Shown here in pieces: positions 1 to 64,000 of a stretch of DNA of 64,000 nt. The position numbers were made by a program, and so were the translations under genes. The notes beneath the pieces are model-generated. The model searched no databases, was not told where the DNA came from, and worked only from the letters and a program-made list of their open reading frames with translations. Origin of the DNA: Linderina pennispora (taxonomy: Eukaryota > Kickxellomycota > Kickxellomycetes > Kickxellales > Kickxellaceae); NCBI RefSeq assembly GCF_002104995.1, contig NW_024468276.1, positions 16,672 to 80,671 on the forward strand, in the 5' to 3' direction. How positions within the stretch are numbered: position 1 is the first letter of the stretch; each line of letters opens with the position of its first letter.

Positions 1-26
1 TTGGTTATTCTGATAATAGATATTTA

Positions 27-61
27 GTTTCTTTAAACTTTTATATTTGTGAATGGCCTCC
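27..61 (+). repeat. Right end of a B-type terminal repeat
   Basis: This stretch begins GTTTCTTTAAAC and ends GTGAATGGCCTCC. It is a near-copy of 682-716 and 11992-12026 and is the inverse of 13272-13306. The GGCCATTC edge parallels the GGGGTCATTC edge of the A-type repeats, so it is read as the end of a related repeat family. Here it directly abuts the Tc1-derived unit starting at 62. Confidence 0.7.
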
Positions 62-619
62 AGTAGGAGAGTGCAAAGATTATATCTGAAGAAGTCATTA
101 TCACATAAATGGCAATTTGGGCTACAAGTTGGCTAGATATGTATACTGTTTCTACTGTATGATGATCAGTGTAGTCCCCTAGATACGATGCACTACTCAC
201 ATATAGGGCTTCATTATGAGTATGATCAGATAAAGGCTAAAATTTATCGTTTTTGGCACCTACGTTGCGTTGGCCTAGGAAATTATAAATAGGTAAATAA
301 ATGAAACCGTTTGTTTATGGCTAGTGAACTCGATGCCTGTGCGTATCGCTGCGGTCAAAAAAACCTATGGTGGCTATACTAGTTATTGAGAAAAAAATCG
401 ACGAATTTTGTGAGCAAAAATGAGTCTAAAATTTTTAATTTTAAATACTCCATTTCTCAAATATTTCAAGAGCAATAAGCATGCACCTGCATGAAATAGA
501 TTAGTGCATGGCATCCACCATGAATTCATTTTATCATATTCAATGAACGTCGTTCTGAGAAATTATTTAATATTGTCGATGGTTTTTATTTTTGTGACTC
601 AATTTTGCTGCCCAGTGTA
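62..619 (+). mobile_element. Tc1-derived non-autonomous unit X, copy 1
   Basis: A unit of about 560 bp recurs at 16357-16914 in the same orientation and at 14295-15325 in reverse, where an A-type repeat splits it. Its 3' half (about 300-619) matches the end of the Tc1 transposase gene at 10732-11751 plus that element's right inverted end (GACTCAATTTTGC...CAGTGTA). Its 5' half (62-300) is not coding and not recognised. The left Tc1 end is missing, so it was mobilised by other means or is a truncated copy. It holds no open gene. Confidence 0.6.
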
Positions 620-681
620 TTTATCAACTGCTAGTAATTGATTTATTATTTGCTAATTGGTTAATATAACAAGAGCAATTT

Positions 682-716
682 GTTTCTTTAAACTTTTTTA
701 TTTGTGAAAGGCCTCT
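682..716 (+). repeat. Right end of a B-type terminal repeat
   Basis: This is a second near-copy of the 27-61 end with a few substitutions (GTGAAAGGCCTCT). Upstream sequence at about 640-680 also resembles, in inverse, the sequence after 13306 (a shared caaattataaatcaatt-like stretch). The family's inverted ends are therefore probably longer than 35 bp. It is followed at once by a Tc1 transposase fragment. Confidence 0.6.
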
Positions 717-724
717 AATAGGTT

Positions 725-910
725 AGAAATTGAAGATCTCAACACCCTCTGGGAGCAGGTCCAGGACATCTGGTGTGAGCACATAAATGAAACTATTTGC
801 TCACAGCTGGTGAACTCGATACCTGCGCATATCGCACTAATCAAAAATGCCCATAGTGGCCATACTAGAAATTGAGTATTAAGTCTTCTAATTTTTATTC
901 ACAAAATTGT
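725..910 (+). pseudogene. Tc1/mariner transposase, 3' fragment
   Basis: Positions 731-890 are nearly the same DNA as 11610-11751, the last part of the Tc1 transposase gene, from the EDLNTLWEQ coding stretch to the stop. There is no catalytic residue and no start, so it is a dead remnant. It lies between a B-type end (682-716) and the A-type repeat starting at 933. Confidence 0.75.
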
Positions 911-932
911 GTCAACAAATTAAATTAATAAT

Positions 933-1393
933 GGGGGTCATTCCTGGACTTGTAAATTTTAGTTATTTGCAATTTTGTTAGATAGATATTTGAATAATCG
1001 TTTTCAGAACTATTTTTTGCTACTAATTATTTTTTCTATAGTTATTATTTGTTATTGTGTCCAGAATGTTTTTGTGTGTATAATTGATTTTAAAAATACA
1101 AATATTTTTTTTGCCATTTCACCCAAACCGCCATCGGCATCTTGGAAAAGTTTCAGTGAACATAATTTCCTTGTGGTTGCTTAGCCACATCTATTGAGAT
1201 ATTGACTTTTGTTGCCCAATGATAATTAACCCCAAATATGCAAAGTTTTTCTTTCTGGTTGAAATTATGTTCACTGAAACTTTTCCAAGATGCCGATGGC
1301 GGTTTGGGTGAAATTTTTATTTCACTGAAATTGCTAATAGTTCCAGCATGCATAAATAGTTAATGGGCAGATAAGTGTCTCTGTATAACCCCC
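933..1393 (+). repeat. A-type terminal repeat, copy 1 (loop inverted)
   Basis: The 461-bp repeat begins GGGGGTCATTCCTGG and ends TATAACCCCC. It contains a 53-bp inverted repeat (about 1116-1168 and 1261-1313, containing ACCGCCATCGGCATC and its complement) around a loop of about 92 nt. The loop is the reverse complement of the loop in copies 2, 3 and 5. It appears identical to copy 4 (8754-9214), the other end of the same element. No gene lies in it. Confidence 0.92.
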
Positions 1394-1443
1394 TTATTGA
1401 AGATATTTCTATCATTAAGTAAAGTTTGTAAAAAATTCCTATT

Positions 1444-2397
1444 TTAAAAGTTGCTTATGACATGTCTAACATAGAAGTTCATTGACTCATCAATTTTAGC
1501 TTGAATCAGTCTATCTTGTAGTTCTCTCATTGAAGCTTCTAGTTCTACTTTTTGTGGTAAAGTACTTCCAACTTCAGCATGAGTTGATCTCTCCTGGTTG
1601 TTGCTTGGGTAGTCAAAGTTAGATAGAACCCAAAGTGTGTGGTGATGTTCAATAGGAACTTTACTAGCTGCTAGGATCTTCTTCATATTGTAGAGTAAGC
1701 AACAGAGTTTAAACTGCACATTGTACACAGTTGTGTTTCTAATTCTTACAACTTCTCTATTTGATAGTCTCTTAAATGTGTTACCTAGTTCTCCAAATGT
1801 GCTCTCAACCATTGATCTAAATGACCCAAGTTTGCTATTATATTCTAACTCTGCCTCACTTAAGTTGGTTCCTCTTGGCTTTCTAACTGGTAAGCAAAAG
1901 TTATGCATTCCAAAATTCTCAATCTCTTCTGCTTCTGTTAACTCCTCCAGAATACTTTGAGGATAACCACCATCTAAAACAACACAATCTACTGGAGAGA
2001 TGTATTTCAATAGTGACATGTTCTTAATCATCTTAGAATCTGGGTAGTCTTTACACTCCTCAGTTGGTGAAACAAGGACAACCATTCCATTCAAATCAAT
2101 GCAAACTTGTGTTCTATATCCTGACTTCTTCAACTTGAAGGAATAAAGATTTGGTTTGTATGCACCATTATGTAGTGCTCGTGAGTCATGTCCATCTAAC
2201 ATAAGAGTAATATGCTTAAACCCTTGTGGATTCTGAATCTTTGCTGAGATCACTCTTAGTTCTGGAGTAGAGAACATTGTGTGTAAGTAGTGTGAAAGCT
2301 TCTTGTTCAACTCACTTAACTCTGAGAGATAGAACATATTATGAATTACCTGATAGCTGCTCTTAGGAATAAACCTCTCCATCTCATTGGGGGTCAT
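1444..2397 (-). pseudogene. DDE transposase of outer element, 3' part cut by insertion
   Basis: This is the C-terminal 315 or so codons of the outer transposase gene. The inner element entered after the ATT at 2386-2388, removing the N-terminal helix-turn-helix region, which survives at 6529-6828. All three catalytic positions remain: D in LMLDGHD, D in VVLDGGYP and E in SMVESTFGEL. The inserted repeat supplies an in-frame ATG (2395-2397), giving a new 317-residue frame that starts M-T-P before rejoining the transposase. A 1-bp difference near the 3' end (extra A in the CTAACATAG stretch) changes the last residues compared with the inner copy. Whether the truncated protein is made is unknown; it could act as a repressor or be dead. 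Confidence 0.85.
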
Positions 2398-2850
2398 TCC
2401 TGGACTTGTAAATTTTAGTAAATTACAATTTTGTTAGATAGTTATTTGAATAATCGTTTTCAGAACTATTTTTTGCTACTAGATATTTTTGTAACAGATA
2501 TTTATAATTGTTGTGTCCAGAATGTTTTTGTGTGTATAATTGATTTTAAAAATACAAATATTTTTTTTGCCATTTCACCCAAACCGCCATCGGCATCTTG
2601 GAAAAGTTTCAGTGAACATAATTTCAACCAGAAAGAAAAACCTTTGCATATTTGGGGTTAATTATCATTGGGCAACAAAAGTCAATATCTCAATAGATGT
2701 GGCTAAGCAACCACAAGGAAATTATGTTCACTGAAACTTTTCCAAGATGCCGATGGCGGTTTGGGTGAAATTTTTATTTCACTGAAATTGCCAATAGTTT
2801 AAACATGTATAAATAGTTGTTATGCAGATAACTAGCTCTGAATGACCTCC
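2389..2850 (+). repeat. A-type terminal repeat, copy 2 (left end of inner element)
   Basis: This 462-bp repeat has the 53-bp inverted stem near 2572-2624 and 2719-2771, with a loop of about 92-94 nt in the opposite orientation to copies 1 and 4. It ends GAATGACCTCC, as do copies 3 and 5. Its first bases also supply the ATG used by the truncated transposase frame to its left. Confidence 0.92.
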
Positions 2851-2911
2851 TTATTGAAGCATTTTCTATCAATGCAAATTTCTTACTGAGAATTCCTATT
2901 TTAAAAGTTAC

Positions 2912-4141
2912 TTATGACATGTCTACATAGAAGTTCATTGACTCATCAATTTTAGCTTGAATCAGTCTATCTTGTAGTTCTCTCATTGAAGCTTCTAACT
3001 CTACTTTTTGTGGTAAAGTACTTCCAACTTCAGCATGTGTTGATCTCTCCTGGTTGTTGCTAGGGTAGTCAAAGTTAGATAGAACCCAAAGTGTGTGGTG
3101 ATGTTCAACAGGAACTTTACTAGCTGCTAGGATCTTCTTCATATTGTAGAGTAAGCAACAGAGTTTAAACTGCACATTGTATACAGTTGTGTTTCTAATT
3201 CTCACAACTTCTCTATTTGATAGTCTCTTAAATGTGTTACCTAGTTCTCCAAATGTGCTCTCAACCATTGATCTAAATGACCCAAGTTTGCTATTATATT
3301 CTAACTCTGCTTCACTTAAGTTGGTTCCTCTTGGCTTTCTAACTGGTAAGCAAAAGTTATGCATTCCAAAATTCTCATTCTCTTCTGCTTCTGTTAACTC
3401 TTCCAGAATACTTTGAGGATAACCACCATCTAAAACAACACAATCTACTGGAGAGATGTATTTCAATAGTGACATATTCTTAATCATCTTAGAGTCTGGG
3501 TGGTCTTTACATTCCTCAGTTGGTGAAACAAGGACAACCATTCCATTCAAATCAATGCAAACTTGTGTTCTATATCCTGACTTCTTCAACTTGAAGGAAT
3601 AAAGATTTGGTTTGTATGCACCATTATGTAGAGCTCGTGAGTCATGTCCATCTAACATAAGAGTTATATGCTTAAAGTTTGTTGGATTCTGAATCTTTGC
3701 TGAGATCACTCTTAGTTCTGGAGTGGAGAACATTGTGTGCAAGTAGTGTGAAAGCTTCTTGTTCAACTCACTTAACTCTGAGATATAGAACATATTATGA
3801 ATTACTTGGTAGCTGCTCTTAGGAATAAACCTCTCCATCTCATTGATTGATAGCCCAGCAACTAACTGGTACAAAATCAAGAGTCCTTTCTCAACATTTC
3901 TGTAAGGACATGGATACTGCTTTCCACCAAATAGAACATTTAAGAAGAAGAACACAGGGATCATTCCAAGTTGCTTTACAAGTGTATCTTTGATGAGCTT
4001 TATTTCTTTCACTTCATGAGCTTCACTCCTATAGTACTTCTGTTGTTTATGTACTAACCAGTCTTCATCAAGAAATCTCCACTTTGTTGTGTAGAGCACA
4101 TTCCACTCCTTCTCTCTTAATTCTTGTAATTGATTGTCCAT
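2912..4141 (-). CDS. DDE transposase, PIF/Harbinger or IS5-like (DDE_Tnp_4 type)
   Basis: This is the intact transposase of the inner element, expected to cut and join the element's ends. The frame opens upstream at a TTG (4183), but the first ATG is at 4141, giving 409 residues. In that numbering a helix-turn-helix-like stretch lies near residues 88-117 (LILYQLVAGLSINEMERF and following). The acidic triad is D164 (LMLDGHD), D238 (VVLDGGYP) and E294 (SMVESTFGEL), with the FG.L...F.RL motif typical of DDE_Tnp_4 proteins after the glutamate. Family assignment rests on this motif pattern; a 3-bp target duplication agrees. It diverges from the 79-residue gene, so the 51 bp between them probably hold both promoters. 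Codons are AT-rich, unlike the host genes after 18 kb. Confidence 0.88.
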   Translation of the reverse strand: MDNQLQELREKEWNVLYTTKWRFLDEDWLVHKQQKYYRSEAHEVKEIKLIKDTLVKQLGMIPVFFFLNVLFGGKQYPCPYRNVEKGLLILYQLVAGLSINEMERFIPKSSYQVIHNMFYISELSELNKKLSHYLHTMFSTPELRVISAKIQNPTNFKHITLMLDGHDSRALHNGAYKPNLYSFKLKKSGYRTQVCIDLNGMVVLVSPTEECKDHPDSKMIKNMSLLKYISPVDCVVLDGGYPQSILEELTEAEENENFGMHNFCLPVRKPRGTNLSEAELEYNSKLGSFRSMVESTFGELGNTFKRLSNREVVRIRNTTVYNVQFKLCCLLYNMKKILAASKVPVEHHHTLWVLSNFDYPSNNQERSTHAEVGSTLPQKVELEASMRELQDRLIQAKIDESMNFYVDMS

Positions 4142-4192
4142 CTGTGTGAGGTAGTCATAAATAAAAATTTCAACTTTTATCAATTTTAGAAA

Positions 4193-4432
4193 ATGGGATC
4201 ATTCCAGAACTTCTTCAAGCAACATTTAGCTGAGATGTGTGAGGAAGAAAGAGATATGCTTACTCTGCTACTTATTCATGACTTTGATATGAGTGATGAC
4301 TTAGCAATACAAGTGCGTAATTGGATCCAACATATTGCTACTGATTGTGAGGTAAGGGTTGAACATGTGTATGATGTTTGTCATACTTTCCATAGAGATA
4401 TGGAGAGAATGGTTGCTTATACTATGTTTTAA
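4193..4432 (+). CDS. 79-residue acidic helical protein of the A-type element
   Basis: The small gene is intact in both element copies, with a single residue difference (H or Q near residue 64). The protein starts MGSFQNFFKQHLAEM, is rich in D and E, has no membrane segment or cysteine motif and looks wholly helical. The family is not recognised. It sits between the divergent transposase gene and the convergent 544-residue gene, ending 8 bp from the latter's stop. Conservation and tight packing suggest it is translated and helps transposition or regulation; that role is inferred. The ATG at 4193 is clear. Confidence 0.7.
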   Translation: MGSFQNFFKQHLAEMCEEERDMLTLLLIHDFDMSDDLAIQVRNWIQHIATDCEVRVEHVYDVCHTFHRDMERMVAYTMF

Positions 4433-4440
4433 AATGGCTG

Positions 4441-6075
4441 CTATTCAACTGTGATTGTTCTATATCCCACACTTATAACTCTTAGATATATTTGTTGCTT
4501 TCTTTCTCCTAACTGTTGAGAAATTGCTTTTCCAATAGAACTGTCAACTGGTGTCCTAATAAGAGTTGGCTGTTTATCTCTCCCTTTAATAAGAATATCA
4601 ACATAGAAGTATGAATGTCCTCTAAAAGTATGGAGTGCATAATGTGTAGCTGTAAATTCATCACCTAACTGAAGAACATTGTAAGCAACTCTATACAATG
4701 AAGGTTTCAGATCTGTATTCTCTTTGATAAATATATGGCTAGTTTCATCAAGTGTGATATTGTCTATTGCTGTTGTTAATGCATTGATGTTTTCCTCTTT
4801 TGCAGAATATTTATCCTCTGACATTTTTGATAGACATATCTTACTCTTTGCTTGCTTACTATCTATCCAACCAATATGCATTCCTTTATAGTTAACTAAT
4901 CCCATCTCTTCAAAAGTGTGATACTGCTTAGTTGTAGGATAAGTTGACCAGAAGGAGTTTCTCTGACTTGGAACAATAGTTATATTCTCATCAACTCTTC
5001 TAAGAACTTTTTCTGTTTCAAGACCACTCTCAAGTGAATCATATATTTGATAAAGTGTAGGTCTGTTGTTGAATGAGAGATTAGCAACAACTACCATTGG
5101 ATCATCATTCTTGTTTAGTTTCTTAATAATTCCTTGCTTCTTTGATGTGATAGAGTTAAACCAATGACAATATGCTAGAGTATGCTGTTGTCTCACATAA
5201 ATGCAAACTGTATAACAACTACTAACTTTATCAACAAGTGCTTTCCACTGCTTTTCATAAGAAGTTGCAAATGTTCTGCATTCATTCATAAACTGAACTG
5301 TGTTAAGAAGCAAGTTACTATTCCATTCAACTGTTTGCATCTGAGAAGAATGTACAGTTAGTTCTATCCTAGTCAAACCAGAGTTTCTGCAAGCATACAA
5401 TGTTTCTCCAAAGTTGTGCAAAGTTGGCATTACAAATTCAGAAAGTTTGGAACTAAGAGGATTACGAACTTCACCACTCTCAAGAAGCTGAATAAACTTG
5501 TTATAAATTTTGTTCTTAACTTTAACATCTCCTTTCTTTGTAAACCAGCTAATACAGTTAGAGCCAGACTTGTGTAAATCATCTACAACATCTTTCTTTT
5601 CAACTCCTCTTTCTAAAAGGTATTTATAGATAATATTTCTAGATGAGATATTCATACAATCCATTGTGATGTCATAATTCTGTAGAAATATTTTGTGATC
5701 AGCCATAGTAGCAAACTTCACTGTTAACAAAGAACTAGTTATTGCAATGTTTGGGGTAGATACTTTGTAAATAGCAACTGGTCCATATTGCTCACTAATC
5801 TTGCTTCTAACATACTTATAACCAAAACCTTCTCCAAATACTTTATGCAATCTAACACTAGCTGACTTCTGCTTCACCTTTATATCTGATTCACTGCATT
5901 TCTCAACAACAACCTCAACAATGAATGAGTCAACAAATATTTCAGAAGAGTGCTTAAATCCAAGTTGCTCTACACCTCTAGCAGTATACCTAGCATCAGC
6001 AACATCAGGCATATTTCTTCTTTCTGACAACACTCTTGTTAGTAATGCTCTTAGTTCACTTTGGAAGGGGGTCAT
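4441..6075 (-). CDS. 544-residue unknown protein of the A-type element
   Basis: This is the largest gene of the element. The start codon lies inside the right terminal repeat (CAT at 6073-6075, bases 7-9 of the repeat), so the first residues M-T-P are encoded by the repeat. I do not recognise the family. Visible traits: an N-terminal PDVADARY segment (about 23-30), a central basic stretch with ISWFTKKGDVKVKNKIYNK (about 175-193), an RIELTV strand near 236-241, an IVPSQRNSFW motif, a YHTFEEMGLVNY motif, and a C-terminal beta-rich part with HTFRGHSYFYVD. The K...YNK then RxE order is loosely like rolling-circle replication initiators, but no HUH or clear tyrosine motif was seen, so this is a weak guess. 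Four copies of the family occur in this window, two of them decayed. Confidence 0.8.
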   Translation of the reverse strand: MTPFQSELRALLTRVLSERRNMPDVADARYTARGVEQLGFKHSSEIFVDSFIVEVVVEKCSESDIKVKQKSASVRLHKVFGEGFGYKYVRSKISEQYGPVAIYKVSTPNIAITSSLLTVKFATMADHKIFLQNYDITMDCMNISSRNIIYKYLLERGVEKKDVVDDLHKSGSNCISWFTKKGDVKVKNKIYNKFIQLLESGEVRNPLSSKLSEFVMPTLHNFGETLYACRNSGLTRIELTVHSSQMQTVEWNSNLLLNTVQFMNECRTFATSYEKQWKALVDKVSSCYTVCIYVRQQHTLAYCHWFNSITSKKQGIIKKLNKNDDPMVVVANLSFNNRPTLYQIYDSLESGLETEKVLRRVDENITIVPSQRNSFWSTYPTTKQYHTFEEMGLVNYKGMHIGWIDSKQAKSKICLSKMSEDKYSAKEENINALTTAIDNITLDETSHIFIKENTDLKPSLYRVAYNVLQLGDEFTATHYALHTFRGHSYFYVDILIKGRDKQPTLIRTPVDSSIGKAISQQLGERKQQIYLRVISVGYRTITVE

Positions 6076-6528
6076 TCCTGGACTTGTAAATTTTAGTAAA
6101 TTACAATTTTGTTAGATAGTTATTTGAATAATCGTTTTCAGAACTATTTTTTGCTACTAGATATTTTTGTAACAGATATTTATAATTGTTGTGTCCAGAA
6201 TGTTTTTGTGTGTATAATTGATTTTAAAAATACAAATATTTTTTTTGCCATTTCACCCAAACCGCCATCGGCATCTTGGAAAAGTTTCAGTGAACATAAT
6301 TTCAACCAGAAAGAAAAACCTTTGCATATTTGGGGTTAATTATCATTGGGCAACAAAAGTCAATATCTCAATAGATGTGGCTAAGCAACCACAAGGAAAT
6401 TATGTTCACTGAAACTTTTCCAAGATGCCGATGGCGGTTTGGGTGAAATTTTTATTTCACTGAAATTGCCAATAGTTTAAACATGTATAAATAGTTGTTA
6501 TGCAGATAACTAGCTCTGAATGACCTCC
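6067..6528 (+). repeat. A-type terminal repeat, copy 3 (right end of inner element)
   Basis: The 462-bp repeat has the same orientation and, by eye, the same sequence as copy 2, including loop direction and the GAATGACCTCC edge. It carries the start codon of the 544-residue gene. It is followed by ATT, the second half of the target duplication. Confidence 0.92.
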
Positions 6529-6828
6529 ATTGATTGATAGCCCAGCAACTAACTGGTATAAAATCAAGAGTCCTTTCTCAACATTTCTGTAAGGACATGG
6601 ATACTGCTTTCCACCAAATAGAACATTTAGGAAGAAGAACACAGGGATCATTCCAAGTTGCTTCACAAGTGTACCTTTGATGAGCTTTATTTCTTTCACT
6701 TCATGAGCTTCACTCCTATAGTACTTCTGTTGTTTATGTACTAACCAATCTTCATCAAGAAATCTCCACTTTGTTGTGTAGAGCACATTCCACTCCTTCT
6801 CTCTTAATTCTTGTAATTGATTGTCCAT
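6529..6828 (-). pseudogene. DDE transposase of outer element, 5' part cut by insertion
   Basis: This is the N-terminal 100 or so codons of the outer transposase, from the ATG at 6828 down to the insertion point at 6529-6531. It nearly equals the matching part of the inner gene (one D/G change seen near codon 52). Translation would run into the inner element's terminal repeat and stop near 6457. It holds the helix-turn-helix start but no catalytic residue. Joined to 1444-2388 it accounts for one complete gene. Confidence 0.88.
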
Positions 6829-6879
6829 CTGTGTGAGGTAGTCATAAATAAAAATTTCAACTTTTATCAATTTTAGAAA

Positions 6880-7119
6880 ATGGGATCATTCCAAAACTTC
6901 TTCAAGCAACACTTAGCTGAGATGTGTGAGGAAGAAAGAGATATGCTTACTCTGCTACTTATTCATGACTTTGATATGAGTGATGACTTAGCAATACAAG
7001 TGCGTAATTGGATCCAACATATTGCTACTGATTGTGAGGTAAGGGTTGAACATGTGTATGATGTTTGTCAAACTTTCCATAGAGATATGGAGAGAATGGT
7101 TGCATATACTATGTTTTAA
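6880..7119 (+). CDS. 79-residue protein, outer-element copy
   Basis: This second copy of the small acidic protein differs from 4193-4432 by one residue (Q for H near residue 64). It is open and sits between the broken transposase start and the 544-residue gene, ending 8 bp from the latter's stop. The function is not recognised. Confidence 0.65.
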   Translation: MGSFQNFFKQHLAEMCEEERDMLTLLLIHDFDMSDDLAIQVRNWIQHIATDCEVRVEHVYDVCQTFHRDMERMVAYTMF

Positions 7120-7127
7120 AATGGCTG

Positions 7128-8762
7128 CTACTCAACTGTGATTGTTCTATATCCCACACTTACAGCTCTTAGATATATTTGTTGCTTTGATTCTCCTAAC
7201 TGTTGAGAAATTGCTTTTCCAATAGAACTGTCAGCTGGTGTCCTAATAAGAGTTGGCTGTTTATCTCTCCCTTTAATATGAATATCAACATAGAAGTATG
7301 AATGTCCTCTGAAAGTATGGAGTGCATAATGTGTAACTATAAATTCATCATCTAACTGAAGAACATTGTAAGCAACTCTATACAGTGATGGTTTCAGATC
7401 TGTATTCTCTTTGATAAATATATGTCTAGTTTCATCAAGTGTGATATTGTCTATTGCTGTTGTTAATGCATTGATGTTTTCCTCTTTTGCAGAATAATCA
7501 ACCTCTGATATTTCTGATAAACATATCTTACTCTTTGCTTGCTTACTATCTATCCAACCAATATGCATTCCTTTGTAGTTAACTAATCCCATCTCTTCAA
7601 AAGTGTGATACTGCTTAGTTGTAGGATAAGTTGACCAGAAGGAGTTTCTCTGACTTGGAACAATAGTTATATTCTCATCAACTCTTCTAAGAACTTTTTC
7701 TGTTTCAAGACCACTCTCAAGTGAATCATATATTTGATAAAGTGTAGGTCTATTGTTGAATGAGAGATTAGCAACAACTACCATTGGATCATCATTCTTG
7801 TTTAGCTTCTTAATAATTCCTTGCTTCTTTGATGTGATAGAGTTAAACCAATGACAATATGCTAGAGTATGCTGTTGTCTCACATAAATACAAACAGTAT
7901 AACAACTACTAACTTTATCAACAAGTGCCATCCACTGCTTTTCATAAGAAGTTGCAAATGTTCTGCATTTATTCATAAACTGAACTGTGTTAAGAAGCAA
8001 GCTGCTATTCCATTCAAATGTTTGCATCTGAGAAGAATGTACAGTTAGTTCTATCCTAGTCAAACCAGAGTTTCTACAAGCATACAATGTTTCTCCAAAG
8101 TTGTGCAAAGTTGGCATTATAAATTCAGAAAGTTTTGAACTAAGAGGATTACGAACTTCACCACTCTCAAGAAGCTGAATAAACTTGTTGTAAATTTTGT
8201 TCTTAACTTTAACATCTCCTTTCTTTGTAAACCAGCTAATGCAGTTAGAGCCAGACTTGCGTAAATCATCTACAACATCTTTCTTTTCAACTCCTCTTTC
8301 TAAAAGGTATTTATAGATAATATTTCTAGATGAGATATTCATACAATCCATTGTGATGTCATAATTTTGTAGATATATTTTGTAATCAGCCATAGCAGCA
8401 AACTTCACTGTTAACAAAGAACTAGCTATTGCAATATTTGGGGTAGATACTTTGTAAATAGCAACTGGACCATATTTTTCACTAATCTTACTTCTAACAT
8501 ACTTATAACCAAAACCTTCTCCAAATACTTTATGCAATCTAACACTAGCTGACTTCTGCTTCACCTTTATATCTGATTCACTGCATTTCTCAACAACAAC
8601 CTCAACAATGAATGAGTCAACAAATATTTCAGAAGAATGCTCAAATCCAAGTTGCTCTATACCTCTAGCAGTATACCTAGCATCAGCGACATCAGGCATA
8701 TTTCTTCTTTCTGATAACACTCTTGATAGTAATGCTCTTAGTTCACTCTGGAAGGGGGTCAT
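7128..8762 (-). CDS. 544-residue unknown protein, outer-element copy
   Basis: This full-length, open second copy has about twenty substitutions and no gap against 4441-6075, so both appear to have been kept functional until recently. The ATG (8760-8762) again lies in the terminal repeat. Because the outer transposase is broken, this copy could act only with the inner element's transposase. All the segments listed for the inner copy are present. Confidence 0.8.
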   Translation of the reverse strand: MTPFQSELRALLSRVLSERRNMPDVADARYTARGIEQLGFEHSSEIFVDSFIVEVVVEKCSESDIKVKQKSASVRLHKVFGEGFGYKYVRSKISEKYGPVAIYKVSTPNIAIASSLLTVKFAAMADYKIYLQNYDITMDCMNISSRNIIYKYLLERGVEKKDVVDDLRKSGSNCISWFTKKGDVKVKNKIYNKFIQLLESGEVRNPLSSKLSEFIMPTLHNFGETLYACRNSGLTRIELTVHSSQMQTFEWNSSLLLNTVQFMNKCRTFATSYEKQWMALVDKVSSCYTVCIYVRQQHTLAYCHWFNSITSKKQGIIKKLNKNDDPMVVVANLSFNNRPTLYQIYDSLESGLETEKVLRRVDENITIVPSQRNSFWSTYPTTKQYHTFEEMGLVNYKGMHIGWIDSKQAKSKICLSEISEVDYSAKEENINALTTAIDNITLDETRHIFIKENTDLKPSLYRVAYNVLQLDDEFIVTHYALHTFRGHSYFYVDIHIKGRDKQPTLIRTPADSSIGKAISQQLGESKQQIYLRAVSVGYRTITVE

Positions 8763-9214
8763 TCCTGGACTTGTAAATTTTAGTTATTTGCAATTTTGTT
8801 AGATAGATATTTGAATAATCGTTTTCAGAACTATTTTTTGCTACTAATTATTTTTTCTATAGTTATTATTTGTTATTGTGTCCAGAATGTTTTTGTGTGT
8901 ATAATTGATTTTAAAAATACAAATATTTTTTTTGCCATTTCACCCAAACCGCCATCGGCATCTTGGAAAAGTTTCAGTGAACATAATTTCCTTGTGGTTG
9001 CTTAGCCACATCTATTGAGATATTGACTTTTGTTGCCCAATGATAATTAACCCCAAATATGCAAAGTTTTTCTTTCTGGTTGAAATTATGTTCACTGAAA
9101 CTTTTCCAAGATGCCGATGGCGGTTTGGGTGAAATTTTTATTTCACTGAAATTGCTAATAGTTCCAGCATGCATAAATAGTTAATGGGCAGATAAGTGTC
9201 TCTGTATAACCCCC
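8754..9214 (+). repeat. A-type terminal repeat, copy 4 (loop inverted)
   Basis: This right end of the outer element is 461 bp and by eye identical to copy 1, including the inverted loop and the GTATAACCCCC edge. It is followed by AAT (9215-9217), matching AAT at 930-932. Confidence 0.92.
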
Positions 9215-9217
9215 AAT

Positions 9218-9721
9218 GATCAATATTCATATGTGTTTATGAGTGATAAGCATGCAATTATATGAAATACTATAATGCATAGAATATACTATGATTTAAT
9301 ATTGGAGTTCAGGAAGTATGTATTTTTCTAACTCATTTATTCTATTCAGTGTGTTACTTATTGCTAAGGATGATGTCCTTTCGTCATGAGTATAGTATTA
9401 CTGCTCTCTGATAATATGCCTTAAGTAGTAGATATCTAGGTATAAATTGTACTTTCCGCCTGCATTTAAAGTGATATTGGAAGAAGTTAATTATATAGCT
9501 TAGTTTCAGATCTCAGTTTATTAATGCTCCTTCACCATAAAATCTATACCATATAATACTAAAATTTTATCTTCTATCTGCCCCAAAGGAATTGATACTA
9601 CTATAAATCATAAGTGCTCATTTACACTAGTCCTAATAATAATAATGGTATCTCAAATGCAAGTAGTACACTATTGCGAATTATATTAAGTGCTATGAAT
9701 GGTATTTGGAGAAGGAGCCTT
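9218..9721. other. AT-rich gap, nothing recognised
   Basis: About 500 bp of AT-rich sequence holds no convincing frame, repeat match or RNA gene. It may be decayed transposon DNA. Confidence 0.5.
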
Positions 9722-10195
9722 TCAAAAGGGAGTAACTATATCAATTGTTACTTCAACATTACGTCTTTTATGCAGTCCTCTAGTAGTTAAAGGGTGCTGT
9801 ATTGTCAGTATTTCTGCATCATGATTCAAAGACACTGTAGATGATACTAGTACTATCTCAGATGATTCCTTTGTTAGTAGATCTGGCCCAGGATATGATA
9901 CTGGTGTTTCTCCTAAAGGTGATGGTATGCAGCTTGATGGGAAAAATTCATCATCAGTTGTATCACATATCCCTAGGTGTGTCAAAGTCTTAGAAAGTGT
10001 AGATAGCATTACTACATTAGAATGTGGTATTTGTCTCCAGAAGGGGATCTCTAGGGAAAATGGGAATCTAAGCGATGGGAGGAAATAGCTCTGACTATCT
10101 TTATTACCACTATTAACTACTATGATACCTAGGCCTAGTGGCCTATATAGAGATATAGCACAAAAGAAATATAGAGTAAAAAGTAATACATTCAT
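9722..10195 (-). CDS. Hypothetical 157-residue protein, possible secretory start
   Basis: The frame opens with an ATG and a hydrophobic start (MNVLLFTLYFFCAISLY) that could be a signal peptide, then a polar body with no cysteine pattern. No family is recognised. It stands alone between the outer element and the Tc1 copy, in AT-rich DNA. A chance frame or a decayed effector-like gene is as likely as a working one. Confidence 0.3.
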   Translation of the reverse strand: MNVLLFTLYFFCAISLYRPLGLGIIVVNSGNKDSQSYFLPSLRFPFSLEIPFWRQIPHSNVVMLSTLSKTLTHLGICDTTDDEFFPSSCIPSPLGETPVSYPGPDLLTKESSEIVLVSSTVSLNHDAEILTIQHPLTTRGLHKRRNVEVTIDIVTPF

Positions 10196-10396
10196 TTTAT
10201 ATGATATGTCTAATAGTATAATATGGTATGTTTCCTACAGCTGGATATTTTATATATAATTCCAAAAATTATTTAAATACAAATATGAGATATGAATACT
10301 ACTGATATTTCATTATACAGATGTAAATGCATATATTAAAATGTTTAATATGGACCAAACATAAATAAAATAAGACAGTAATAGGAAATTGCAATA

Positions 10397-11980
10397 TACA
10401 CTGCGTGGCAAAATTAAGTCATACAAATTTTTCTTCAAAAAATGTCCGATTGTGGAAAAAGCAGTAATACCATACCCTTAATAGCAGGGAATGCATATCA
10501 CTTGCTTGCAATGATGAGTATTGTTTATGACCAATGTTCCTAGAATGTCGCACTCACTAGAAATTACTATCTTTTGAAATAGCAGTAATTTTTAGTGGTG
10601 CTTATTTTTGTCCTTTCCTACTTTCAATGACTAGTTTTATGCCCAAAACATTTATGGAAAAATTCAAAATTTTTGCCATCAATACAACAGCATTCTTTCT
10701 TCCACATCCATATCTCATCCCCTATCTAACTATGCCTAAAAAATTACAGTCATCAAAAATAAATCACATCCAATATCTTCTAACACAACAATTATCAACT
10801 CGGCAAATTGTATTGGACACAGGAGTCTCCCAATCCACAGTATCACACATTGCCCGAGCACAACATAGCGTAGAGAGGAACTTCCATGCTGGTCATAGTC
10901 GGCTGCTATCACTACATGATGAGACATACATTTGTCGACTTGCTACTACTAGTGCATGTTCCGCAGCAACGCAGATCCGACAACAGCTGGCACAATACTC
11001 TGGTATGCACATCTCAGTGTACACTATCAGACGCGCACTACGTCGCCAAGGGATTTGATCTATGCGCAGAATAAATGTCCCTCAACTGAAAGATTGCCAT
11101 CATAAGGATCGATGCCAATTTGCTATGGCCTTTGGGAGCTGGACAGACACCAATTGGAGTCAGGTAATTTGGTCAGATGAGACAAGAATACACCTCAATG
11201 GAGCAGATGGATGTGAAAGGTGCTTACGTAAACCAGGTGGAGTCCTCCAGGATCACCACATTACCCCAACCCAAAAATATGGTGGAGGTGGGATCATGGT
11301 TTGGGGATACATAACTTTGCGTGGCCTTGGCCAACTCTGCTGGTTTGAGGGGGGAATTGACACAGTGGTCTATGTGGGTGTCCTGCAGGAGGAACTACTG
11401 CAAACAATTGAGATGTATGGGCTGGATAAGGATGACATCATCTTCCAATAGGACAATGCTTCATGCCATATGGCTTCTAGGACAAGGAAGTGGTTTGCTG
11501 AGAACTCCATTTCAGTGCTACCATGGCCAGTGCAATCCCCTGATCTCAACCCCATTGAGCATTTATAGGACTTCATTTAGAGTGAGATCTGCAATGGGCC
11601 AGAAATTGAAGATCTCAACACCCTCTGGGAGCAGGTCCAGGACATCTGGTGTGAGCATGTAAATGAAACCATTTACTCACAGCTGGTGAACTCGATGCCT
11701 GCGCGTATCGCAGCCATCAAAAAAGCCCCCGGTGGCCATACCAGATATTGAGTAATAAATCGTTGAATTTTTGTGAACAAAATAGAGTCAAAATTTTTTA
11801 TTTGTAAATATCAATTATTCAATGAATAGATGAGCAATACGCATGAAACTACATGTGTTAGAGTTACGCACTGCGTAGATTGTGAATTAATTATAACATG
11901 AGTGGTACATGCTGATCATAGAAATTATTCTAGTTTTTCAACTTTTTTAGTTATGTGACTCAATTTTGCCACTCAGTGTA
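10397..11980 (+). mobile_element. Tc1/mariner element, full length but inactive
   Basis: Inverted ends TACACTGCGTGGCAAAATT (from 10397) and the matching AATTTTGCCACTCAGTGTA (to 11980) are bounded by TA. Between them is one Tc1-type transposase gene with four in-frame stops. Fragments of the same family lie at 62-619, 725-910, 14295-15325 and 16357-16914. Its right edge is 11 bp from a B-type end at 11992, so it may have inserted into a B-type repeat. Confidence 0.88.
10732..11751 (+). pseudogene. Tc1-type transposase (DDE) with four in-frame stops
   Basis: A single reading frame runs from the ATG at 10732 (or 10627) to 11751. It has an N-terminal helix-turn-helix (LSTRQIVLDTGVSQSTVSHI) and the triad in WSDETRIHL, the DNASCH stretch and SPDLNPIEHL, all typical of Tc1. 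Stops fall at 11056 (TGA), 11449, 11566 and 11578 (TAG). No frame shift was needed to read through. At each stop the expected residue (R, Q, W, W) differs by one C-to-T or G-to-A change. It is therefore a pseudogene killed by transitions. Confidence 0.88.
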
Positions 11981-11991
11981 CAAGATGTTAT

Positions 11992-13306
11992 GTTTCTTTA
12001 AATTTTCTTATTTGTGAATGGCCTCCAATATGATCATCTATTCCAAATGCATCAGTATTATCACTAGCACTTGAGAGAGTTGATAGACAAACTTTCTCTC
12101 TTGCTTGTTGAACAGTTAGCCAATCAATATGCATTCCATGATAGTTAACAAGTCCCATTTCAGCATATGTGTGCTGTTGCCTTTGTCTTGAAGCAACAGG
12201 CCAGAAGGAATTTCTCTGACTAGGAACAATAGTGATGTTTGTGATATCTCTTCTCAGAACAACTTCAGATTCAAATGGACCACTACTAGTAGCATATGTA
12301 TGAAGAATAGTTAGGTGTCCATTGAATGTAAGATTAGAAACAACAGTCATCATATCCTCATTCTCTTTCAACTTTTTAGCTATTCCTTGTTTCTTCTTAG
12401 TTGTCTGATTGAACCAATGGCAGTAAGCAAGAGCATGTTCTTTATGAAAGTAAATGCGTAATGTATGTTTGTTATGAATCTGATCAACTAGTGCCATCCA
12501 CTGCTTTTCATAAGATATTGCAAATATCCTACAGTTACTAAGAAACTCAAGTGTATTGACAATTAGGTTTATGGTCCATTCTACTTCTTTCAACTCAGGA
12601 GTGTGAACAGTAAGCTCAAGTCTCATTAATCCTTCATTCCTACAAGCAACAAGTGTTTCACCAAACTGTTGAGAAGTTGGCATCACTAGCTCTGATAGCT
12701 TAGAAGTAAGTTGATTGCGAACTTCACCACTTTCTAAGAGTTGAACAAATTTATTATACAACTTGTTCCTAATTCATATTTCATCTTCATCATCAAGAAT
12801 ATCATTGCTACTGATTCCATTATCAAGAAGAAACTCCTTGATAACAGCCCTAGAAGATATGTTTAGACAATCTTTTGGAATATCATAGTTCAGAAGTAAT
12901 ACATGTTCTTGATGCATCCTAAGAAAGATATCAGTTAGTGTAGGATCAGCTATTGCAACATTTAGAGCAGATACCTTGTAAACAGAGACTTTACCATTTC
13001 TCACACTTGTCATGCATCTGATGTACTTAAATCTGTATCCATCACCAAAAACTCTATGCAATCTATCAAATGGAGTAGTATTATGAATTTGATCCATTAG
13101 AATGCATGACTCAGGAATCTCAACAACACATGAATCCATAAAGATATCAAATTGCTGAACAAATCCTTGTTGTTCAATGCCATTACTAGTATATCTTGCA
13201 TCAGATATATCTGGCATATTATCTCTATTCTTCAACTCAAGTCCCAGAAGGGAGTTAAGATGTACTCTCAAGGAGGCCATTCACAAATAAGAAAGTTTAA
13301 AGAAAC
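11992..13306 (-). mobile_element. B-type element remnant with 35-bp inverted ends
   Basis: The ends 11992-12026 and 13272-13306 are near-perfect inverse copies (GTTTCTTTAAA...GGCCTCC and GGAGGCCATTC...AAAGAAAC). The interior is a decayed homologue of the 544-residue gene, starting from an ATG inside the right end. Sequence after 13306 (to about 13400) also resembles the stem of the A-type repeat (GATGCCAATAGTGG beside GATGCCGATGGCGG), so A and B types share ancestry. No transposase or 79-residue gene is present, so this is a deleted relative. Confidence 0.7.
12027..13280 (-). pseudogene. B-type homologue of the 544-residue protein, decayed
   Basis: The translation matches the 544-residue protein from its start (NMPDISDARYTSNGIEQQGF) to about residue 430 (YAEMGLVNYHGMHIDW). 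It has an in-frame TGA at 12774-12776, a small deletion around the basic ISWFTKKG stretch, and a 3' cut where the B-type end takes over. Divergence is large at the protein level but motifs are kept (SYEKQWMALVD, AYCHWFN, NITIVPSQRNSFW). These shared blocks are the most informative for later profile searches. As in the A type, the ATG lies within the repeat end. Confidence 0.8.
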
Positions 13307-13456
13307 CTAATTTCATATATTAGAATACCCAATTGACAAATTATAAATCAATTGAAATTTTTCAGGATGCCAATAGTGGTTTCATAGTAGTACAAAAAAA
13401 ATAAAAGAATAAAAATATTTAAAAGTTTTAATTATCAAATACCTAGTTTAGTAATT
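13307..13456. repeat. Probable continuation of a B-type terminal repeat
   Basis: AT-rich sequence follows the B-type left end. Positions about 13340-13365 match, in inverse, the 630-680 stretch, and about 13358-13388 resembles the conserved stem of the A-type repeats. The far edge of the repeat could not be set. Confidence 0.4.
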
Positions 13457-13943
13457 GTGAATACCGTCCTTTATTAAATTTACAATTCGCCTATGAATAG
13501 GGTTGAAATAAAAAAAGTTCTTAGAAGAGCTAATAAGATGATATCTATTGCTCAAAGTAGAGATATTACTTCTAGCCTATATATCCTATATAAGTAATAC
13601 CATACTTTTGAAGAGGAATGATTATTGAACTATAATAGAATAATTAGTATATAGATAGAAAACAAACAAGTAAAGAGTAATATATTTAATGGAAATAATA
13701 TATGTATAGTTTTCTATAGTAGACTAAATGATCAATTTACTAATAACAGCAATTAAAGGTATCATTCTATATCAAACAGCGGTAGTATTTATAGAAGAGA
13801 ATACAGATCTTATGCCTTTAATATATAGAGTTGCTTACAATATTCTTCATATAGGTATTGAATTAATAGTTATACAATATGTACTCCATATATTCAGAGG
13901 ACATTCATACTGTTGTGTCGGTCGACTATGTAGGGGGTATTAA
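13457..13943 (+). pseudogene. Third homologue of the 544-residue protein, C-terminal part
   Basis: Translations in two frames match residues of about 345-525 of the 544-residue protein. They include EIKKVLRRANK with SISIAQS-like sequence, then YHTFEE and a LLNYN segment, then AIKGI with VVFIEENTDLMPLIYRVAYNILHIG and HIFRGHSY. Several stops and at least one frame shift are present, and base use is very AT-rich. It lies on the opposite strand to the B-type copy and overlaps it in protein content, so it is an independent dead copy. Confidence 0.7.
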
Positions 13944-14030
13944 ATGCATATTTAATATTGAAGAAAAGAGAGACAAGTAAACACACGAGTTGCACAGGGG
14001 AGTTTTTAATACTACCATCTGTGCTACTTA

Positions 14031-14147
14031 TCAGAGGCTAGACTCTACCTCTATATCGTAGGCTGTAGCGGGGCTCTCGTTGGCACCTGGATTTCTGTCA
14101 CCTGATTCGGCTGACATGTCGATGTCAGGGACAGCCGCATCAGGCAT
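14031..14147 (-). other. GC-richer 38-codon frame, possible gene fragment
   Basis: Within AT-rich DNA a GC-richer patch encodes a frame from an ATG at 14147 to a TGA at 14031. The peptide is acidic and rich in S, A, P and N (starts MPDAAVPDIDMSAES). No family is recognised. It may be the 3' end of a lost host gene or of another transposon's polyprotein. Confidence 0.3.
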
Positions 14148-14294
14148 GCAACAATACTTCTATATAGATAATCATATTATTAGGAGAGAATAGCAACTAA
14201 CTCTTATTCAAATAAGTGCTGATATTTATATTTGAAACACAATTACTCTATAGAATGGATTGACAAATAATTATATTTATCTAAGAGTTGAAAG

Positions 14295-15325
14295 TAAACT
14301 GGGCAGCAAAAATTGAGTCACAAAAATATAAATCATCGAAAATCTTAAATAATTGCTCAGAACATTGTTCATTGAATACGATAAAATTAATTCGTGGTGT
14401 ATGCTATGCACTATTCTATTTCATGATGTTGTATGGTTATTGCTCTTGAAATAAATGAGAAATTACAATTTTAAAAATTAAAAATTTTTGACTCAATTTT
14501 GCTCTCAAAAATTCGTCGATTTATTTCTCAACATCTAGTATAGACACCATAGGCTTTTATGACTGCAGTGATACACCCAGGCATCGAGTTCACTAGCTAT
14601 ATACAAACAGTTTCATTTATTTACCTATTTATAATTCCTAGGCCAATGCCATGTAGGTGCCAAAAACGATGACTTCTGGTCTTTATCAGATCATACTCAT
14701 AATGAAGCCCTATATGTGAGTAGAGCATGTATCTAGAGGATGCCACTGCTCATCATCCAATAGAAACAATATACATATCTAGCTAACTTATGGGGGTCAT
14801 TCTTGGACTTGTAAATTATAGTAAATTCCAATTTTGTTAGTTAGATATTTGATTAATCGTTCTCAGAGCAGATTTTTACTACTAGTTATTTTTATCATAG
14901 TTAATATTACTTATTATGTCCAGAATGTTTTCGTGTGTATATTTGATTTTAAAAATACAAATATTTTTTGCCATTTCACCCAAACCGCCATCGGCATCTT
15001 GGAAATGTTTCAGTGAACATAATTTCAACCAGAAAAAAAAGCTTTGCATATTTGGGGTTAATTATCATTGGGCAACAAAAGTCCATATCTCAATAGATGT
15101 GGCTAAGCAACCACAAGGAAATTATGTTCACTGAAACTTTTCCAAGATGCCGATGGCAGTTTGGGTAAAATTTTTATTTCACTGAAATTGCCAATAGTTT
15201 GAACATGTACAAATAATTGTTGTGCAGATAACTAACTCTGAATGACCTCCTGTAGCCCAAATTGCCATTTATATGATAATGACTTCTTTAGACATAATCT
15301 TTGCACCCTCCTACTGGTTATCATA
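14295..15325 (-). mobile_element. Tc1-derived unit X, copy 2, split by an A-type repeat
   Basis: In reverse orientation this matches unit X (62-619): Tc1 right end near 14295-14320, then the X-specific part up to 14788. It continues at 15254-15325 after the solo A-type repeat. The unit is not coding. It provides a clean empty-site comparison for the insertion, since copies 1 and 3 lack it. Confidence 0.65.
14792..15250 (+). repeat. Solo A-type terminal repeat, copy 5
   Basis: This 459-bp repeat has the same edges as copies 2 and 3 (GGGGGTCATTC and GAATGACCTCC) and the same loop direction, but no transposon genes beside it. It is flanked by TAT (14789-14791) and TGT (15251-15253); unit X elsewhere reads TGT at this point. 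It is therefore a 3-bp duplication with one later change. It could be a solo repeat left by recombination or a repeat that moved alone. Confidence 0.85.
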
Positions 15326-15331
15326 GGTATG

Positions 15332-17923
15332 TACACTGAGCGGCAAAATTGAGTCACAAAAAATTTTTTCAACTTTTTGATACTATATCTTCATCATCAG
15401 ATAATATAGATACTTCCATTCGATATATGTTCGATAGGGCTTGACATAGTATAAAAGTATTTAGTTACATGTTCTCTAACTATTGTACCTCGCATGGTAT
15501 CGAAGCAATAGTAAAAAAGTAGAAAAATTCATGAGTCAAAAATTTGACTCACTTTGACTTCGTAGTGCTATTTCTATACCATATCAATATTCGAATAATG
15601 TGAAATCACTACCCATAACTCTGCTGCACTCGCTCTTCAATAATAATATCTCATTCACAACGTTGCTCAACTACGCATGGTATTATCATGTAATCAATAT
15701 GTGAAGAAAAATCATGAAGGAAATGATCAACGCTTCAGCGCTGCCTTCACTTTTATAGATGTTGATTGCATAGTTGATATTCGCGTGATTAGTACTCAAC
15801 GATGACAAGAAATGAGTTTGATAGCTAGTTCACTGAAGGAGTAATCAACTATAAATGATGTACAACTATGCTTAAGCTCTCTATTGAAGCAATATAATTT
15901 TATGACTTGATTTTTTATAGTAACAATATATAGATAGGTAGAGAGGTTACTACTGTGGCTATCTGCTCTATGCTATGAGATATCTATATGTAATCTCTGT
16001 GCCTAATGATAAGCCATTTAATCTGAATCACAAATTTTGCAACTTTCTTAATCCTTCTTTAAGCAGCTCCTTATGATCAAAAACATATTAGATCAAATCA
16101 AATGTACTTACTATACAAAGCACATGCCCCACAGGTGACTATGGGAATGAAATATCCTAATGAAAGTGCTCTATTCTGTGAACACTGGGAAGAAATCTAG
16201 ATTCTAAGAAAATCTGAAAAAGTGGATTCTGAGTTTTAAGTAATATATCTCTATAGAGCTATGGCCATTGCTTCCCTAGTAGAGGGGGATGTGACATGCT
16301 GACCAGTGTGTATGTGATGATATAAAACATACCTTGAGTAAATACCTAAGAAATGCAATAGGAGAGTGGAAAAATTACGTCTAATGAAGTTATCATCACA
16401 TAAATGGCAATTTAGGCCACAAGTTGGCTAGATATGTGTACTGTTTCTACTGGATGATGATCAGTGGCATCACCTAGTTACGATGCGCTACTCACTTATA
16501 GGGCTTCACCATGAGTATGATCTGATAAAGGCCAGAAATCATCGTTTTTAGCACCAATGTTTTGTTGGTCTAGGAAATTGTACATAGGCAAGTAAACGAA
16601 ACTGCTAGTTCATGGCTAGTGAACTCGATGCCTGTGCGTATCGCTGCAGTCAAAAGAACCTATGGTGGCTCTGCTAGTTAGTGAGAAAAAAATTGACGAA
16701 TTTTGTGAGCAAAATTGAGTCTAAAATTTTTATTTTTAAAATGTCAGTTTCTCGCTTATTTCAAGAGTGATAAGCACACAACTACATGAAATAGATTAGT
16801 GCATGGCATACACCATGATATAATTTTATCATATTCATTGAACATCGTTCAGAGAAATTATCTAAGATTTTCGTTGATTTTTATTTTTGTGACTCACTTT
16901 TGCTGCTCAGTGTATTCAAGGTATGCTTTATATCATCATATACACACTGGTCAGTGTGTCACCTCCCCCTCTACTAAGGAAGCAATAGCCATAGCTGTAT
17001 AGAGATACACTACTCTAAACTAAGAATATACTTTTTCTGATTTTCTATGATTCTAGATTTCTTCCTAATATTCACAGAATAGAGTATATTTATCAAGATA
17101 TTTTATCCCCACTGCTACCTGTGGGGCATGTGCTTTGTATAGTAAGTATATCTTATTTGATCTATTGAGTATTTGATCAGAAGGAGCTGCTTAAAGAGGG
17201 ATTACGAAAATTGCAAAATATATGATTCATACTAAATTGCTTATCATTAGCCACAGAGGTTACATATAGATATCTCATAGTATAGAGCAGATAGCCACAG
17301 TAGTAATCTCTCTACTTATCAATATACTGATACTATAAAAAAAATCACATCATAGATTTATATTGCTTGAAAGGTGAGCTGATATGTAGTTGTACATCAT
17401 TTATAGTTGATAATTCCTTCAGTGAACTAGCTATCAAACTCATTTCTCTTCAGCATTGAATACTAGTCATGTGAGTATCAACTATATATTCATCATCCAT
17501 AAGAGTGATGGCAGCGCTAAAGCATTGATCATTTCCTTCATAATTTTTCTTCGCATATTGATTACATGATAGTACCATGCGTAGTTGAGCAACGTTGTGG
17601 ACGAGATATTATTATTGAAGAGCGAGTGCAACAGAGTTATGGGTAGTGATTTCACATTATTCGAAAAAAGATAAGGTGTATAAATGGCAGTATGAAGTCT
17701 AAGTGAGTCAAATTTTTGCCTCTCCAATTTTTCTACTTTTTTACGATTGCTTCGATATCATGCGAGGTACAACAGTTAGAGAACATGTAACTACATACTT
17801 TTATACTATGTCAAGCCCTATCACACATATATCGAATGGAAGTATCTATGTTGTCTGATGGCAATGATAGAGCATCAAAAAGTTGAAAAAATTTTTTGTG
17901 ACTCAATTTTGCCGCTCAGTGTA
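15332..17923. repeat. Large inverted repeat with 1-kb arms and Tc1-like ends
   Basis: Arms 15332-16336 and 16917-17923 are imperfect inverse copies about 1 kb long. The outer edges read TACACTGAGCGGCAAAATTG and its complement, a Tc1-like terminus bounded by TA. The arms hold no gene. The 580-bp spacer is occupied by Tc1-derived unit X (copy 3). It could be a foldback-type element or two head-to-head copies of a non-autonomous element. Confidence 0.75.
16357..16914 (+). mobile_element. Tc1-derived unit X, copy 3
   Basis: This matches 62-619 along its whole length with scattered substitutions and ends in a Tc1 right terminus (CTGCTCAGTGTA). It lies as the spacer of the 15332-17923 palindrome. 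It has no coding capacity. Confidence 0.65.
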
Positions 17924-18002
17924 ACATTTCTACACGAGTGCATAGTTCGTGATACGGCGTTGATAGCTTTGAATTTATAAAAACAACTAAAGTGTTTACA
18001 AT

Positions 18003-21000
18003 TTACAGCTTGATCTTCAAACGACGCAGCGGCTTCTTCTTCCGCAGGAGGCTGCGCATAGGACCATTGATGACGAACACCTGCCAGAAATTGGTTGTGG
18101 CCATGTTACCAAGACAGTATCCCCACAGTGCCCAGCGGCTGTTCCTAGGGATAACATTGTGGCCAAGTGGGCTGTTGTATGGCTCGATTTTCCATGTGGG
18201 CTTAGGGTAGTGCAGGCTCTCGAGGACAGTATCGGTTCCACAGTTGAGGCGGAATGCACAGCCCACCCGGTTCGGATTGGCTAGAAGCATATACGACACA
18301 AAGGTCATCAAGAAGGCCCAGATGACAAGCAGCGAGTAGTTCTTGTACCAACGGGCACGGTAGAGGTGACCGTAGTTGACAACGAACCCGTTGTTAATGA
18401 ACTGGAATGTGGAGACAAACGACAGAATCGATGCCTCGTAGTTGTCGCCCAACAACCACCACTTGGTCACATCTACCTCAGCAGACGCGTGCTCGTTGCA
18501 GCGGAACCAGGGTTGCTGGAAGAGCCAGACATAGGCCATTGCAGAGAAGAGCCAGTTGATCAGGGCAATGCCGCCAACGGAGGCCAGCATCTGAGGACCG
18601 AGAATGCGTGTGGTCGGCCGATACGGCGCCAGCTTTTTAGCGGGGCCAGACATGGAAACTGTCATAGCCAGACCAGTGGCGATAGCACCGTCAATAAGCA
18701 TCCACAGGTTCTGCGTCAGGCTGATGGCAAAGTAGAAGCTGGCCATTTTGACCATTCCCGACATGATCTGACCGTAGCAGATGAGGGCGGCAAAGTTGGC
18801 AAACGATGTGGCCAAGCCAGCACGACTCTGAATCAGCAGCTCAACACACGAATAGATAGAACGGTTGGCAGACGAGAAGGGCGATACAATCGAGGCCTCA
18901 GCATCGGAGAGGGCGATACCAACATGCGCAGCACGCAGGGCACCGCAGTCATTGCCGCCATCACCACACATTGCCGTGATGCCGTACTTCATATGCAGCT
19001 CGATGCATTCAACCTTGTTGACCGGCTTCATACGCGCAAATACGCGAGTATGGAACAGGATGCTGTCGATGGCGCCCGTGTTGTTGAGACGCGAGAACGC
19101 AGTGCCTGTAAGCGCCAGCTCCGTTGTTGGATATCCATCTTGGCCAAGCTCTACCAGGTACGGGGCAATGTCGCCGACAGCCTCCATCGTGTCGACATCA
19201 ATCCACTGGACATCGTCCATGGTCGATTTGCAGTCTCCTAGCAGGACCTTGTTGTTGGGCGGGATCATGCCGCACTGGCGCGCAATATAGACGCCAGTTA
19301 GAGCGGTGTCCCCGGTGATCATGACGGTACGGGTTGAGCCACCCTTCAGCTCGCCAATGGCGGACTCAGTGTCCGTCTTGAGCATGTTCTTGAACACCAG
19401 CAGGCCAAGCAGATCGCAGTCACCCTCAAGCTCGTCCTGCGTCAGGTCCTTGATCTTCTCGAGTGGAATGTCCAGCTCCTTGTGGGCAATCGATAGGACA
19501 TAGCAGCCCTCACGGGCCAGACCGGCGCAGGTATCATCGTAGTCGGATGGCACAGAATTGCTGTTCGCGATCTGCCTGATGCGCTCAAACGAACCCTTGA
19601 CAAACACATGCAGCTTACCAGTGGTTTCATCCAGAATGGCGACCGACATGGAGGCACGGGCATGGACGAACTCGAAGCGGCGAACAACGTGCAAGATCCC
19701 ATGCTTGGCGCTATCAGCGGGAATGATCGCATCGAGGTACCTGGGGGCTGGATCGATGGTAGATTTTGACGCACGGAACTGCTCAATGTCGACGGGGTTA
19801 CCGATGAGCTGCCCGTTGAGGTCAGTGACAGCATGGCAGCTGGCAACAGCCTGCTGGAAGAGAACATCATTGTCGCTCAGCGTGTTCTGGAACTTGTTGA
19901 AAACGCCAGTCTGCTTGTCAATGCACTGGCCGCCGTAGTACTCGAGGCCCTCCTTGGTCAGTGTGCCAGTCTTGTCGAAGCAGAAGATCTGGACCTTGCC
20001 TGCAATCATGATGCGCTGAGGGTCGACACAGAAGATCTGCTTCTTGCGCAGACGCGCAGCAGCAATCGACTGGCCGATGACCAGAGCAGCAGGCAGCAGC
20101 GGCGAGAGCAGCTGGGCAATGGCAAACACGCCGTAGAAGACAATGGCGACGTTATTGCCCTTGTACAGGTATGCCGCCATGGCCATGACGAAGACTGAGT
20201 ACAGGATTAGAATGAACACCACAATGCGCATCTGCTCGTTGAAGATGAATGAGATCGGATTCGGGAACAGGATCTTGCGCACCAGCTGGCCCTTGTCAGA
20301 CGAAGTACCCGTGCGGTTGACCAGCGCCAGCACACGGTCGCTCTCGAGCTGGTCAGTGGCATGCAGGATGGGCTGCACTTGCGATACGATTGTACCTGCA
20401 TACAGGGTAGACATCTTTCCGGCGCCTTCGGGGTCGTAGTGCCCCTCGCCCAGGCGGAGCGGGAACTTGCGTATCGGCAGCGGCTCACCCGTCAGTGATG
20501 ACTCGTCCATGATGGCACTTCCAGAAAGCAAGATGCAATCGCACGACATGTGTGAGCCAGAGATGATCTCAATGACATCGCCAGGCACGAGACCTTTTGT
20601 CGAAGTCTCGATCCACTGGCCGTCGCGCTTCACGCTGATCATTTCCTCTTGCTCGGCCATGCGCTTCAGGCGCTTCTCTGAGCCCATGCGCAAGAGGACC
20701 TTGATAGTGGCCGAAATCATGATCACGCCAGTGTCGACAAGGCCGACCTGGTAGTAGGCGTAAAAGTAGAAGGCCCACAGGAAGATGAACTGGTAGATGT
20801 AGAAGAACGAGACCAGCTCGCGCACAAAGGCCATGAAGACGCCGGGCACTTCGACCTGGATAAAGTTGGGACCCACCAGCTCGGAGCGGTACAGCGCATC
20901 CTCAGAGGACAAGCCACCTGCCTGCGAGATCAGGCCGCGGTTGGTGGTTCCCAGATCAAAATCGAACGGCGCATACTGGCCAATCTGGTCGTCAAACACG

Positions 21001-22448
21001 TAGCGTGTGCACTGGTACGTGAAGTAGATGCGGCCCTCGCTGGTGCGCTCGACGGGACAAGTGGTGTAGGTCCTATCCTGGCTCATCACAATGCTCAGCC
21101 TCTCGGTGATCCGGTTGATGGCCTCCTGCAGCACGTTGGGCTGCTCAGCTACAAGCTTGACCTCATGCACAGGACGCACCACGCAGACGTACTGCCCTGT
21201 GGCCGGCAGGGTCTGCACGCGGAAAAAGTTGCGCAGGTGGGGCTTGAGGATGTAGAGCACGATCAGGAAAAGGAACGACAGCCCCCAGACGATCAGGAAG
21301 GTGGCCAGCTCCAAGTAGTCATCTTTGTACGCCAGGCTTGAAACCACGCCGTGGCGCCAGCCGGGCATCGAGCCGTAGTAGTCGGTAGTCCACACGCCCA
21401 AGTAGCAGATCCACAGAATCATCACTCCACCGATCGACCAGATCCCTAATGTGCCGAGGAAATGGTCGCGGTAGCCCTTGAGGCTGATGTCGCGCTGCAG
21501 GCTATCTGTAGTCTCCAGAAGCGATGGGCTTGCGCCGTTGATCGTGGTAGCACCGGGCCGGGCAGTCTTGTCCAGCGTGTTGCGCTCATCTGAATCGTCA
21601 TCGAAAGCAATTGCCGCACCCTTCTCGGCTTTGACGTCATCAATCGGTGTGTTGGCGGCGGCAGCAGTGGCGGCTGAGCGCTTGGCCTCTGAGGCATCGA
21701 GCGTGTGGGAGGCAATTTGGTGCACGCCGCGCTCGGCCCAGCGCTTGTACAGCGACCACACGCCGATTATAAAAGCCAGGGCACCGTTGACGGCAAAGGT
21801 GGCAATCCAGTAGCCCTCATTGTACTTGTAGTTGGCATGTGGCGGCGCTGGGCAGTCAGCCCACACCCCGATCATATCGCCGGTTGCCCACATGCTGCCC
21901 CAGATACTTACAGATTGACTCTGGTCGGTGATGCCGGCCCACTCGCCACACCTGTTGCGGATGTCGGGTTTCGGGTCCCACGGATGGAACTGGGTGATGT
22001 TGACCTTGGGGATCGGCCCGCAAGGGACCAGCGACAGGGCTTCGGAGGGGATCTTACTGGGCTTTTGCAAGCAAAAGCACGGGTTGGCCGCATTGATCTT
22101 GGCTGTGCATTCGTCGTGGCAGTGGCCATCGGCACAGAAGCTCTGCCCTTCGGGGCAGGCTGGCCGTACATTGTCGGGGCACTTTGACAGATCGGATACG
22201 CAGAGCGAATAGCACGTCTGGTTGTATGCCTGCCTCAGCGGGCATTCGGCGCCGTTCTCATCGTAGCGGTTAACTATGGCGCTGGTACTACGGCGTTAGC
22301 ATGTGTTATTTTGCTGCGGGGGAGGGGGGCGTCCAGCTGTTCGGGCCAGGCGGCTTCGTCACGTACCTTGGTGCCAGAGCTGGTTTGCAGTAGCGATTTG
22401 CGCGCACAGCAGCGTGCCCAGGACCAGAAGCGTCTTTCGCAGTTCCAT
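18003..22448 (-). CDS. P5B-type ATPase, ATP13A2/Ypk9-like
   Basis: This is a P-type ATPase of about 1,430 residues; P5B members are endolysosomal or vacuolar polyamine exporters. The main frame (18003 to 22070 and upstream) has the phosphorylation motif CFDKTGTLTKEG (about 695 residues after 22070), MITGDTALTG, and GDGGNDCGALRAAHVGIALS.AEAS, the P5B hinge. The fourth-membrane-segment motif reads PLLPAAL rather than the usual PPALP. The frame continues above 22070 into a cysteine-rich stretch (CPLRQ, NQTCYSLC, CPEGQSFC, CHDEC). A likely first exon at 22367-22448 (ATG at 22448) encodes a signal-like MELRKTLLVLGTLLC. It is joined by an intron with a GTACGT donor and a TGCTAAC branch; the exact junction is not settled. 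The 3' end lies about 80 bp from the transposon nest. Confidence 0.88.
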
Positions 22449-23877
22449 GGCGATGGGTCGTTGCGGTTGGAATAATTACAGTTGTACCAGTGAACAGGAG
22501 TAGAGAGTGCAGAAAACAGAGCAGCTGGGCGGAAGCAAAGCAGAAAGGGGGTTGGTTAGGGAACTGGTGCACGCTTTCGTTGTGTGCCTCCCCTGGCCGA
22601 TTCAGTCCCTTTAAATAATTGCGGGCGGCTAATCACAAACGGCGCCCCGTGGGCAAACAGCAGCAGGCGCGCAGTGGCAGATGGGGAGGGGCGCATTGCA
22701 GGTTGACTTTTTTCTTGCCGAGGAACGGTGGGCAATTTGCCCATTGGCGCAACGCGGAGAATAAGGGCGCCAGTTTGGCCCGTGAACACTGGGCCGCGGG
22801 CCATAGAGCAGAGGCGGGCGGATCGCGCTGCCGCGACGGTTGCAGAATGGCCCATCAAAGCGCCTTCCTAAAGCGGCAGTCATGCACTGCCAATCCTGAG
22901 CCCCGCACTTCAAAGCGTCAGGCTGCCCAGCGGGCGCGCACTCAGCCCTTCGATGATGCAAAAGCGCTCGGCTGCCCCGTAATTTCCTGTCTGGCTTATC
23001 TCGCCAGCAGGATAGTGTGGTTTTTTTTACTCCACATGGCTGGGACGCCAGATAATCGACTGGGCGCGTGAAATACGGCTGCAGCTGCTAGTCCGGGCGC
23101 GTCCATGCGCACCGTCCTTATCGCCGGTCAATTTCTCGACCAGAATAATATCCGCCGCGCTGTTGCAAGAAATCCACGATTGCTCTGGCGCACCAAGCCA
23201 GGCGCTGGCAGCAGCAGGCAATTCCCTCTCGCCCTCTGACGTCAGCAGTGGCAATCGTTTTTACATGGCATTTGCCCAGGAAGGACGCTTCACAGCGGGA
23301 TGTGCAACGTATGCAGCGCTGGCAAGTCCTGCGACTGTACGCCTGTCGGACGCGCAAGCAGCATGCGAGCTTTTTATGGCAATCAGCCCACACCCCACCC
23401 ACAAAAACCTACGCCAGCACCAGCTGGCTGGCACCGCACAGGGCTATACCATGAGAATTCCTTCTGTGTATCGGCAGGCGACCAGGGCGGGGCGCGCTGT
23501 AGAGCGGAATCAGGAGCACTCGTTTTTCTGGGTGCGGCACGCACAGGAGCATGCTTGTGCATAATCAATAGCCCGTTCGGACCCTCTCAGCAACAGTCAT
23601 GCCAGGTTTCTGCCCAGGAGCAAGATGGACGTCTTCTTCATTTTGGGGGAGCGAGCGAGGCCGGAGATAGGAGGCTTCAAGGCCGCCGAACAAGCTCCTG
23701 TAGAGGAAAAAAAAATCAGGTTCAACAAGAAATTCTGCCTCCATATTCATCCGGATCGCCCGGCTTATTTTATTATCAGGAAACTACGTGTAGACCATTC
23801 GGCAGCGAGCCCGCTTGATTTCATAGCCCCTCTGCCCCTAGCCAACCCTGCACTCTCTTCCCACTACATGACACGAC
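22449..23877. other. Divergent intergenic region, no gene supported
   Basis: A 1.4-kb stretch separates the starts of the P5B ATPase and the CTC1-like gene and presumably holds both promoters. Open frames on both strands look like chance GC-rich frames: there is no recognisable domain and no consistent splice pattern. Confidence 0.5.
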
Positions 23878-26800
23878 ATGGGGCCATCAGCCGTGGTAGA
23901 TATTCGCCGCCTGGACGATGTGCGAAGGCAGCAGGCGCTGAGCAAGGATGGCTTTGTCGGCGGAGCGCTGTTGGGGAAGCTGCGCGTGGCTAGTCGGACA
24001 GAGCAGCTGGCCACTGAGCCATTCCACCTGCCCGCTGGATCCATCGTGCTGGTCGACTCCTGTGGAGCGCAGATCCGATGCTGCGCTGTGGATCCCCACC
24101 CATCATGGTTTGCTGACCACGTATATGTGCTGCTCACATGCTGGCGGTACATCCCGCCGCCTCGCCAGTTAAGCGGCAGAGAGCGCCTTGCCTGGGCATA
24201 TATAGAGATCCTGGCTGACCCCGTACTGGTGCCATCGCAAATGGACATGTCCAAAAACAAGCAGCCGTACTCATGGTGGACCGCTCAGCAGGTCCCTGTG
24301 CCCGACACTACGGACCTGATCCAATCGGCAATTCGGGTATCGCCTCCTATCAGTGCAACCCGTGGGGCACATATATTGCAACAGGCACAGCGCAGTCCAA
24401 GTCCGGACCCAACGCACCACCACAGCCATTCTGTATATGGGCGAGTTGATGCAATGGGGTCGCTGCTAGTCACCGCATCGGAGGACGTTGGGTTTTTTGT
24501 CTGCATCGCCGTCGAATCATCGGCCATGGGCCCAATTAGCAGCTTCTCAGTGCTACTGGTTGGTGCGCGATTTCTGGGCCTCTTTGCGTCACTGCGCGTC
24601 GGCGACTCGCTGTTTGTCGACCATCTGCGTGCCAGAGCGCCCTTCGCTGAAAGCGATCACTCGCAGGCAATCTTCATTACATCACTCGACTCCCAGGCAT
24701 TCCGCATCGAGGAGTCTGTGGCTTTTGTTTGGAGCGACCAGCAGCCCCCGTCGCAGCGGTCGTCGCACTTTACGCAGTCCTCACAGAACATGCTGCTGGA
24801 GCAGATTGCCGATAGCTCGCAGAGGACAGACACGTCGCAGGCACCGGGAAATTGGGCTTCGCGGCCTGAGCGCGTGCCAGCTGGACCGCCCTTAAACACA
24901 TGGCGTGACCCCCACTTGTTTGTGAACCAGGGCAAGCTTGAGAGCTACGCTGGGGTCGTAACCAGGGTTGTCGACCTGGTGCTCGGCATCTACGTCATCG
25001 ATGACTGCCATATGCTGATCCTCACATACTGGCCGCTGCTGTCACCGCTGACGGTTCTGCGGACAGGGACAAGAATACTGGTGGAGAACTCGCATATCAT
25101 TCTTTTGTCAAACTCGGCTGGCTACCAGTGGGAGTGGATCAAGCGAGCACTGCCTGCCGACACTGCCGAGCCCAGCAAGCAGCGGCTGCTGGTTTTTGGT
25201 GCCTGCGCACGGACGTCTGTGCGGGTCACCGACTTTTCTGGCACCGGCAATTCTGCTGCCATGGCAACGGCCATTGACAGCGAGATGGCGTCTTTGCTGG
25301 CGAGAAACGCGCAAGGGCTAGTGCAGATGATTGAGACGGCAGAGGCGTACTGGAAGCTCAGCAAAAAGTTCCCTCGCGGCATGGTGGCGGGCCACGATCC
25401 GCAGGCTGATGGCAAGCTGATACGCCGGGAGCTGCTCGATTCTGCCATGCGCTGGGCTGGCGTGCCCCCTGTCGCTGGAGCCCCTGCCATGTCGAGGAAC
25501 CTGTACGCAGAATTCCTCGCCCACGACGCCAGCTGCCGAGCTGAGACGCCACGGTCGCACTTTCCTACCCGCATCGTTGTTCTGAGCGACGTCGTATCGC
25601 GCTTCATCGAGTGGAGCCGGGAGAACCTCTCGGGTCTGCCTCTTGCACCTGCAGCAAGCGACGAGGGCATGGCAGAGTTTAGTGTCAGCCACGTCAGCCC
25701 CGAGGATCTTCAACAAACGACCACGGCTCTGGTAGGCCGGCTCACCTTGGATACCCGCGGATCGCTGTACCTGGCAGACGCAACAGCGAGGATCCGGGTC
25801 CATCCGGACGCAAGCTGCATTGACGACACTCACCGGGTGCTCTTCCCGGGCCAGGCACTGATCGGCCATGTCGCTGCATGGATGCACTGGCAATTCTCCG
25901 TCGAACGCGTCGCCAAGCATGGCGTCAATCCCTTCGACCTCGTATATGCGGCCGCTTCTTCGCCAGTACTCCTTCACTTTGACACATCGTTTGGCCATGC
26001 GATCAGCAGTGATCCTCTGCTGAGCTCCGCCGAATGCCTCCTTGTAGTAGTGCATGCACGTGGCAATGCAGCGCCAGTAAACAGGACACGCCATGTGGAT
26101 CCCGAAGGCGCAAAAGTCACAGAAGCAACTGACAGCCAGTGGTCAATGGGATACACTGCAAAGGGCATTGCTGTTCCAGTCACCAAACAGGATGCGCAAA
26201 CCGTGCTGGCATCTTTGGGCGGTGAAGTAGACGAGCCCTTTGATCTTGGCGATATCCCTGCCGCCAGCGTTCGGAGGTGCCTGCTCATGGTTGACTTCAA
26301 GCGCCAGTCTGTGCTGCTGGCCCCTGGCAGTGCCTACCTCGTCTGCATCAAAAGCGCAGCATCGCTGCAGTATGTGCGCAGCGGCGACAGCGGCCAGCAC
26401 GAGCAGGTCTTGCTCATCACACTTGACTCTGCCGACTCGGCGATCCCAGTGCAGGCTGAGTTTAGGGCTAGCGGCAGTCCAGCGGACCTGCCGTGGCAAA
26501 CAGTCAGCGTGGTGCCGTTCATTGTAGACGTCTCGACACAGCCCGTACACCTGCCAGCCGTGCAGTGCAATGTCACCACCGATGCTGCAGCGGTCCTGAG
26601 CCTGATCAGTGGCCCCAAGGTGTACTCTGTAGCCGAAGTGCTGCAGGCCAAGGACGGGTGCTCGCCAAATAGCCTGATCACTGTACGCGGAACGGTGGTC
26701 GACCGCAGTGTGTCCGGCATTGTGTTCCTGGAGCCGCTTTTACCCGAGCCGAATATGGTGGCAGACAGCGCATCGCCTCGACCAGTCTCGGGCGTGTTCA

Positions 26801-27705
26801 GTAATCGCATTACGCTATGTGACGAGGACAGTCCAGAGCAATCCATCCCTGTCTACCTCAAGCTTGCCAGCTTCTCGCACCCGCTTGCAGTGGTGCAAGG
26901 CGCTCGGTTTGTGGTCCACGACCTGATCGTCAGTGTGTCGCAAACGCGCAAAAGCATCTACCTGTCAGGCACGCTGTCAACGTTTGCCCAGGCGATCGTG
27001 CCACCGCTGCAGCAGGCAGACCTCTCGGGTACACCTTCATCAGGCGGCGAACGGCCATCCCAGAGCACCACACCAGCACGCCGGTGGTGCATTGGCGACC
27101 TGCACATGTCGTCTGCAGCAGACCGTGCATACCCAGTAGAGCTGATCTGCCAGATCACCAAGATCGAGCATGTGGCTATCTCTGTCGCGTGCCGTAAATG
27201 CAAGCAGCGTGTTTGCGCAATGCGCTGCTCGTGCCCAAGCAAGCGACACCGGCTGTCGTCATCGGCATCTGGCCAGACGATCGCTTGCATCACCGAAGCG
27301 TGCTGCTGGGCCACGGACGGTAGCGGGATTTCATGTCTGGTACTGAGCCGCAGGTGCGATGTTGCCCTCATGCTCGGCATGACTGACCAGGACTTCGACG
27401 GCATATGCTGCTCAGCTGCCCAATCGTGGAATGGCCAGCTCATGTGGAATCCGCAGTCAGACCACTCGCCAATTACTGCAGCTGCCAGTCGCGCAGTGGC
27501 AAGCAGTAGGCGCTTGCGTGTTGTTGGCTGGGCAGAGGCAGCAGCAGACGGCCCGCAGGCAATCAGACAGCAGCCGCTGCGGCTCAACCGCCAGAATGTG
27601 CTCGTGAACCAGCGAACCCCGCCCCGAATTTCTGTGCGCTCTGTGTCCAACATCAACACTCTGGACATGTGCAGCAGGCTACTCAAGGATCTGTATAGCT
27701 CTTAG
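23878..27705 (+). CDS. CTC1-like subunit of the CST telomere complex
   Basis: The 1,275-residue protein is close in length to human and plant CTC1 (about 1,220-1,270). CTC1 binds single-stranded DNA with STN1 and TEN1 at telomeres and supports fill-in by DNA polymerase alpha-primase. The first OB-fold-like segment (about residues 50-130) has LPAGSIVLVDSCGAQIRC, a PSW element and WRYIPP, followed by an E-I-L-A-D-P-V strand, which resembles CTC1. Another OB-like block is near 355-430. Near the C-terminus (about 1105-1170) cysteines in CRKCKQRVC, CSCPS and ACITEACCW fit the zinc ribbon of the CTC1 OB-G domain. The assignment is by pattern memory, not alignment. The gene converges on the nucleoporin gene with 67 bp between stops. 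Confidence 0.65.
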   Translation: MGPSAVVDIRRLDDVRRQQALSKDGFVGGALLGKLRVASRTEQLATEPFHLPAGSIVLVDSCGAQIRCCAVDPHPSWFADHVYVLLTCWRYIPPPRQLSGRERLAWAYIEILADPVLVPSQMDMSKNKQPYSWWTAQQVPVPDTTDLIQSAIRVSPPISATRGAHILQQAQRSPSPDPTHHHSHSVYGRVDAMGSLLVTASEDVGFFVCIAVESSAMGPISSFSVLLVGARFLGLFASLRVGDSLFVDHLRARAPFAESDHSQAIFITSLDSQAFRIEESVAFVWSDQQPPSQRSSHFTQSSQNMLLEQIADSSQRTDTSQAPGNWASRPERVPAGPPLNTWRDPHLFVNQGKLESYAGVVTRVVDLVLGIYVIDDCHMLILTYWPLLSPLTVLRTGTRILVENSHIILLSNSAGYQWEWIKRALPADTAEPSKQRLLVFGACARTSVRVTDFSGTGNSAAMATAIDSEMASLLARNAQGLVQMIETAEAYWKLSKKFPRGMVAGHDPQADGKLIRRELLDSAMRWAGVPPVAGAPAMSRNLYAEFLAHDASCRAETPRSHFPTRIVVLSDVVSRFIEWSRENLSGLPLAPAASDEGMAEFSVSHVSPEDLQQTTTALVGRLTLDTRGSLYLADATARIRVHPDASCIDDTHRVLFPGQALIGHVAAWMHWQFSVERVAKHGVNPFDLVYAAASSPVLLHFDTSFGHAISSDPLLSSAECLLVVVHARGNAAPVNRTRHVDPEGAKVTEATDSQWSMGYTAKGIAVPVTKQDAQTVLASLGGEVDEPFDLGDIPAASVRRCLLMVDFKRQSVLLAPGSAYLVCIKSAASLQYVRSGDSGQHEQVLLITLDSADSAIPVQAEFRASGSPADLPWQTVSVVPFIVDVSTQPVHLPAVQCNVTTDAAAVLSLISGPKVYSVAEVLQAKDGCSPNSLITVRGTVVDRSVSGIVFLEPLLPEPNMVADSASPRPVSGVFSNRITLCDEDSPEQSIPVYLKLASFSHPLAVVQGARFVVHDLIVSVSQTRKSIYLSGTLSTFAQAIVPPLQQADLSGTPSSGGERPSQSTTPARRWCIGDLHMSSAADRAYPVELICQITKIEHVAISVACRKCKQRVCAMRCSCPSKRHRLSSSASGQTIACITEACCWATDGSGISCLVLSRRCDVALMLGMTDQDFDGICCSAAQSWNGQLMWNPQSDHSPITAAASRAVASSRRLRVVGWAEAAADGPQAIRQQPLRLNRQNVLVNQRTPPRISVRSVSNINTLDMCSRLLKDLYSS

Positions 27706-27772
27706 GACCGTCAATTTTACGAACAAAATGCAGATATATTGATAACCAAGCAAGTACAAGCAGCGACCCTCC

Positions 27773-30700
27773 TCAGTCAGACTCGTCGCCGAGCTCTGCC
27801 TCTGAGTTGTCCTCGTAGTCACTCCCATCGATCATCCTGCGCACTGGATCGTCCATGCCGTTGCCTGACTTGGCTGGCTTTTGCGTGTTCTTGCTCGTCG
27901 TCCTCGGAAACGCAACATTGGGCGACACAGCTGCAGGGTTCGGGCCACCCAAAGCCTGGTCTGACGATGCTTCCTTGTACTTGTCGAACGGATTGATCGA
28001 GGCGTCAGACACAGCTCCAAATCCAGACGACTTGCTGCCGAATGTCCCCATCGCTGCACCAGCAGTAGGCGACACAATGCGCTTCACTTGAGTCATTGAT
28101 GCCACGCCAAACGCTGGCTTGCCGAGTTTCGAGCCAAACTCTGGCATGCGTGTCGTCCCGGCTGTGCTCGAGAATGCGTTGGGCAGTCCGGACGTGCTGG
28201 TGTCCGTTGGAGCAACGACATACTTGGGGCTTCCTCCAAAGCTGCCCATGTTCCCAAATGCACCCTTTTTGAACACACCCGACGAAGTACTAGGCGCCGC
28301 CGCCGAAGGCTTCTGGCCAAACGCTGATGGCTGGCTGAAGAGAGACGACTGTTTGAAAAGAGACGATGCGCCAGGAGCTGGTGATGGAGACATGCCAGGC
28401 GGAGGCGTCTCGGCAGCAATATTCGGCACGTCGTCGTCGTCGCTTTCCCCGACTTCTTCGGTATCTGCATCAGACACCATATTTGCCGCTGCATCATCAA
28501 GGCTCGACGAAATGGCATCCATACCAAACAGCGCTGCTGGTGCCGACTCTGCCCTGAGATCGGCCTGGGATATGCGGCCAGTGCCATCAAAGCTGTCTGG
28601 GTGTGACAAGAATTCGAAATCATCCGACGGCTGCGATTCATCGACATCAGCTTCTGTAGCAATGTGGCTCATAGGCTGTTCCGCAGCATCATTTTCGACG
28701 GATGCCGCATCCAGTACATTTGCAGACCCACTCTCAACGATGCCCTCCACAGCATCACTACCCACCTGCTGGCGTGCGTGCTCCGGTGCCTCCAGCACAG
28801 ACGACGAACAGATAAGTGCAGGAACTGCGGCAGCAACAATATCCTCGACGGAGGCACCACGAACTAGCTGACCGACATCCACGCGCCCCAGCTCTGACAG
28901 CTCATTAGTCTGCTCTGCGCTGCTTTCGCCAGAAGCATCAGCAGTTTCCTCAACCTGGCTCTCTGCCTGCTGGCTGACATGGATAAAATCGTCCGATTCA
29001 TTATCTGACGCAGTCGAATCAGTGCCCTCTGTGCCCTCTGTGTCCTCCTTGGCCTCCTTGGCCTCCTTGGCCTCCTTGGCCTCCTTGGCCTCCTTGGCCT
29101 CCTTGGCCTCCTTGGCCTCCTTGGCCCCAGACTCCGTCTTGGATTCCGCGACGTCGGCCAGCTGTGTAGCGTCCTCGCTAGTGGCCACATCTGCAGACGG
29201 CTTCTGGGCGCCATTAGCGGCATCGTCCCTCTTGATGGTCACATCGACTCCAGTGCAAATAGTATCGTTGGCGCCAGGCTGACCAGCAACCTCAGCAACT
29301 GCCTGCTCGAATACAGCAGCAGCATCGTCCTCACTGCCCACATCAGCAGCAGAGCGAAGTGCCGATCCAACTACGTCCTCAACCAAAGCACCTGCAGTAG
29401 CATCAACGGCTCGAGCCTCTTCAGGAACAACCTGATCCAAACAGCTGTCCTCGGCAACCTTCTGTTGCTCAGCTGCTAGCGACTCGTTGGGAGTGCTGAT
29501 CTTGTCGTAGTCAGCGTTTAGCTGAACATTGGCAGATTCAGAAATCTCCAATGCAGGCTCGCCTTTGCCTGCTGGCAGCGCCAACTCTACAATATCCTCA
29601 ACCTTCGCCTTCTCAACAATTGGCAAAGTAGCAGGCGTGTCGCTGTGCTTGTCTTGCGCATCGCTGCCAACTGTCAATGCCGATTTGGCAATATCCTCGA
29701 CCCTTGCGCTCTCAACAGTAATCGCAGCCGATGGTACCTCCACTCTGTCGAGTCCAGCCTGTGCAACCTTTCCCTGGCTGATCCGGTCGTAATCAGTGTC
29801 CAACGGCGCAGCTTCAGCCAGCGCTGGAGACATTTGCACATCCTTGGTAGGTGCCGGCCATGAAGCAGAGTCCTGCTTAGACTCCTCGCCATCCGATTCC
29901 GCTGGTTCGTCAGTGATGTCCTCAGCCTGGCTCTCTGTCTGCTGACTAACATGGGCAAAATCGTCCGATCCACTTTCCGAATCCTGGCTTTCCTTTTCTT
30001 GATCCACTTCACCACCCACCTCAAGCACGTCCGCATCAGCATCAGCCGTCTTGCCTTCATCCGGTGCACCAACATCCTTCGAATCCTCCTCGATAGTAGG
30101 CTTCTCTGCACTGGGCGGCACGAATCCACGGAACAGTGGTGTGGAGATACCAGCACCACTTGACCCAGGTACACCCGCATCAGCATCAGCCGTCTTGCTT
30201 TCATGCGGTGCTGCAGTGTCCTTCGAACTCTTATCTGCAGCAGCCTTCTCTGCACCAGGCGGCACAAATCCACGGAACAGTGGCATGGAGATACCAGCAC
30301 CACTTGACCCAGGAACGCCTACACCGGTACCAGTGGCCATGCCTGCCAGCGAGGTTACATCCTGCCCAGCGGCAGGTTTCTCAGCCCCAGGCGGCACGAA
30401 TCCAGGGAACGATCTCTTGAACCCGCCAGTATCACTGAGTGTGGCCTGAAACACCGATGTGTTGCTGGTCCCAAATTGCAATCCACCAGTAGGTTTAAAG
30501 CTGCCAAATGAGGGCATAGCTGGTGTGCCAGCCTTCGTCGCCTCATCGGTAACCGCTCCAGGCTTTGGCGCTTCGCAGACGATGCACTTGGATGCAGAGT
30601 TAGGGCTGAGCAGGTCGCATGTCGAACACTTCCACTTGCCATCCTCGACCGCCGCCACCTTGAAACCACTGGCTGACAGAGGTGTAAAAGCCCTCTCCGT

Positions 30701-33700
30701 TGCATCTGCAGCATCCGCCTTTACCGCAGGCTTGGGTTCTTCGGATTTGGCCTCGCTCGTCGCTGAGGGCTTTGGTGCATTGCAGCGACTGCATTTGCTC
30801 CAAGGGCCAGTGTTCGACATGCTGCACTTCTCGCACTGCCAAACGGTGCCTGCTGGGAGATTGGGCACAGGGCTGCTGAACGCTACCGTCTTGGAAGCCA
30901 CAGCCGGTGCTGATGCAGAAACTGGCAGCATGAACCGCTTCTCAGCGCCAGCCATGAAGCCCTTGGGTGAAGGCACGGCCGGTGCAGCGGTGTCCTTTGC
31001 CGAGTCTCCATCTACAGGCTCCTTGCCACCATCGCTCTCGGCTGTCTTTTTCTGCCTTCCCTCTTGCTCCTCCCCAGACTCGGATTCTGCGCTCTGCTCC
31101 CCATCCGACTCCTCCTCAGTCTCTGTCTCAGACTCCCCCTCAGTCTCTGTCTCCCACTCCGTACTTGGCTTTTCCTCTTCGTCATCTTCGTAGTCGGAAA
31201 CCGGTTCGACCTGCGGCCACTGGGCACCATCTGCCTCAGCCTCTTCTACTGCCTGCTCAGAATCGGAAGCCTCCTCGTAGTCAGATTCCAGACCGGCACC
31301 CACCGTTTCCCCACCATCAGGATTCAGCCTTCCAAAAGCCTCGACATACCGCTCCATGTTTGGCATGAGCAGCGGCTCTGGTACTATGCTCTCCTCGCCG
31401 TCCATTGCCAGATACCGTGCACTCTTTGGCGTCTTTGCGATCAGGACGACTGCTGCGCTACGCGCGTTACCAGTCAGGGCCTCACTCACCAAGGCACGAC
31501 GGCGTCGAGCCTGGATAAACGCTGTTGCTGCAGATGGCTTCGACACCTTGTTGCTGGCGTCTCCAGTAGCCATCAGCTCGAGATTTGCTATCTCGCTATC
31601 GGGAACCAACGACTGGCGGCGAGTGGGCTTAACCGAGCGACGCGTCAGTGTGCGCACTCGCGTGTGCAGATAGTGCGGATTCTGCGTCGGACTTCTGATC
31701 GGCGTACGCAGCGGGTCGGCAGACTCGCCTTCATCAGCAGCAGCAAATGGCAGCGTGTGTGGCGACCAGGGCTGGCCGTCGGTAGCAGCCCGCAGCGGGG
31801 CTCCCGTATCAGCCTGCGCGCGAGTCGCGATCACCTGGTCCAGAGTTTCACGCGCCATGCGCGAGCTCCTCTGGGCCTCCTCGGCCGACAGCTCACTCAC
31901 CTTCATTTCGTTGAGCTCCATGGCAATCCTATCGAGCGCATCCTTGTTCGTGGCCAGCGACTTGTCGATGCTCTTCATCTTTCGATCGATCGATTCGGGC
32001 GATGGGCCAAGCAGGCTGCTACCAAGCAAGCCATCAGAGTACTGGCGATTGGCCTCCACAGCCTCAACCAGCTCCCTAGCGCGCTCCGAGCTGTCCTTGA
32101 TGGCAGTGAGGTTCTTTTGGAGGCGCCTATGGATTTCGCGCTGCAGCGGGTTCATTCCGCCATCGACAGTCGCATTGGGCGCTGCACGCATCGAATTGGC
32201 AGACTCCAGAATGCGCTTGATCTCACTGCCGCGGGTGTCGATTCGAGACACATCTGCCTGCTCGTCTCGTATCCCCTTGTAGCTGCTCTCCAGGTCTTCG
32301 CGCGACTGCAACAGAGCACCAGCCAGCACATCAGCAAAGCTGTTCCAGGCCCCGGTATCCCCGATGCTCAAAGACTCGAGGCGCACCGTAGCTGACGCCA
32401 GCTTGGTCACCGACTCGTCGATCTCGATCGGCGGCAGAGTGGCTGCATGGACTCCCTTGATCGTCTGGCGGGACCGCCGCACCGACTTCTTGAACTGCTT
32501 CAGCTCGCTGTCAAACTTGTTCAGGGTCAAAACAAACTGGTTTCTGACCAGCTGGCTGGACATACGCCTGAGGTCCTGACGCAGCTCACCGCGGCGCCTC
32601 CTCTCGGCACGGCACTCATCCGCCTCGTGACGCTTCTGCTCCTGGATTAGGCGGTGCTCCTCGCGCTCCTTGGCCCGCTGTTCCTTCTCGGCGCGCTTCT
32701 GCTCCTCAGCAGCCAGTCTCTCCACCTCGGCTTGCTTTGCGCGGCGCTCCTTGTCAATCCGCTTCTGCTCGGCCTCTGCAAGCTTCTTCGCCTCTGCAAT
32801 CTCCTCGGCAGTGGGCGGCTTGGGCGCATCGGTCTTCTTCGACGGGATAGGAGCAAAGGAGACGTGCTTCTCGATCGCCTCAGGCGACTTCTTAATCACA
32901 AAGGGACTGGCAACATCGCCCTTGCCTTGCTTGGGGGATTTGAACAAGCTGGGCTTCAATAGGTTGGCAGTCGAGAACATCGGCATTGAGGTCACGGGCT
33001 TGGTTTCAGCTACCGTTGTGTCCGCAGGTTTCGACTCACCAACCTTGCGCGACTGCGCAAACACCGATCCCTTTACTACCCCAGCACCAGTCGCACTGCC
33101 AAAGGCAACGCTGGCCGGTATATTGGCACCAGCCTTTGAGCTAGTGGTCGATGCAGGCTCAGGCTTCTTGGCAGGCGCCACTACAACTGGTTCCCCCCAG
33201 AACGACTGCTTCTTGGCCATGCCCGAGCCGAACTTTGACGGTGGCTGGTCAAAAAGTGACGGGCCGCTGGCTGGCTGGTCAAATATGCTGCCGGATGACC
33301 CTGAATTTTTCTCTGCCAGTGCTGCAAACGACGTCGCACCAGCGGCCCCTGCCGATGCCCCCACCACCTGACCGAACGTGCGCTGCCCACTGATACCAAA
33401 CGTCGTAGGCGCGTTAGAGTTTGACGCCACCTTTGTTGCCATCCCAAACGCTGAAGCACCCGCTGGCCCAAACGACGGCTTAAACTCCTTGGGCGTGCCA
33501 AATCCTTGCGTCCCACCCAAGCCGCTGCTGGGCTTTGGAGCAAGAATCGACGAGAAAGTACCGCCAAATGCCTTGGACTTGACGAATCCAGATATCAGTG
33601 ATGACTCCTCTTTCTCCGCAGCCGGTGCCTGAGTTTTGGCAGAAGTGGCCGGCAATGCTGCGGCTCCAGGCAGTGGCTGCACCTGCTTGACCATGCCCGT

Positions 33701-35005
33701 GCACTGCTGGCCGCGCTCAATCTCGACCGTGTTGTAGACATAATACCCAAGCAGACAGCCGTCAGTGGTTAGGATCCATAGGATGGGCTGCGGCGGCATG
33801 GGCGCCGTCGAATCCTCGGGGTTAAGCGGCGGCAGATCACGAGTGCTGGTGAAGTCAATGGCCATGCCTAGCGACGTCGTATCGTTTTCTTCGGTGTTGA
33901 CCACCGCTAGGGGGAACTGCCCACGGAACGGGTCAGTATCCAGATCGCACCAGTCAGGCCCATCGCTACCAGCATCACCGCCCTCAAGCACGCCTGGCAG
34001 GCAGTGTGCAATCGTCTTGACATCGGTCGAGCCCGTGCTCGTCAAAAACTGCATGTGCGGCACGCTTGCTCCCCAATCATAGATGCTAGCAAAGTGGAAG
34101 CCCGGGTAGCGCATTGGGAAATCCATTGCCGTGCATGGATCCTCGATATACTTCCAGTGCATGGGCGCCTGCTTCTTGGTCTGCGTGATAATGTACGCTG
34201 CAGTTTGGACTTGTTCAAACTCGTCCTCGTCATCAGCCGATCCATTACCGCCGCCGCCATTGCCAGACACGAAACCGCCGGGCGGGAACTGGCCATAGAT
34301 GGCCATGAACGTGTAGGTCTCGATCCAGTCGACGGCCAACACAGCGAATGAACTGGGATGGTTCTCTGTGGCCGGTGGTTGAATGGTGCGCTTGGCTGCG
34401 CCATCGTTGGGTGCCCGTTGCGTGAGAACACCATCGGTATCTCCACACACGATCTGCTTGCCCTTCCGGGACCAACAAATAGCAGTAACCCTTGAGTCTG
34501 CATTGCTGGTGATCCTCGTTGTCGTCCCTTGTGCGATATCCGCCATCAGAACGGCACCGCTCAGCGTCAGTACTGCTACCAGCGTTGGCATCTCCAGTGG
34601 GTTGGGTCGCAAGTCGCGGATCTCGTCGTCCACATCGATGGTCATGGATGGCTTCGCATCGGGGCTGACAAGCAGATCGCGCACCGCGAACACCAGAACC
34701 GAGCCAGTCGCCAATGCCACAATGACCGAGAGCTCGTCAGCACTGAGAGTAACATGCGTGACCTTGCCCACACTGATCTCGCTTCGCTTCGCCAGAACAA
34801 CGGGCTCACCGTCACCAGACGCGTCACCGCTGACAAGTGCTGCCTCCGCATCCGCAGTCGTAAAAACACTGATTCCTGAAGGCGCCCCGACAGCAATATA
34901 CCCGTACTTGTTAGACAGCGCCAAGAGCCGGGAATATGCGGGCGTGCTGCGCCGTGCCGACGAGAACGGCTCGCTGGTAACGCGCACGCAGGTATCAGCC
35001 TTCAC
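27773..35005 (-). CDS. NUP214/NUP159-like nucleoporin with RanBP2 zinc fingers
   Basis: This giant nucleoporin (2,410 residues or more) belongs to the cytoplasmic face of the pore, where NUP214/Nup159 docks Dbp5 for mRNA export. The N-terminal beta-propeller shows the family stretch RLLALSNKYGYIAVGAPSG near residues 25-45. FG and LF repeats occur at about 480-680 and again at 2220-2400. A K/E/R-rich coiled coil spans about 720-1050, and an acidic tract lies near 1260-1315. Two RanBP2-type fingers follow: WQCEKC...C..C at about 1388 and WKCSTC...C..C at about 1458. A KEA repeat lies near 1965. The frame opens at GTG (35005); one TAG upstream the same frame continues to an ATG at 35206, so an intron there probably joins the true start. 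Zinc fingers are usual in NUP153/RanBP2, not in NUP214. Confidence 0.85.
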   Translation of the reverse strand: MKADTCVRVTSEPFSSARRSTPAYSRLLALSNKYGYIAVGAPSGISVFTTADAEAALVSGDASGDGEPVVLAKRSEISVGKVTHVTLSADELSVIVALATGSVLVFAVRDLLVSPDAKPSMTIDVDDEIRDLRPNPLEMPTLVAVLTLSGAVLMADIAQGTTTRITSNADSRVTAICWSRKGKQIVCGDTDGVLTQRAPNDGAAKRTIQPPATENHPSSFAVLAVDWIETYTFMAIYGQFPPGGFVSGNGGGGNGSADDEDEFEQVQTAAYIITQTKKQAPMHWKYIEDPCTAMDFPMRYPGFHFASIYDWGASVPHMQFLTSTGSTDVKTIAHCLPGVLEGGDAGSDGPDWCDLDTDPFRGQFPLAVVNTEENDTTSLGMAIDFTSTRDLPPLNPEDSTAPMPPQPILWILTTDGCLLGYYVYNTVEIERGQQCTGMVKQVQPLPGAAALPATSAKTQAPAAEKEESSLISGFVKSKAFGGTFSSILAPKPSSGLGGTQGFGTPKEFKPSFGPAGASAFGMATKVASNSNAPTTFGISGQRTFGQVVGASAGAAGATSFAALAEKNSGSSGSIFDQPASGPSLFDQPPSKFGSGMAKKQSFWGEPVVVAPAKKPEPASTTSSKAGANIPASVAFGSATGAGVVKGSVFAQSRKVGESKPADTTVAETKPVTSMPMFSTANLLKPSLFKSPKQGKGDVASPFVIKKSPEAIEKHVSFAPIPSKKTDAPKPPTAEEIAEAKKLAEAEQKRIDKERRAKQAEVERLAAEEQKRAEKEQRAKEREEHRLIQEQKRHEADECRAERRRRGELRQDLRRMSSQLVRNQFVLTLNKFDSELKQFKKSVRRSRQTIKGVHAATLPPIEIDESVTKLASATVRLESLSIGDTGAWNSFADVLAGALLQSREDLESSYKGIRDEQADVSRIDTRGSEIKRILESANSMRAAPNATVDGGMNPLQREIHRRLQKNLTAIKDSSERARELVEAVEANRQYSDGLLGSSLLGPSPESIDRKMKSIDKSLATNKDALDRIAMELNEMKVSELSAEEAQRSSRMARETLDQVIATRAQADTGAPLRAATDGQPWSPHTLPFAAADEGESADPLRTPIRSPTQNPHYLHTRVRTLTRRSVKPTRRQSLVPDSEIANLELMATGDASNKVSKPSAATAFIQARRRRALVSEALTGNARSAAVVLIAKTPKSARYLAMDGEESIVPEPLLMPNMERYVEAFGRLNPDGGETVGAGLESDYEEASDSEQAVEEAEADGAQWPQVEPVSDYEDDEEEKPSTEWETETEGESETETEEESDGEQSAESESGEEQEGRQKKTAESDGGKEPVDGDSAKDTAAPAVPSPKGFMAGAEKRFMLPVSASAPAVASKTVAFSSPVPNLPAGTVWQCEKCSMSNTGPWSKCSRCNAPKPSATSEAKSEEPKPAVKADAADATERAFTPLSASGFKVAAVEDGKWKCSTCDLLSPNSASKCIVCEAPKPGAVTDEATKAGTPAMPSFGSFKPTGGLQFGTSNTSVFQATLSDTGGFKRSFPGFVPPGAEKPAAGQDVTSLAGMATGTGVGVPGSSGAGISMPLFRGFVPPGAEKAAADKSSKDTAAPHESKTADADAGVPGSSGAGISTPLFRGFVPPSAEKPTIEEDSKDVGAPDEGKTADADADVLEVGGEVDQEKESQDSESGSDDFAHVSQQTESQAEDITDEPAESDGEESKQDSASWPAPTKDVQMSPALAEAAPLDTDYDRISQGKVAQAGLDRVEVPSAAITVESARVEDIAKSALTVGSDAQDKHSDTPATLPIVEKAKVEDIVELALPAGKGEPALEISESANVQLNADYDKISTPNESLAAEQQKVAEDSCLDQVVPEEARAVDATAGALVEDVVGSALRSAADVGSEDDAAAVFEQAVAEVAGQPGANDTICTGVDVTIKRDDAANGAQKPSADVATSEDATQLADVAESKTESGAKEAKEAKEAKEAKEAKEAKEAKEAKEDTEGTEGTDSTASDNESDDFIHVSQQAESQVEETADASGESSAEQTNELSELGRVDVGQLVRGASVEDIVAAAVPALICSSSVLEAPEHARQQVGSDAVEGIVESGSANVLDAASVENDAAEQPMSHIATEADVDESQPSDDFEFLSHPDSFDGTGRISQADLRAESAPAALFGMDAISSSLDDAAANMVSDADTEEVGESDDDDVPNIAAETPPPGMSPSPAPGASSLFKQSSLFSQPSAFGQKPSAAAPSTSSGVFKKGAFGNMGSFGGSPKYVVAPTDTSTSGLPNAFSSTAGTTRMPEFGSKLGKPAFGVASMTQVKRIVSPTAGAAMGTFGSKSSGFGAVSDASINPFDKYKEASSDQALGGPNPAAVSPNVAFPRTTSKNTQKPAKSGNGMDDPVRRMIDGSDYEDNSEAELGDESD
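29040..29126 (-). repeat. 9-bp minisatellite in the nucleoporin gene
   Basis: About nine tandem copies of CCTTGGCCT (plus strand) encode repeated K-E-A on the minus strand. The copies are perfect and in frame, so copy number can change without breaking the protein. Confidence 0.9.
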
Positions 35006-35206
35006 TTGGTGAAGCTGGATACGCTACACACTGAAAACAAGACACTTGCTCAATTTAATTGAGAAGAAAACTATACCACATTGGGCTCCTGGCGACAAGC
35101 ATCGCTTTTGGACTGAACTCGACAAACCCACACTTGCCTTTGTTTCATTCTCACCAATTGTGGTGAGCACGTAATTGGCTCCTAATAGGCCGTCAGAACC
35201 TTGCAT

Positions 35207-36891
35207 GGTTCAATATTTTCGCTTGGTTGATTTTCAATTACAAAACCTGAGAATGAGCAAGCGAAAATGGAGAAGCTGAGGAGAAAACCGCCGTCGTCAC
35301 TGCTGGTTTGTTTTCAGCCCTGAGTGGCTGAGGCACCGATTTTTTATTTTTCGACTCAGCTCGTCGAGCCAAGAAAATGGCTGCGGCTCAACTGGCCTGA
35401 TCGCATACACGTTTTTTCAGAGTTTGTGTAGAACTCCCCTTGGTGCGCAGCCGGCGACACGTAACATGGCAATGCCATGTCAGCCAACACAATTGCTACC
35501 TGCATCCATTTATAACCATGGCAGCACAGTGTCTTTGCTATTATCTAACTAGACCTATGGCGTTCACGATGCAAGCTCAGCTAGTCCGTATGGTTTAGAC
35601 AGTTGGTACTGTGGCGGGAAATCTAGCATACGACTTCACTGCCTAAGGCCGATAGCAACTGCCCGGAAAGCTCAAAAACTCCTGGCGAAGGTTTGATTGG
35701 CACTGGCGTTATTGCGTTGGCTCGCCATTGCTGGCAGCGGCTGGGCGCTTCTTGGCTTGCCTGCTTGCTTACTTGCAATCTGGGTGGCACCAGACCCATC
35801 AGGAGCAGTCAGTAGTGAAACCTTGCAGGAATTTTGCCTGTCTGGCACAGCAGGGGGTATGTGCCCACAAAGAGACCTCCATGAAACCCGCCTGTAGGTA
35901 TGGTATAACGATGTTTATTGCGGAAGGTTGCAGAGCAAAAGTGGTGTTTCATCCCATTGTCCAGGGCAGGTGATTCTTGCGTAATCAGACGTATCCCATC
36001 GGGTGGCTGCCCATACACATCACCGAGACAAGCCCGGTACCGAGGTATGCTACGGCTGGTACCCACGAAGATTAAATAACAGAGTGTAAAAGAGGAATTT
36101 GTAGGGATATCGGAATGTGTGGAAGGGGGTGAGGTATTAGAAAAGGTGGGTGACACAGGGAAAGCCGCTTTTATATGCAGGATATGTGTTGGCCAGGAAG
36201 CCAATGGTTCCAAGTTTGAGCGCCGAGGATGCAGGGATTGGGTGGTTTGCTTAGTACAGTACTGCATCTACAAAATGCGAACTGAAATGAATGGTACTTT
36301 GGTATAACTACGGTTCCGGGTTCGATTTTTCGAGTGCTTTGAAGAAATATTCGTCACCTTAGGGTCTGAATCCATCGGCCATAAAATAACCCTGTTAAGA
36401 GTTTACAGAGCGAGTCACACATGCTCGCTTTGAGGCTCAAAAGAGCTTGAATTGTTCAACTAATTAAAAAGGTTCTAGCGGACGGTTGGTCACTTTTTGG
36501 ACTATATAACCGTATATATGGGTAAAGATACTGGTAGGGTAAGAAGAAAGTGAAAAATAATTATGAACAAAAGGTGATTTGCGTGCAAACCAGATAGTTT
36601 ACAAGTTGGTGCGAATGCAGACGATTCACTTTTGCCACTAGAACTACACATAAAATTCAACTGTTTATGAATATATACCTACAGATAGCTGCCTTTATCA
36701 TGTGCTATGCATTCATAGGTCTCTATTACTCGTCATACTCTTGTACGATCCATGATATACTGCGAATGTGGCTATCTCTGCAATGCTAACAAATGCAATA
36801 GAAATTGGACAATAGAATACTATATTATTAACAACAGATACTATATGCCACATTGGAAGAATGTAGCGCGTGACAAGGGTGAACATTTCAA
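35207..36891. other. Intergenic, no gene supported
   Basis: About 1.7 kb between the nucleoporin 5' end and the zinc-finger gene 3' end. I see only short chance frames; its last 500 bp are AT-rich, as expected for untranslated or spacer DNA. Confidence 0.5.
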
Positions 36892-37473
36892 TTAGAACGG
36901 GTGGGGAGCGTGCGTGCTGCGTGGACGGCGGCTTCCAGGGGAGAGGTGTGTGCGGTAATGCTGCATCATGTTGTCCTGGCGCGAGAAGCGGCTATTGCAG
37001 CTGGGATGCAGGCATACAAAATTCTTCTCGCCTGTGTGGATGCGATGGTGGCGCGAGAGATGGCCACTGGTCGTAAATGCCTTTCCGCAGCCGGGGTACG
37101 AGCACTTGTACTTGCGCACTGTAATTGTCCGGGGAATGATGCGAGTGCATGGCGGGAGTACCAGGGGCATAGGGTTCAGGACCCTTTGCGGTTGCCTGTG
37201 CAGCGGCTTGGCACACGAGCTGGCCATGTGGCATGCATCGGCCAAAAAGTTGAGCGGTGGGAAGGGAAGCGGTGAGTTGGAGCAGCTGCGCAGGAGAGGC
37301 GACTGGTCGGGTGTCAGCCCAGGAATCGACGAGCGGCAGCTAAGGTCTTGAGGGGTATCCTCGTTGAGCAGGCTGACACGAGTCCCGTTGGCACTTGTGA
37401 CCGAGAATGAGCGATGGCAGATGTTGCGGGGCATGCTGGGCAGACCAAGTGGTGCGGTAGAGGTTGGATACAT
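36892..37473 (-). CDS. NRG1-like C2H2 zinc-finger transcription factor
   Basis: A 193-residue protein from the first in-frame ATG (37473); the frame is open further upstream but only from a TTG. Two C-terminal C2H2 fingers are clear: YKCSYPGCGKAFTTSGHL...H..RIH and FVCLHPSC...RFSRQDNMMQHYRTH, linked by TGEKN. Finger residues (TTSGHL.RH.RIHTGEK and RFSR.DN..QHYRTH) closely match fungal Nrg1/Nrg2-type repressors, which bind AG4-like stress and glucose-response sites. The N-terminal part is rich in S and P with no domain. A short upstream exon cannot be excluded. Confidence 0.8.
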   Translation of the reverse strand: MYPTSTAPLGLPSMPRNICHRSFSVTSANGTRVSLLNEDTPQDLSCRSSIPGLTPDQSPLLRSCSNSPLPFPPLNFLADACHMASSCAKPLHRQPQRVLNPMPLVLPPCTRIIPRTITVRKYKCSYPGCGKAFTTSGHLSRHHRIHTGEKNFVCLHPSCNSRFSRQDNMMQHYRTHLSPGSRRPRSTHAPHPF

Positions 37474-39101
37474 CGCTTGAGCAGGTGATGGTGGTGTGGT
37501 TTGGTAGGCCTGAGAGTGCAGGGAATGGAGGATGCGGTGGTGTCGGATGCGATGTGGAACAATCTGAGGGTATAGTGCAGAACCCAGGGCTGCACAGGAG
37601 CCATTTATACATGGCCTGGGAGACGGTCCCGCGCCGGTCCCACGAACACACTTGCAAGCAGCAAACAATGGCCCGTAATGTGAATGCGTGGGGAGGCTGG
37701 CTAAAAAACCTTTCTAGCTTTTAGCCGCTCGTAAGCAGAAGAATGCATTGGCATCCAGCATGTTTGCTGCTCCGCTGCGCTGGCGGGCAACCTCATCGCA
37801 ACGGAAACAACAAGTTCAGAGAATCCAGGTCAAAACGGTCTGGAGAATACAAGGCACATGCGAGTTCTCACAGCGGCCGCTAATTGTTGGTGGTGGACAC
37901 AAGATAGTTGGAGCACGATGGGTGGACGAGGACAAAGCAAGGCTATCACTGTTTACACTCTAAATCTGCTGAATGAATCTACAAACTACTCTCGCCCAAA
38001 TAGGAAAGGCGGTGGTGCATGGTTGAGCCAAGCGACGCAGCCAAGCACAATGCGCAGTTGCGGTCAGAACCTTAACCGGCTACAAACAAATCAGAAGCGG
38101 TTCTGCTTGTCAAGGCTCGCTTGCATTCGGTCCTGAACAGGAAACCGCGGTCCACAGGCAGCCCGGTTCCCCAGGCTCCAACCTGGGGAATGTAAGCCCT
38201 ACACCAGTGCCTAGGATGGGAGAGCAGCATGGAAAGGGCGCTTATATGCACGATATAGTAGCTAATATATTGCGCCTGCTATTAATAGGGTCTGCAGTGC
38301 TGCGCCGTCGAAATGCAGCAGTATCGGGAAGGGTAGGGACTGAGCTCGGTGCTTGGTGCCTGGCTTTTTACCACGTTCCTTGCTGTCCGCAACTAGTGCT
38401 TGAAGCTCCAGCTGAGGACAATGCGTGGCACCCTTCCACAACGAGGGGTTTGGCGGGGGATGTTTGACACTCGCCAAATCCACCAACCAAGCCCCTTTGC
38501 CCTCGAGCGCTTGGCTGCTCGCATATCCACTTTTGATTCATCCGCCTCCCAGCCTTCTCAACCACTCTATTCCCCAAGGCCAGGCGTGTTTGCGGCCACC
38601 AGGTGGTGTTTTTGAGGATTTTGGAACAAAACATGGTTCGAGCTGAACTTGGGCGCCTCTATCTGTCCTCACATTGTCTGGCGTGTTTGGCCGGGCGGGC
38701 AGGCATCTGGCATGGGGGAGACGCGGTGGCGCCCATGTCAACACTGCGCAGCGGGACCGGGTGGGCCTTGGCAGACCAGCCTCTCCAGTGCAGCCTTTGC
38801 GCATGCGCCCAAATCCCCAAGCACATATGAACCAGAAGCTGGCAGATTCCATATATGGCAAGTCGAGCGCATTTAGCGCGAATGGCGCATTTGGTTACCA
38901 CACCAAAGTCAAGCACAGCGTTTATTATCTTAAGCGGCGGCTTGTGATGAAGTGGTTATCTCATGCAGTTGTTCTCGATGAGCGTCGACTTGGAGATGCT
39001 GCAAAATCAACCCACTGCTGAAAGCTCTCTTTAAACACGGATAGAGGCTTAAAAACAGAGCTACTACAATGCGAGACCGAGCAGGACATTTATATGTTAT
39101 T
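37474..39101. other. Intergenic, no gene supported
   Basis: 1.6 kb between the zinc-finger gene and the transporter. Several open frames of 70-115 codons overlap on both strands, but none shows a domain, a splice pattern or a consistent codon bias. Confidence 0.5.
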
Positions 39102-40103
39102 TTAGGTAGTGTGACTGAACCACTTGTGTAGGCCCATCGCAATGGTACATCCAACAATGACAGCTGCACCCAGGACACTAATCCAGTCTGGCACCTCGTC
39201 AAACAGCGTGATGCCAAACAGGAAAGCGAAAACAACGTCCATGTTGCGCATCAGGGTGCCTGGACCAGCAGGGGCAAGCTGGAGCCCGCGGTTCAGTAGG
39301 ACCTGGCCCAGATATGCGAACGAGCCAACCATGGCCATCACCGTCCACTCGTAGGTAGTCTGTGGCAGGCGTGGATTCTGGAACGCAAACATGGCGATAG
39401 ACGAGCCAACAAACGACAGGAACCCAAAGTACACGACATGCACCATGGCATGCACACCGCGGCCAACCTTGCGAACCACGCAATAGGCCAGAGCACCAGA
39501 CATGGCGCCGATCAGGGCAGCAGCAGCACCGCGCACCTGGTGCATCTCGCCAAGCATACCAAGGTGCTCGGAGAAGAGTGCACTGGGCTTGAGCACAAGC
39601 ACAATGCCCAGCATGCAGACGGCTGACGCAATCTTGTCGAACCCGTCGTAGGGCTCGCCAAGCATGAGATTGGCGAAGATCGCGCTGAACACTGGGCCGG
39701 TGAAGAATACAACAGTGGCATCGGCGAGCGTCATGACCGAGACCGCATAGAAGAAGCAGGCGTTTCCGAATGCGCCGGCGGCACCACGCAGAACCAGCCA
39801 TTTGCGGAGCCCATTCGCGTTGCTTGGGCCCATGGGACTCACACGGTAGTACAGACAGCCAAGAAGACCCAGCGCGAGTTGAACAACGCTGCGGGCGAAC
39901 ACGATCTCGAGGGACGGGAAGTTTGCAATGGCCAGCGCCTTGACACAAGCCGAGTTTGTTGCGAACCCGAGTGCAGAGAGCGCCATGAAAACGTACCCCT
40001 TGAGCTCATCGCGCCTGCGCTGGCTGGCTGCCTCGAGCTCTGCAGCAGACGTGTTCCCGACCAAGGGCGTTGTCTCGGTAGCTGCCTCTTCGCGATTCGT
40101 CAT
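39102..40103 (-). CDS. SLC35G/EamA-type membrane transporter
   Basis: A 333-residue protein from the ATG at 40103; the frame extends upstream to 40304, but the sequence there is not protein-like. After a polar N-terminus (MTNREEAATETTPLV) come about ten hydrophobic segments in two EamA halves, with family-typical stretches near each half (SLEIVFARS, YAVSVMTLADATVVFFTGPVFSAIFA, and GPGTLMRNMDVVFAFLFG). This is the drug/metabolite transporter superfamily, closest in look to SLC35G. The substrate is unknown. It is divergent from the RDEL-protein gene with about 410 bp between starts. Confidence 0.85.
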   Translation of the reverse strand: MTNREEAATETTPLVGNTSAAELEAASQRRRDELKGYVFMALSALGFATNSACVKALAIANFPSLEIVFARSVVQLALGLLGCLYYRVSPMGPSNANGLRKWLVLRGAAGAFGNACFFYAVSVMTLADATVVFFTGPVFSAIFANLMLGEPYDGFDKIASAVCMLGIVLVLKPSALFSEHLGMLGEMHQVRGAAAALIGAMSGALAYCVVRKVGRGVHAMVHVVYFGFLSFVGSSIAMFAFQNPRLPQTTYEWTVMAMVGSFAYLGQVLLNRGLQLAPAGPGTLMRNMDVVFAFLFGITLFDEVPDWISVLGAAVIVGCTIAMGLHKWFSHTT

Positions 40104-40517
40104 GATACGGGCAGTACAAGCAGTAGTATACGGGGAATGCAAGGAGGAAAACTGCGTGGGGTGGTGGGAAAGGCGGCCGGTCTGGAAGGCACGGGAGGAT
40201 ATAAAGTCGCGCAGCAAGCGGGTGGTCGGACAAGGCAAAATTCCGTCCACTGAGAACTCCAGGATCATCAGATTTCGGCCGTGATTAGCCCGAAAATGCG
40301 GCACACTGGAGCTTTTTTTACGTGGCAGGCTGGAATGCGCCGTGTCGACAGCCAGTGTGAGCGGCGCGCTGTAGGCCTTTTTCTCTTCTCCAAAAAAGTT
40401 ATCCGTAGGCCAGATAGCGTAAACTACTCAACGTTCCCTTTCCTCTAGCTTCTGCTGTCTTCCTTATCGCTATTTGTAGTGCACAGTTTTATTGCAACGG
40501 AGAATTCGGAGAGGAAA

Positions 40518-43500
40518 ATGGCTGTTGCCCGGTATGCTCACGATTCCAACACACGCCCTGCGGATGCAAAGGTACGCACAGCTTGCTCGTCAGTACGATG
40601 CAAACCCATACGCGGTGGTCCTGAACAGCACGAGGCGAGGCAGTAGTGTGTTGCAATTTCTGGCTAACGACGAAAACCGCATTTTATTCCCCTGTAGAGT
40701 GGACGCAAAGGCGGCTGGTTGGGATGGCTGTTGCGACGTTTGTTTTTGATGTACGTGGTATTCATTACGCTGACTACGTGCCCGTCGAATCCGGGGCACC
40801 TAGTGTGCAGAACAGAGGCAGCGGTGAGAGAGGTCATCAATGGCCCGGTTCACGGGCTGTTTGTTAGCACTGAGACTGGCGCGCGCATCAGCAACGCATA
40901 CAATGCGCACCTGGTGCCGCTATACGAGAGGCACGCAGAACCGCTCCTAGACAACACGCGCGTTTTCGTTGCGGAGACCGTGGCCCCGGCCCTGTCCAAA
41001 GCATCGAAGCCTGCGTGCGACGCCTTGCACCGGGCTGTTGATCCATACACGGATAAGGCATATGCCGCATATAGCGCACATGCCAAACCCACGGTAGACA
41101 TGGTTGCTGGCTGGGTCAAGCAGACTGTGAGCCAGGCCGTGGTGCCTGTAGTGACGGCTACCAAAGAGGTTGTTGTTCGGGTGGGCGGCGACTACGTCCT
41201 GCCGCTGGCCAAGAGTGGGTGGAGTGACTATATTGTTCCTCTGCACGTCAACCATGTGCAGCCCCTGTGGGCCAAGCAGGTGTACCCGCGATCTGCAAGT
41301 ACTCCAAGACTGCGCTGCAGTCCGTGCGCGAAAATCTGCTCCCTGGAATCGTGTCTGGCACGGCCCGTGCGTCCAGTGCCTCATGGGCATTCGCCCAAGA
41401 ACACATTGTGCCGTATGCCAAGCGTGGTGCCGTACACGCGTATCTGTTCTTTACTCGTCACGTGTCACCGCCGGTGCGGTCCCTCTATGACCAGCACATG
41501 CGCCAGTATGTGGACCGTGTGGTTCCTTGGGACCAGGTTGAGGTTGTCTACGACAAGTCGGTGCTGATTGGGTCGACGCTGTTTGACATTGCGCGCAGCT
41601 TCACCGAAGAGTTCTACTACATGTGCTACACCAATTTTCACCGGCGACGAGCACCCGACTGTCATCCAGCGTCACCACGAAGAACAGCTGGCCAAGGCCG
41701 ACCAGCCCACGACTCAGACCGTCTTTTCGACCCCGGCGGAGCATGCGCAAAACATTGCCCGCAAGATTTCGGGCTCGGCGCGCCAGTGGTTCCAGGTGGC
41801 CCGCGGATGGGTTGCGCCTGCCAACCAGCAGTACGTCTATGACAAGGCCACCGATTTCTACCACCGTGCCACCAAGGCGGTTGTGGAGCGCATTCCCAAG
41901 CAGCAACCAGTTGCTTTGACATCATCTGTTTCTGTCGTCGAGCTTACTCTGTCGGTCACAATGTCCGCTTCGCCTGCGTCTACTCTGGAACCGATTTCTT
42001 CTGAGCAGCCCTCGACTGAGGAAGAGCCTGTGGTTGTGAAGACCATAGTCAAGGAGACTGTTGCTGAGGAGACTGTTGCTGAGGAGACTGTTGCTGAGGA
42101 GATTGTTGCCGAGGAGACTGTTACCGAGGAGACTGTTACCGAGGAGACTGTTACCGAGGAGACTGTTACCGAGGAGATTGCTGGCGAGGAAGCCACTTTG
42201 GAGGAGATTGTTATCGAGGTGACCGCAGTGGAGGAGCCCCGCATCGTTGAGGTAGTCGCTGAAGACACCGTTGTTGTTGTCGAGGCTGATGCCGAAATGT
42301 CCGACGTTGTCGATGCTGCTATTGAAGAGACCCTTGCTACCACCGAGTCTGTTGTCGCGGAAGAGCCTGCCATCGTCGAGGAACCAGTAGTTACCATTGC
42401 GACTGCTCCTGAGCAGCCCCTGGTTGCCACCGAGATCCCTGTCAAGGAGACCATCCTTGAGGAGGCTACGCTGACTGAGGTCGTTCCAGAGCAGAAGCCC
42501 GTCGTCGAGACTGCTCCTGCTGTCGAGAAGTCGCCTTCTACTGATTCTGTTAGTGCATCTTCCTCGGACAAGCCTGAGATCGATGCCAACCAGGCAGCCT
42601 CTGCTGTCTACGATGCTCGTGAGGCCATGGCTGGTGTTGGTGTGGACGAGCAGCAGAAGAAGGAGTTTGAGGACCTAGTCGGTGCGGTCAAGGACAGGGA
42701 TGCGGCAAACCTGGAGAAGATGCCCCAGATTGTCAACGACATTAAGCCCAAGGAGGATGACAAAACCGTCGGTGCCGCCACTACTGCGCCAGCTGCTGCT
42801 GACGACGACCAGCAGATGCGCGTGGCCACGACGCTCCCTGCCCCGGAGACTGCCAGTGCTGCTGGTGTGGAGGCAACGTCTGCGGCCGAGCCTGTCGAAG
42901 ACCACAGCACCTCAGCCAAGGCCGCCGAGGTCAAGCGCGAGCTCAACGAGTCCGGCGAGTCGATCAGCCAGTCTGCTTCCCTGGTTGCACAGGAGTCTAC
43001 CACGACAGTGACGGCCCAGACAACCGCCACGCGCACAGTGAACAAGGTGGTCACTGTGGAGCAGCCCGTGCAGCCGCCCAAGGGATCGGCCGAAACGACC
43101 ACCCAGGCAGTAGTGACCCAGTATCTCACCAAGACCGTACGCAAGCAGAGCACAGTGACGTCGCAGGTCACCACCACTGTCAAGACCACTCGTTCAGTGA
43201 CAGTGAACTCGACGCTGCTCGAGACGCTGACCACCGACAAGCAGCAGGTTGTGGCCACCACCGCAGCCAGCGAGAAGACTGCACCGGAGGCTGCCAAGGC
43301 CAAGCATGAGACGTCGCAGGCCGCCGGTGAGCAGCAGCAGGATGGTCTCAAGGAGGCGACGGCCATGTCGGCTGTTGACACAGAGCCTGCTGCCGAGCTG
43401 CCGGCTGCCAAGGCTCCGCTGGTAGAAGAGCCTGTGGTCTTGGATAGCCAGTCGGTTGATTCCAGCCCGAAGGCAGAGGACGCGGCCAAGTCGGAGGAAG

Positions 43501-44107
43501 TAGTGGAGGAGACAAGCCCGCTGCTGTCGATTGTTGTGCCGGTTGACGACGAGGTGCGCAAGGCGGCTTCGAACTGGGTCAAGGACGCGCGCAAGTCGAT
43601 CTCGAAGGAGGTTGCGCAGGAGCGCACCCGCCAGAGCACCTCGGCTACTGAGGAGGAGCAGGTCGAGCAGGAGACGGTCGCTGCGGCGGTCGAATCGCAA
43701 GCCGAGCCGTCGCCGGCTGCTTCGGAGCCCTCGCAGGTGAAGGCGGTGGCCAGCACGGCGGCTGTGGAACGTGCGGTGGCCGAATCCGCTGTGCAGCCCG
43801 AGAAGGAGGAGGCCGTGGTGGCGCCACGGTCGGCGGCCAAGCAGGAGCCGGCTCCGGCACCGGTCCGGCCGAGCAAGACAGCACCCAAGGCAGCCGCAAA
43901 CGAGGCAGCTGGTTCGCTGCCCCAGGAGTACCGGTGGATAAGACGGCGATCAAGTCGGCGCAGAAGGCAAAGACAGCGCAGAAGGCGGCCAAGCCAGCAG
44001 CGAGCCGGCGGACGAAGAAGGCCGACGAGAAGCAGGCGCAAGCCACAAGGGGTCCGCGCAAGATCAAGGTCAAGAAGCGCCGCTCCGCAGCACGCGATGA
44101 GCTCTGA
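40518..44107 (+). CDS. Predicted ER membrane or lumenal protein ending in RDEL (frame breaks)
   Basis: Exon 1 is 40518-40571 (ATG at 40518), with an intron from GTACGC to TAG before 40698. The join is in frame and leads into a membrane segment (RRLFLMYVVFITLTT). About 300 residues of helical repeats follow (HLVPLYERHAEPLLD, YDQHMRQYVDRVVPW), then a long low-complexity E/V/T/A-rich region and a basic tail. Reading needs three single-base frame corrections: near 41,285, near 41,640 and near 43,925. The last frame ends SAARDEL then TGA at 44105-44107. A membrane or signal segment plus RDEL fits retention in the ER. No known family is recognised; the helical part recalls lipid-associated proteins only loosely. 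The breaks may be assembly errors or real decay. Confidence 0.65.
42050..42180 (+). repeat. Imperfect 15-bp coding repeats (EETVA/EETVT)
   Basis: About nine tandem 15-bp units encode E-E-T-V-A or E-E-T-V-T in the low-complexity part of the RDEL-protein gene. Units differ by single bases, so the array is older than the nucleoporin minisatellite. Confidence 0.85.
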
Positions 44108-44174
44108 GCAAACAAAATTATTCACTTTTTTCCCCGTATATTCACTTCAATCTCCCAATTCAATTCCAACTGGC

Positions 44175-44516
44175 TTACAAGAGGTTCGATTCAAAGTACT
44201 TTGCGACCTTGTTGAGCTTGATCTTCTGCTCCTGCATGGAGAAGCTGCTGGTGGACAGGAAGAGCAGGGTGTCGTAGATGGCGTCGTAGGCGGCCTTGGC
44301 GTCGGGCGAGTCTTTGTACAGCTTGCTGGCGGAGTTGCGCATCCCAAGGCTCACTGCCAGATCGTGGACCAGCTCGACGTTGGTTTTGCCGCCCTTCTTG
44401 CCGACATTCTTGGTGTCCTCAAGGAACTGATCAACAGCGGTTGATTCTGCAGCAGTGAGTGCCAAGACAGTCGTGACTAGCGCCAAGAACGCGGGAACGA
44501 GGAAAGCAAGTCTCAT
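44175..44516 (-). CDS. Small secreted protein, 113 residues
   Basis: The ATG at 44516 is followed by a clear signal peptide (MRLAFLVPAFLALVTTVLALTAA). The mature part of about 90 residues is helical, polar and free of cysteines (VDQFLEDTKNVGKKGGKTNVELVH). The family is not recognised; it could be cell-wall-associated or an effector-like secreted protein. It converges on the RDEL-protein gene with 67 bp between stops. Confidence 0.65.
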   Translation of the reverse strand: MRLAFLVPAFLALVTTVLALTAAESTAVDQFLEDTKNVGKKGGKTNVELVHDLAVSLGMRNSASKLYKDSPDAKAAYDAIYDTLLFLSTSSFSMQEQKIKLNKVAKYFESNLL

Positions 44517-46120
44517 TTCTTCTTGAATAACAAAAAATAAGGGATGTGCTACTGCTTTATTTAGGCTGGCTATAGAGTGCAGAATGATCTCTGGAGGTGC
44601 GTCTTGGCATACAGGAGGGCTGCGGCGTTCCGTAGGCCGGCTTATATGCGGCACCTTGGCAAATATATGTGGGTGGTGGGTGGCGATGTTTCGCTGGCAC
44701 ATGGACAGTGTACTGGGGGCATGTGGTGGTATTAGCATTGGGCTCGAGGTAGCGAGGGGATGGCGAGTGGTTCCGCGCCACATGCAAGGTGTCTCAGTCA
44801 GGGGAGGGCGCAGGGGCGAAAAAGCATATGATGGCCGGCAACCCCCACCAGAGCTGAAAGTGAGAGCTGGGCTGCCTGTATGTGCGAGGGGGTCGGTTTT
44901 ACCACGGGGAAATGGGGAGCATGATGTTCAGCCAGTTTCCAGAAGGAACCCAGAAACATCAGCGAGGGAGGCGATTGGGGGAATGCTCGGGCTGCGTGTG
45001 GTCGGACCGCCAGGCACATCAGGACGATTAGCTCATTCCAAAGCCGAGCAGTCCAGGAGCGTGCCATCATGGGCATTGGGGAGTGTAAATGGGATTCGTG
45101 CTCGGCGCATAAAGCACTGATTTCCTAAGCAGCAGGAATAAGGGGGCGGTGGGCTTCTGGACTCCGCACCCAGGGCGGAGACCGACATTGCGCCGCTGAC
45201 AAACAGGCGACGCCTCGTGCGATGGAAACTGACAAGGGACAAGGCAGAGCGCGGGCATCGGGGGTTGTGTGGCAAAAACCTGAAAAACAAAAATGCAAAG
45301 GCTGTTTGTTTTGTTTTCCCTCAATGGCGTGTGTGCGGCAGGAGAGGGTGAACAAGGGCAGGCGCTATACTACTGCCGGTTCTGCTGGCCTTTTTCCCTG
45401 GCTTTCGACAGCAGAAGCGTATAGGTGCGATATCATTGGGCATGAGGCGGCAAGGGCTTGGCGTGCATAGATGTCTGGGCGGACATTGGCACATCGACGG
45501 GTTGCGCGCTGGCAATTGGGACACGCGTATGTAGATGGAAGCAGAGGAAAGGCGAGATATGCCATCAGCAGACATACCTGGCGCATGCAAGTGCGGATTG
45601 GTGGAGAACGGGGAGGAAACAAGAGATTACACGGGGTCCCTACGTTCATAGCCGGCCCCCAACAGGCAGCTCTCCGAGCGCTTGGAGGTGGACGGCTGGG
45701 CGGCATTGCGGATCGGCCAGTTGCGCCCATGCATCAGTGACGCCAGGCGCTGTATAAAGGCGGCTGTGGTACAGATGCTGATTTCTTCTTCTGCGCGCGT
45801 TTGTACCTTTTTGTTTTTCTTCGTGTTTATATCAGCACTTTGCTCTGTTAGGGAAATAAGCTAGCCCCCACCCCAGCGCCGGCCATCCAAAAACAGCGCA
45901 TATTACTTTCAGCAGCCAGAACAAGGGGCTGTATTAACGACAGAAAGAGGGGCAGAGGAAAACTGTCCAACGCGCAGAGCTGACCCCATTTCCGGATGGC
46001 CAAAAGGCAGCAGCATCGCTTTCTCCCGCTTTCCTCGCCTGTGTCCCTTCATCGTGTCGGTATTTATTCGTTCTAATTTGCACAAAACAAAATATTGTTT
46101 TTTTCTTCGCTTGGGGGCTC
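44517..46120. other. Intergenic, no gene supported
   Basis: 1.6 kb of mixed composition between divergent small genes. Overlapping frames on both strands lack domains. No RNA gene was recognised. Confidence 0.5.
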
Positions 46121-46618
46121 ATGGTCCGGTTATCGTTTGCAGTGACGGCCAGCATCCTGGTGTTCTGGATATCAGCTATGGGGTCGAGCAACTACCTGCT
46201 GTACACATGGCGGTCAGGCACCAAGGCGCTGTCGCCGCAGGTGTTTTCGCTGATGCTGTGGTCGCGGGGCTGGCAGGTGCGCCAGCAAGAGACATTGCGG
46301 GCAGCGGGTACAGCGCAGGCAGAGCAGGCAGAGGAGCAGGTGCCGACGGGTGCCACGTCCAATATGCTGGAGGAGCAGGTGTCGGTGGGCGTCATGTCCA
46401 GTGTGCTGGAGGCGGGACGGGTGGACACCGCGTACCGAGAGGCACAGTACCGGAAGCGCGCATTGGCGCTGCGGCGGGCGTCGGGGACGGCAGCGCGAGT
46501 GCTGGTGGCGCCCGAGGACGTGTCGGCGAAGGACATACTGCCCGAGGGCCATAATGGGTTCACGTCGATGGTTGCGATTTCCTGCGTGCTTGTATTTGCT
46601 ACATTTGTTGCCTTTTAA
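46121..46618 (+). CDS. Hypothetical 165-residue two-TM protein
   Basis: Starts MVRLSFAVTASILVFWISAM (membrane segment or signal anchor) and ends with a second hydrophobic segment (MVAISCVLVFATFVAF) at the very C-terminus. The middle is helical and rich in A, E, Q and R, with two related blocks around SNMLEEQV and SSVLEAG. The family is not recognised. The stop lies 63 bp from the convergent P450 reductase stop. Confidence 0.55.
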   Translation: MVRLSFAVTASILVFWISAMGSSNYLLYTWRSGTKALSPQVFSLMLWSRGWQVRQQETLRAAGTAQAEQAEEQVPTGATSNMLEEQVSVGVMSSVLEAGRVDTAYREAQYRKRALALRRASGTAARVLVAPEDVSAKDILPEGHNGFTSMVAISCVLVFATFVAF

Positions 46619-46681
46619 TCATATTAATCTTTAGAGTATGTGTATTGCAAAACGTGTTTTTGGACTGGGAGAGATTATCGG

Positions 46682-48988
46682 CTACGACCACACGTCCTCC
46701 TGGTAGCGCGAGGCCTTGCGCATCTCGGCCAGCCACTGGGCAGCAGTGTCCACTGGCACGCCGGCCTTGTCGGCGATCAGAGCAGCCAGGGCTCGGGTCA
46801 CGTCCTTGGCCATGGCCTTGGCGTCGCCGCACACGTAGATGTGGGCCCGCGGCGGACCGGTGAGCTTGTCCTGGCCCGCCAGCAAGGCCTCGAAGACAGC
46901 GTCGGCGTGCTCGGCCAGACGGTGCTGCACATAGATCTTGTTGGCCTGGTCGCGCGAGAAGGCCGTGATGACCTGCGACTGCGGAGCCACGGTGCGGATG
47001 TCGTCGAACAGACGCGCCAGCTCGTCCTCATACATGTAGTCGTGGACAGCCGTGCGCGCGCCGAAGAACAGCAGCGCCGTGCCCTGCGCCGACTCGGGGT
47101 TGGCACGTGCCTGGTGGGCGCGCTCCTGCACAAAGCCGCGCATGGGCGCCAGGCCAGTGCCGGGCCCAATCATGATGATCGGCACCGCGGGGTCGGTGGG
47201 CAGACGGAACTGCGACTTGCGGATATACACCGGCAGGGCCAGCTGGCGGTCGACCGGCGGATGGATGGTGTAGGAGCCCAGCACATGGCCCTTGTTGTCC
47301 GCCACCACTGGAGCACCGGACGCGTCGTGCGTCGGCAGCGCAGCATTCTCGCTGACCAGCACTCCATCGGGCAGCGACACCGCGCGGTCGCCCTGCAGGT
47401 AGCGCTTGGCACCCAGCAAAAAGTTGGTGGCCACGCCGGAGCGCGTCAGACCAAGCTTGGCGTCGGCGGACCCGGCGGCTGCCTCATACTGCAAAACCAC
47501 AGCAGTGATGCTGGGCATCTCGGGCGCCACGCGTGCGCTGGACGAGATGGAGTAGAAGCGCGGCTGCATACGCGGGCACAGCTCGAACACCGCGGCCGGC
47601 GGCAGCATCAGCAGGTCGGTTTCGCCAGCCGTGCGTTCGGCGGCATGCACAGCGTTGAGCAGCCGCGCCAGCGACAGGCACCCGGCGCCCACCTTCTGCG
47701 CATGCGCGTCCTTGTCGTTGGCCAGTGGGCCCAGGAAGTCACGGGCGGCGGCGCTGGTCGCAAACGGCAGCACCAGCGACTTGATCTGCGCGCGTGGCAC
47801 CGGCAGCGCTATCTCCAGGTAGTGCCGCAGCGCCGCGCGGTATGTGGTTACGTGCGGGAACAGCGCCTGCTGCGCTGCGTGCGGGTCGGCCGCCGCCACG
47901 CTGATCGCCTGATCCGCGCGGTCCAGCAGCCCCAGCGCCGCCAGCAGCAGATCAACCTCCTCGTCCGAGTTCTGCGCATAAACGCCGATGTGGTCGCCGG
48001 CCTCGTACCGCATGCCCGACCCCGCCAGGTCCACCTCCACGTGCAGCACGTGGCGGTCGGCTCCTGGCGTCAGCTCCGCCGTTGCCTTGACCGGCGCCTG
48101 GAACGGGTGCCGTGCGTCGAACGTCTCGGCCGACGCATACAGCTGCCCCGCCGTCCACGCGTCGCTACCGCCGGTCTCGGTGACTGTCCATGTGAGCGCC
48201 GGCGCTCCGCCTGCGTCCTCATCGGGCGTGGCCGACCCGAACATGGCGCGGATCAGCGGCAGCGTCTTGTCCTTCCACTGAGCAAAGTCCTCCTCAATGT
48301 CGACGTCGTCGTCTCCCTCGCCGCGCTCGCCAATGCGCTGCGCCCCCAGCGCCTGCAGCCGGCTGTCCATGATGCGCGCGTGCGAGTTGAACTGCTCATA
48401 CGTGTTGTTGCCCAGCCCAAACACTGCAAACCGCACGTCCGCCAGCGGCTGCTCCATGTCCAGCATCCCCGCCTTGTCCTCCGGCTCGCGGAACTCGGGC
48501 ACCTCCGACTCCTCGGGCGACTCGCGGTTCGACACAAATGCATCGTACCACTGCTCCATGTTGTCAGTCGGCTCGCCCTCGCCCGTCGTCGCCAGAATCA
48601 GCACCGCCAGCTCGTCCTCGTTCAGCGCCGCCATCCCGTGGAAGTCGTACAGCTCCGGGTCCAGCACCAGCGGACGCACTGCCACCGACTGCAGCTCCTT
48701 CGCCAGCCGCGTCGCAAAGTCCTCCGCCGTGCCTGTCTGCGACCCGTAGAATATCACCACGTTCTTGCCCGCATTGCGCATCTTCAGCACAAAGTCCCGC
48801 TCCTCGTTGTACTCGTCCGCCCCGCTGCTGCCGCCAGCACCCCCCGCCAGCGCCGCCTTCTGCGCTATCGTCATCTCGGGCTTGCGCGCCCCAAACAGCG
48901 TCTTGCGGAACAGGAACGTTGCCGCTCCCACCAGCACCCCCGAGACAATCACCATGTCGCCCCACTCCACCTTTGACGATGTGCTCAT
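46682..48988 (-). CDS. NADPH-cytochrome P450 reductase
   Basis: A 768-residue enzyme from the ATG at 48988; the frame is open to 49327, but the upstream part is not conserved-looking. It passes electrons from NADPH through FAD and FMN to microsomal P450s and related enzymes. Order: N-terminal membrane anchor (about 11-33), flavodoxin domain with FYGSQTGTAED (80-90), FAD-binding part with RFYSISSSARV, NADPH-binding GPGTGLAPMRGF and YVCGDAKAMAKDV, and the usual C-terminal tryptophan (EDVWS). Length and motif order are normal. The native yeast symbol would be NCP1; I give none because paralogues may exist. Confidence 0.95.
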   Translation of the reverse strand: MSTSSKVEWGDMVIVSGVLVGAATFLFRKTLFGARKPEMTIAQKAALAGGAGGSSGADEYNEERDFVLKMRNAGKNVVIFYGSQTGTAEDFATRLAKELQSVAVRPLVLDPELYDFHGMAALNEDELAVLILATTGEGEPTDNMEQWYDAFVSNRESPEESEVPEFREPEDKAGMLDMEQPLADVRFAVFGLGNNTYEQFNSHARIMDSRLQALGAQRIGERGEGDDDVDIEEDFAQWKDKTLPLIRAMFGSATPDEDAGGAPALTWTVTETGGSDAWTAGQLYASAETFDARHPFQAPVKATAELTPGADRHVLHVEVDLAGSGMRYEAGDHIGVYAQNSDEEVDLLLAALGLLDRADQAISVAAADPHAAQQALFPHVTTYRAALRHYLEIALPVPRAQIKSLVLPFATSAAARDFLGPLANDKDAHAQKVGAGCLSLARLLNAVHAAERTAGETDLLMLPPAAVFELCPRMQPRFYSISSSARVAPEMPSITAVVLQYEAAAGSADAKLGLTRSGVATNFLLGAKRYLQGDRAVSLPDGVLVSENAALPTHDASGAPVVADNKGHVLGSYTIHPPVDRQLALPVYIRKSQFRLPTDPAVPIIMIGPGTGLAPMRGFVQERAHQARANPESAQGTALLFFGARTAVHDYMYEDELARLFDDIRTVAPQSQVITAFSRDQANKIYVQHRLAEHADAVFEALLAGQDKLTGPPRAHIYVCGDAKAMAKDVTRALAALIADKAGVPVDTAAQWLAEMRKASRYQEDVWS

Positions 48989-50035
48989 CTCTTTCTGCGA
49001 GCCTGTACTGTCTTGCCGCTTGCCCTGGTCAGCTGCTGTGCTGCTGTCCGATGTTAAATGGAAATACCCAAGAACGATGCCCAGGAACCCGATTCCCGGA
49101 ACCCTGTACTTGTTGAGAACCTGAAAGACTCGTGCGATGAAAACTACTCCCCAGTTGACGGTATGGTAAAAGCAAAACCACACCGAGTGCGCAAACTCGT
49201 ACCGCGTTGGGAAATCCACGATGTGCCTAATTACAAGTGATGCTTGCTGAAATGAAGCAACAACGACAAAATCTACCTTCTGAAAATAAAAAGTTAGGGA
49301 AAAGCCCGTGGAGAAGGTAAAGACCAAGTTTGTTCAAGAAAATAGGGACAGAGGAGAGAAAGCGGATGAAAGTAGCGCGCAATTCCTGACCCTTATAACT
49401 GATAATAAAAAATACCGGCCATGCCTCAACACTGAAAGCCTCCTGCTGGTTCCGCAATCTTCCTCGCAGAACCTGCCCCTGCCTCCTATTTGCACATGCC
49501 AAACAGGCCCGCTGCCAGGACGCCGCCTTGCCGCTTCCCCTCAGCGTATGCTACAATGCCTCCCTGCTTGCCTGGGAGCATTGGCTGTCATATATGCTTG
49601 CAAAGGGATCACGCCGCCGCCTCCAGCTGCACTCTTTTGCGAGTCTCTAGCCATCCCGCCACTATCTCTCACGCCCAACAAACTAGCTCCTTCCCCGTTT
49701 ACCTCATGTGAATGGGCTTCCCGTGCCACTATCTCAACTCCACCCTATTCATCTCCACAATGCCTCAGCATACCTTCTTGGTTCGCATCGAGCAGTGGCC
49801 AAGCTGCCTGACTGCCACCTCCACCATACATGCTGAGCTCGGTGCTTCATTCAATCCCCTCAAGCGCTAATGCAGCATACATACAGCCAATCGCAGCGCT
49901 TTCTCTAATCGGTCCGGACTCATGCCCCCACATTCACGATTTCGGACTGGCCGACAAGTTCCCAAGTCACCAAACAAAAAGTGCGAAAAAGCCCCCATGC
50001 GCATCCGTCATCTATTGCTGGATCAACATGTATGT
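48989..50035. other. Intergenic, no gene supported
   Basis: About 1 kb between the reductase start and the AAA ATPase stop. Part must be the reductase promoter. No frame with a domain was seen. Confidence 0.5.
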
Positions 50036-53000
50036 CTATTTCTTTGTGTCCTCGTCTGCCTTGACCGCTCCACCTTCGCCAAGGCCCGGAGAATCCCTGC
50101 TGGCCTTACTTTCTTCCTCTGCCGGCTGGCCCGCAAACCCAATCGTATGCGTGCGCTTCCGCTCCTGCGCCCCGTCTCCATATATCTTGTCCCACTTGCG
50201 CAGCTCCACCAGCGACTCCATCTGGTCCGACGAGCTGGCCGCCACCTTCTTCAGCGCCTGCTCAAAGTGCCGCATCCCCAAGCTGATCGTCCCGCCCACC
50301 GCCCTGGTCGCCCGTAGCTTGTCCATGCTGCCGTTGTCCCCGACCTCCTGCCGCACCCGCTCGCGCAGTGCTGCCAGCGCCGCTGCCACGCACAGATTCT
50401 TCAGATCCGATCCCGAGAACCCCTGCGTGCGCCCAGAGATCGCCGCCAAATCTACTCCCTCCTCCATGGCCTCGCCTGCCAAATGAATCTCCAGGATCTG
50501 CGCGCGCTCCTTTTCCCCCGGCAGGTCCACCAGGATCCGCCGCGGCAGCCGCCGCAGGATTGCATCGTCAAGGTCGAACGGCCGGTTTGTCGCCGCCATC
50601 ACCATCACCCGCGATGCATTGCCCCGGCTCGTATTCATCCCGTCCCACTCGGCCATGATCTGGTTCATCACGTCCCGCCGGAACTTGTTCGGCTCGCCCG
50701 ACGACCGCGCCGAAAACAGCGCGTCCACCTCATCGATGAACACCACGCATGGCGCCAGCTTGCGCGCAAGCGTAAATACCGCCTCTGCCAGCTTCTCGCC
50801 CTCCCCGACGTACTTGTCGTACACGTCGCTTGCCCGGATGTTCAGCACCACGCTGCCCGACTCCTTCGCCACCGCCTTCGCCAGCATCGTCTTGCCCGTC
50901 CCCGGCGGCCCGAACAGCAGGATTCCTGACACACCGTGCCGCTTCAGCACCCCCTGGCTAAAGTACTCCGGTCGGAGCATCGGCAGCGTGATGATCTCTT
51001 GCAGCGTCGTCACTGTCTCTGGCTGCACGCACACCTGCGAGAATCCGGTCGGGATGCTCTGCGGGTCCACAATGCTGCCCACTAAGCGCTGCTCATACTC
51101 GTTCAGCTGCTTCTTGGCCTGCTGGATCCGCTTCTTGGCCGACGGCACCGACGCTGGCGTCTTCGCTGCGCTGTCAGCATCGCCCACATCCTCGTCCATT
51201 CCATCATGCTCGCTACCGACTTCGGACCACTCCGTATATGCAGGTGTTGAGTCAGCTGCGGCTACGCTGACCACATCGGGCTTCTCAGAAGCCTCTGCTC
51301 TTGTGGCCGCACCATCTTCTTCTGAGGCAGCCGCAGCCACTTTAGGCGCAGCAGAAGCCACAAGCTCGGCGAGCTCATCCGGCGGCAGCACAACGTCATA
51401 GTCGTCCTCGACCTTGCGGCCCACCCCAATCTCGCCAAAATCGATCTGTCGTGCATCGTCTTGCTTGTCCTGCGGATACCCAAGCACGCCATGTCTGAGC
51501 GCCACATGCGAGTCGATCAACTGCGTCCACGCCTGCCTCAGATGCCGCGACCCCAGCACTGCCTTCTGTGCGCCATCAATCAGAATGCTCGGATCGTCCT
51601 TGATGTGCTCCAGTGTCAGCGTCTCCTTGATAGCTGCTGCATGTGCCAGCGACACCCAGCGGTGCAGGAACGTCTCGCCAAAGAAATACCGCCGCGCTGT
51701 GTCGTCCGGCAGACACCGCAGCATGGCCAGCAGCGGCCGATGGTCGAGGTGCCATGCGCGCGCCTGCTGCTTCAAGATCACCTGCATGTCGGATTCGTAA
51801 AACAGTGGCTTGCGCTCAAACAACACCTTCTGAGTGCCTCCGTCTGCTTCGTCGCCAGTGAGCCTAGACAGGTGCGCTGCTTCGTCTGCTGTCAGCTGCA
51901 GCCCAGGGATCCGGTACAGCAGGCAGATGTTGCGGATCACACGCGCATTGCGGTCCAGACACTGATCAGCCACCATCGACTGCCGCAGCGACCCAATAAC
52001 CGGCTCACGCTCTGCATCGCCGATGCTGGCAAACTCTGGCACCCGCATGTCGCACGGCTCCGCCATCACCTTGCTGTTTGGTGGCGGGATTCCGACCCGC
52101 GCAAACAGCGGCAACTCTTCCGGCTGCTGCTGCTTCGCATGCCTCGACCCGCCACTAGACAAACCGCCCAGCGCACGGGGGAGCCGCCCGTTGCCAGGCG
52201 ACCCGCCTACCTGCACGACCTGCACTCCGAGCCGCCCGTTGACAGCATTATGCATGTCCTCGCCCAGCAGACCCTCGACGATACTGTTCATGTTGCGCTC
52301 CAGCCCTGCGCCGCGATCGGCACTTGGTGCTAGGGCAACAGGTGTCGACGGATTGACATCAAAAGGCGGGAGTCCAGGCGGCGGTGTGTCCATGTGGAAC
52401 CAGCTCGGATGCAGCAGCCCAACTACCATCACAGGCTGCGACTCTGCATTGGCATTGTGCTTGGCAACACACGCTGCCAGCCGCGTGAACAGCGTGTACC
52501 CGATCCGCGTGTTTAGCAGGTCGCCCAGATGCTTAATAGCCAAGATGCGCGGCCGTGCTGGATCGCCGGTTTGTAGGGTCACAAAATCCGTCAACACCCG
52601 GTCAAGCTTTTCGGTGGCCTCACGCGATAACGGATTGGTCATCATCTCACGCGATAGCACTGGCTCGCCACCTGCATCTTCGTCGGCCGCATCCAGTCGC
52701 TCACCAGATCCACCCCTACCAGAGCCGCTCGAAAAACTGGCCCGGATCGCATCTGCCACTCTATCGGCCACGCGCTTCCTGCTGTCAGAATCCCGCTCAT
52801 TGTCGATACCATCGACATCATCCTCGTCTGATCGCGGCGATTTGGGTGAGCCTTCGGGCGACTGCGGCCGCTCAACCTGTTCGCTGAGCGAATCTCCCTC
52901 ATCGTTGAACTTTTTGCGGGCGATCCCTGCAAAGAACGGCATACTACGGCCAGGCGCATCGCCAGATCCGCTAGTATCCAGATCGGGCGGCGGCGAGTAC

Positions 53001-53692
53001 GGGTGGCTGACGATCGTCAGGTCCTCGAGCACTGAGTCAATGCGGGCTGTCAGCACAGCCCAATCGGGGATATCGATTGCAGTCAGCTGTGCACCTGTAC
53101 GCCGGGCTGTGTCGGAAAGGAGCTCGACCGAGTAGGCTTCGGACCACGGATCCTCAGCATACAAGAGCATGTGGCTGCGGCGCACCAGCCCCGCAAGAAC
53201 CGTGCTTTGAATATCGCTAAGGATCACTGGATCGAATGCGCGCTCGACGAACCCAGCACCCGTCTGCTCTGCTGGTGCTACGACGCTGGTGGAAGGATCC
53301 GACACCGCGGGTGTGCTAGCAGTAGCAGACCCTGGCTTATCCGAATTAGTCCTACTGCTACCGGGCGTCCTACCGTTGCCCCCTGACCCACCGCCGCTGC
53401 TGGCACCAAGTACCGGCTGTGCATGCAGCTCTAGCGGCTTCAGCTGCTCTACAAACGCCGCACGCAGCGCCGATGTGCGCCTTGCTGGATCAGCCGGCAC
53501 CCCATTGCCGTTGGAAGTTCCTTGTATGTCCTTCGTCTCCAGGAGCTCTTTCAGCGCCCGTCGCCGTGCTGCTTCATTTGTCAGCTCTTTTGTGCGCAGC
53601 GCCGCTGCCTCACGTAGGCCAATCCGCCCGCTCCTCCACCGAGTTCCATCTATAAGCAGGCTTGGCTTATCAGTGCATGTGCGGGAACGCAT
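50036..53692 (-). CDS. Large AAA ATPase, MSP1/ATAD1-related AAA domain
   Basis: A protein of 1,218 residues with one AAA module near the C-terminus: Walker A GPPGTGKT (about 926), Walker B VVFIDEVDAL (about 985), sensor AATNRP (about 1040) and arginine fingers in RRLPRRILVDLP (about 1050). The pore loop is in the DVYDKYVGEGE stretch. The long N-terminal 850 residues are mostly disordered S/G/D-rich linkers with a moderately ordered part at about 540-700. The AAA sequence is of the MSP1/ATAD1 or plant DAA1 type, often mitochondrial; the exact subfamily and substrate are unknown. The ATG at 53692 is the first in this frame, but a short upstream exon is possible. Confidence 0.8.
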   Translation of the reverse strand: MRSRTCTDKPSLLIDGTRWRSGRIGLREAAALRTKELTNEAARRRALKELLETKDIQGTSNGNGVPADPARRTSALRAAFVEQLKPLELHAQPVLGASSGGGSGGNGRTPGSSRTNSDKPGSATASTPAVSDPSTSVVAPAEQTGAGFVERAFDPVILSDIQSTVLAGLVRRSHMLLYAEDPWSEAYSVELLSDTARRTGAQLTAIDIPDWAVLTARIDSVLEDLTIVSHPYSPPPDLDTSGSGDAPGRSMPFFAGIARKKFNDEGDSLSEQVERPQSPEGSPKSPRSDEDDVDGIDNERDSDSRKRVADRVADAIRASFSSGSGRGGSGERLDAADEDAGGEPVLSREMMTNPLSREATEKLDRVLTDFVTLQTGDPARPRILAIKHLGDLLNTRIGYTLFTRLAACVAKHNANAESQPVMVVGLLHPSWFHMDTPPPGLPPFDVNPSTPVALAPSADRGAGLERNMNSIVEGLLGEDMHNAVNGRLGVQVVQVGGSPGNGRLPRALGGLSSGGSRHAKQQQPEELPLFARVGIPPPNSKVMAEPCDMRVPEFASIGDAEREPVIGSLRQSMVADQCLDRNARVIRNICLLYRIPGLQLTADEAAHLSRLTGDEADGGTQKVLFERKPLFYESDMQVILKQQARAWHLDHRPLLAMLRCLPDDTARRYFFGETFLHRWVSLAHAAAIKETLTLEHIKDDPSILIDGAQKAVLGSRHLRQAWTQLIDSHVALRHGVLGYPQDKQDDARQIDFGEIGVGRKVEDDYDVVLPPDELAELVASAAPKVAAAASEEDGAATRAEASEKPDVVSVAAADSTPAYTEWSEVGSEHDGMDEDVGDADSAAKTPASVPSAKKRIQQAKKQLNEYEQRLVGSIVDPQSIPTGFSQVCVQPETVTTLQEIITLPMLRPEYFSQGVLKRHGVSGILLFGPPGTGKTMLAKAVAKESGSVVLNIRASDVYDKYVGEGEKLAEAVFTLARKLAPCVVFIDEVDALFSARSSGEPNKFRRDVMNQIMAEWDGMNTSRGNASRVMVMAATNRPFDLDDAILRRLPRRILVDLPGEKERAQILEIHLAGEAMEEGVDLAAISGRTQGFSGSDLKNLCVAAALAALRERVRQEVGDNGSMDKLRATRAVGGTISLGMRHFEQALKKVAASSSDQMESLVELRKWDKIYGDGAQERKRTHTIGFAGQPAEEESKASRDSPGLGEGGAVKADEDTKK

Positions 53693-54425
53693 CCACGCGA
53701 TTGGATCTGCAGGCGGCTGTATGTGCTTTACCTTTGGCAGTCTGACTAATTGGCGTCATGTGGAATGCACGGCGCGGAATCTGTACTGTGGTCGCCCGCT
53801 TAATAGCGGCCGGGCTCCTCGCAGTCACAACAGCTCGCAGCATTCTTAATTTTCTGTTTCGCGCGCTCCAGCCTTGCTGTTTTGAATAACAAGTGTAAAG
53901 GGAATAAGGTTATGTAAGTGTTGTTTCGAATGCGCAAAAGGGGAAGAGGAGGGGTTCGGGACACATACCAAGAGCCGCAAGACTGGCACGCTGAGCCTCT
54001 CAGCTTGATGTGCATGGGTGCCCAGATACTTGCTGACCAAATATCAATTAGATTTTGTGATGCGGGCCAGCCGCTGGCAGATTCGGATCTATCGATCAAG
54101 GCGTATGTGAGGCGCTGGTGGCTGTTCCAAGTCATGGCCGTCTCTACCCACCTACAGTGTGCATGTTGCTGCATTGTCGCATAGGGGAGGTTCATGATGA
54201 TGTAGCAGCAAATGGCGGATCTGAGATTCGCGATGGAAAATGAAACACAAATGAATTCAAACTAATAACGAGATCTAAGGAAAACAAGAAACGTGCTCGT
54301 GTACTGCTGGACACCGCAATTTTTGGCTTCGGCTATGACATAAAATAAGAGTGGATGAGGTGCGTGGAGATATAATGGATGAAGCCAATGGCTGGACATG
54401 GCCGCCAGCGATGATGGAGTATGAG
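53693..54425. other. Intergenic, no gene supported
   Basis: About 730 bp between the AAA gene start and the 59-residue gene stop. Short frames on both strands show no domain. Confidence 0.5.
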
Positions 54426-54718
54426 CTAGCGGTCGACCGATCGCACAATATCAACTAGCTTTTCGACTTCATCGACAATCGCGCACATTGCCGAGTTGGC
54501 GTTTTCGAGCTCCTTTGAGAGGTCTTGGAGGACGCTATCGTACTGGTTTGTTACGCTGGCTACAGGATGGCAGAAAGTGCATATGTGTCAGTATTCACGT
54601 ATTCATGTATTCACGTATTCATGTAGTGATATCGAGCGCACAATACCCGTGCATTTCGGCGCGGCTTCCTACCCACTGATGCTTGCTGTTCGTCTTGCTG
54701 CCGCGATTGCGGTATCAT
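54426..54718 (-). CDS. 59-residue coiled-coil protein, two exons
   Basis: Exon 1 is 54673-54718 (ATG at 54718). The intron runs from GTAGGA to CTGTAG and exon 2 is 54426-54559. The 46 and 134 coding bases join in frame to give 59 residues and a TAG. The protein is helical and acidic with heptad-like hydrophobics (VTNQYDSVLQDLSKELENAN, then IVDEVEKLVDIV). The size and shape are like small subunits of multi-helix complexes such as DASH or BLOC-1, but I cannot place it in a family. The intron holds a 16-bp tandem repeat. Confidence 0.6.
54591..54624 (+). repeat. 16-bp tandem repeat inside the small intron
   Basis: Two copies of GTATTCACGTATTCAT lie in the intron of the 59-residue gene. Confidence 0.8.
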
Positions 54719-55185
54719 TTGCTGGGCTGATAAGGAGAACAGTCAAAATTTAGATGGAATGTTAATCAGTTGTAGCTGGTGATAGTCGCTCGTAGGAACT
54801 GGTAATAAACCGGGTGAGGATGGGCAGCAAATGGCAGCAACGGTAATTGACACAATTTCACGAGCGCGGGCGATCCTTTGTAAGAGGCAAGCGCCAAGCA
54901 ATTGAACCCGCCATTACGCAACGTGTGCAATTGCGTGCCCCACCACGCCCAGGGACAAGCCGGAACACAACGGGTGTCGGGAGGCCACTATGCACCCAGG
55001 CCGGCATGTTAGCTGGAAGCAGCGACGTGCCAAGAGATCTTCCCGCAATTTACCCGGCCAACTCCCTGCCCGCCATGGGGGCTATTGTCAAAGAGTAAAC
55101 AATTCATCGTTGCAATTGATCGTCGCCTCATCAATAACAGAATTAGCAAAAAGCAGGGGCAGAACAAAAAGAAGCCGGTGGCCAG
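54719..55185. other. Intergenic, no gene supported
   Basis: About 470 bp between the 59-residue gene and the bZIP gene 3' end; no supported feature. Confidence 0.5.
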
Positions 55186-55620
55186 CTAACAGGAGGGGCG
55201 CTTTGTGTAAGCCGCAGAGTGCGAGCTAGCACGCGTTGCTCCTCTTATGCATGCACACCGGCTATAGTTACCTTCAGAAGCAACCCGCTGTTCCCGAATT
55301 GCAGCCAGCTCTGCCTCAAGCTGATGCACCCTTCCCATCAAGTCATTGCGTCGCTGGATCAGCTCGCGCTCGCGCTGTCGCTGTCGTTCACGCATTCGTG
55401 CGGCCGCCTGCGTGTTCCTGCGTCGTCGCTCACTTATCAGCTGGCTCTCCTGCACCTCTTGCTCTTCAGCCATCGCCTGTCGATGCTCATCCGGGTTGCC
55501 GCGAGGAAGAATTCGTGGGTAGCTTATGCTTTTTGTAGCACCCCCGCTGGTGTCTCCCGGCTTCTGCTGCTGCTGCTGGTTCTCAAGGGAATTCTGCGAT
55601 GGAGAGCGCGATAAAGACAT
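55186..55620 (-). CDS. bZIP transcription factor
   Basis: A 144-residue frame from the ATG at 55620. The basic region near 65-80 has the NTQAAARMR signature (N-x-x-A-A-x-x-R pattern), followed by a leucine zipper with heptad positions L87, L94, L101 and I108. The N-terminus has a Q-run (about 15-19) and a short conserved-looking YPRILPRGNPDE stretch. The basic region most resembles the Cys3/MetR or ATF4-type group. After about residue 117 the coding sequence reads into GTAACTATAG, a plausible splice donor, so the listed last 27 residues may be intron and the true C-terminus may differ. Confidence 0.75.
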   Translation of the reverse strand: MSLSRSPSQNSLENQQQQQKPGDTSGGATKSISYPRILPRGNPDEHRQAMAEEQEVQESQLISERRRRNTQAAARMRERQRQRERELIQRRNDLMGRVHQLEAELAAIREQRVASEGNYSRCACIRGATRASSHSAAYTKRPSC

Positions 55621-55714
55621 CGTCTATGTGTGCGAGGGAGGCGTCTATGTTTCAATTAGATTCTATCAGATTGGTGAAGCGCAGGTGTCGTGGCAGGCGA
55701 GATATTAAAGGCCT

Positions 55715-55750
55715 GTATCTTTGTATCTTTGTATCTTTGTATCTTTGTAT
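55715..55750 (+). repeat. 8-bp tandem repeat upstream of the bZIP gene
   Basis: About four and a half perfect copies of GTATCTTT lie about 100 bp upstream of the bZIP start. Repeat length could vary between strains. Confidence 0.85.
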
Positions 55751-57829
55751 GTTGAGCAGTTTTATATCGTGTTCAGGCAGTGCATGATGTCATGTAAAGG
55801 GAGCGTAGGAAAGGAGGGAGAGATATGGCCAGCAGCTAAAAATATAGCAGGGTCTATGAAGGAAGGTAGTACGACAAATAATAATAAAAATTACACGGTG
55901 GAAAAAAGAGAGCGAAAAGGAGAGGGAATCTATCGTCAACAGGATTGTGAGGGGCTAAATAAAAGCGCCCTTGTTTTCTAAAACCCGTAATTACCAGCAA
56001 ATACCAAACAATTATTGTAATGTGAACTCTGGTGCTGTGTAAAGCAGGACCCAGCATGCAACCTTACCCCTTGTAGAGCCTGGGCGGGAATAAATCAGCG
56101 GGGCAATGAAGGGGTGGAGAATAAGCACACCACCTAGGTCCTGATCGCGATCACTTTATATAGCAATCCAGCTCAGATATCCCCCTGAGCAGCGCCGATA
56201 AATAAAGACGCTTGTAGCACGCTAAACATGGCTAGTCGAAAGAGCGCTGTGCTACCGACCATCCTATTCATCAAAAGCCCTGGAGGCTGCACGCAGGCAA
56301 TCAGCTATCACGCAACAAGGTGCCATCCACAGCAGCTGAAACTCAACGCACGGGTGAGCGGCCAAATATAGCTTGATTTGGGCTGGGAGGTCGGACAGCG
56401 GGTTGGGCTGGCTCAGTTTTCTTGGTATGCTTTTGTGGCCATTGCTGGCTTTCAAAGTGGCCACAGAACATCAGCAAAGCCGATACCCCACCCTGTGCCG
56501 CTGTGCTCACCCCCCTCCATTCCACTCTCCAGCACACTGGCCATGTTGTTGTTGAAGAGATTTTATAAATGGGACAACGACTGGATCAGTATGATCAGGA
56601 CTGGTGACTCCCAAAGCGTGCGAGAGAAGAGTACCTCAGTGCCATGCAATCCCATGTCTGTGCAGCCAGCATTTCTTCGTGTCCTCTGCTCCAAAAATAG
56701 CCCTGGCAAATATTGCAAATACAGCAAAACAAACTGAAATACCCGAAAGAGTGGCAAAATCGGGTTACAATCCGGGCGTGGCAAGCAATTTATGAAGCGG
56801 AGCACAAGCACAGGTTTATCCGGGGGGGGGTTTGACCGGCTCACAGCATAAAACACCCAGGCTCCTAGCGCAGAAAATAGCCGTGCCTGCTGCAGGCATC
56901 ATGAAACAGCAGGCTAAGTGCATGCTATTGCTTGAGCCAGGCACATAGTATGGCGAGGCGGGTTGTGAAGGCAAGCCCGGTCAGTTCTCCTTCGCATCGC
57001 TGCTCATTTCGCGAATGTATCAGATAGCAGCAGTCTGAGCACGCAGGCGCATCCAGATGACATTGATAGTCCGAGAGGACCAGTGTATGTCCCCAAGCAC
57101 GAGTCAGGCACCAAGGGGAAGAGCCAGAAGATGCTACGATTTGTGGGAACCATACCTGTTTCCTCTAAGCAGCCAACAGGGGTTCGCACGCTCAAGCGCG
57201 GGTTCGCTGTAACCGCTGTACTATACATACCTTGATAGAGAACACGCGGATACAGCAAGTAGTATTACAGGCAGTGCGAAGGCCGTAAACCAGACGAATT
57301 TTTTGCCTGCTCCCTTAGTTGGCTGCAATGTGGGAGTATCTAGGAGCAACGGGTATCAGGATTCTGCCACACTCAATTATAGTGTGCTCTGTACCATGCG
57401 TCAGCTGCTTTTCGATGAGCGAGCCTGAAAGCAGCGAAAGTAAGCCGTCGGGAGTCGCACGTGCAATGCTGGACGGCCAAAATATACAAGGACAATTTTC
57501 TCTGAATTGCTGATATCTGGAGGCGCGTTTGTGGTAGAGGTATGAGTGTCCGATGTGCAAACCCGTATTCTATGCAGAACTGAATGAGGTAAGCATAACG
57601 TAAACCAAAGGAATAGCCGAAACACGTCACCCTCTCACGTACGGTGGTGTATAGTTCCGATATTATCGACTGAGAGCAATTAAAACGGTGCTGAAAACAT
57701 TCAGGAGGGAGAAAAAAGAGTGCTGAAAGTCGTCGTCTGGCAAAAAGTGTAAATAAAATGTTCAGACAATGTGCGAAATTTTTTATGCTTCGCAGCACAT
57801 AATTTGGCTTTAGTGAGTTGGCAGGCACG
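55751..57829. other. Intergenic, with possible exons at 57,015-57,513 (+)
   Basis: Most of this 2-kb stretch shows nothing. On the plus strand a frame ending at TGA 57233-57235 reads protein-like (DDIDSPRGPVYVPKHESG, then KMLRFVGTIPVSSKQPTGV). Another runs 57319-57513 (MWEYLGATGIRILPHSIIV). They could be exons of one small split gene with GT-AG joins between 57210 and 57315, but I could not find a consistent gene model or a family. A poly-G run lies at about 56822-56830. Confidence 0.25.
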
Positions 57830-58228
57830 TCACCGACAATTTTGTTGGGCCCACAGGGCGACAACAGCGCCCTCCCATCGACATAGATTTATGTAGCCCA
57901 GTGCGAATCCAGCTAATAGAAGAGCAACAAAGATTCCCACCAGCTGCAGAGTAAATGCCTACTATGCATACCAGTCACTGGCTCTGCCCCTGTTTACCCA
58001 GCCCGCATTCCTGAGCTAGAGCGGGATGTTGGGGACATGCGTGATCCGTGGACACTGGAACTGGCAGCACCGCTCATCGTTCGATGTTTGCGCGCTCAAC
58101 AGTGTGCTTGGTGTTGGGCCGCATACCTGAACGGTCTGGGCCGGGTTATCAGGCGGCCTTGGTATATGGTCCCCATGCACATCCATCCAGGCTTCTGGTT
58201 GAACCCGTGGTGTCGTCGTGTGTGCCAT
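57830..58228 (-). CDS. Possible 71-residue single-TM protein, two exons
   Basis: Exon 1 is 58127-58228 (ATG at 58228, starts MAHTTTPRVQPEAWMD). The intron runs from GTATGC to CTGCAG and exon 2 is 57830-57943. The 102 and 114 coding bases join in phase 0. Exon 2 encodes one membrane span (LVGIFVALLLAGFALGYI) and a short tail ending NCR. No family is recognised. An alternative reading of exon 1 without splicing ends at 58016 and lacks the span. Confidence 0.4.
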
Positions 58229-58561
58229 TGAGCGGGCAGCAGTTGTAGCGAGCAATTAGAGACCCGGCGCCAGGTTGCCCTCTGCTATGCCCTTGGCATG
58301 TGCACGCATCGGTGGACGCTGCTAAGGACTTTCTGCTTCATACGATAGTGCTTTTGTGCTTTCGAAACCAGCAGGCTCCGTGTGCAGAGTACTTCAACCA
58401 GCCCGCTAGCGCTGGCGGGCTGCAGGCTCTGCTGCTGACATTCTCGCACTATTGCTGGGCCACCAGCAATAGTGGAGGACGCTCCGCTAGAATTCCAGGC
58501 AGTAGGCGGGTAAACTGGTAACATGATAAATTTATTGGGAAAAGCTAGTAGGAGTACGATA
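58229..58561. other. Intergenic, no gene supported
   Basis: About 330 bp between the small split gene and the SNF5 stop; only chance frames. Confidence 0.5.
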
Positions 58562-60115
58562 TCAGTGCTTGTTGCGGTACATGTCCTTGCGGTGCGAGGG
58601 CAGCTCCTGGCGGTTGCGCACCATCCAGGCGATTCCGCAGGCATTGCACAGCGTTTTTGGGCCATTCGGCCCTTGGCGCGGAATCGGGGTCCCGCTGCTG
58701 TCGCATCCACAGTGCTGGCACTCCCAGTTGCTTAAATCGACCCTTGTGTGCTGCCGTGGCGTTGATACCCGCGACGGCGTGCCCTGCTGTGATGTCGATG
58801 TGGCTGTTTGGATACGGATGGTCGAGTGCTGTGAGCGGCGGCCACTTGGCGAAGCCGTCACGTGTGGTGCCAGCGCCGCATCGACTGCTGACGTCGACAA
58901 GGCCGCCTGTGCATAGTATGCTGGGTTGATGCTAGGTGCCAGAACTGTCGGTGCGACCCCTGGCTCGTGCGGTAGGGCTTCAGGCGGCAAAAAATTGAAC
59001 GATCTGATGTGCCCGCGCTCTGACCGACGCATGCGGCGGTAGCTGCGCTCCTTGTGCATCCACATGCGGTCGAGCTCCTCGGCCGTGAGAACCTCGACGC
59101 TGGGGCCCCACGCATTGGCCATGTCGGGAGGTCGGAATGCCGACTCAACTGGGTTCTGCCTAAGCCAGTGTGCGTCGCCTGCTTCAATAAGCTCCTTCTG
59201 CAGCCTCGCAATCTCCTCGCGCACGCGGTGCGCCACTAGCGGCGGATACTCGCCACCCAGCCCCAAATCGCGGCACAGGCACTTGGCAAACTCCTCGGGC
59301 TTGGTGTCTAGCGGTTCGAGAATGTCCCACTCGACGCGGTCCCGCAGCACATGGGAACCGATCTGGATCTCCAAGTTGAGAACCACACGCAGCTCGATGG
59401 CCGACACATCAGCGGAGTCCACAGTGACGTACTCGGCGACCTGCTGGCGGATCAGCTGGGCGATATGGACCTGTGCGCTGGCCTTGCCATCGGCAGGCAG
59501 CGCCAGGTCTGCGCAGTATATGGCCGCAAACTGTTCAGGCGTGATAATGCGCTCCTTTGCGTTCCACACAAACACGTCATGCAGACGGAAATCGCCAACC
59601 TCCAGCTCGATCCGGATAGGAACCAGCAGCTCGTCCTGTTGCGCCAGCCATTTTGCCTGGTCGTCCCGTAGATGCCAATGGGCCGTGCGACGCCGCGCAC
59701 GCTTCTGCATTGCGTCGTATGCAGGCTGTACACCGATGCCGCTCATCGGCTCGGCCTCCTGCGACTTGCCGTCACGCGACTCGCTGTCGTTCTTTACCGA
59801 CCCGCCATCGGTCTCAAACATCGATTCGGTGTCGTCCTCAACTCCGTACTCGTTCTCCGAGTCCGAGCTCCACTCGCGCAGGTTACGCCGGCTGCCGCGC
59901 GTCGACCGGGTGCGTGTCAGGCGGCCGCTGCTGGTAGTCATGCCACCATGGACACTGCCGGCGCCATTTCCGGCGCCTGTGGTGTTCCCGGATGCTGAGA
60001 GGACGAGCATGGCAGAGCCACCCTCTTTAAGACGCTCTACGTAGGCGCTGCCGAACAAGCCCATGCGCCGGAGCTGCTGTGCATTGGCAATCTGCGCGCT
60101 CTGTGCTGAATTCAT
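58562..60115 (-). CDS. SNF5/SMARCB1/Sfh1-like chromatin remodelling subunit with GATA finger
   Basis: A 517-residue core subunit of SWI/SNF or RSC-type remodellers. The two SNF5 repeats are clear: first near 165-230 ([27 protein letters not shown]), second near 236-300 ([25 protein letters not shown]). A GATA-type finger at the C-terminus has C466, C469, C490 and C493 (CQHC...CNACG). SNF5-family proteins with such a finger are known in fungi. The N-terminal 120 residues are S/G-rich and acidic. The ATG at 60115 fits. The gene is divergent from GCN1 with 650 bp between. Confidence 0.92.
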
Positions 60116-60764
60116 TGTCCACGCTGTGTATATGTGTGGCCGGGCGCGTGAGTGAGTGAGTGAGAGACTGTATGTTGGAAGCGCTGGGAAGAACTCGAAT
60201 TCTACAGACTAAAGGAAGGCAAAAAACAATGCGAATTTCGCCAGTGTCTACGCGAACAAGGCCACTATTTTTCCATCGCGGCTCGCCGACTTCCAGCATT
60301 CCGCGAGCCGAGCTGGGTTCCGGTTTTTTTTCTGGCCGCAGGCTGTGGCCGCAGGCAGATTGCATGTGTGCAAAATTTGGACTGGGGGTGTGCACATTTT
60401 TTCGCGTGCCAACCCCTGCAACCCGGGCAGCGCTTGTAGCCCCGACTCTCTCCTCTCCATACTTCTCCTTGCCTCGCTAGACACACAGAGCATTGAATAT
60501 TTCTGATAAAGGTACATAGCACAGGGTCGGCGTCTGGCACCGGCGGGCGCAATCGGGCGGCCAAGGGAATGCAACAATTGATTCAGCCTTCCTTCTCCCA
60601 AACTTAGGAGCAACTCTGACATTTCCAAGAAGCGACACAGACCGTGGTTCCGTTAGCAACCAGCTCTAGAGAAAACCAAAACTACCAATAGGGATCAGAC
60701 TACTGCTTGGCGTCTATCACTATCTCAAGTCTTTCGTCGAGACCGTTTATTACCAACTTTTGCA
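60116..60764. promoter_or_regulatory. Divergent promoter region of SNF5-like gene and GCN1
   Basis: A 649-bp spacer between the two starts must hold both promoters. It contains a GTGA tandem (about 60150-60166). No specific binding site is claimed. Confidence 0.45.
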
Positions 60765-63700
60765 ATGAGCGAAGCCGTGGCAGCAGAGGGTGAGTTTGCG
60801 TGGGGTCCGTACACAGAGCGCCTGAACGGGCTGGTGACAGCATCGCGTGTCAACGACCGACGCGCCCTGTTTACCGCCGATCTCATGCCACAGATCGCCG
60901 CGCACCCGCTCAGCGACAAGGAGCTGGTGGGGCTGGTGCGCACGCTCACACTGACGGTCTCTCGCTACGTCGACCGCGAGTCGCGCAGCCTCGTGCTGGC
61001 AGCGCTCCGGGAGCTTAGCGTCAAAAAGGCCAGCGTGTTTGTAGAGGTCATTGTCGGCGTGCTTGGGCCGATCGTGGCCTCGGCGCAGCCCAAGACCAGC
61101 GACTCGCCTGACATGGTGGGGCGCGACACCGGCGGCCAAATTCGTGCTGCTGACGTGGATCAACCTGGCGCTGCCAGTTCCGGTCACGCAGCTGAAGAAG
61201 GATCCGGCCGAGCTGGAGAAGAACACGGCGTGGGTGAAGCTGGTGGAGATGGCGGCGCTTCTGATCTGGGGCACTTCGCCGTCCAGCGCCAGCATCAAGG
61301 ACCAGAAGATCAACTCGGTATCGAATAGCGCACATCACGATGTCTGGCGCACGCTGCGCTCATGCCCAGTCCTGACAGCGCCGATGCTGAGCATCTTAAC
61401 GCGCCCAGCAAGCGGCAGCGAGGCAGGTGTGCTGATCGTAACATTGTCGGGACAGCGATCCGTCTGGCGGACAAGCCCGGCAAGAGTGGCGATGGCGGTG
61501 CGGCGCTGAAGCAGGTTGAGCAGTTCAAAGACACGATCGTTTCGTACATTGACAAGGTGCTGATCAGTGCAAAAGGCACCAGTTTCGTATGCCAGCGTAG
61601 CGGATCCTGGGCGACTTCTTGCGGCGGTTCGTTTGCAGCGGACTTCGACAAGCTGTTCAAGCCGTCGATTACCAAGATGCTGCTGCGGTCACCGGAAGCT
61701 GTGCTGCCGACGTGCTACTGGCTGCTGAAGTGTCTGAGCAACCGATGTTGATCTGGCCGCAGTATACATTGACATGTTTGCTGACCAGATCGCCAGCAAC
61801 CTGCTCAAGAGCTCAAAGGACAAGGTGCGCGAGACCGCTGCCCTGCTGTTTGAGTCGCTGGCCAGCACACCGCGCTCGATCGAGGATGCCACCAAGGCGG
61901 CCGAGATTGCCACCAAGCCGCTGACTGCCGGCCGCTACCACGCAGGCAGACCACCGCGTAGTGTTCTACAATCTGCTGGGCAGTGTGCGCGCCGGGCCTG
62001 GCAACGGGTGGGCGTCGTCGGTGGCGATCTTGCCTGCTCTGCTGAAGATGACAGCCAAGGAGACGCAGGAGGCGCCTGTCAACGCAGTACTCAGCGCTAT
62101 TGGCAGCCATGTCAGCGTTGTAATCGAGTATCTGCGCACGGCCGAGGCTGGTGCTGACGGTGCTGCGCAGTGGTGAAGAGGCGCTGAAGGCGTTCTCGGA
62201 CGCAGCCAAGAAGGGCCTGGCGCTTCCGGACAAGTCGGCGCTGGTGGCGGCAGGCGTGGGCGGCCCAATGCGATCGGTGAACCCCTGTGGTCAGCAGTCG
62301 CGCCAGCTTGGCGGGTCGACCCACCTGTGGTTTGCGTCGTCCAGTCCACCCGCTGGTGCAGGCGCTGGCCGCAGTCGCTGTGAAGGCCGCAGCAAACCCG
62401 CTCCACTGCTGGCACAACCCTGGAAGCCCATGTCGGAGTAAGCGCTGGCCCTGCATTCGGCTGAGCCCATTCCCAATGCCAATGCCAACGACCTCATTGA
62501 CCTCGTCACTGGTCCGAAAAGTCGCTCCTGCTGTGGGACAAGGTGTACCACAAGGCTGCCAGCCCACGCGAGCTGACGTGGGTGCTGCGTGCAGCCGAGA
62601 TGCTGTTCAACAATGGCTGCAGCGACCCGCGTCTGGCTGGTCTGATTACCTGGTCTCTGTGCCGCTTCCCAGAGCCCACGCTGGCGACTACTCGGGGAGC
62701 CCTGCAGGTTGTCCAGGCAATGAGCACCAGCGATGCTGCCAGGCTGTGGGAGCTGGTAGAGCCAAGCTTTGTGGCTGAAATGGCCAAGTCGCTGGAGCTG
62801 GAGCGCATCAGGTACAAATGGACGGGGATTCTGGCGGCAGTCGCATCAGGAATCAACGCCGAGGAAGTCTCGCAGGAGAAGAAGAGCGACGTGCTGGTAT
62901 CCATGGCCTTGGCGGCGCACCACCCGGCAGTTCTGAAGGAGTCGGGCCGCTCGAGCTTCTGGATTGAGACCATCCTGCGCGCGCGCGCGGACCCAGGTGA
63001 GCTGTGCCACGGGTTCCTGGCGGCACTGCGGCAGGCGATCGAGCTGGCCATGCAGGGCTCGTCTGAGGGCGGCCAGGCACAATTTGACTCGGCAGTCAAC
63101 CTGATCAAGGATCTGGTGTTCATCGGCAGCGACAGCGTTGCGCTGCGGCTGCTCGAGTTTGCCCGCGAGAGCATCAATCCTGACAGCCTGAGCCTGGTTT
63201 CGCAGCACGACATTGCAGTGTGGCGGACTCCCAAGGACCAGCTGCTGGAGGACCCAGTTGTCGAGAAGGAGCGTGCCAAGCAGGGAGGCAAGAACAAGAA
63301 GGACGACTGGGAGGCTCAGCTGCGGGAGGAGCTGGCGCGCAAGCACAACAAGGTGCGCAAGCTGACCAGCGAAGAGCAGGAGATGGTTGACAAGCAGTGG
63401 GCCAAGGAGAATGCAGCGCGTGCCAAGGTTGAGGCGGCCTACCATGGACTGACCTGCGGTCTGGCGACCGTCAGGGCTGTGGTCCGCGGCAGCTTGAGTG
63501 TGGCCAGCACGTGCATGCTGGAGCTGGTGCGTATTGTTGTCGAGCGGGCTGTCATTGGCGGTGGTTCCGTCAGCGAGGCTCTGGCAGGCGAGGCGATCCG
63601 CGACACGCTGCTGGACATGAGCAAGGCTGCCGACGGGCTTGAGGAGGCGCTGCGCACGCCAATTGCCATGGGTCTGCTGCGGCGCGCGCGGCTTTGCCAG

Positions 63701-64000
63701 CGTGATCCCCCAGGGCTGGCTGTACGAGTCCATGGAGGACCTGGCCACGCGTCTGTACTACAGCCTGCGCGTCAGCTGCGAGCACCAGCCACTGCCTTCG
63801 GCCGGGTTCAACTTTTTGTTCCCGTTCATGCAGGCGACCTCTGAGCAAGGCGGCTGGGGCCGCAAGATCAAGCGTGGGGTTGAGGAGCACGACGAGTATG
63901 CGCAGATGGACCACGCAGCCGAGCAGCTGACGATGGTAGTGGCCATTCTGGGCTTCCACGCGCACTTTGGCAATGTCTCCGAGATGCCGCGCAAGGAGAT
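60765..64000 (+). CDS. GCN1: GCN1 translational regulator, 5' part, with many frame breaks
   Basis: GCN1 is a ribosome-bound HEAT-repeat protein that activates the kinase GCN2 in amino-acid starvation; full length is about 2,600-2,700 residues, so most lies beyond the window. The ATG at 60765 begins MSEAVAAEGEFAWGPY. Recognisable family stretches change frame repeatedly: LVLAALRELSVKKASVFVE; then TWINLALPVPVTQLKKDPAELEKN (after about 61125); then YIDKVLISAKG; then LLRSPEAVLPTCYWLLKCLS; then ASNLLKSSKDKVRETAALLFESLAS; then a long open stretch from 62543 to about 63690. The last includes HDIAVWRTPKDQLLEDP and ARKHNKVRKLTSEEQEMV. A final shift leads to GWLYESMEDLATRLYYSLRVS. At least seven shifts are needed. 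GCN1 is normally single-copy and conserved, so assembly errors are likelier than loss. Confidence 0.85.

Follow-up and report, generated by a model that had tools for sequence, protein, structure and literature searches.

Two nested elements and their parts

The window, the whole 64,000-nucleotide stretch of Linderina pennispora DNA that was analysed, carries two nested elements (n = 2), an outer one at 933-9214 and an inner one at 2389-6528, each built as R-INT-R, in which two repeats (R) of about 462 bp flank a gene-bearing INT (Table 1). The inner element is inserted in the transposase gene of the outer one, and the uninterrupted site is present in other copies (best match 100% over 117 bp). 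All four R are in the + orientation. The initial annotation had described two elements with direct repeats of about 460 bp, the 3-bp duplications AAT and ATT at their outer edges, and a cargo of a DDE_Tnp_4-like transposase with proteins of 79 and 544 residues; repeats, duplications and open reading frames were all confirmed. It had overlooked three features described below: the inverted ends of each R and its occurrence as solo copies, the arms and two-way core within R, and the predicted Rep_trans-like character of the 544-aa protein. Scans for Rfam families and tRNA genes across the window gave no informative match.

Table 1. Features of the nested elements and their surroundings, in window coordinates
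Feature	Position	Strand	Remark
Target duplication AAT, outer element, left	930-932	.	matches 9215-9217
Left R, outer element	933-1393	+	core orientation 2
Invertible core, outer left R	1170-1260	+	arms 1116-1169 and 1261-1314
Outer INT, transposase 3' part	1394-2388	-	interrupted by inner element
Target duplication ATT, inner element, left	2386-2388	.	empty site found
Left R, inner element	2389-2850	+	462 bp, core orientation 1
Core, inner left R	2626-2717	+	arms 2572-2625 and 2718-2771
DDE_Tnp_4 transposase, inner element	2912-4141	-	409 aa
79-aa protein, inner element	4193-4432	+	
544-aa protein, predicted Rep_trans-like, inner element	4441-6075	-	
Right R, inner element	6067-6528	+	
Arm-core-arm, inner right R	6250-6449	+	arm 6250-6303, core 6304-6395, arm 6396-6449 (54-92-54)
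Target duplication ATT, inner element, right	6529-6531	.	
Outer INT remainder, transposase 5' part	6529-8753	-	
79-aa ORF, outer element	6880-7119	+	
544-aa ORF, outer element	7128-8762	-	
Right R, outer element	8754-9214	+	core orientation 2; equals left R, 461/461
Target duplication AAT, outer element, right	9215-9217	.	
Decayed family-B relative of 544-aa gene	11988-13280	-	
Solo R, family A	14792-15250	+	91.8%; flanks TAT/TGT, without exact duplication

Paired repeats in three families

The genome holds three R-INT-R families, labelled A, B2 and B1 (R of 462, 397 and 396 bp), which share the same build, the B families having about 76% transposase and about 51% accessory identity to A. Among the matches listed, R pairs at element spacing are direct in 19 of 19 cases (A 9, B2 7, B1 3), with spacings of 3673-3691, 3850-3857 and 4840-4901 for A, B2 and B1, ranges set post hoc; pairs less than 6 kb apart at other, irregular spacings, again among the matches listed, lie on opposite strands 13 times and on the same strand 3 times. 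This count covers 40 A, 37 B2 and 26 B1 copies among the matches listed, the B2 and B1 rows being full-length, with partial and cross-family rows and one 85% row excluded; the 77 full-length R copies include one counted twice (L032:6015 = L033:6). An exact 3-bp target duplication flanks 14 of the 17 elements with both R paired (binomial chance 3e-21, assuming 33% G+C), a count that includes the 17th element, C147, which spans L043/L044 and is without an exact duplication. The duplications include AAT, ATT, ATA, TCA, ATC, TAT, CGT, TAA, CAT and ACT, and the comparison with empty sites that the initial annotation proposed yielded such sites for 6 of the 14. Chance repeats are rejected. The first suggestion, a DNA transposon whose long ends are direct repeats, holds in independent copies, and so does the direct orientation of the pairs; an exact duplication at every copy does not. 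R is also found alone.

As a unit R is MITE-like, with a length of 396-462 bp, and has its own inverted ends of about 11 bp (approximately GGRGGYCATTC; termini GGGGG...CCTCC); solo copies carry a target duplication in 11 of 18 cases. Within one element, left and right R differ at 0-2 positions (17/17 elements), whereas R subfamilies differ by 4-33 positions, the 1-base gaps of B2 in this comparison being one excess base in the B2 probe. It had been proposed that two short elements co-mobilise the genes between them; in a composite of this kind, two independent MITE insertions would by chance flank and move these genes. The inverted ends and duplicated solo copies of R agree with the short elements of this composite, but the R of a pair are near-identical copies, not two independent elements, and they keep a direct orientation, a constant spacing and fixed inner junctions in all three families, despite the divergence of their proteins. 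We reject such a composite on near identity and fixed spacing, and consider it very unlikely.

Direct terminal repeats, solo repeats and tandem R-INT-R-INT-R arrays, which are present in the genome, are also expected of an LTR retrotransposon, or of cargo that such an element had picked up. The hallmark ends of LTR retrotransposons are TG...CA, in contrast to the inverted termini of R; no reverse transcriptase or gag was found in the INT open reading frames (ORF list and Pfam), and a DDE_Tnp_4 transposase is present instead. This explanation was rejected for want of a reverse transcriptase, and its probability is close to nil.

Each R contains inverted arms (45-61 bp) enclosing a core, giving an arm-core-arm hairpin. 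As assembled, the core is seen in both orientations in all three families; in the window, the R of the outer element differs from that of the inner one by inversion of the core (91/92 bp) and by diverged flanks, and their identity of 81.3% rises to 93.1% once the core is turned. The arms of A and B are significantly similar (0/2000 shuffles as good); a similarity between core A and core B (TATCTCARTAGA) is not claimed, because 292/2000 shuffles were equally good. Collapsed repeats with an arbitrary core orientation could in principle be an assembly artefact: many copies are 100% identical, and two tandem arrays stop at contig ends (C133, C1). Against this stand distinct flanks with matching target duplications, independent empty sites, contigs of up to 3.3 Mb, and the recurrence of both core orientations across the families, the orientation in any single copy resting on the assembly. 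An artefact is therefore highly improbable.

Transposase and predicted nickase

The 409-aa protein is a DDE_Tnp_4 transposase (PF13359, E 9.3e-14, 51.8 bits against a cut-off of 24.8), and its triad, assigned by eye, is likely D164, D238 and E294, the two aspartates being invariant among the relatives aligned and E294 nearly so. Matching transposases occur in Coemansia, Mortierella and Rhizomucor. The 79-aa protein keeps its length in B2 and B1 (36/79 and 35/79 identical residues), and protein-database search found no informative relative. The transposase, the 3-bp duplication and the short inverted ends are like PIF/Harbinger, which has a TWA-type target preference and a Myb-like second protein. 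The elements described here have target sites beyond TWA, long direct terminal repeats and a predicted Rep_trans-like partner, and are not filed as canonical PIF/Harbinger because Pfam finds no Myb match in the 79-aa or 544-aa protein.

The 544-aa gene takes its ATG from the bases with which the right R begins (reverse complement of GGGGGTCAT). In 19 full members of the protein family (the partial P0008 was dropped, and P0020, 847 aa and weak, was not aligned), D49, D135 and E238 are identical throughout (19/19), and by motif and strand order they appear equivalent to the RepDE metal ligands D46, D142 and E214. Motif III, Y-x-K-x-x-E/Q, is represented by Y191, K193 and Q196 in 19/19 members, likewise with Q in RepSTK1, and motif IV, W/L-x-R-x-E, in part by R236 and E238 in 19/19, its first place being L in the window protein and mostly Y, M, F or W elsewhere. 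Structure modelling suggests a possible TBP-like fold resembling that of Rep_trans, and the VIA list for the domain model has a single Rep_trans row, 4cij, among its 50. Judged from these motifs, the protein has most Rep_trans catalytic residues, and it is probably a tyrosine nickase of Rep_trans type. The D/D/E set, Y-x-K-x-x-E/Q and R-x-E follow the same order as in Rep_trans and MOBT proteins, and the predicted sheet may be like the TBP-like sheet of pT181-type RepD, RepSTK1 and MOBT relaxases. The cognate DNA of these proteins is described as containing stem-loops (PMC4797284, PMC6499999), to which the hairpin of R may be likened.

The protein is unlike Rep_trans in other respects. Motif II, T/S-x-Y/E-x-G, is absent (S176 only, with positions 178 and 180 varying in the 19 full members), no conserved R lies two places before D135 in the aligned members (motif I), and the PF02486 profile matches none of 20 family members at E up to 1, nor anything in the Linderina pennispora genome. 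The eukaryotic host, the long further C-terminal region and the coupling to a DDE transposase also differ. Searches of viral and prokaryotic contigs, PHROGs, NCBIfam and PDB sequences gave no informative match for the family; tblastn of the relative P0005 found none in plasmids, and that of P0006 against phages gave 3 weak matches, one to a portal protein and two to a helicase, with no lead. Orf430 of phage Pf1 has no Pfam match, and a Cf1c piece shows by eye an H-x-H pattern and is therefore not Rep_trans. Foldseek against viral models gave no match below 1e-3, with top rows mostly unrelated; rank 7 was an Inoviridae protein named GST REP and rank 24 an uncultured-virus Rep.

Proposed route and relation to KolobokP

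The closest known build is KolobokP, reported from animals (Kojima and Bao 2022, PMC9587614), in which a Kolobok DDE transposase and a His-Me finger nuclease are described between direct repeats of ~450 or ~660 bp having short inverted ends, with solo repeats and tandem arrays sharing repeats. The "new class or subfamily" of the initial annotation is too strong as a class, because KolobokP already shows this architecture, along with solo R and tandem arrays; a new variant stands. Unlike KolobokP, the elements here have a DDE_Tnp_4 transposase, a 3-bp duplication, a predicted Rep_trans-like protein, a fungal host and two core orientations (the KolobokP main text does not use the words inversion, invertible or hairpin), and no INT protein matches a His-Me finger nuclease in Pfam. 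Kolobok-superfamily membership appears disfavoured, the best Pfam family of the transposase being DDE_Tnp_4, as judged by Pfam alone. The R-INT-R lineage has a KolobokP-type build, probably in another transposase superfamily.

We propose, at even chances, that this lineage moves by a nick-and-replicate cycle in which one R is copied into two. The nickase would cut one R at its hairpin, and rolling-circle synthesis as far as the following R would free a circle made up of a single R and a single INT. The transposase would then connect the ends of the R in this circle with a staggered target, and R, once repaired or replicated, would be present as two direct copies on either side of INT, an arrangement resembling a cointegrate. 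On this view every R-INT-R is an integrated circle with terminal redundancy, and recombination at the arms may flip the core as a by-product. The fuller version, in which a Rep_trans-fold initiator works with the DDE transposase, R serves as paired origins, one-R circles are re-inserted and core flips trace hairpin nicking, is more tentative and falls short of even.

Alternatively, the outer ends may move R-INT-R as a unit by cut-and-paste, as in KolobokP, whose authors propose transposition with induced unequal crossover (PMC9587614). Ordinary homologous recombination or gene conversion would keep the R identical and also give rise to solos and tandem arrays. In that case the 544-aa protein would act as a DNA-binding or break-making helper rather than as an initiator. 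KolobokP has the same build and by-products, a TBP-like fold would suit such a helper, and recombination between the 45-61-bp arms could invert the core; yet the invariant Tyr-Lys-Gln and D/D/E at Rep_trans positions are unneeded for DNA binding alone, and paired R are almost fully identical even in cases where the R subfamilies are more than 30 positions apart. We regard this cut-and-paste route as a real possibility, though rather less than evenly probable.

In the literature searched, the direct-repeat, composite-like architecture has so far been found only for Kolobok in animals, and it now extends to a second DDE transposon type and a fungus, with a different second gene; besides KolobokP, no other DNA transposon with long direct repeats was found in the open-access literature. 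Rep_trans initiators are described as apparently restricted to bacteria, with distant relatives in archaea (2026; PMC13107129). If our assignment is true, the family would also occur in eukaryotic transposons, these being its first relatives in eukaryotes within the open-access literature, and a transposition route would join plasmid-type replication to DDE integration; the upkeep of two identical direct ends would become testable through one nickase, a hairpin and a circle. Cryptons are described as lacking long direct repeats (PMC3212892), and in IS26 pseudo-compound transposons and translocatable units a one-repeat circle is described as giving an insert with two direct repeats (PMC9587614). 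In IS26 the repeat encodes the transposase, whereas in the elements described here INT carries the genes, to which R contributes no more than a start codon.

Nested elements and gene content

The initial annotation described two nested transposons in the window, and both are confirmed, each bounded by two copies of a long direct terminal repeat (R) and a 3-bp target duplication (table below); the inner element has inserted into the transposase gene of the outer one. The two elements belong to family A, one of three families (A, B1 and B2) in the genome. A count by script in the retrieved loci gave 77 full-length copies of R, one of them counted twice, with lengths of 462 bp in A, 396 in B1 and 397 in B2. 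The interiors of the A and B families share one gene order: the transposase (-), a 79-aa protein (+) and a protein of 544/547 aa (-). At the protein level, the B families are about 76% identical to A in the transposase and 51% in the 544-aa protein; the long ORF for the latter is broken at one retrieved locus (L026). Matches to the 544-aa family include proteins of Linderina pennispora. The 544-aa gene takes its start codon from the right R, whose opening bases supply it, in two A copies, one B1 copy and one B2 copy.

An animal group of DNA transposons, KolobokP, has the same repeat-interior-repeat architecture, so that the Linderina elements are a variant of a known build; they differ from KolobokP in transposase family, host kingdom, second gene and the occurrence of the core of R in two orientations. 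A new class of DNA transposon, as the initial annotation proposed, is too strong a reading of the architecture, and the elements would be categorically new only if the role of replication considered below were shown. Many relatives of the transposase (P0023, P0026, P0032 and others) in Mortierella-type fungi and metagenomes carry a chromodomain by precomputed Pfam annotation; a Pfam search found none in the Linderina transposase.

Features of the window and of two other loci (window positions unless a contig or locus is given)
Feature	Position	Strand	Remark
Window	C144:16672-80671		On a contig of the 26-Mb fungal genome
Outer element, left R	933-1393		Duplication AAT
Outer element, right R	8754-9214		Duplication AAT
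Inner element, left R	2389-2850		Duplication ATT
Inner element, right R	6067-6528		Duplication ATT
Tc1/mariner transposase-like remnant	10627-11451	+	Interrupted by a stop
Low-G+C part	1-18000		G+C ~32-38%, rich in transposons
High-G+C part	18000-64000		G+C ~50-65%, rich in genes
Single ORF	58562-60115	-	SNF5 domain and GATA zinc finger
Extra segment in a B1 copy	L035:1855-2826		Transposase start and 79-aa gene partly repeated in inverted orientation, inside the left end
B1/A junction	L032:2805-3659		Elements tail to tail, right ends one base apart

A core in two orientations within the repeat

In family A, R has 11-bp ends, GGGGGTCATTC and GAATGACCTCC, that are complementary apart from a single mismatch, and R of B1 and B2 begins with GGAGGCCATTCA. 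Inside R, two inverted arms flank a core (arm-core-arm lengths of 54-92-54 in A, 45-46-45 in B1 and 61-46-61 in B2). The arms match each other without mismatch in 34 of 49 A copies, and the A unit folds strongly as single-stranded DNA (z -15), as is expected because of the arms. All three families contain the core in both orientations: 27/22 in A, including the double count, 15/6 in B2 and 6/1 in B1. At C112:394, the only difference between the left and right R along their 462 bp is the core, which lies in opposite orientations. Such discordance was found in 4 of the 17 paired elements, fewer than expected at one half (P 0.02), and thus the two R of an element tend to share core orientation. 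Among three A subfamilies, arms plus core differ at 0-1 of 200 positions and the flanks at 9-19%. A comparison of B1 with B2 shows this contrast less clearly, with differences of 7% and 17% in the arms, 2% in the core and 16% and 40% in the flanks; within B2 there is none (8.7% in the core against 6.6% and 4.7% in the flanks).

Target sites and the copying of the repeat

Both R could be paired in 17 elements, a subset of those in the genome. An exact 3-bp duplication borders 14 of them; the others have ATA/AGG (adjoining another element), ACT/ATT and AAT/TAT. Among the R copies listed, pairs at element spacing (A 9, B2 7, B1 3) are direct in every case. R also occurs alone, with an exact duplication at 11 of 18 solo copies. 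The initial annotation suggested checking whether independent copies always carry two matching direct repeats with 3-bp outer duplications; these counts give the outcome. The comparison with empty sites, also suggested there, succeeded in other copies for 6 of the 14 elements with an exact duplication (one match has two gaps); empty sites were likewise found for 7 of the 11 solo R with a duplication (one match spans only 74 bp). Two tandem arrays share R between neighbouring units: one on C133 has three R at intervals of 3678 bp, the last of them truncated where the contig stops, and one on C1 has two R followed by an interior that runs to the contig end.

The left and right R of the same element differ at 0-2 positions in all 17 elements. 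Five elements are informative on copying. The R pair of C13_762 differs at 1 position, and the nearest other R at 31; the outer element of the window has 0 differences between its two R and the sister element C1_2110 has 2, against 31-33 to other subfamilies; C1_2994 has 1 and 4 to the nearest other R, and B2_C35 has 1 and 7. The commonest A subfamily, in which every R is identical, and the sister-element pairs B2_C1/B2_C178 and B2_C2/C147 are uninformative here. Judged by their sequences, the left and right R of an element are copies of one another.

The architecture of two R around a gene-bearing interior is observed directly; for its origin, we consider two possibilities in the following. 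First, and as our preferred explanation, we infer a cycle of nicking, circle release and duplication of R. Rolling-circle release between two origins would yield circles with one R, and integration of such a circle through the termini of its R, accompanied by replication, would give an element with two. This scheme would explain the identity of the two R, their direct orientation, the arrays and the solo copies together. Second, the elements may move by plain cut-and-paste, with gene conversion keeping the two R alike. This is a serious rival.

Rearranged copies and neighbouring sequence

The B1 copy at L035 is ~5.3 kb long because of the inverted partial extra copy within its left end. The tail-to-tail B1/A junction at L032 is perhaps a later rearrangement. 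Within the window, G+C content jumps at the border between the transposon-rich and gene-rich parts. The first part of the Tc1/mariner-like remnant matches HTH_32, under that profile's cut-off, and the second part is DDE-like by eye, without a Pfam match; the remnant is likely decayed.
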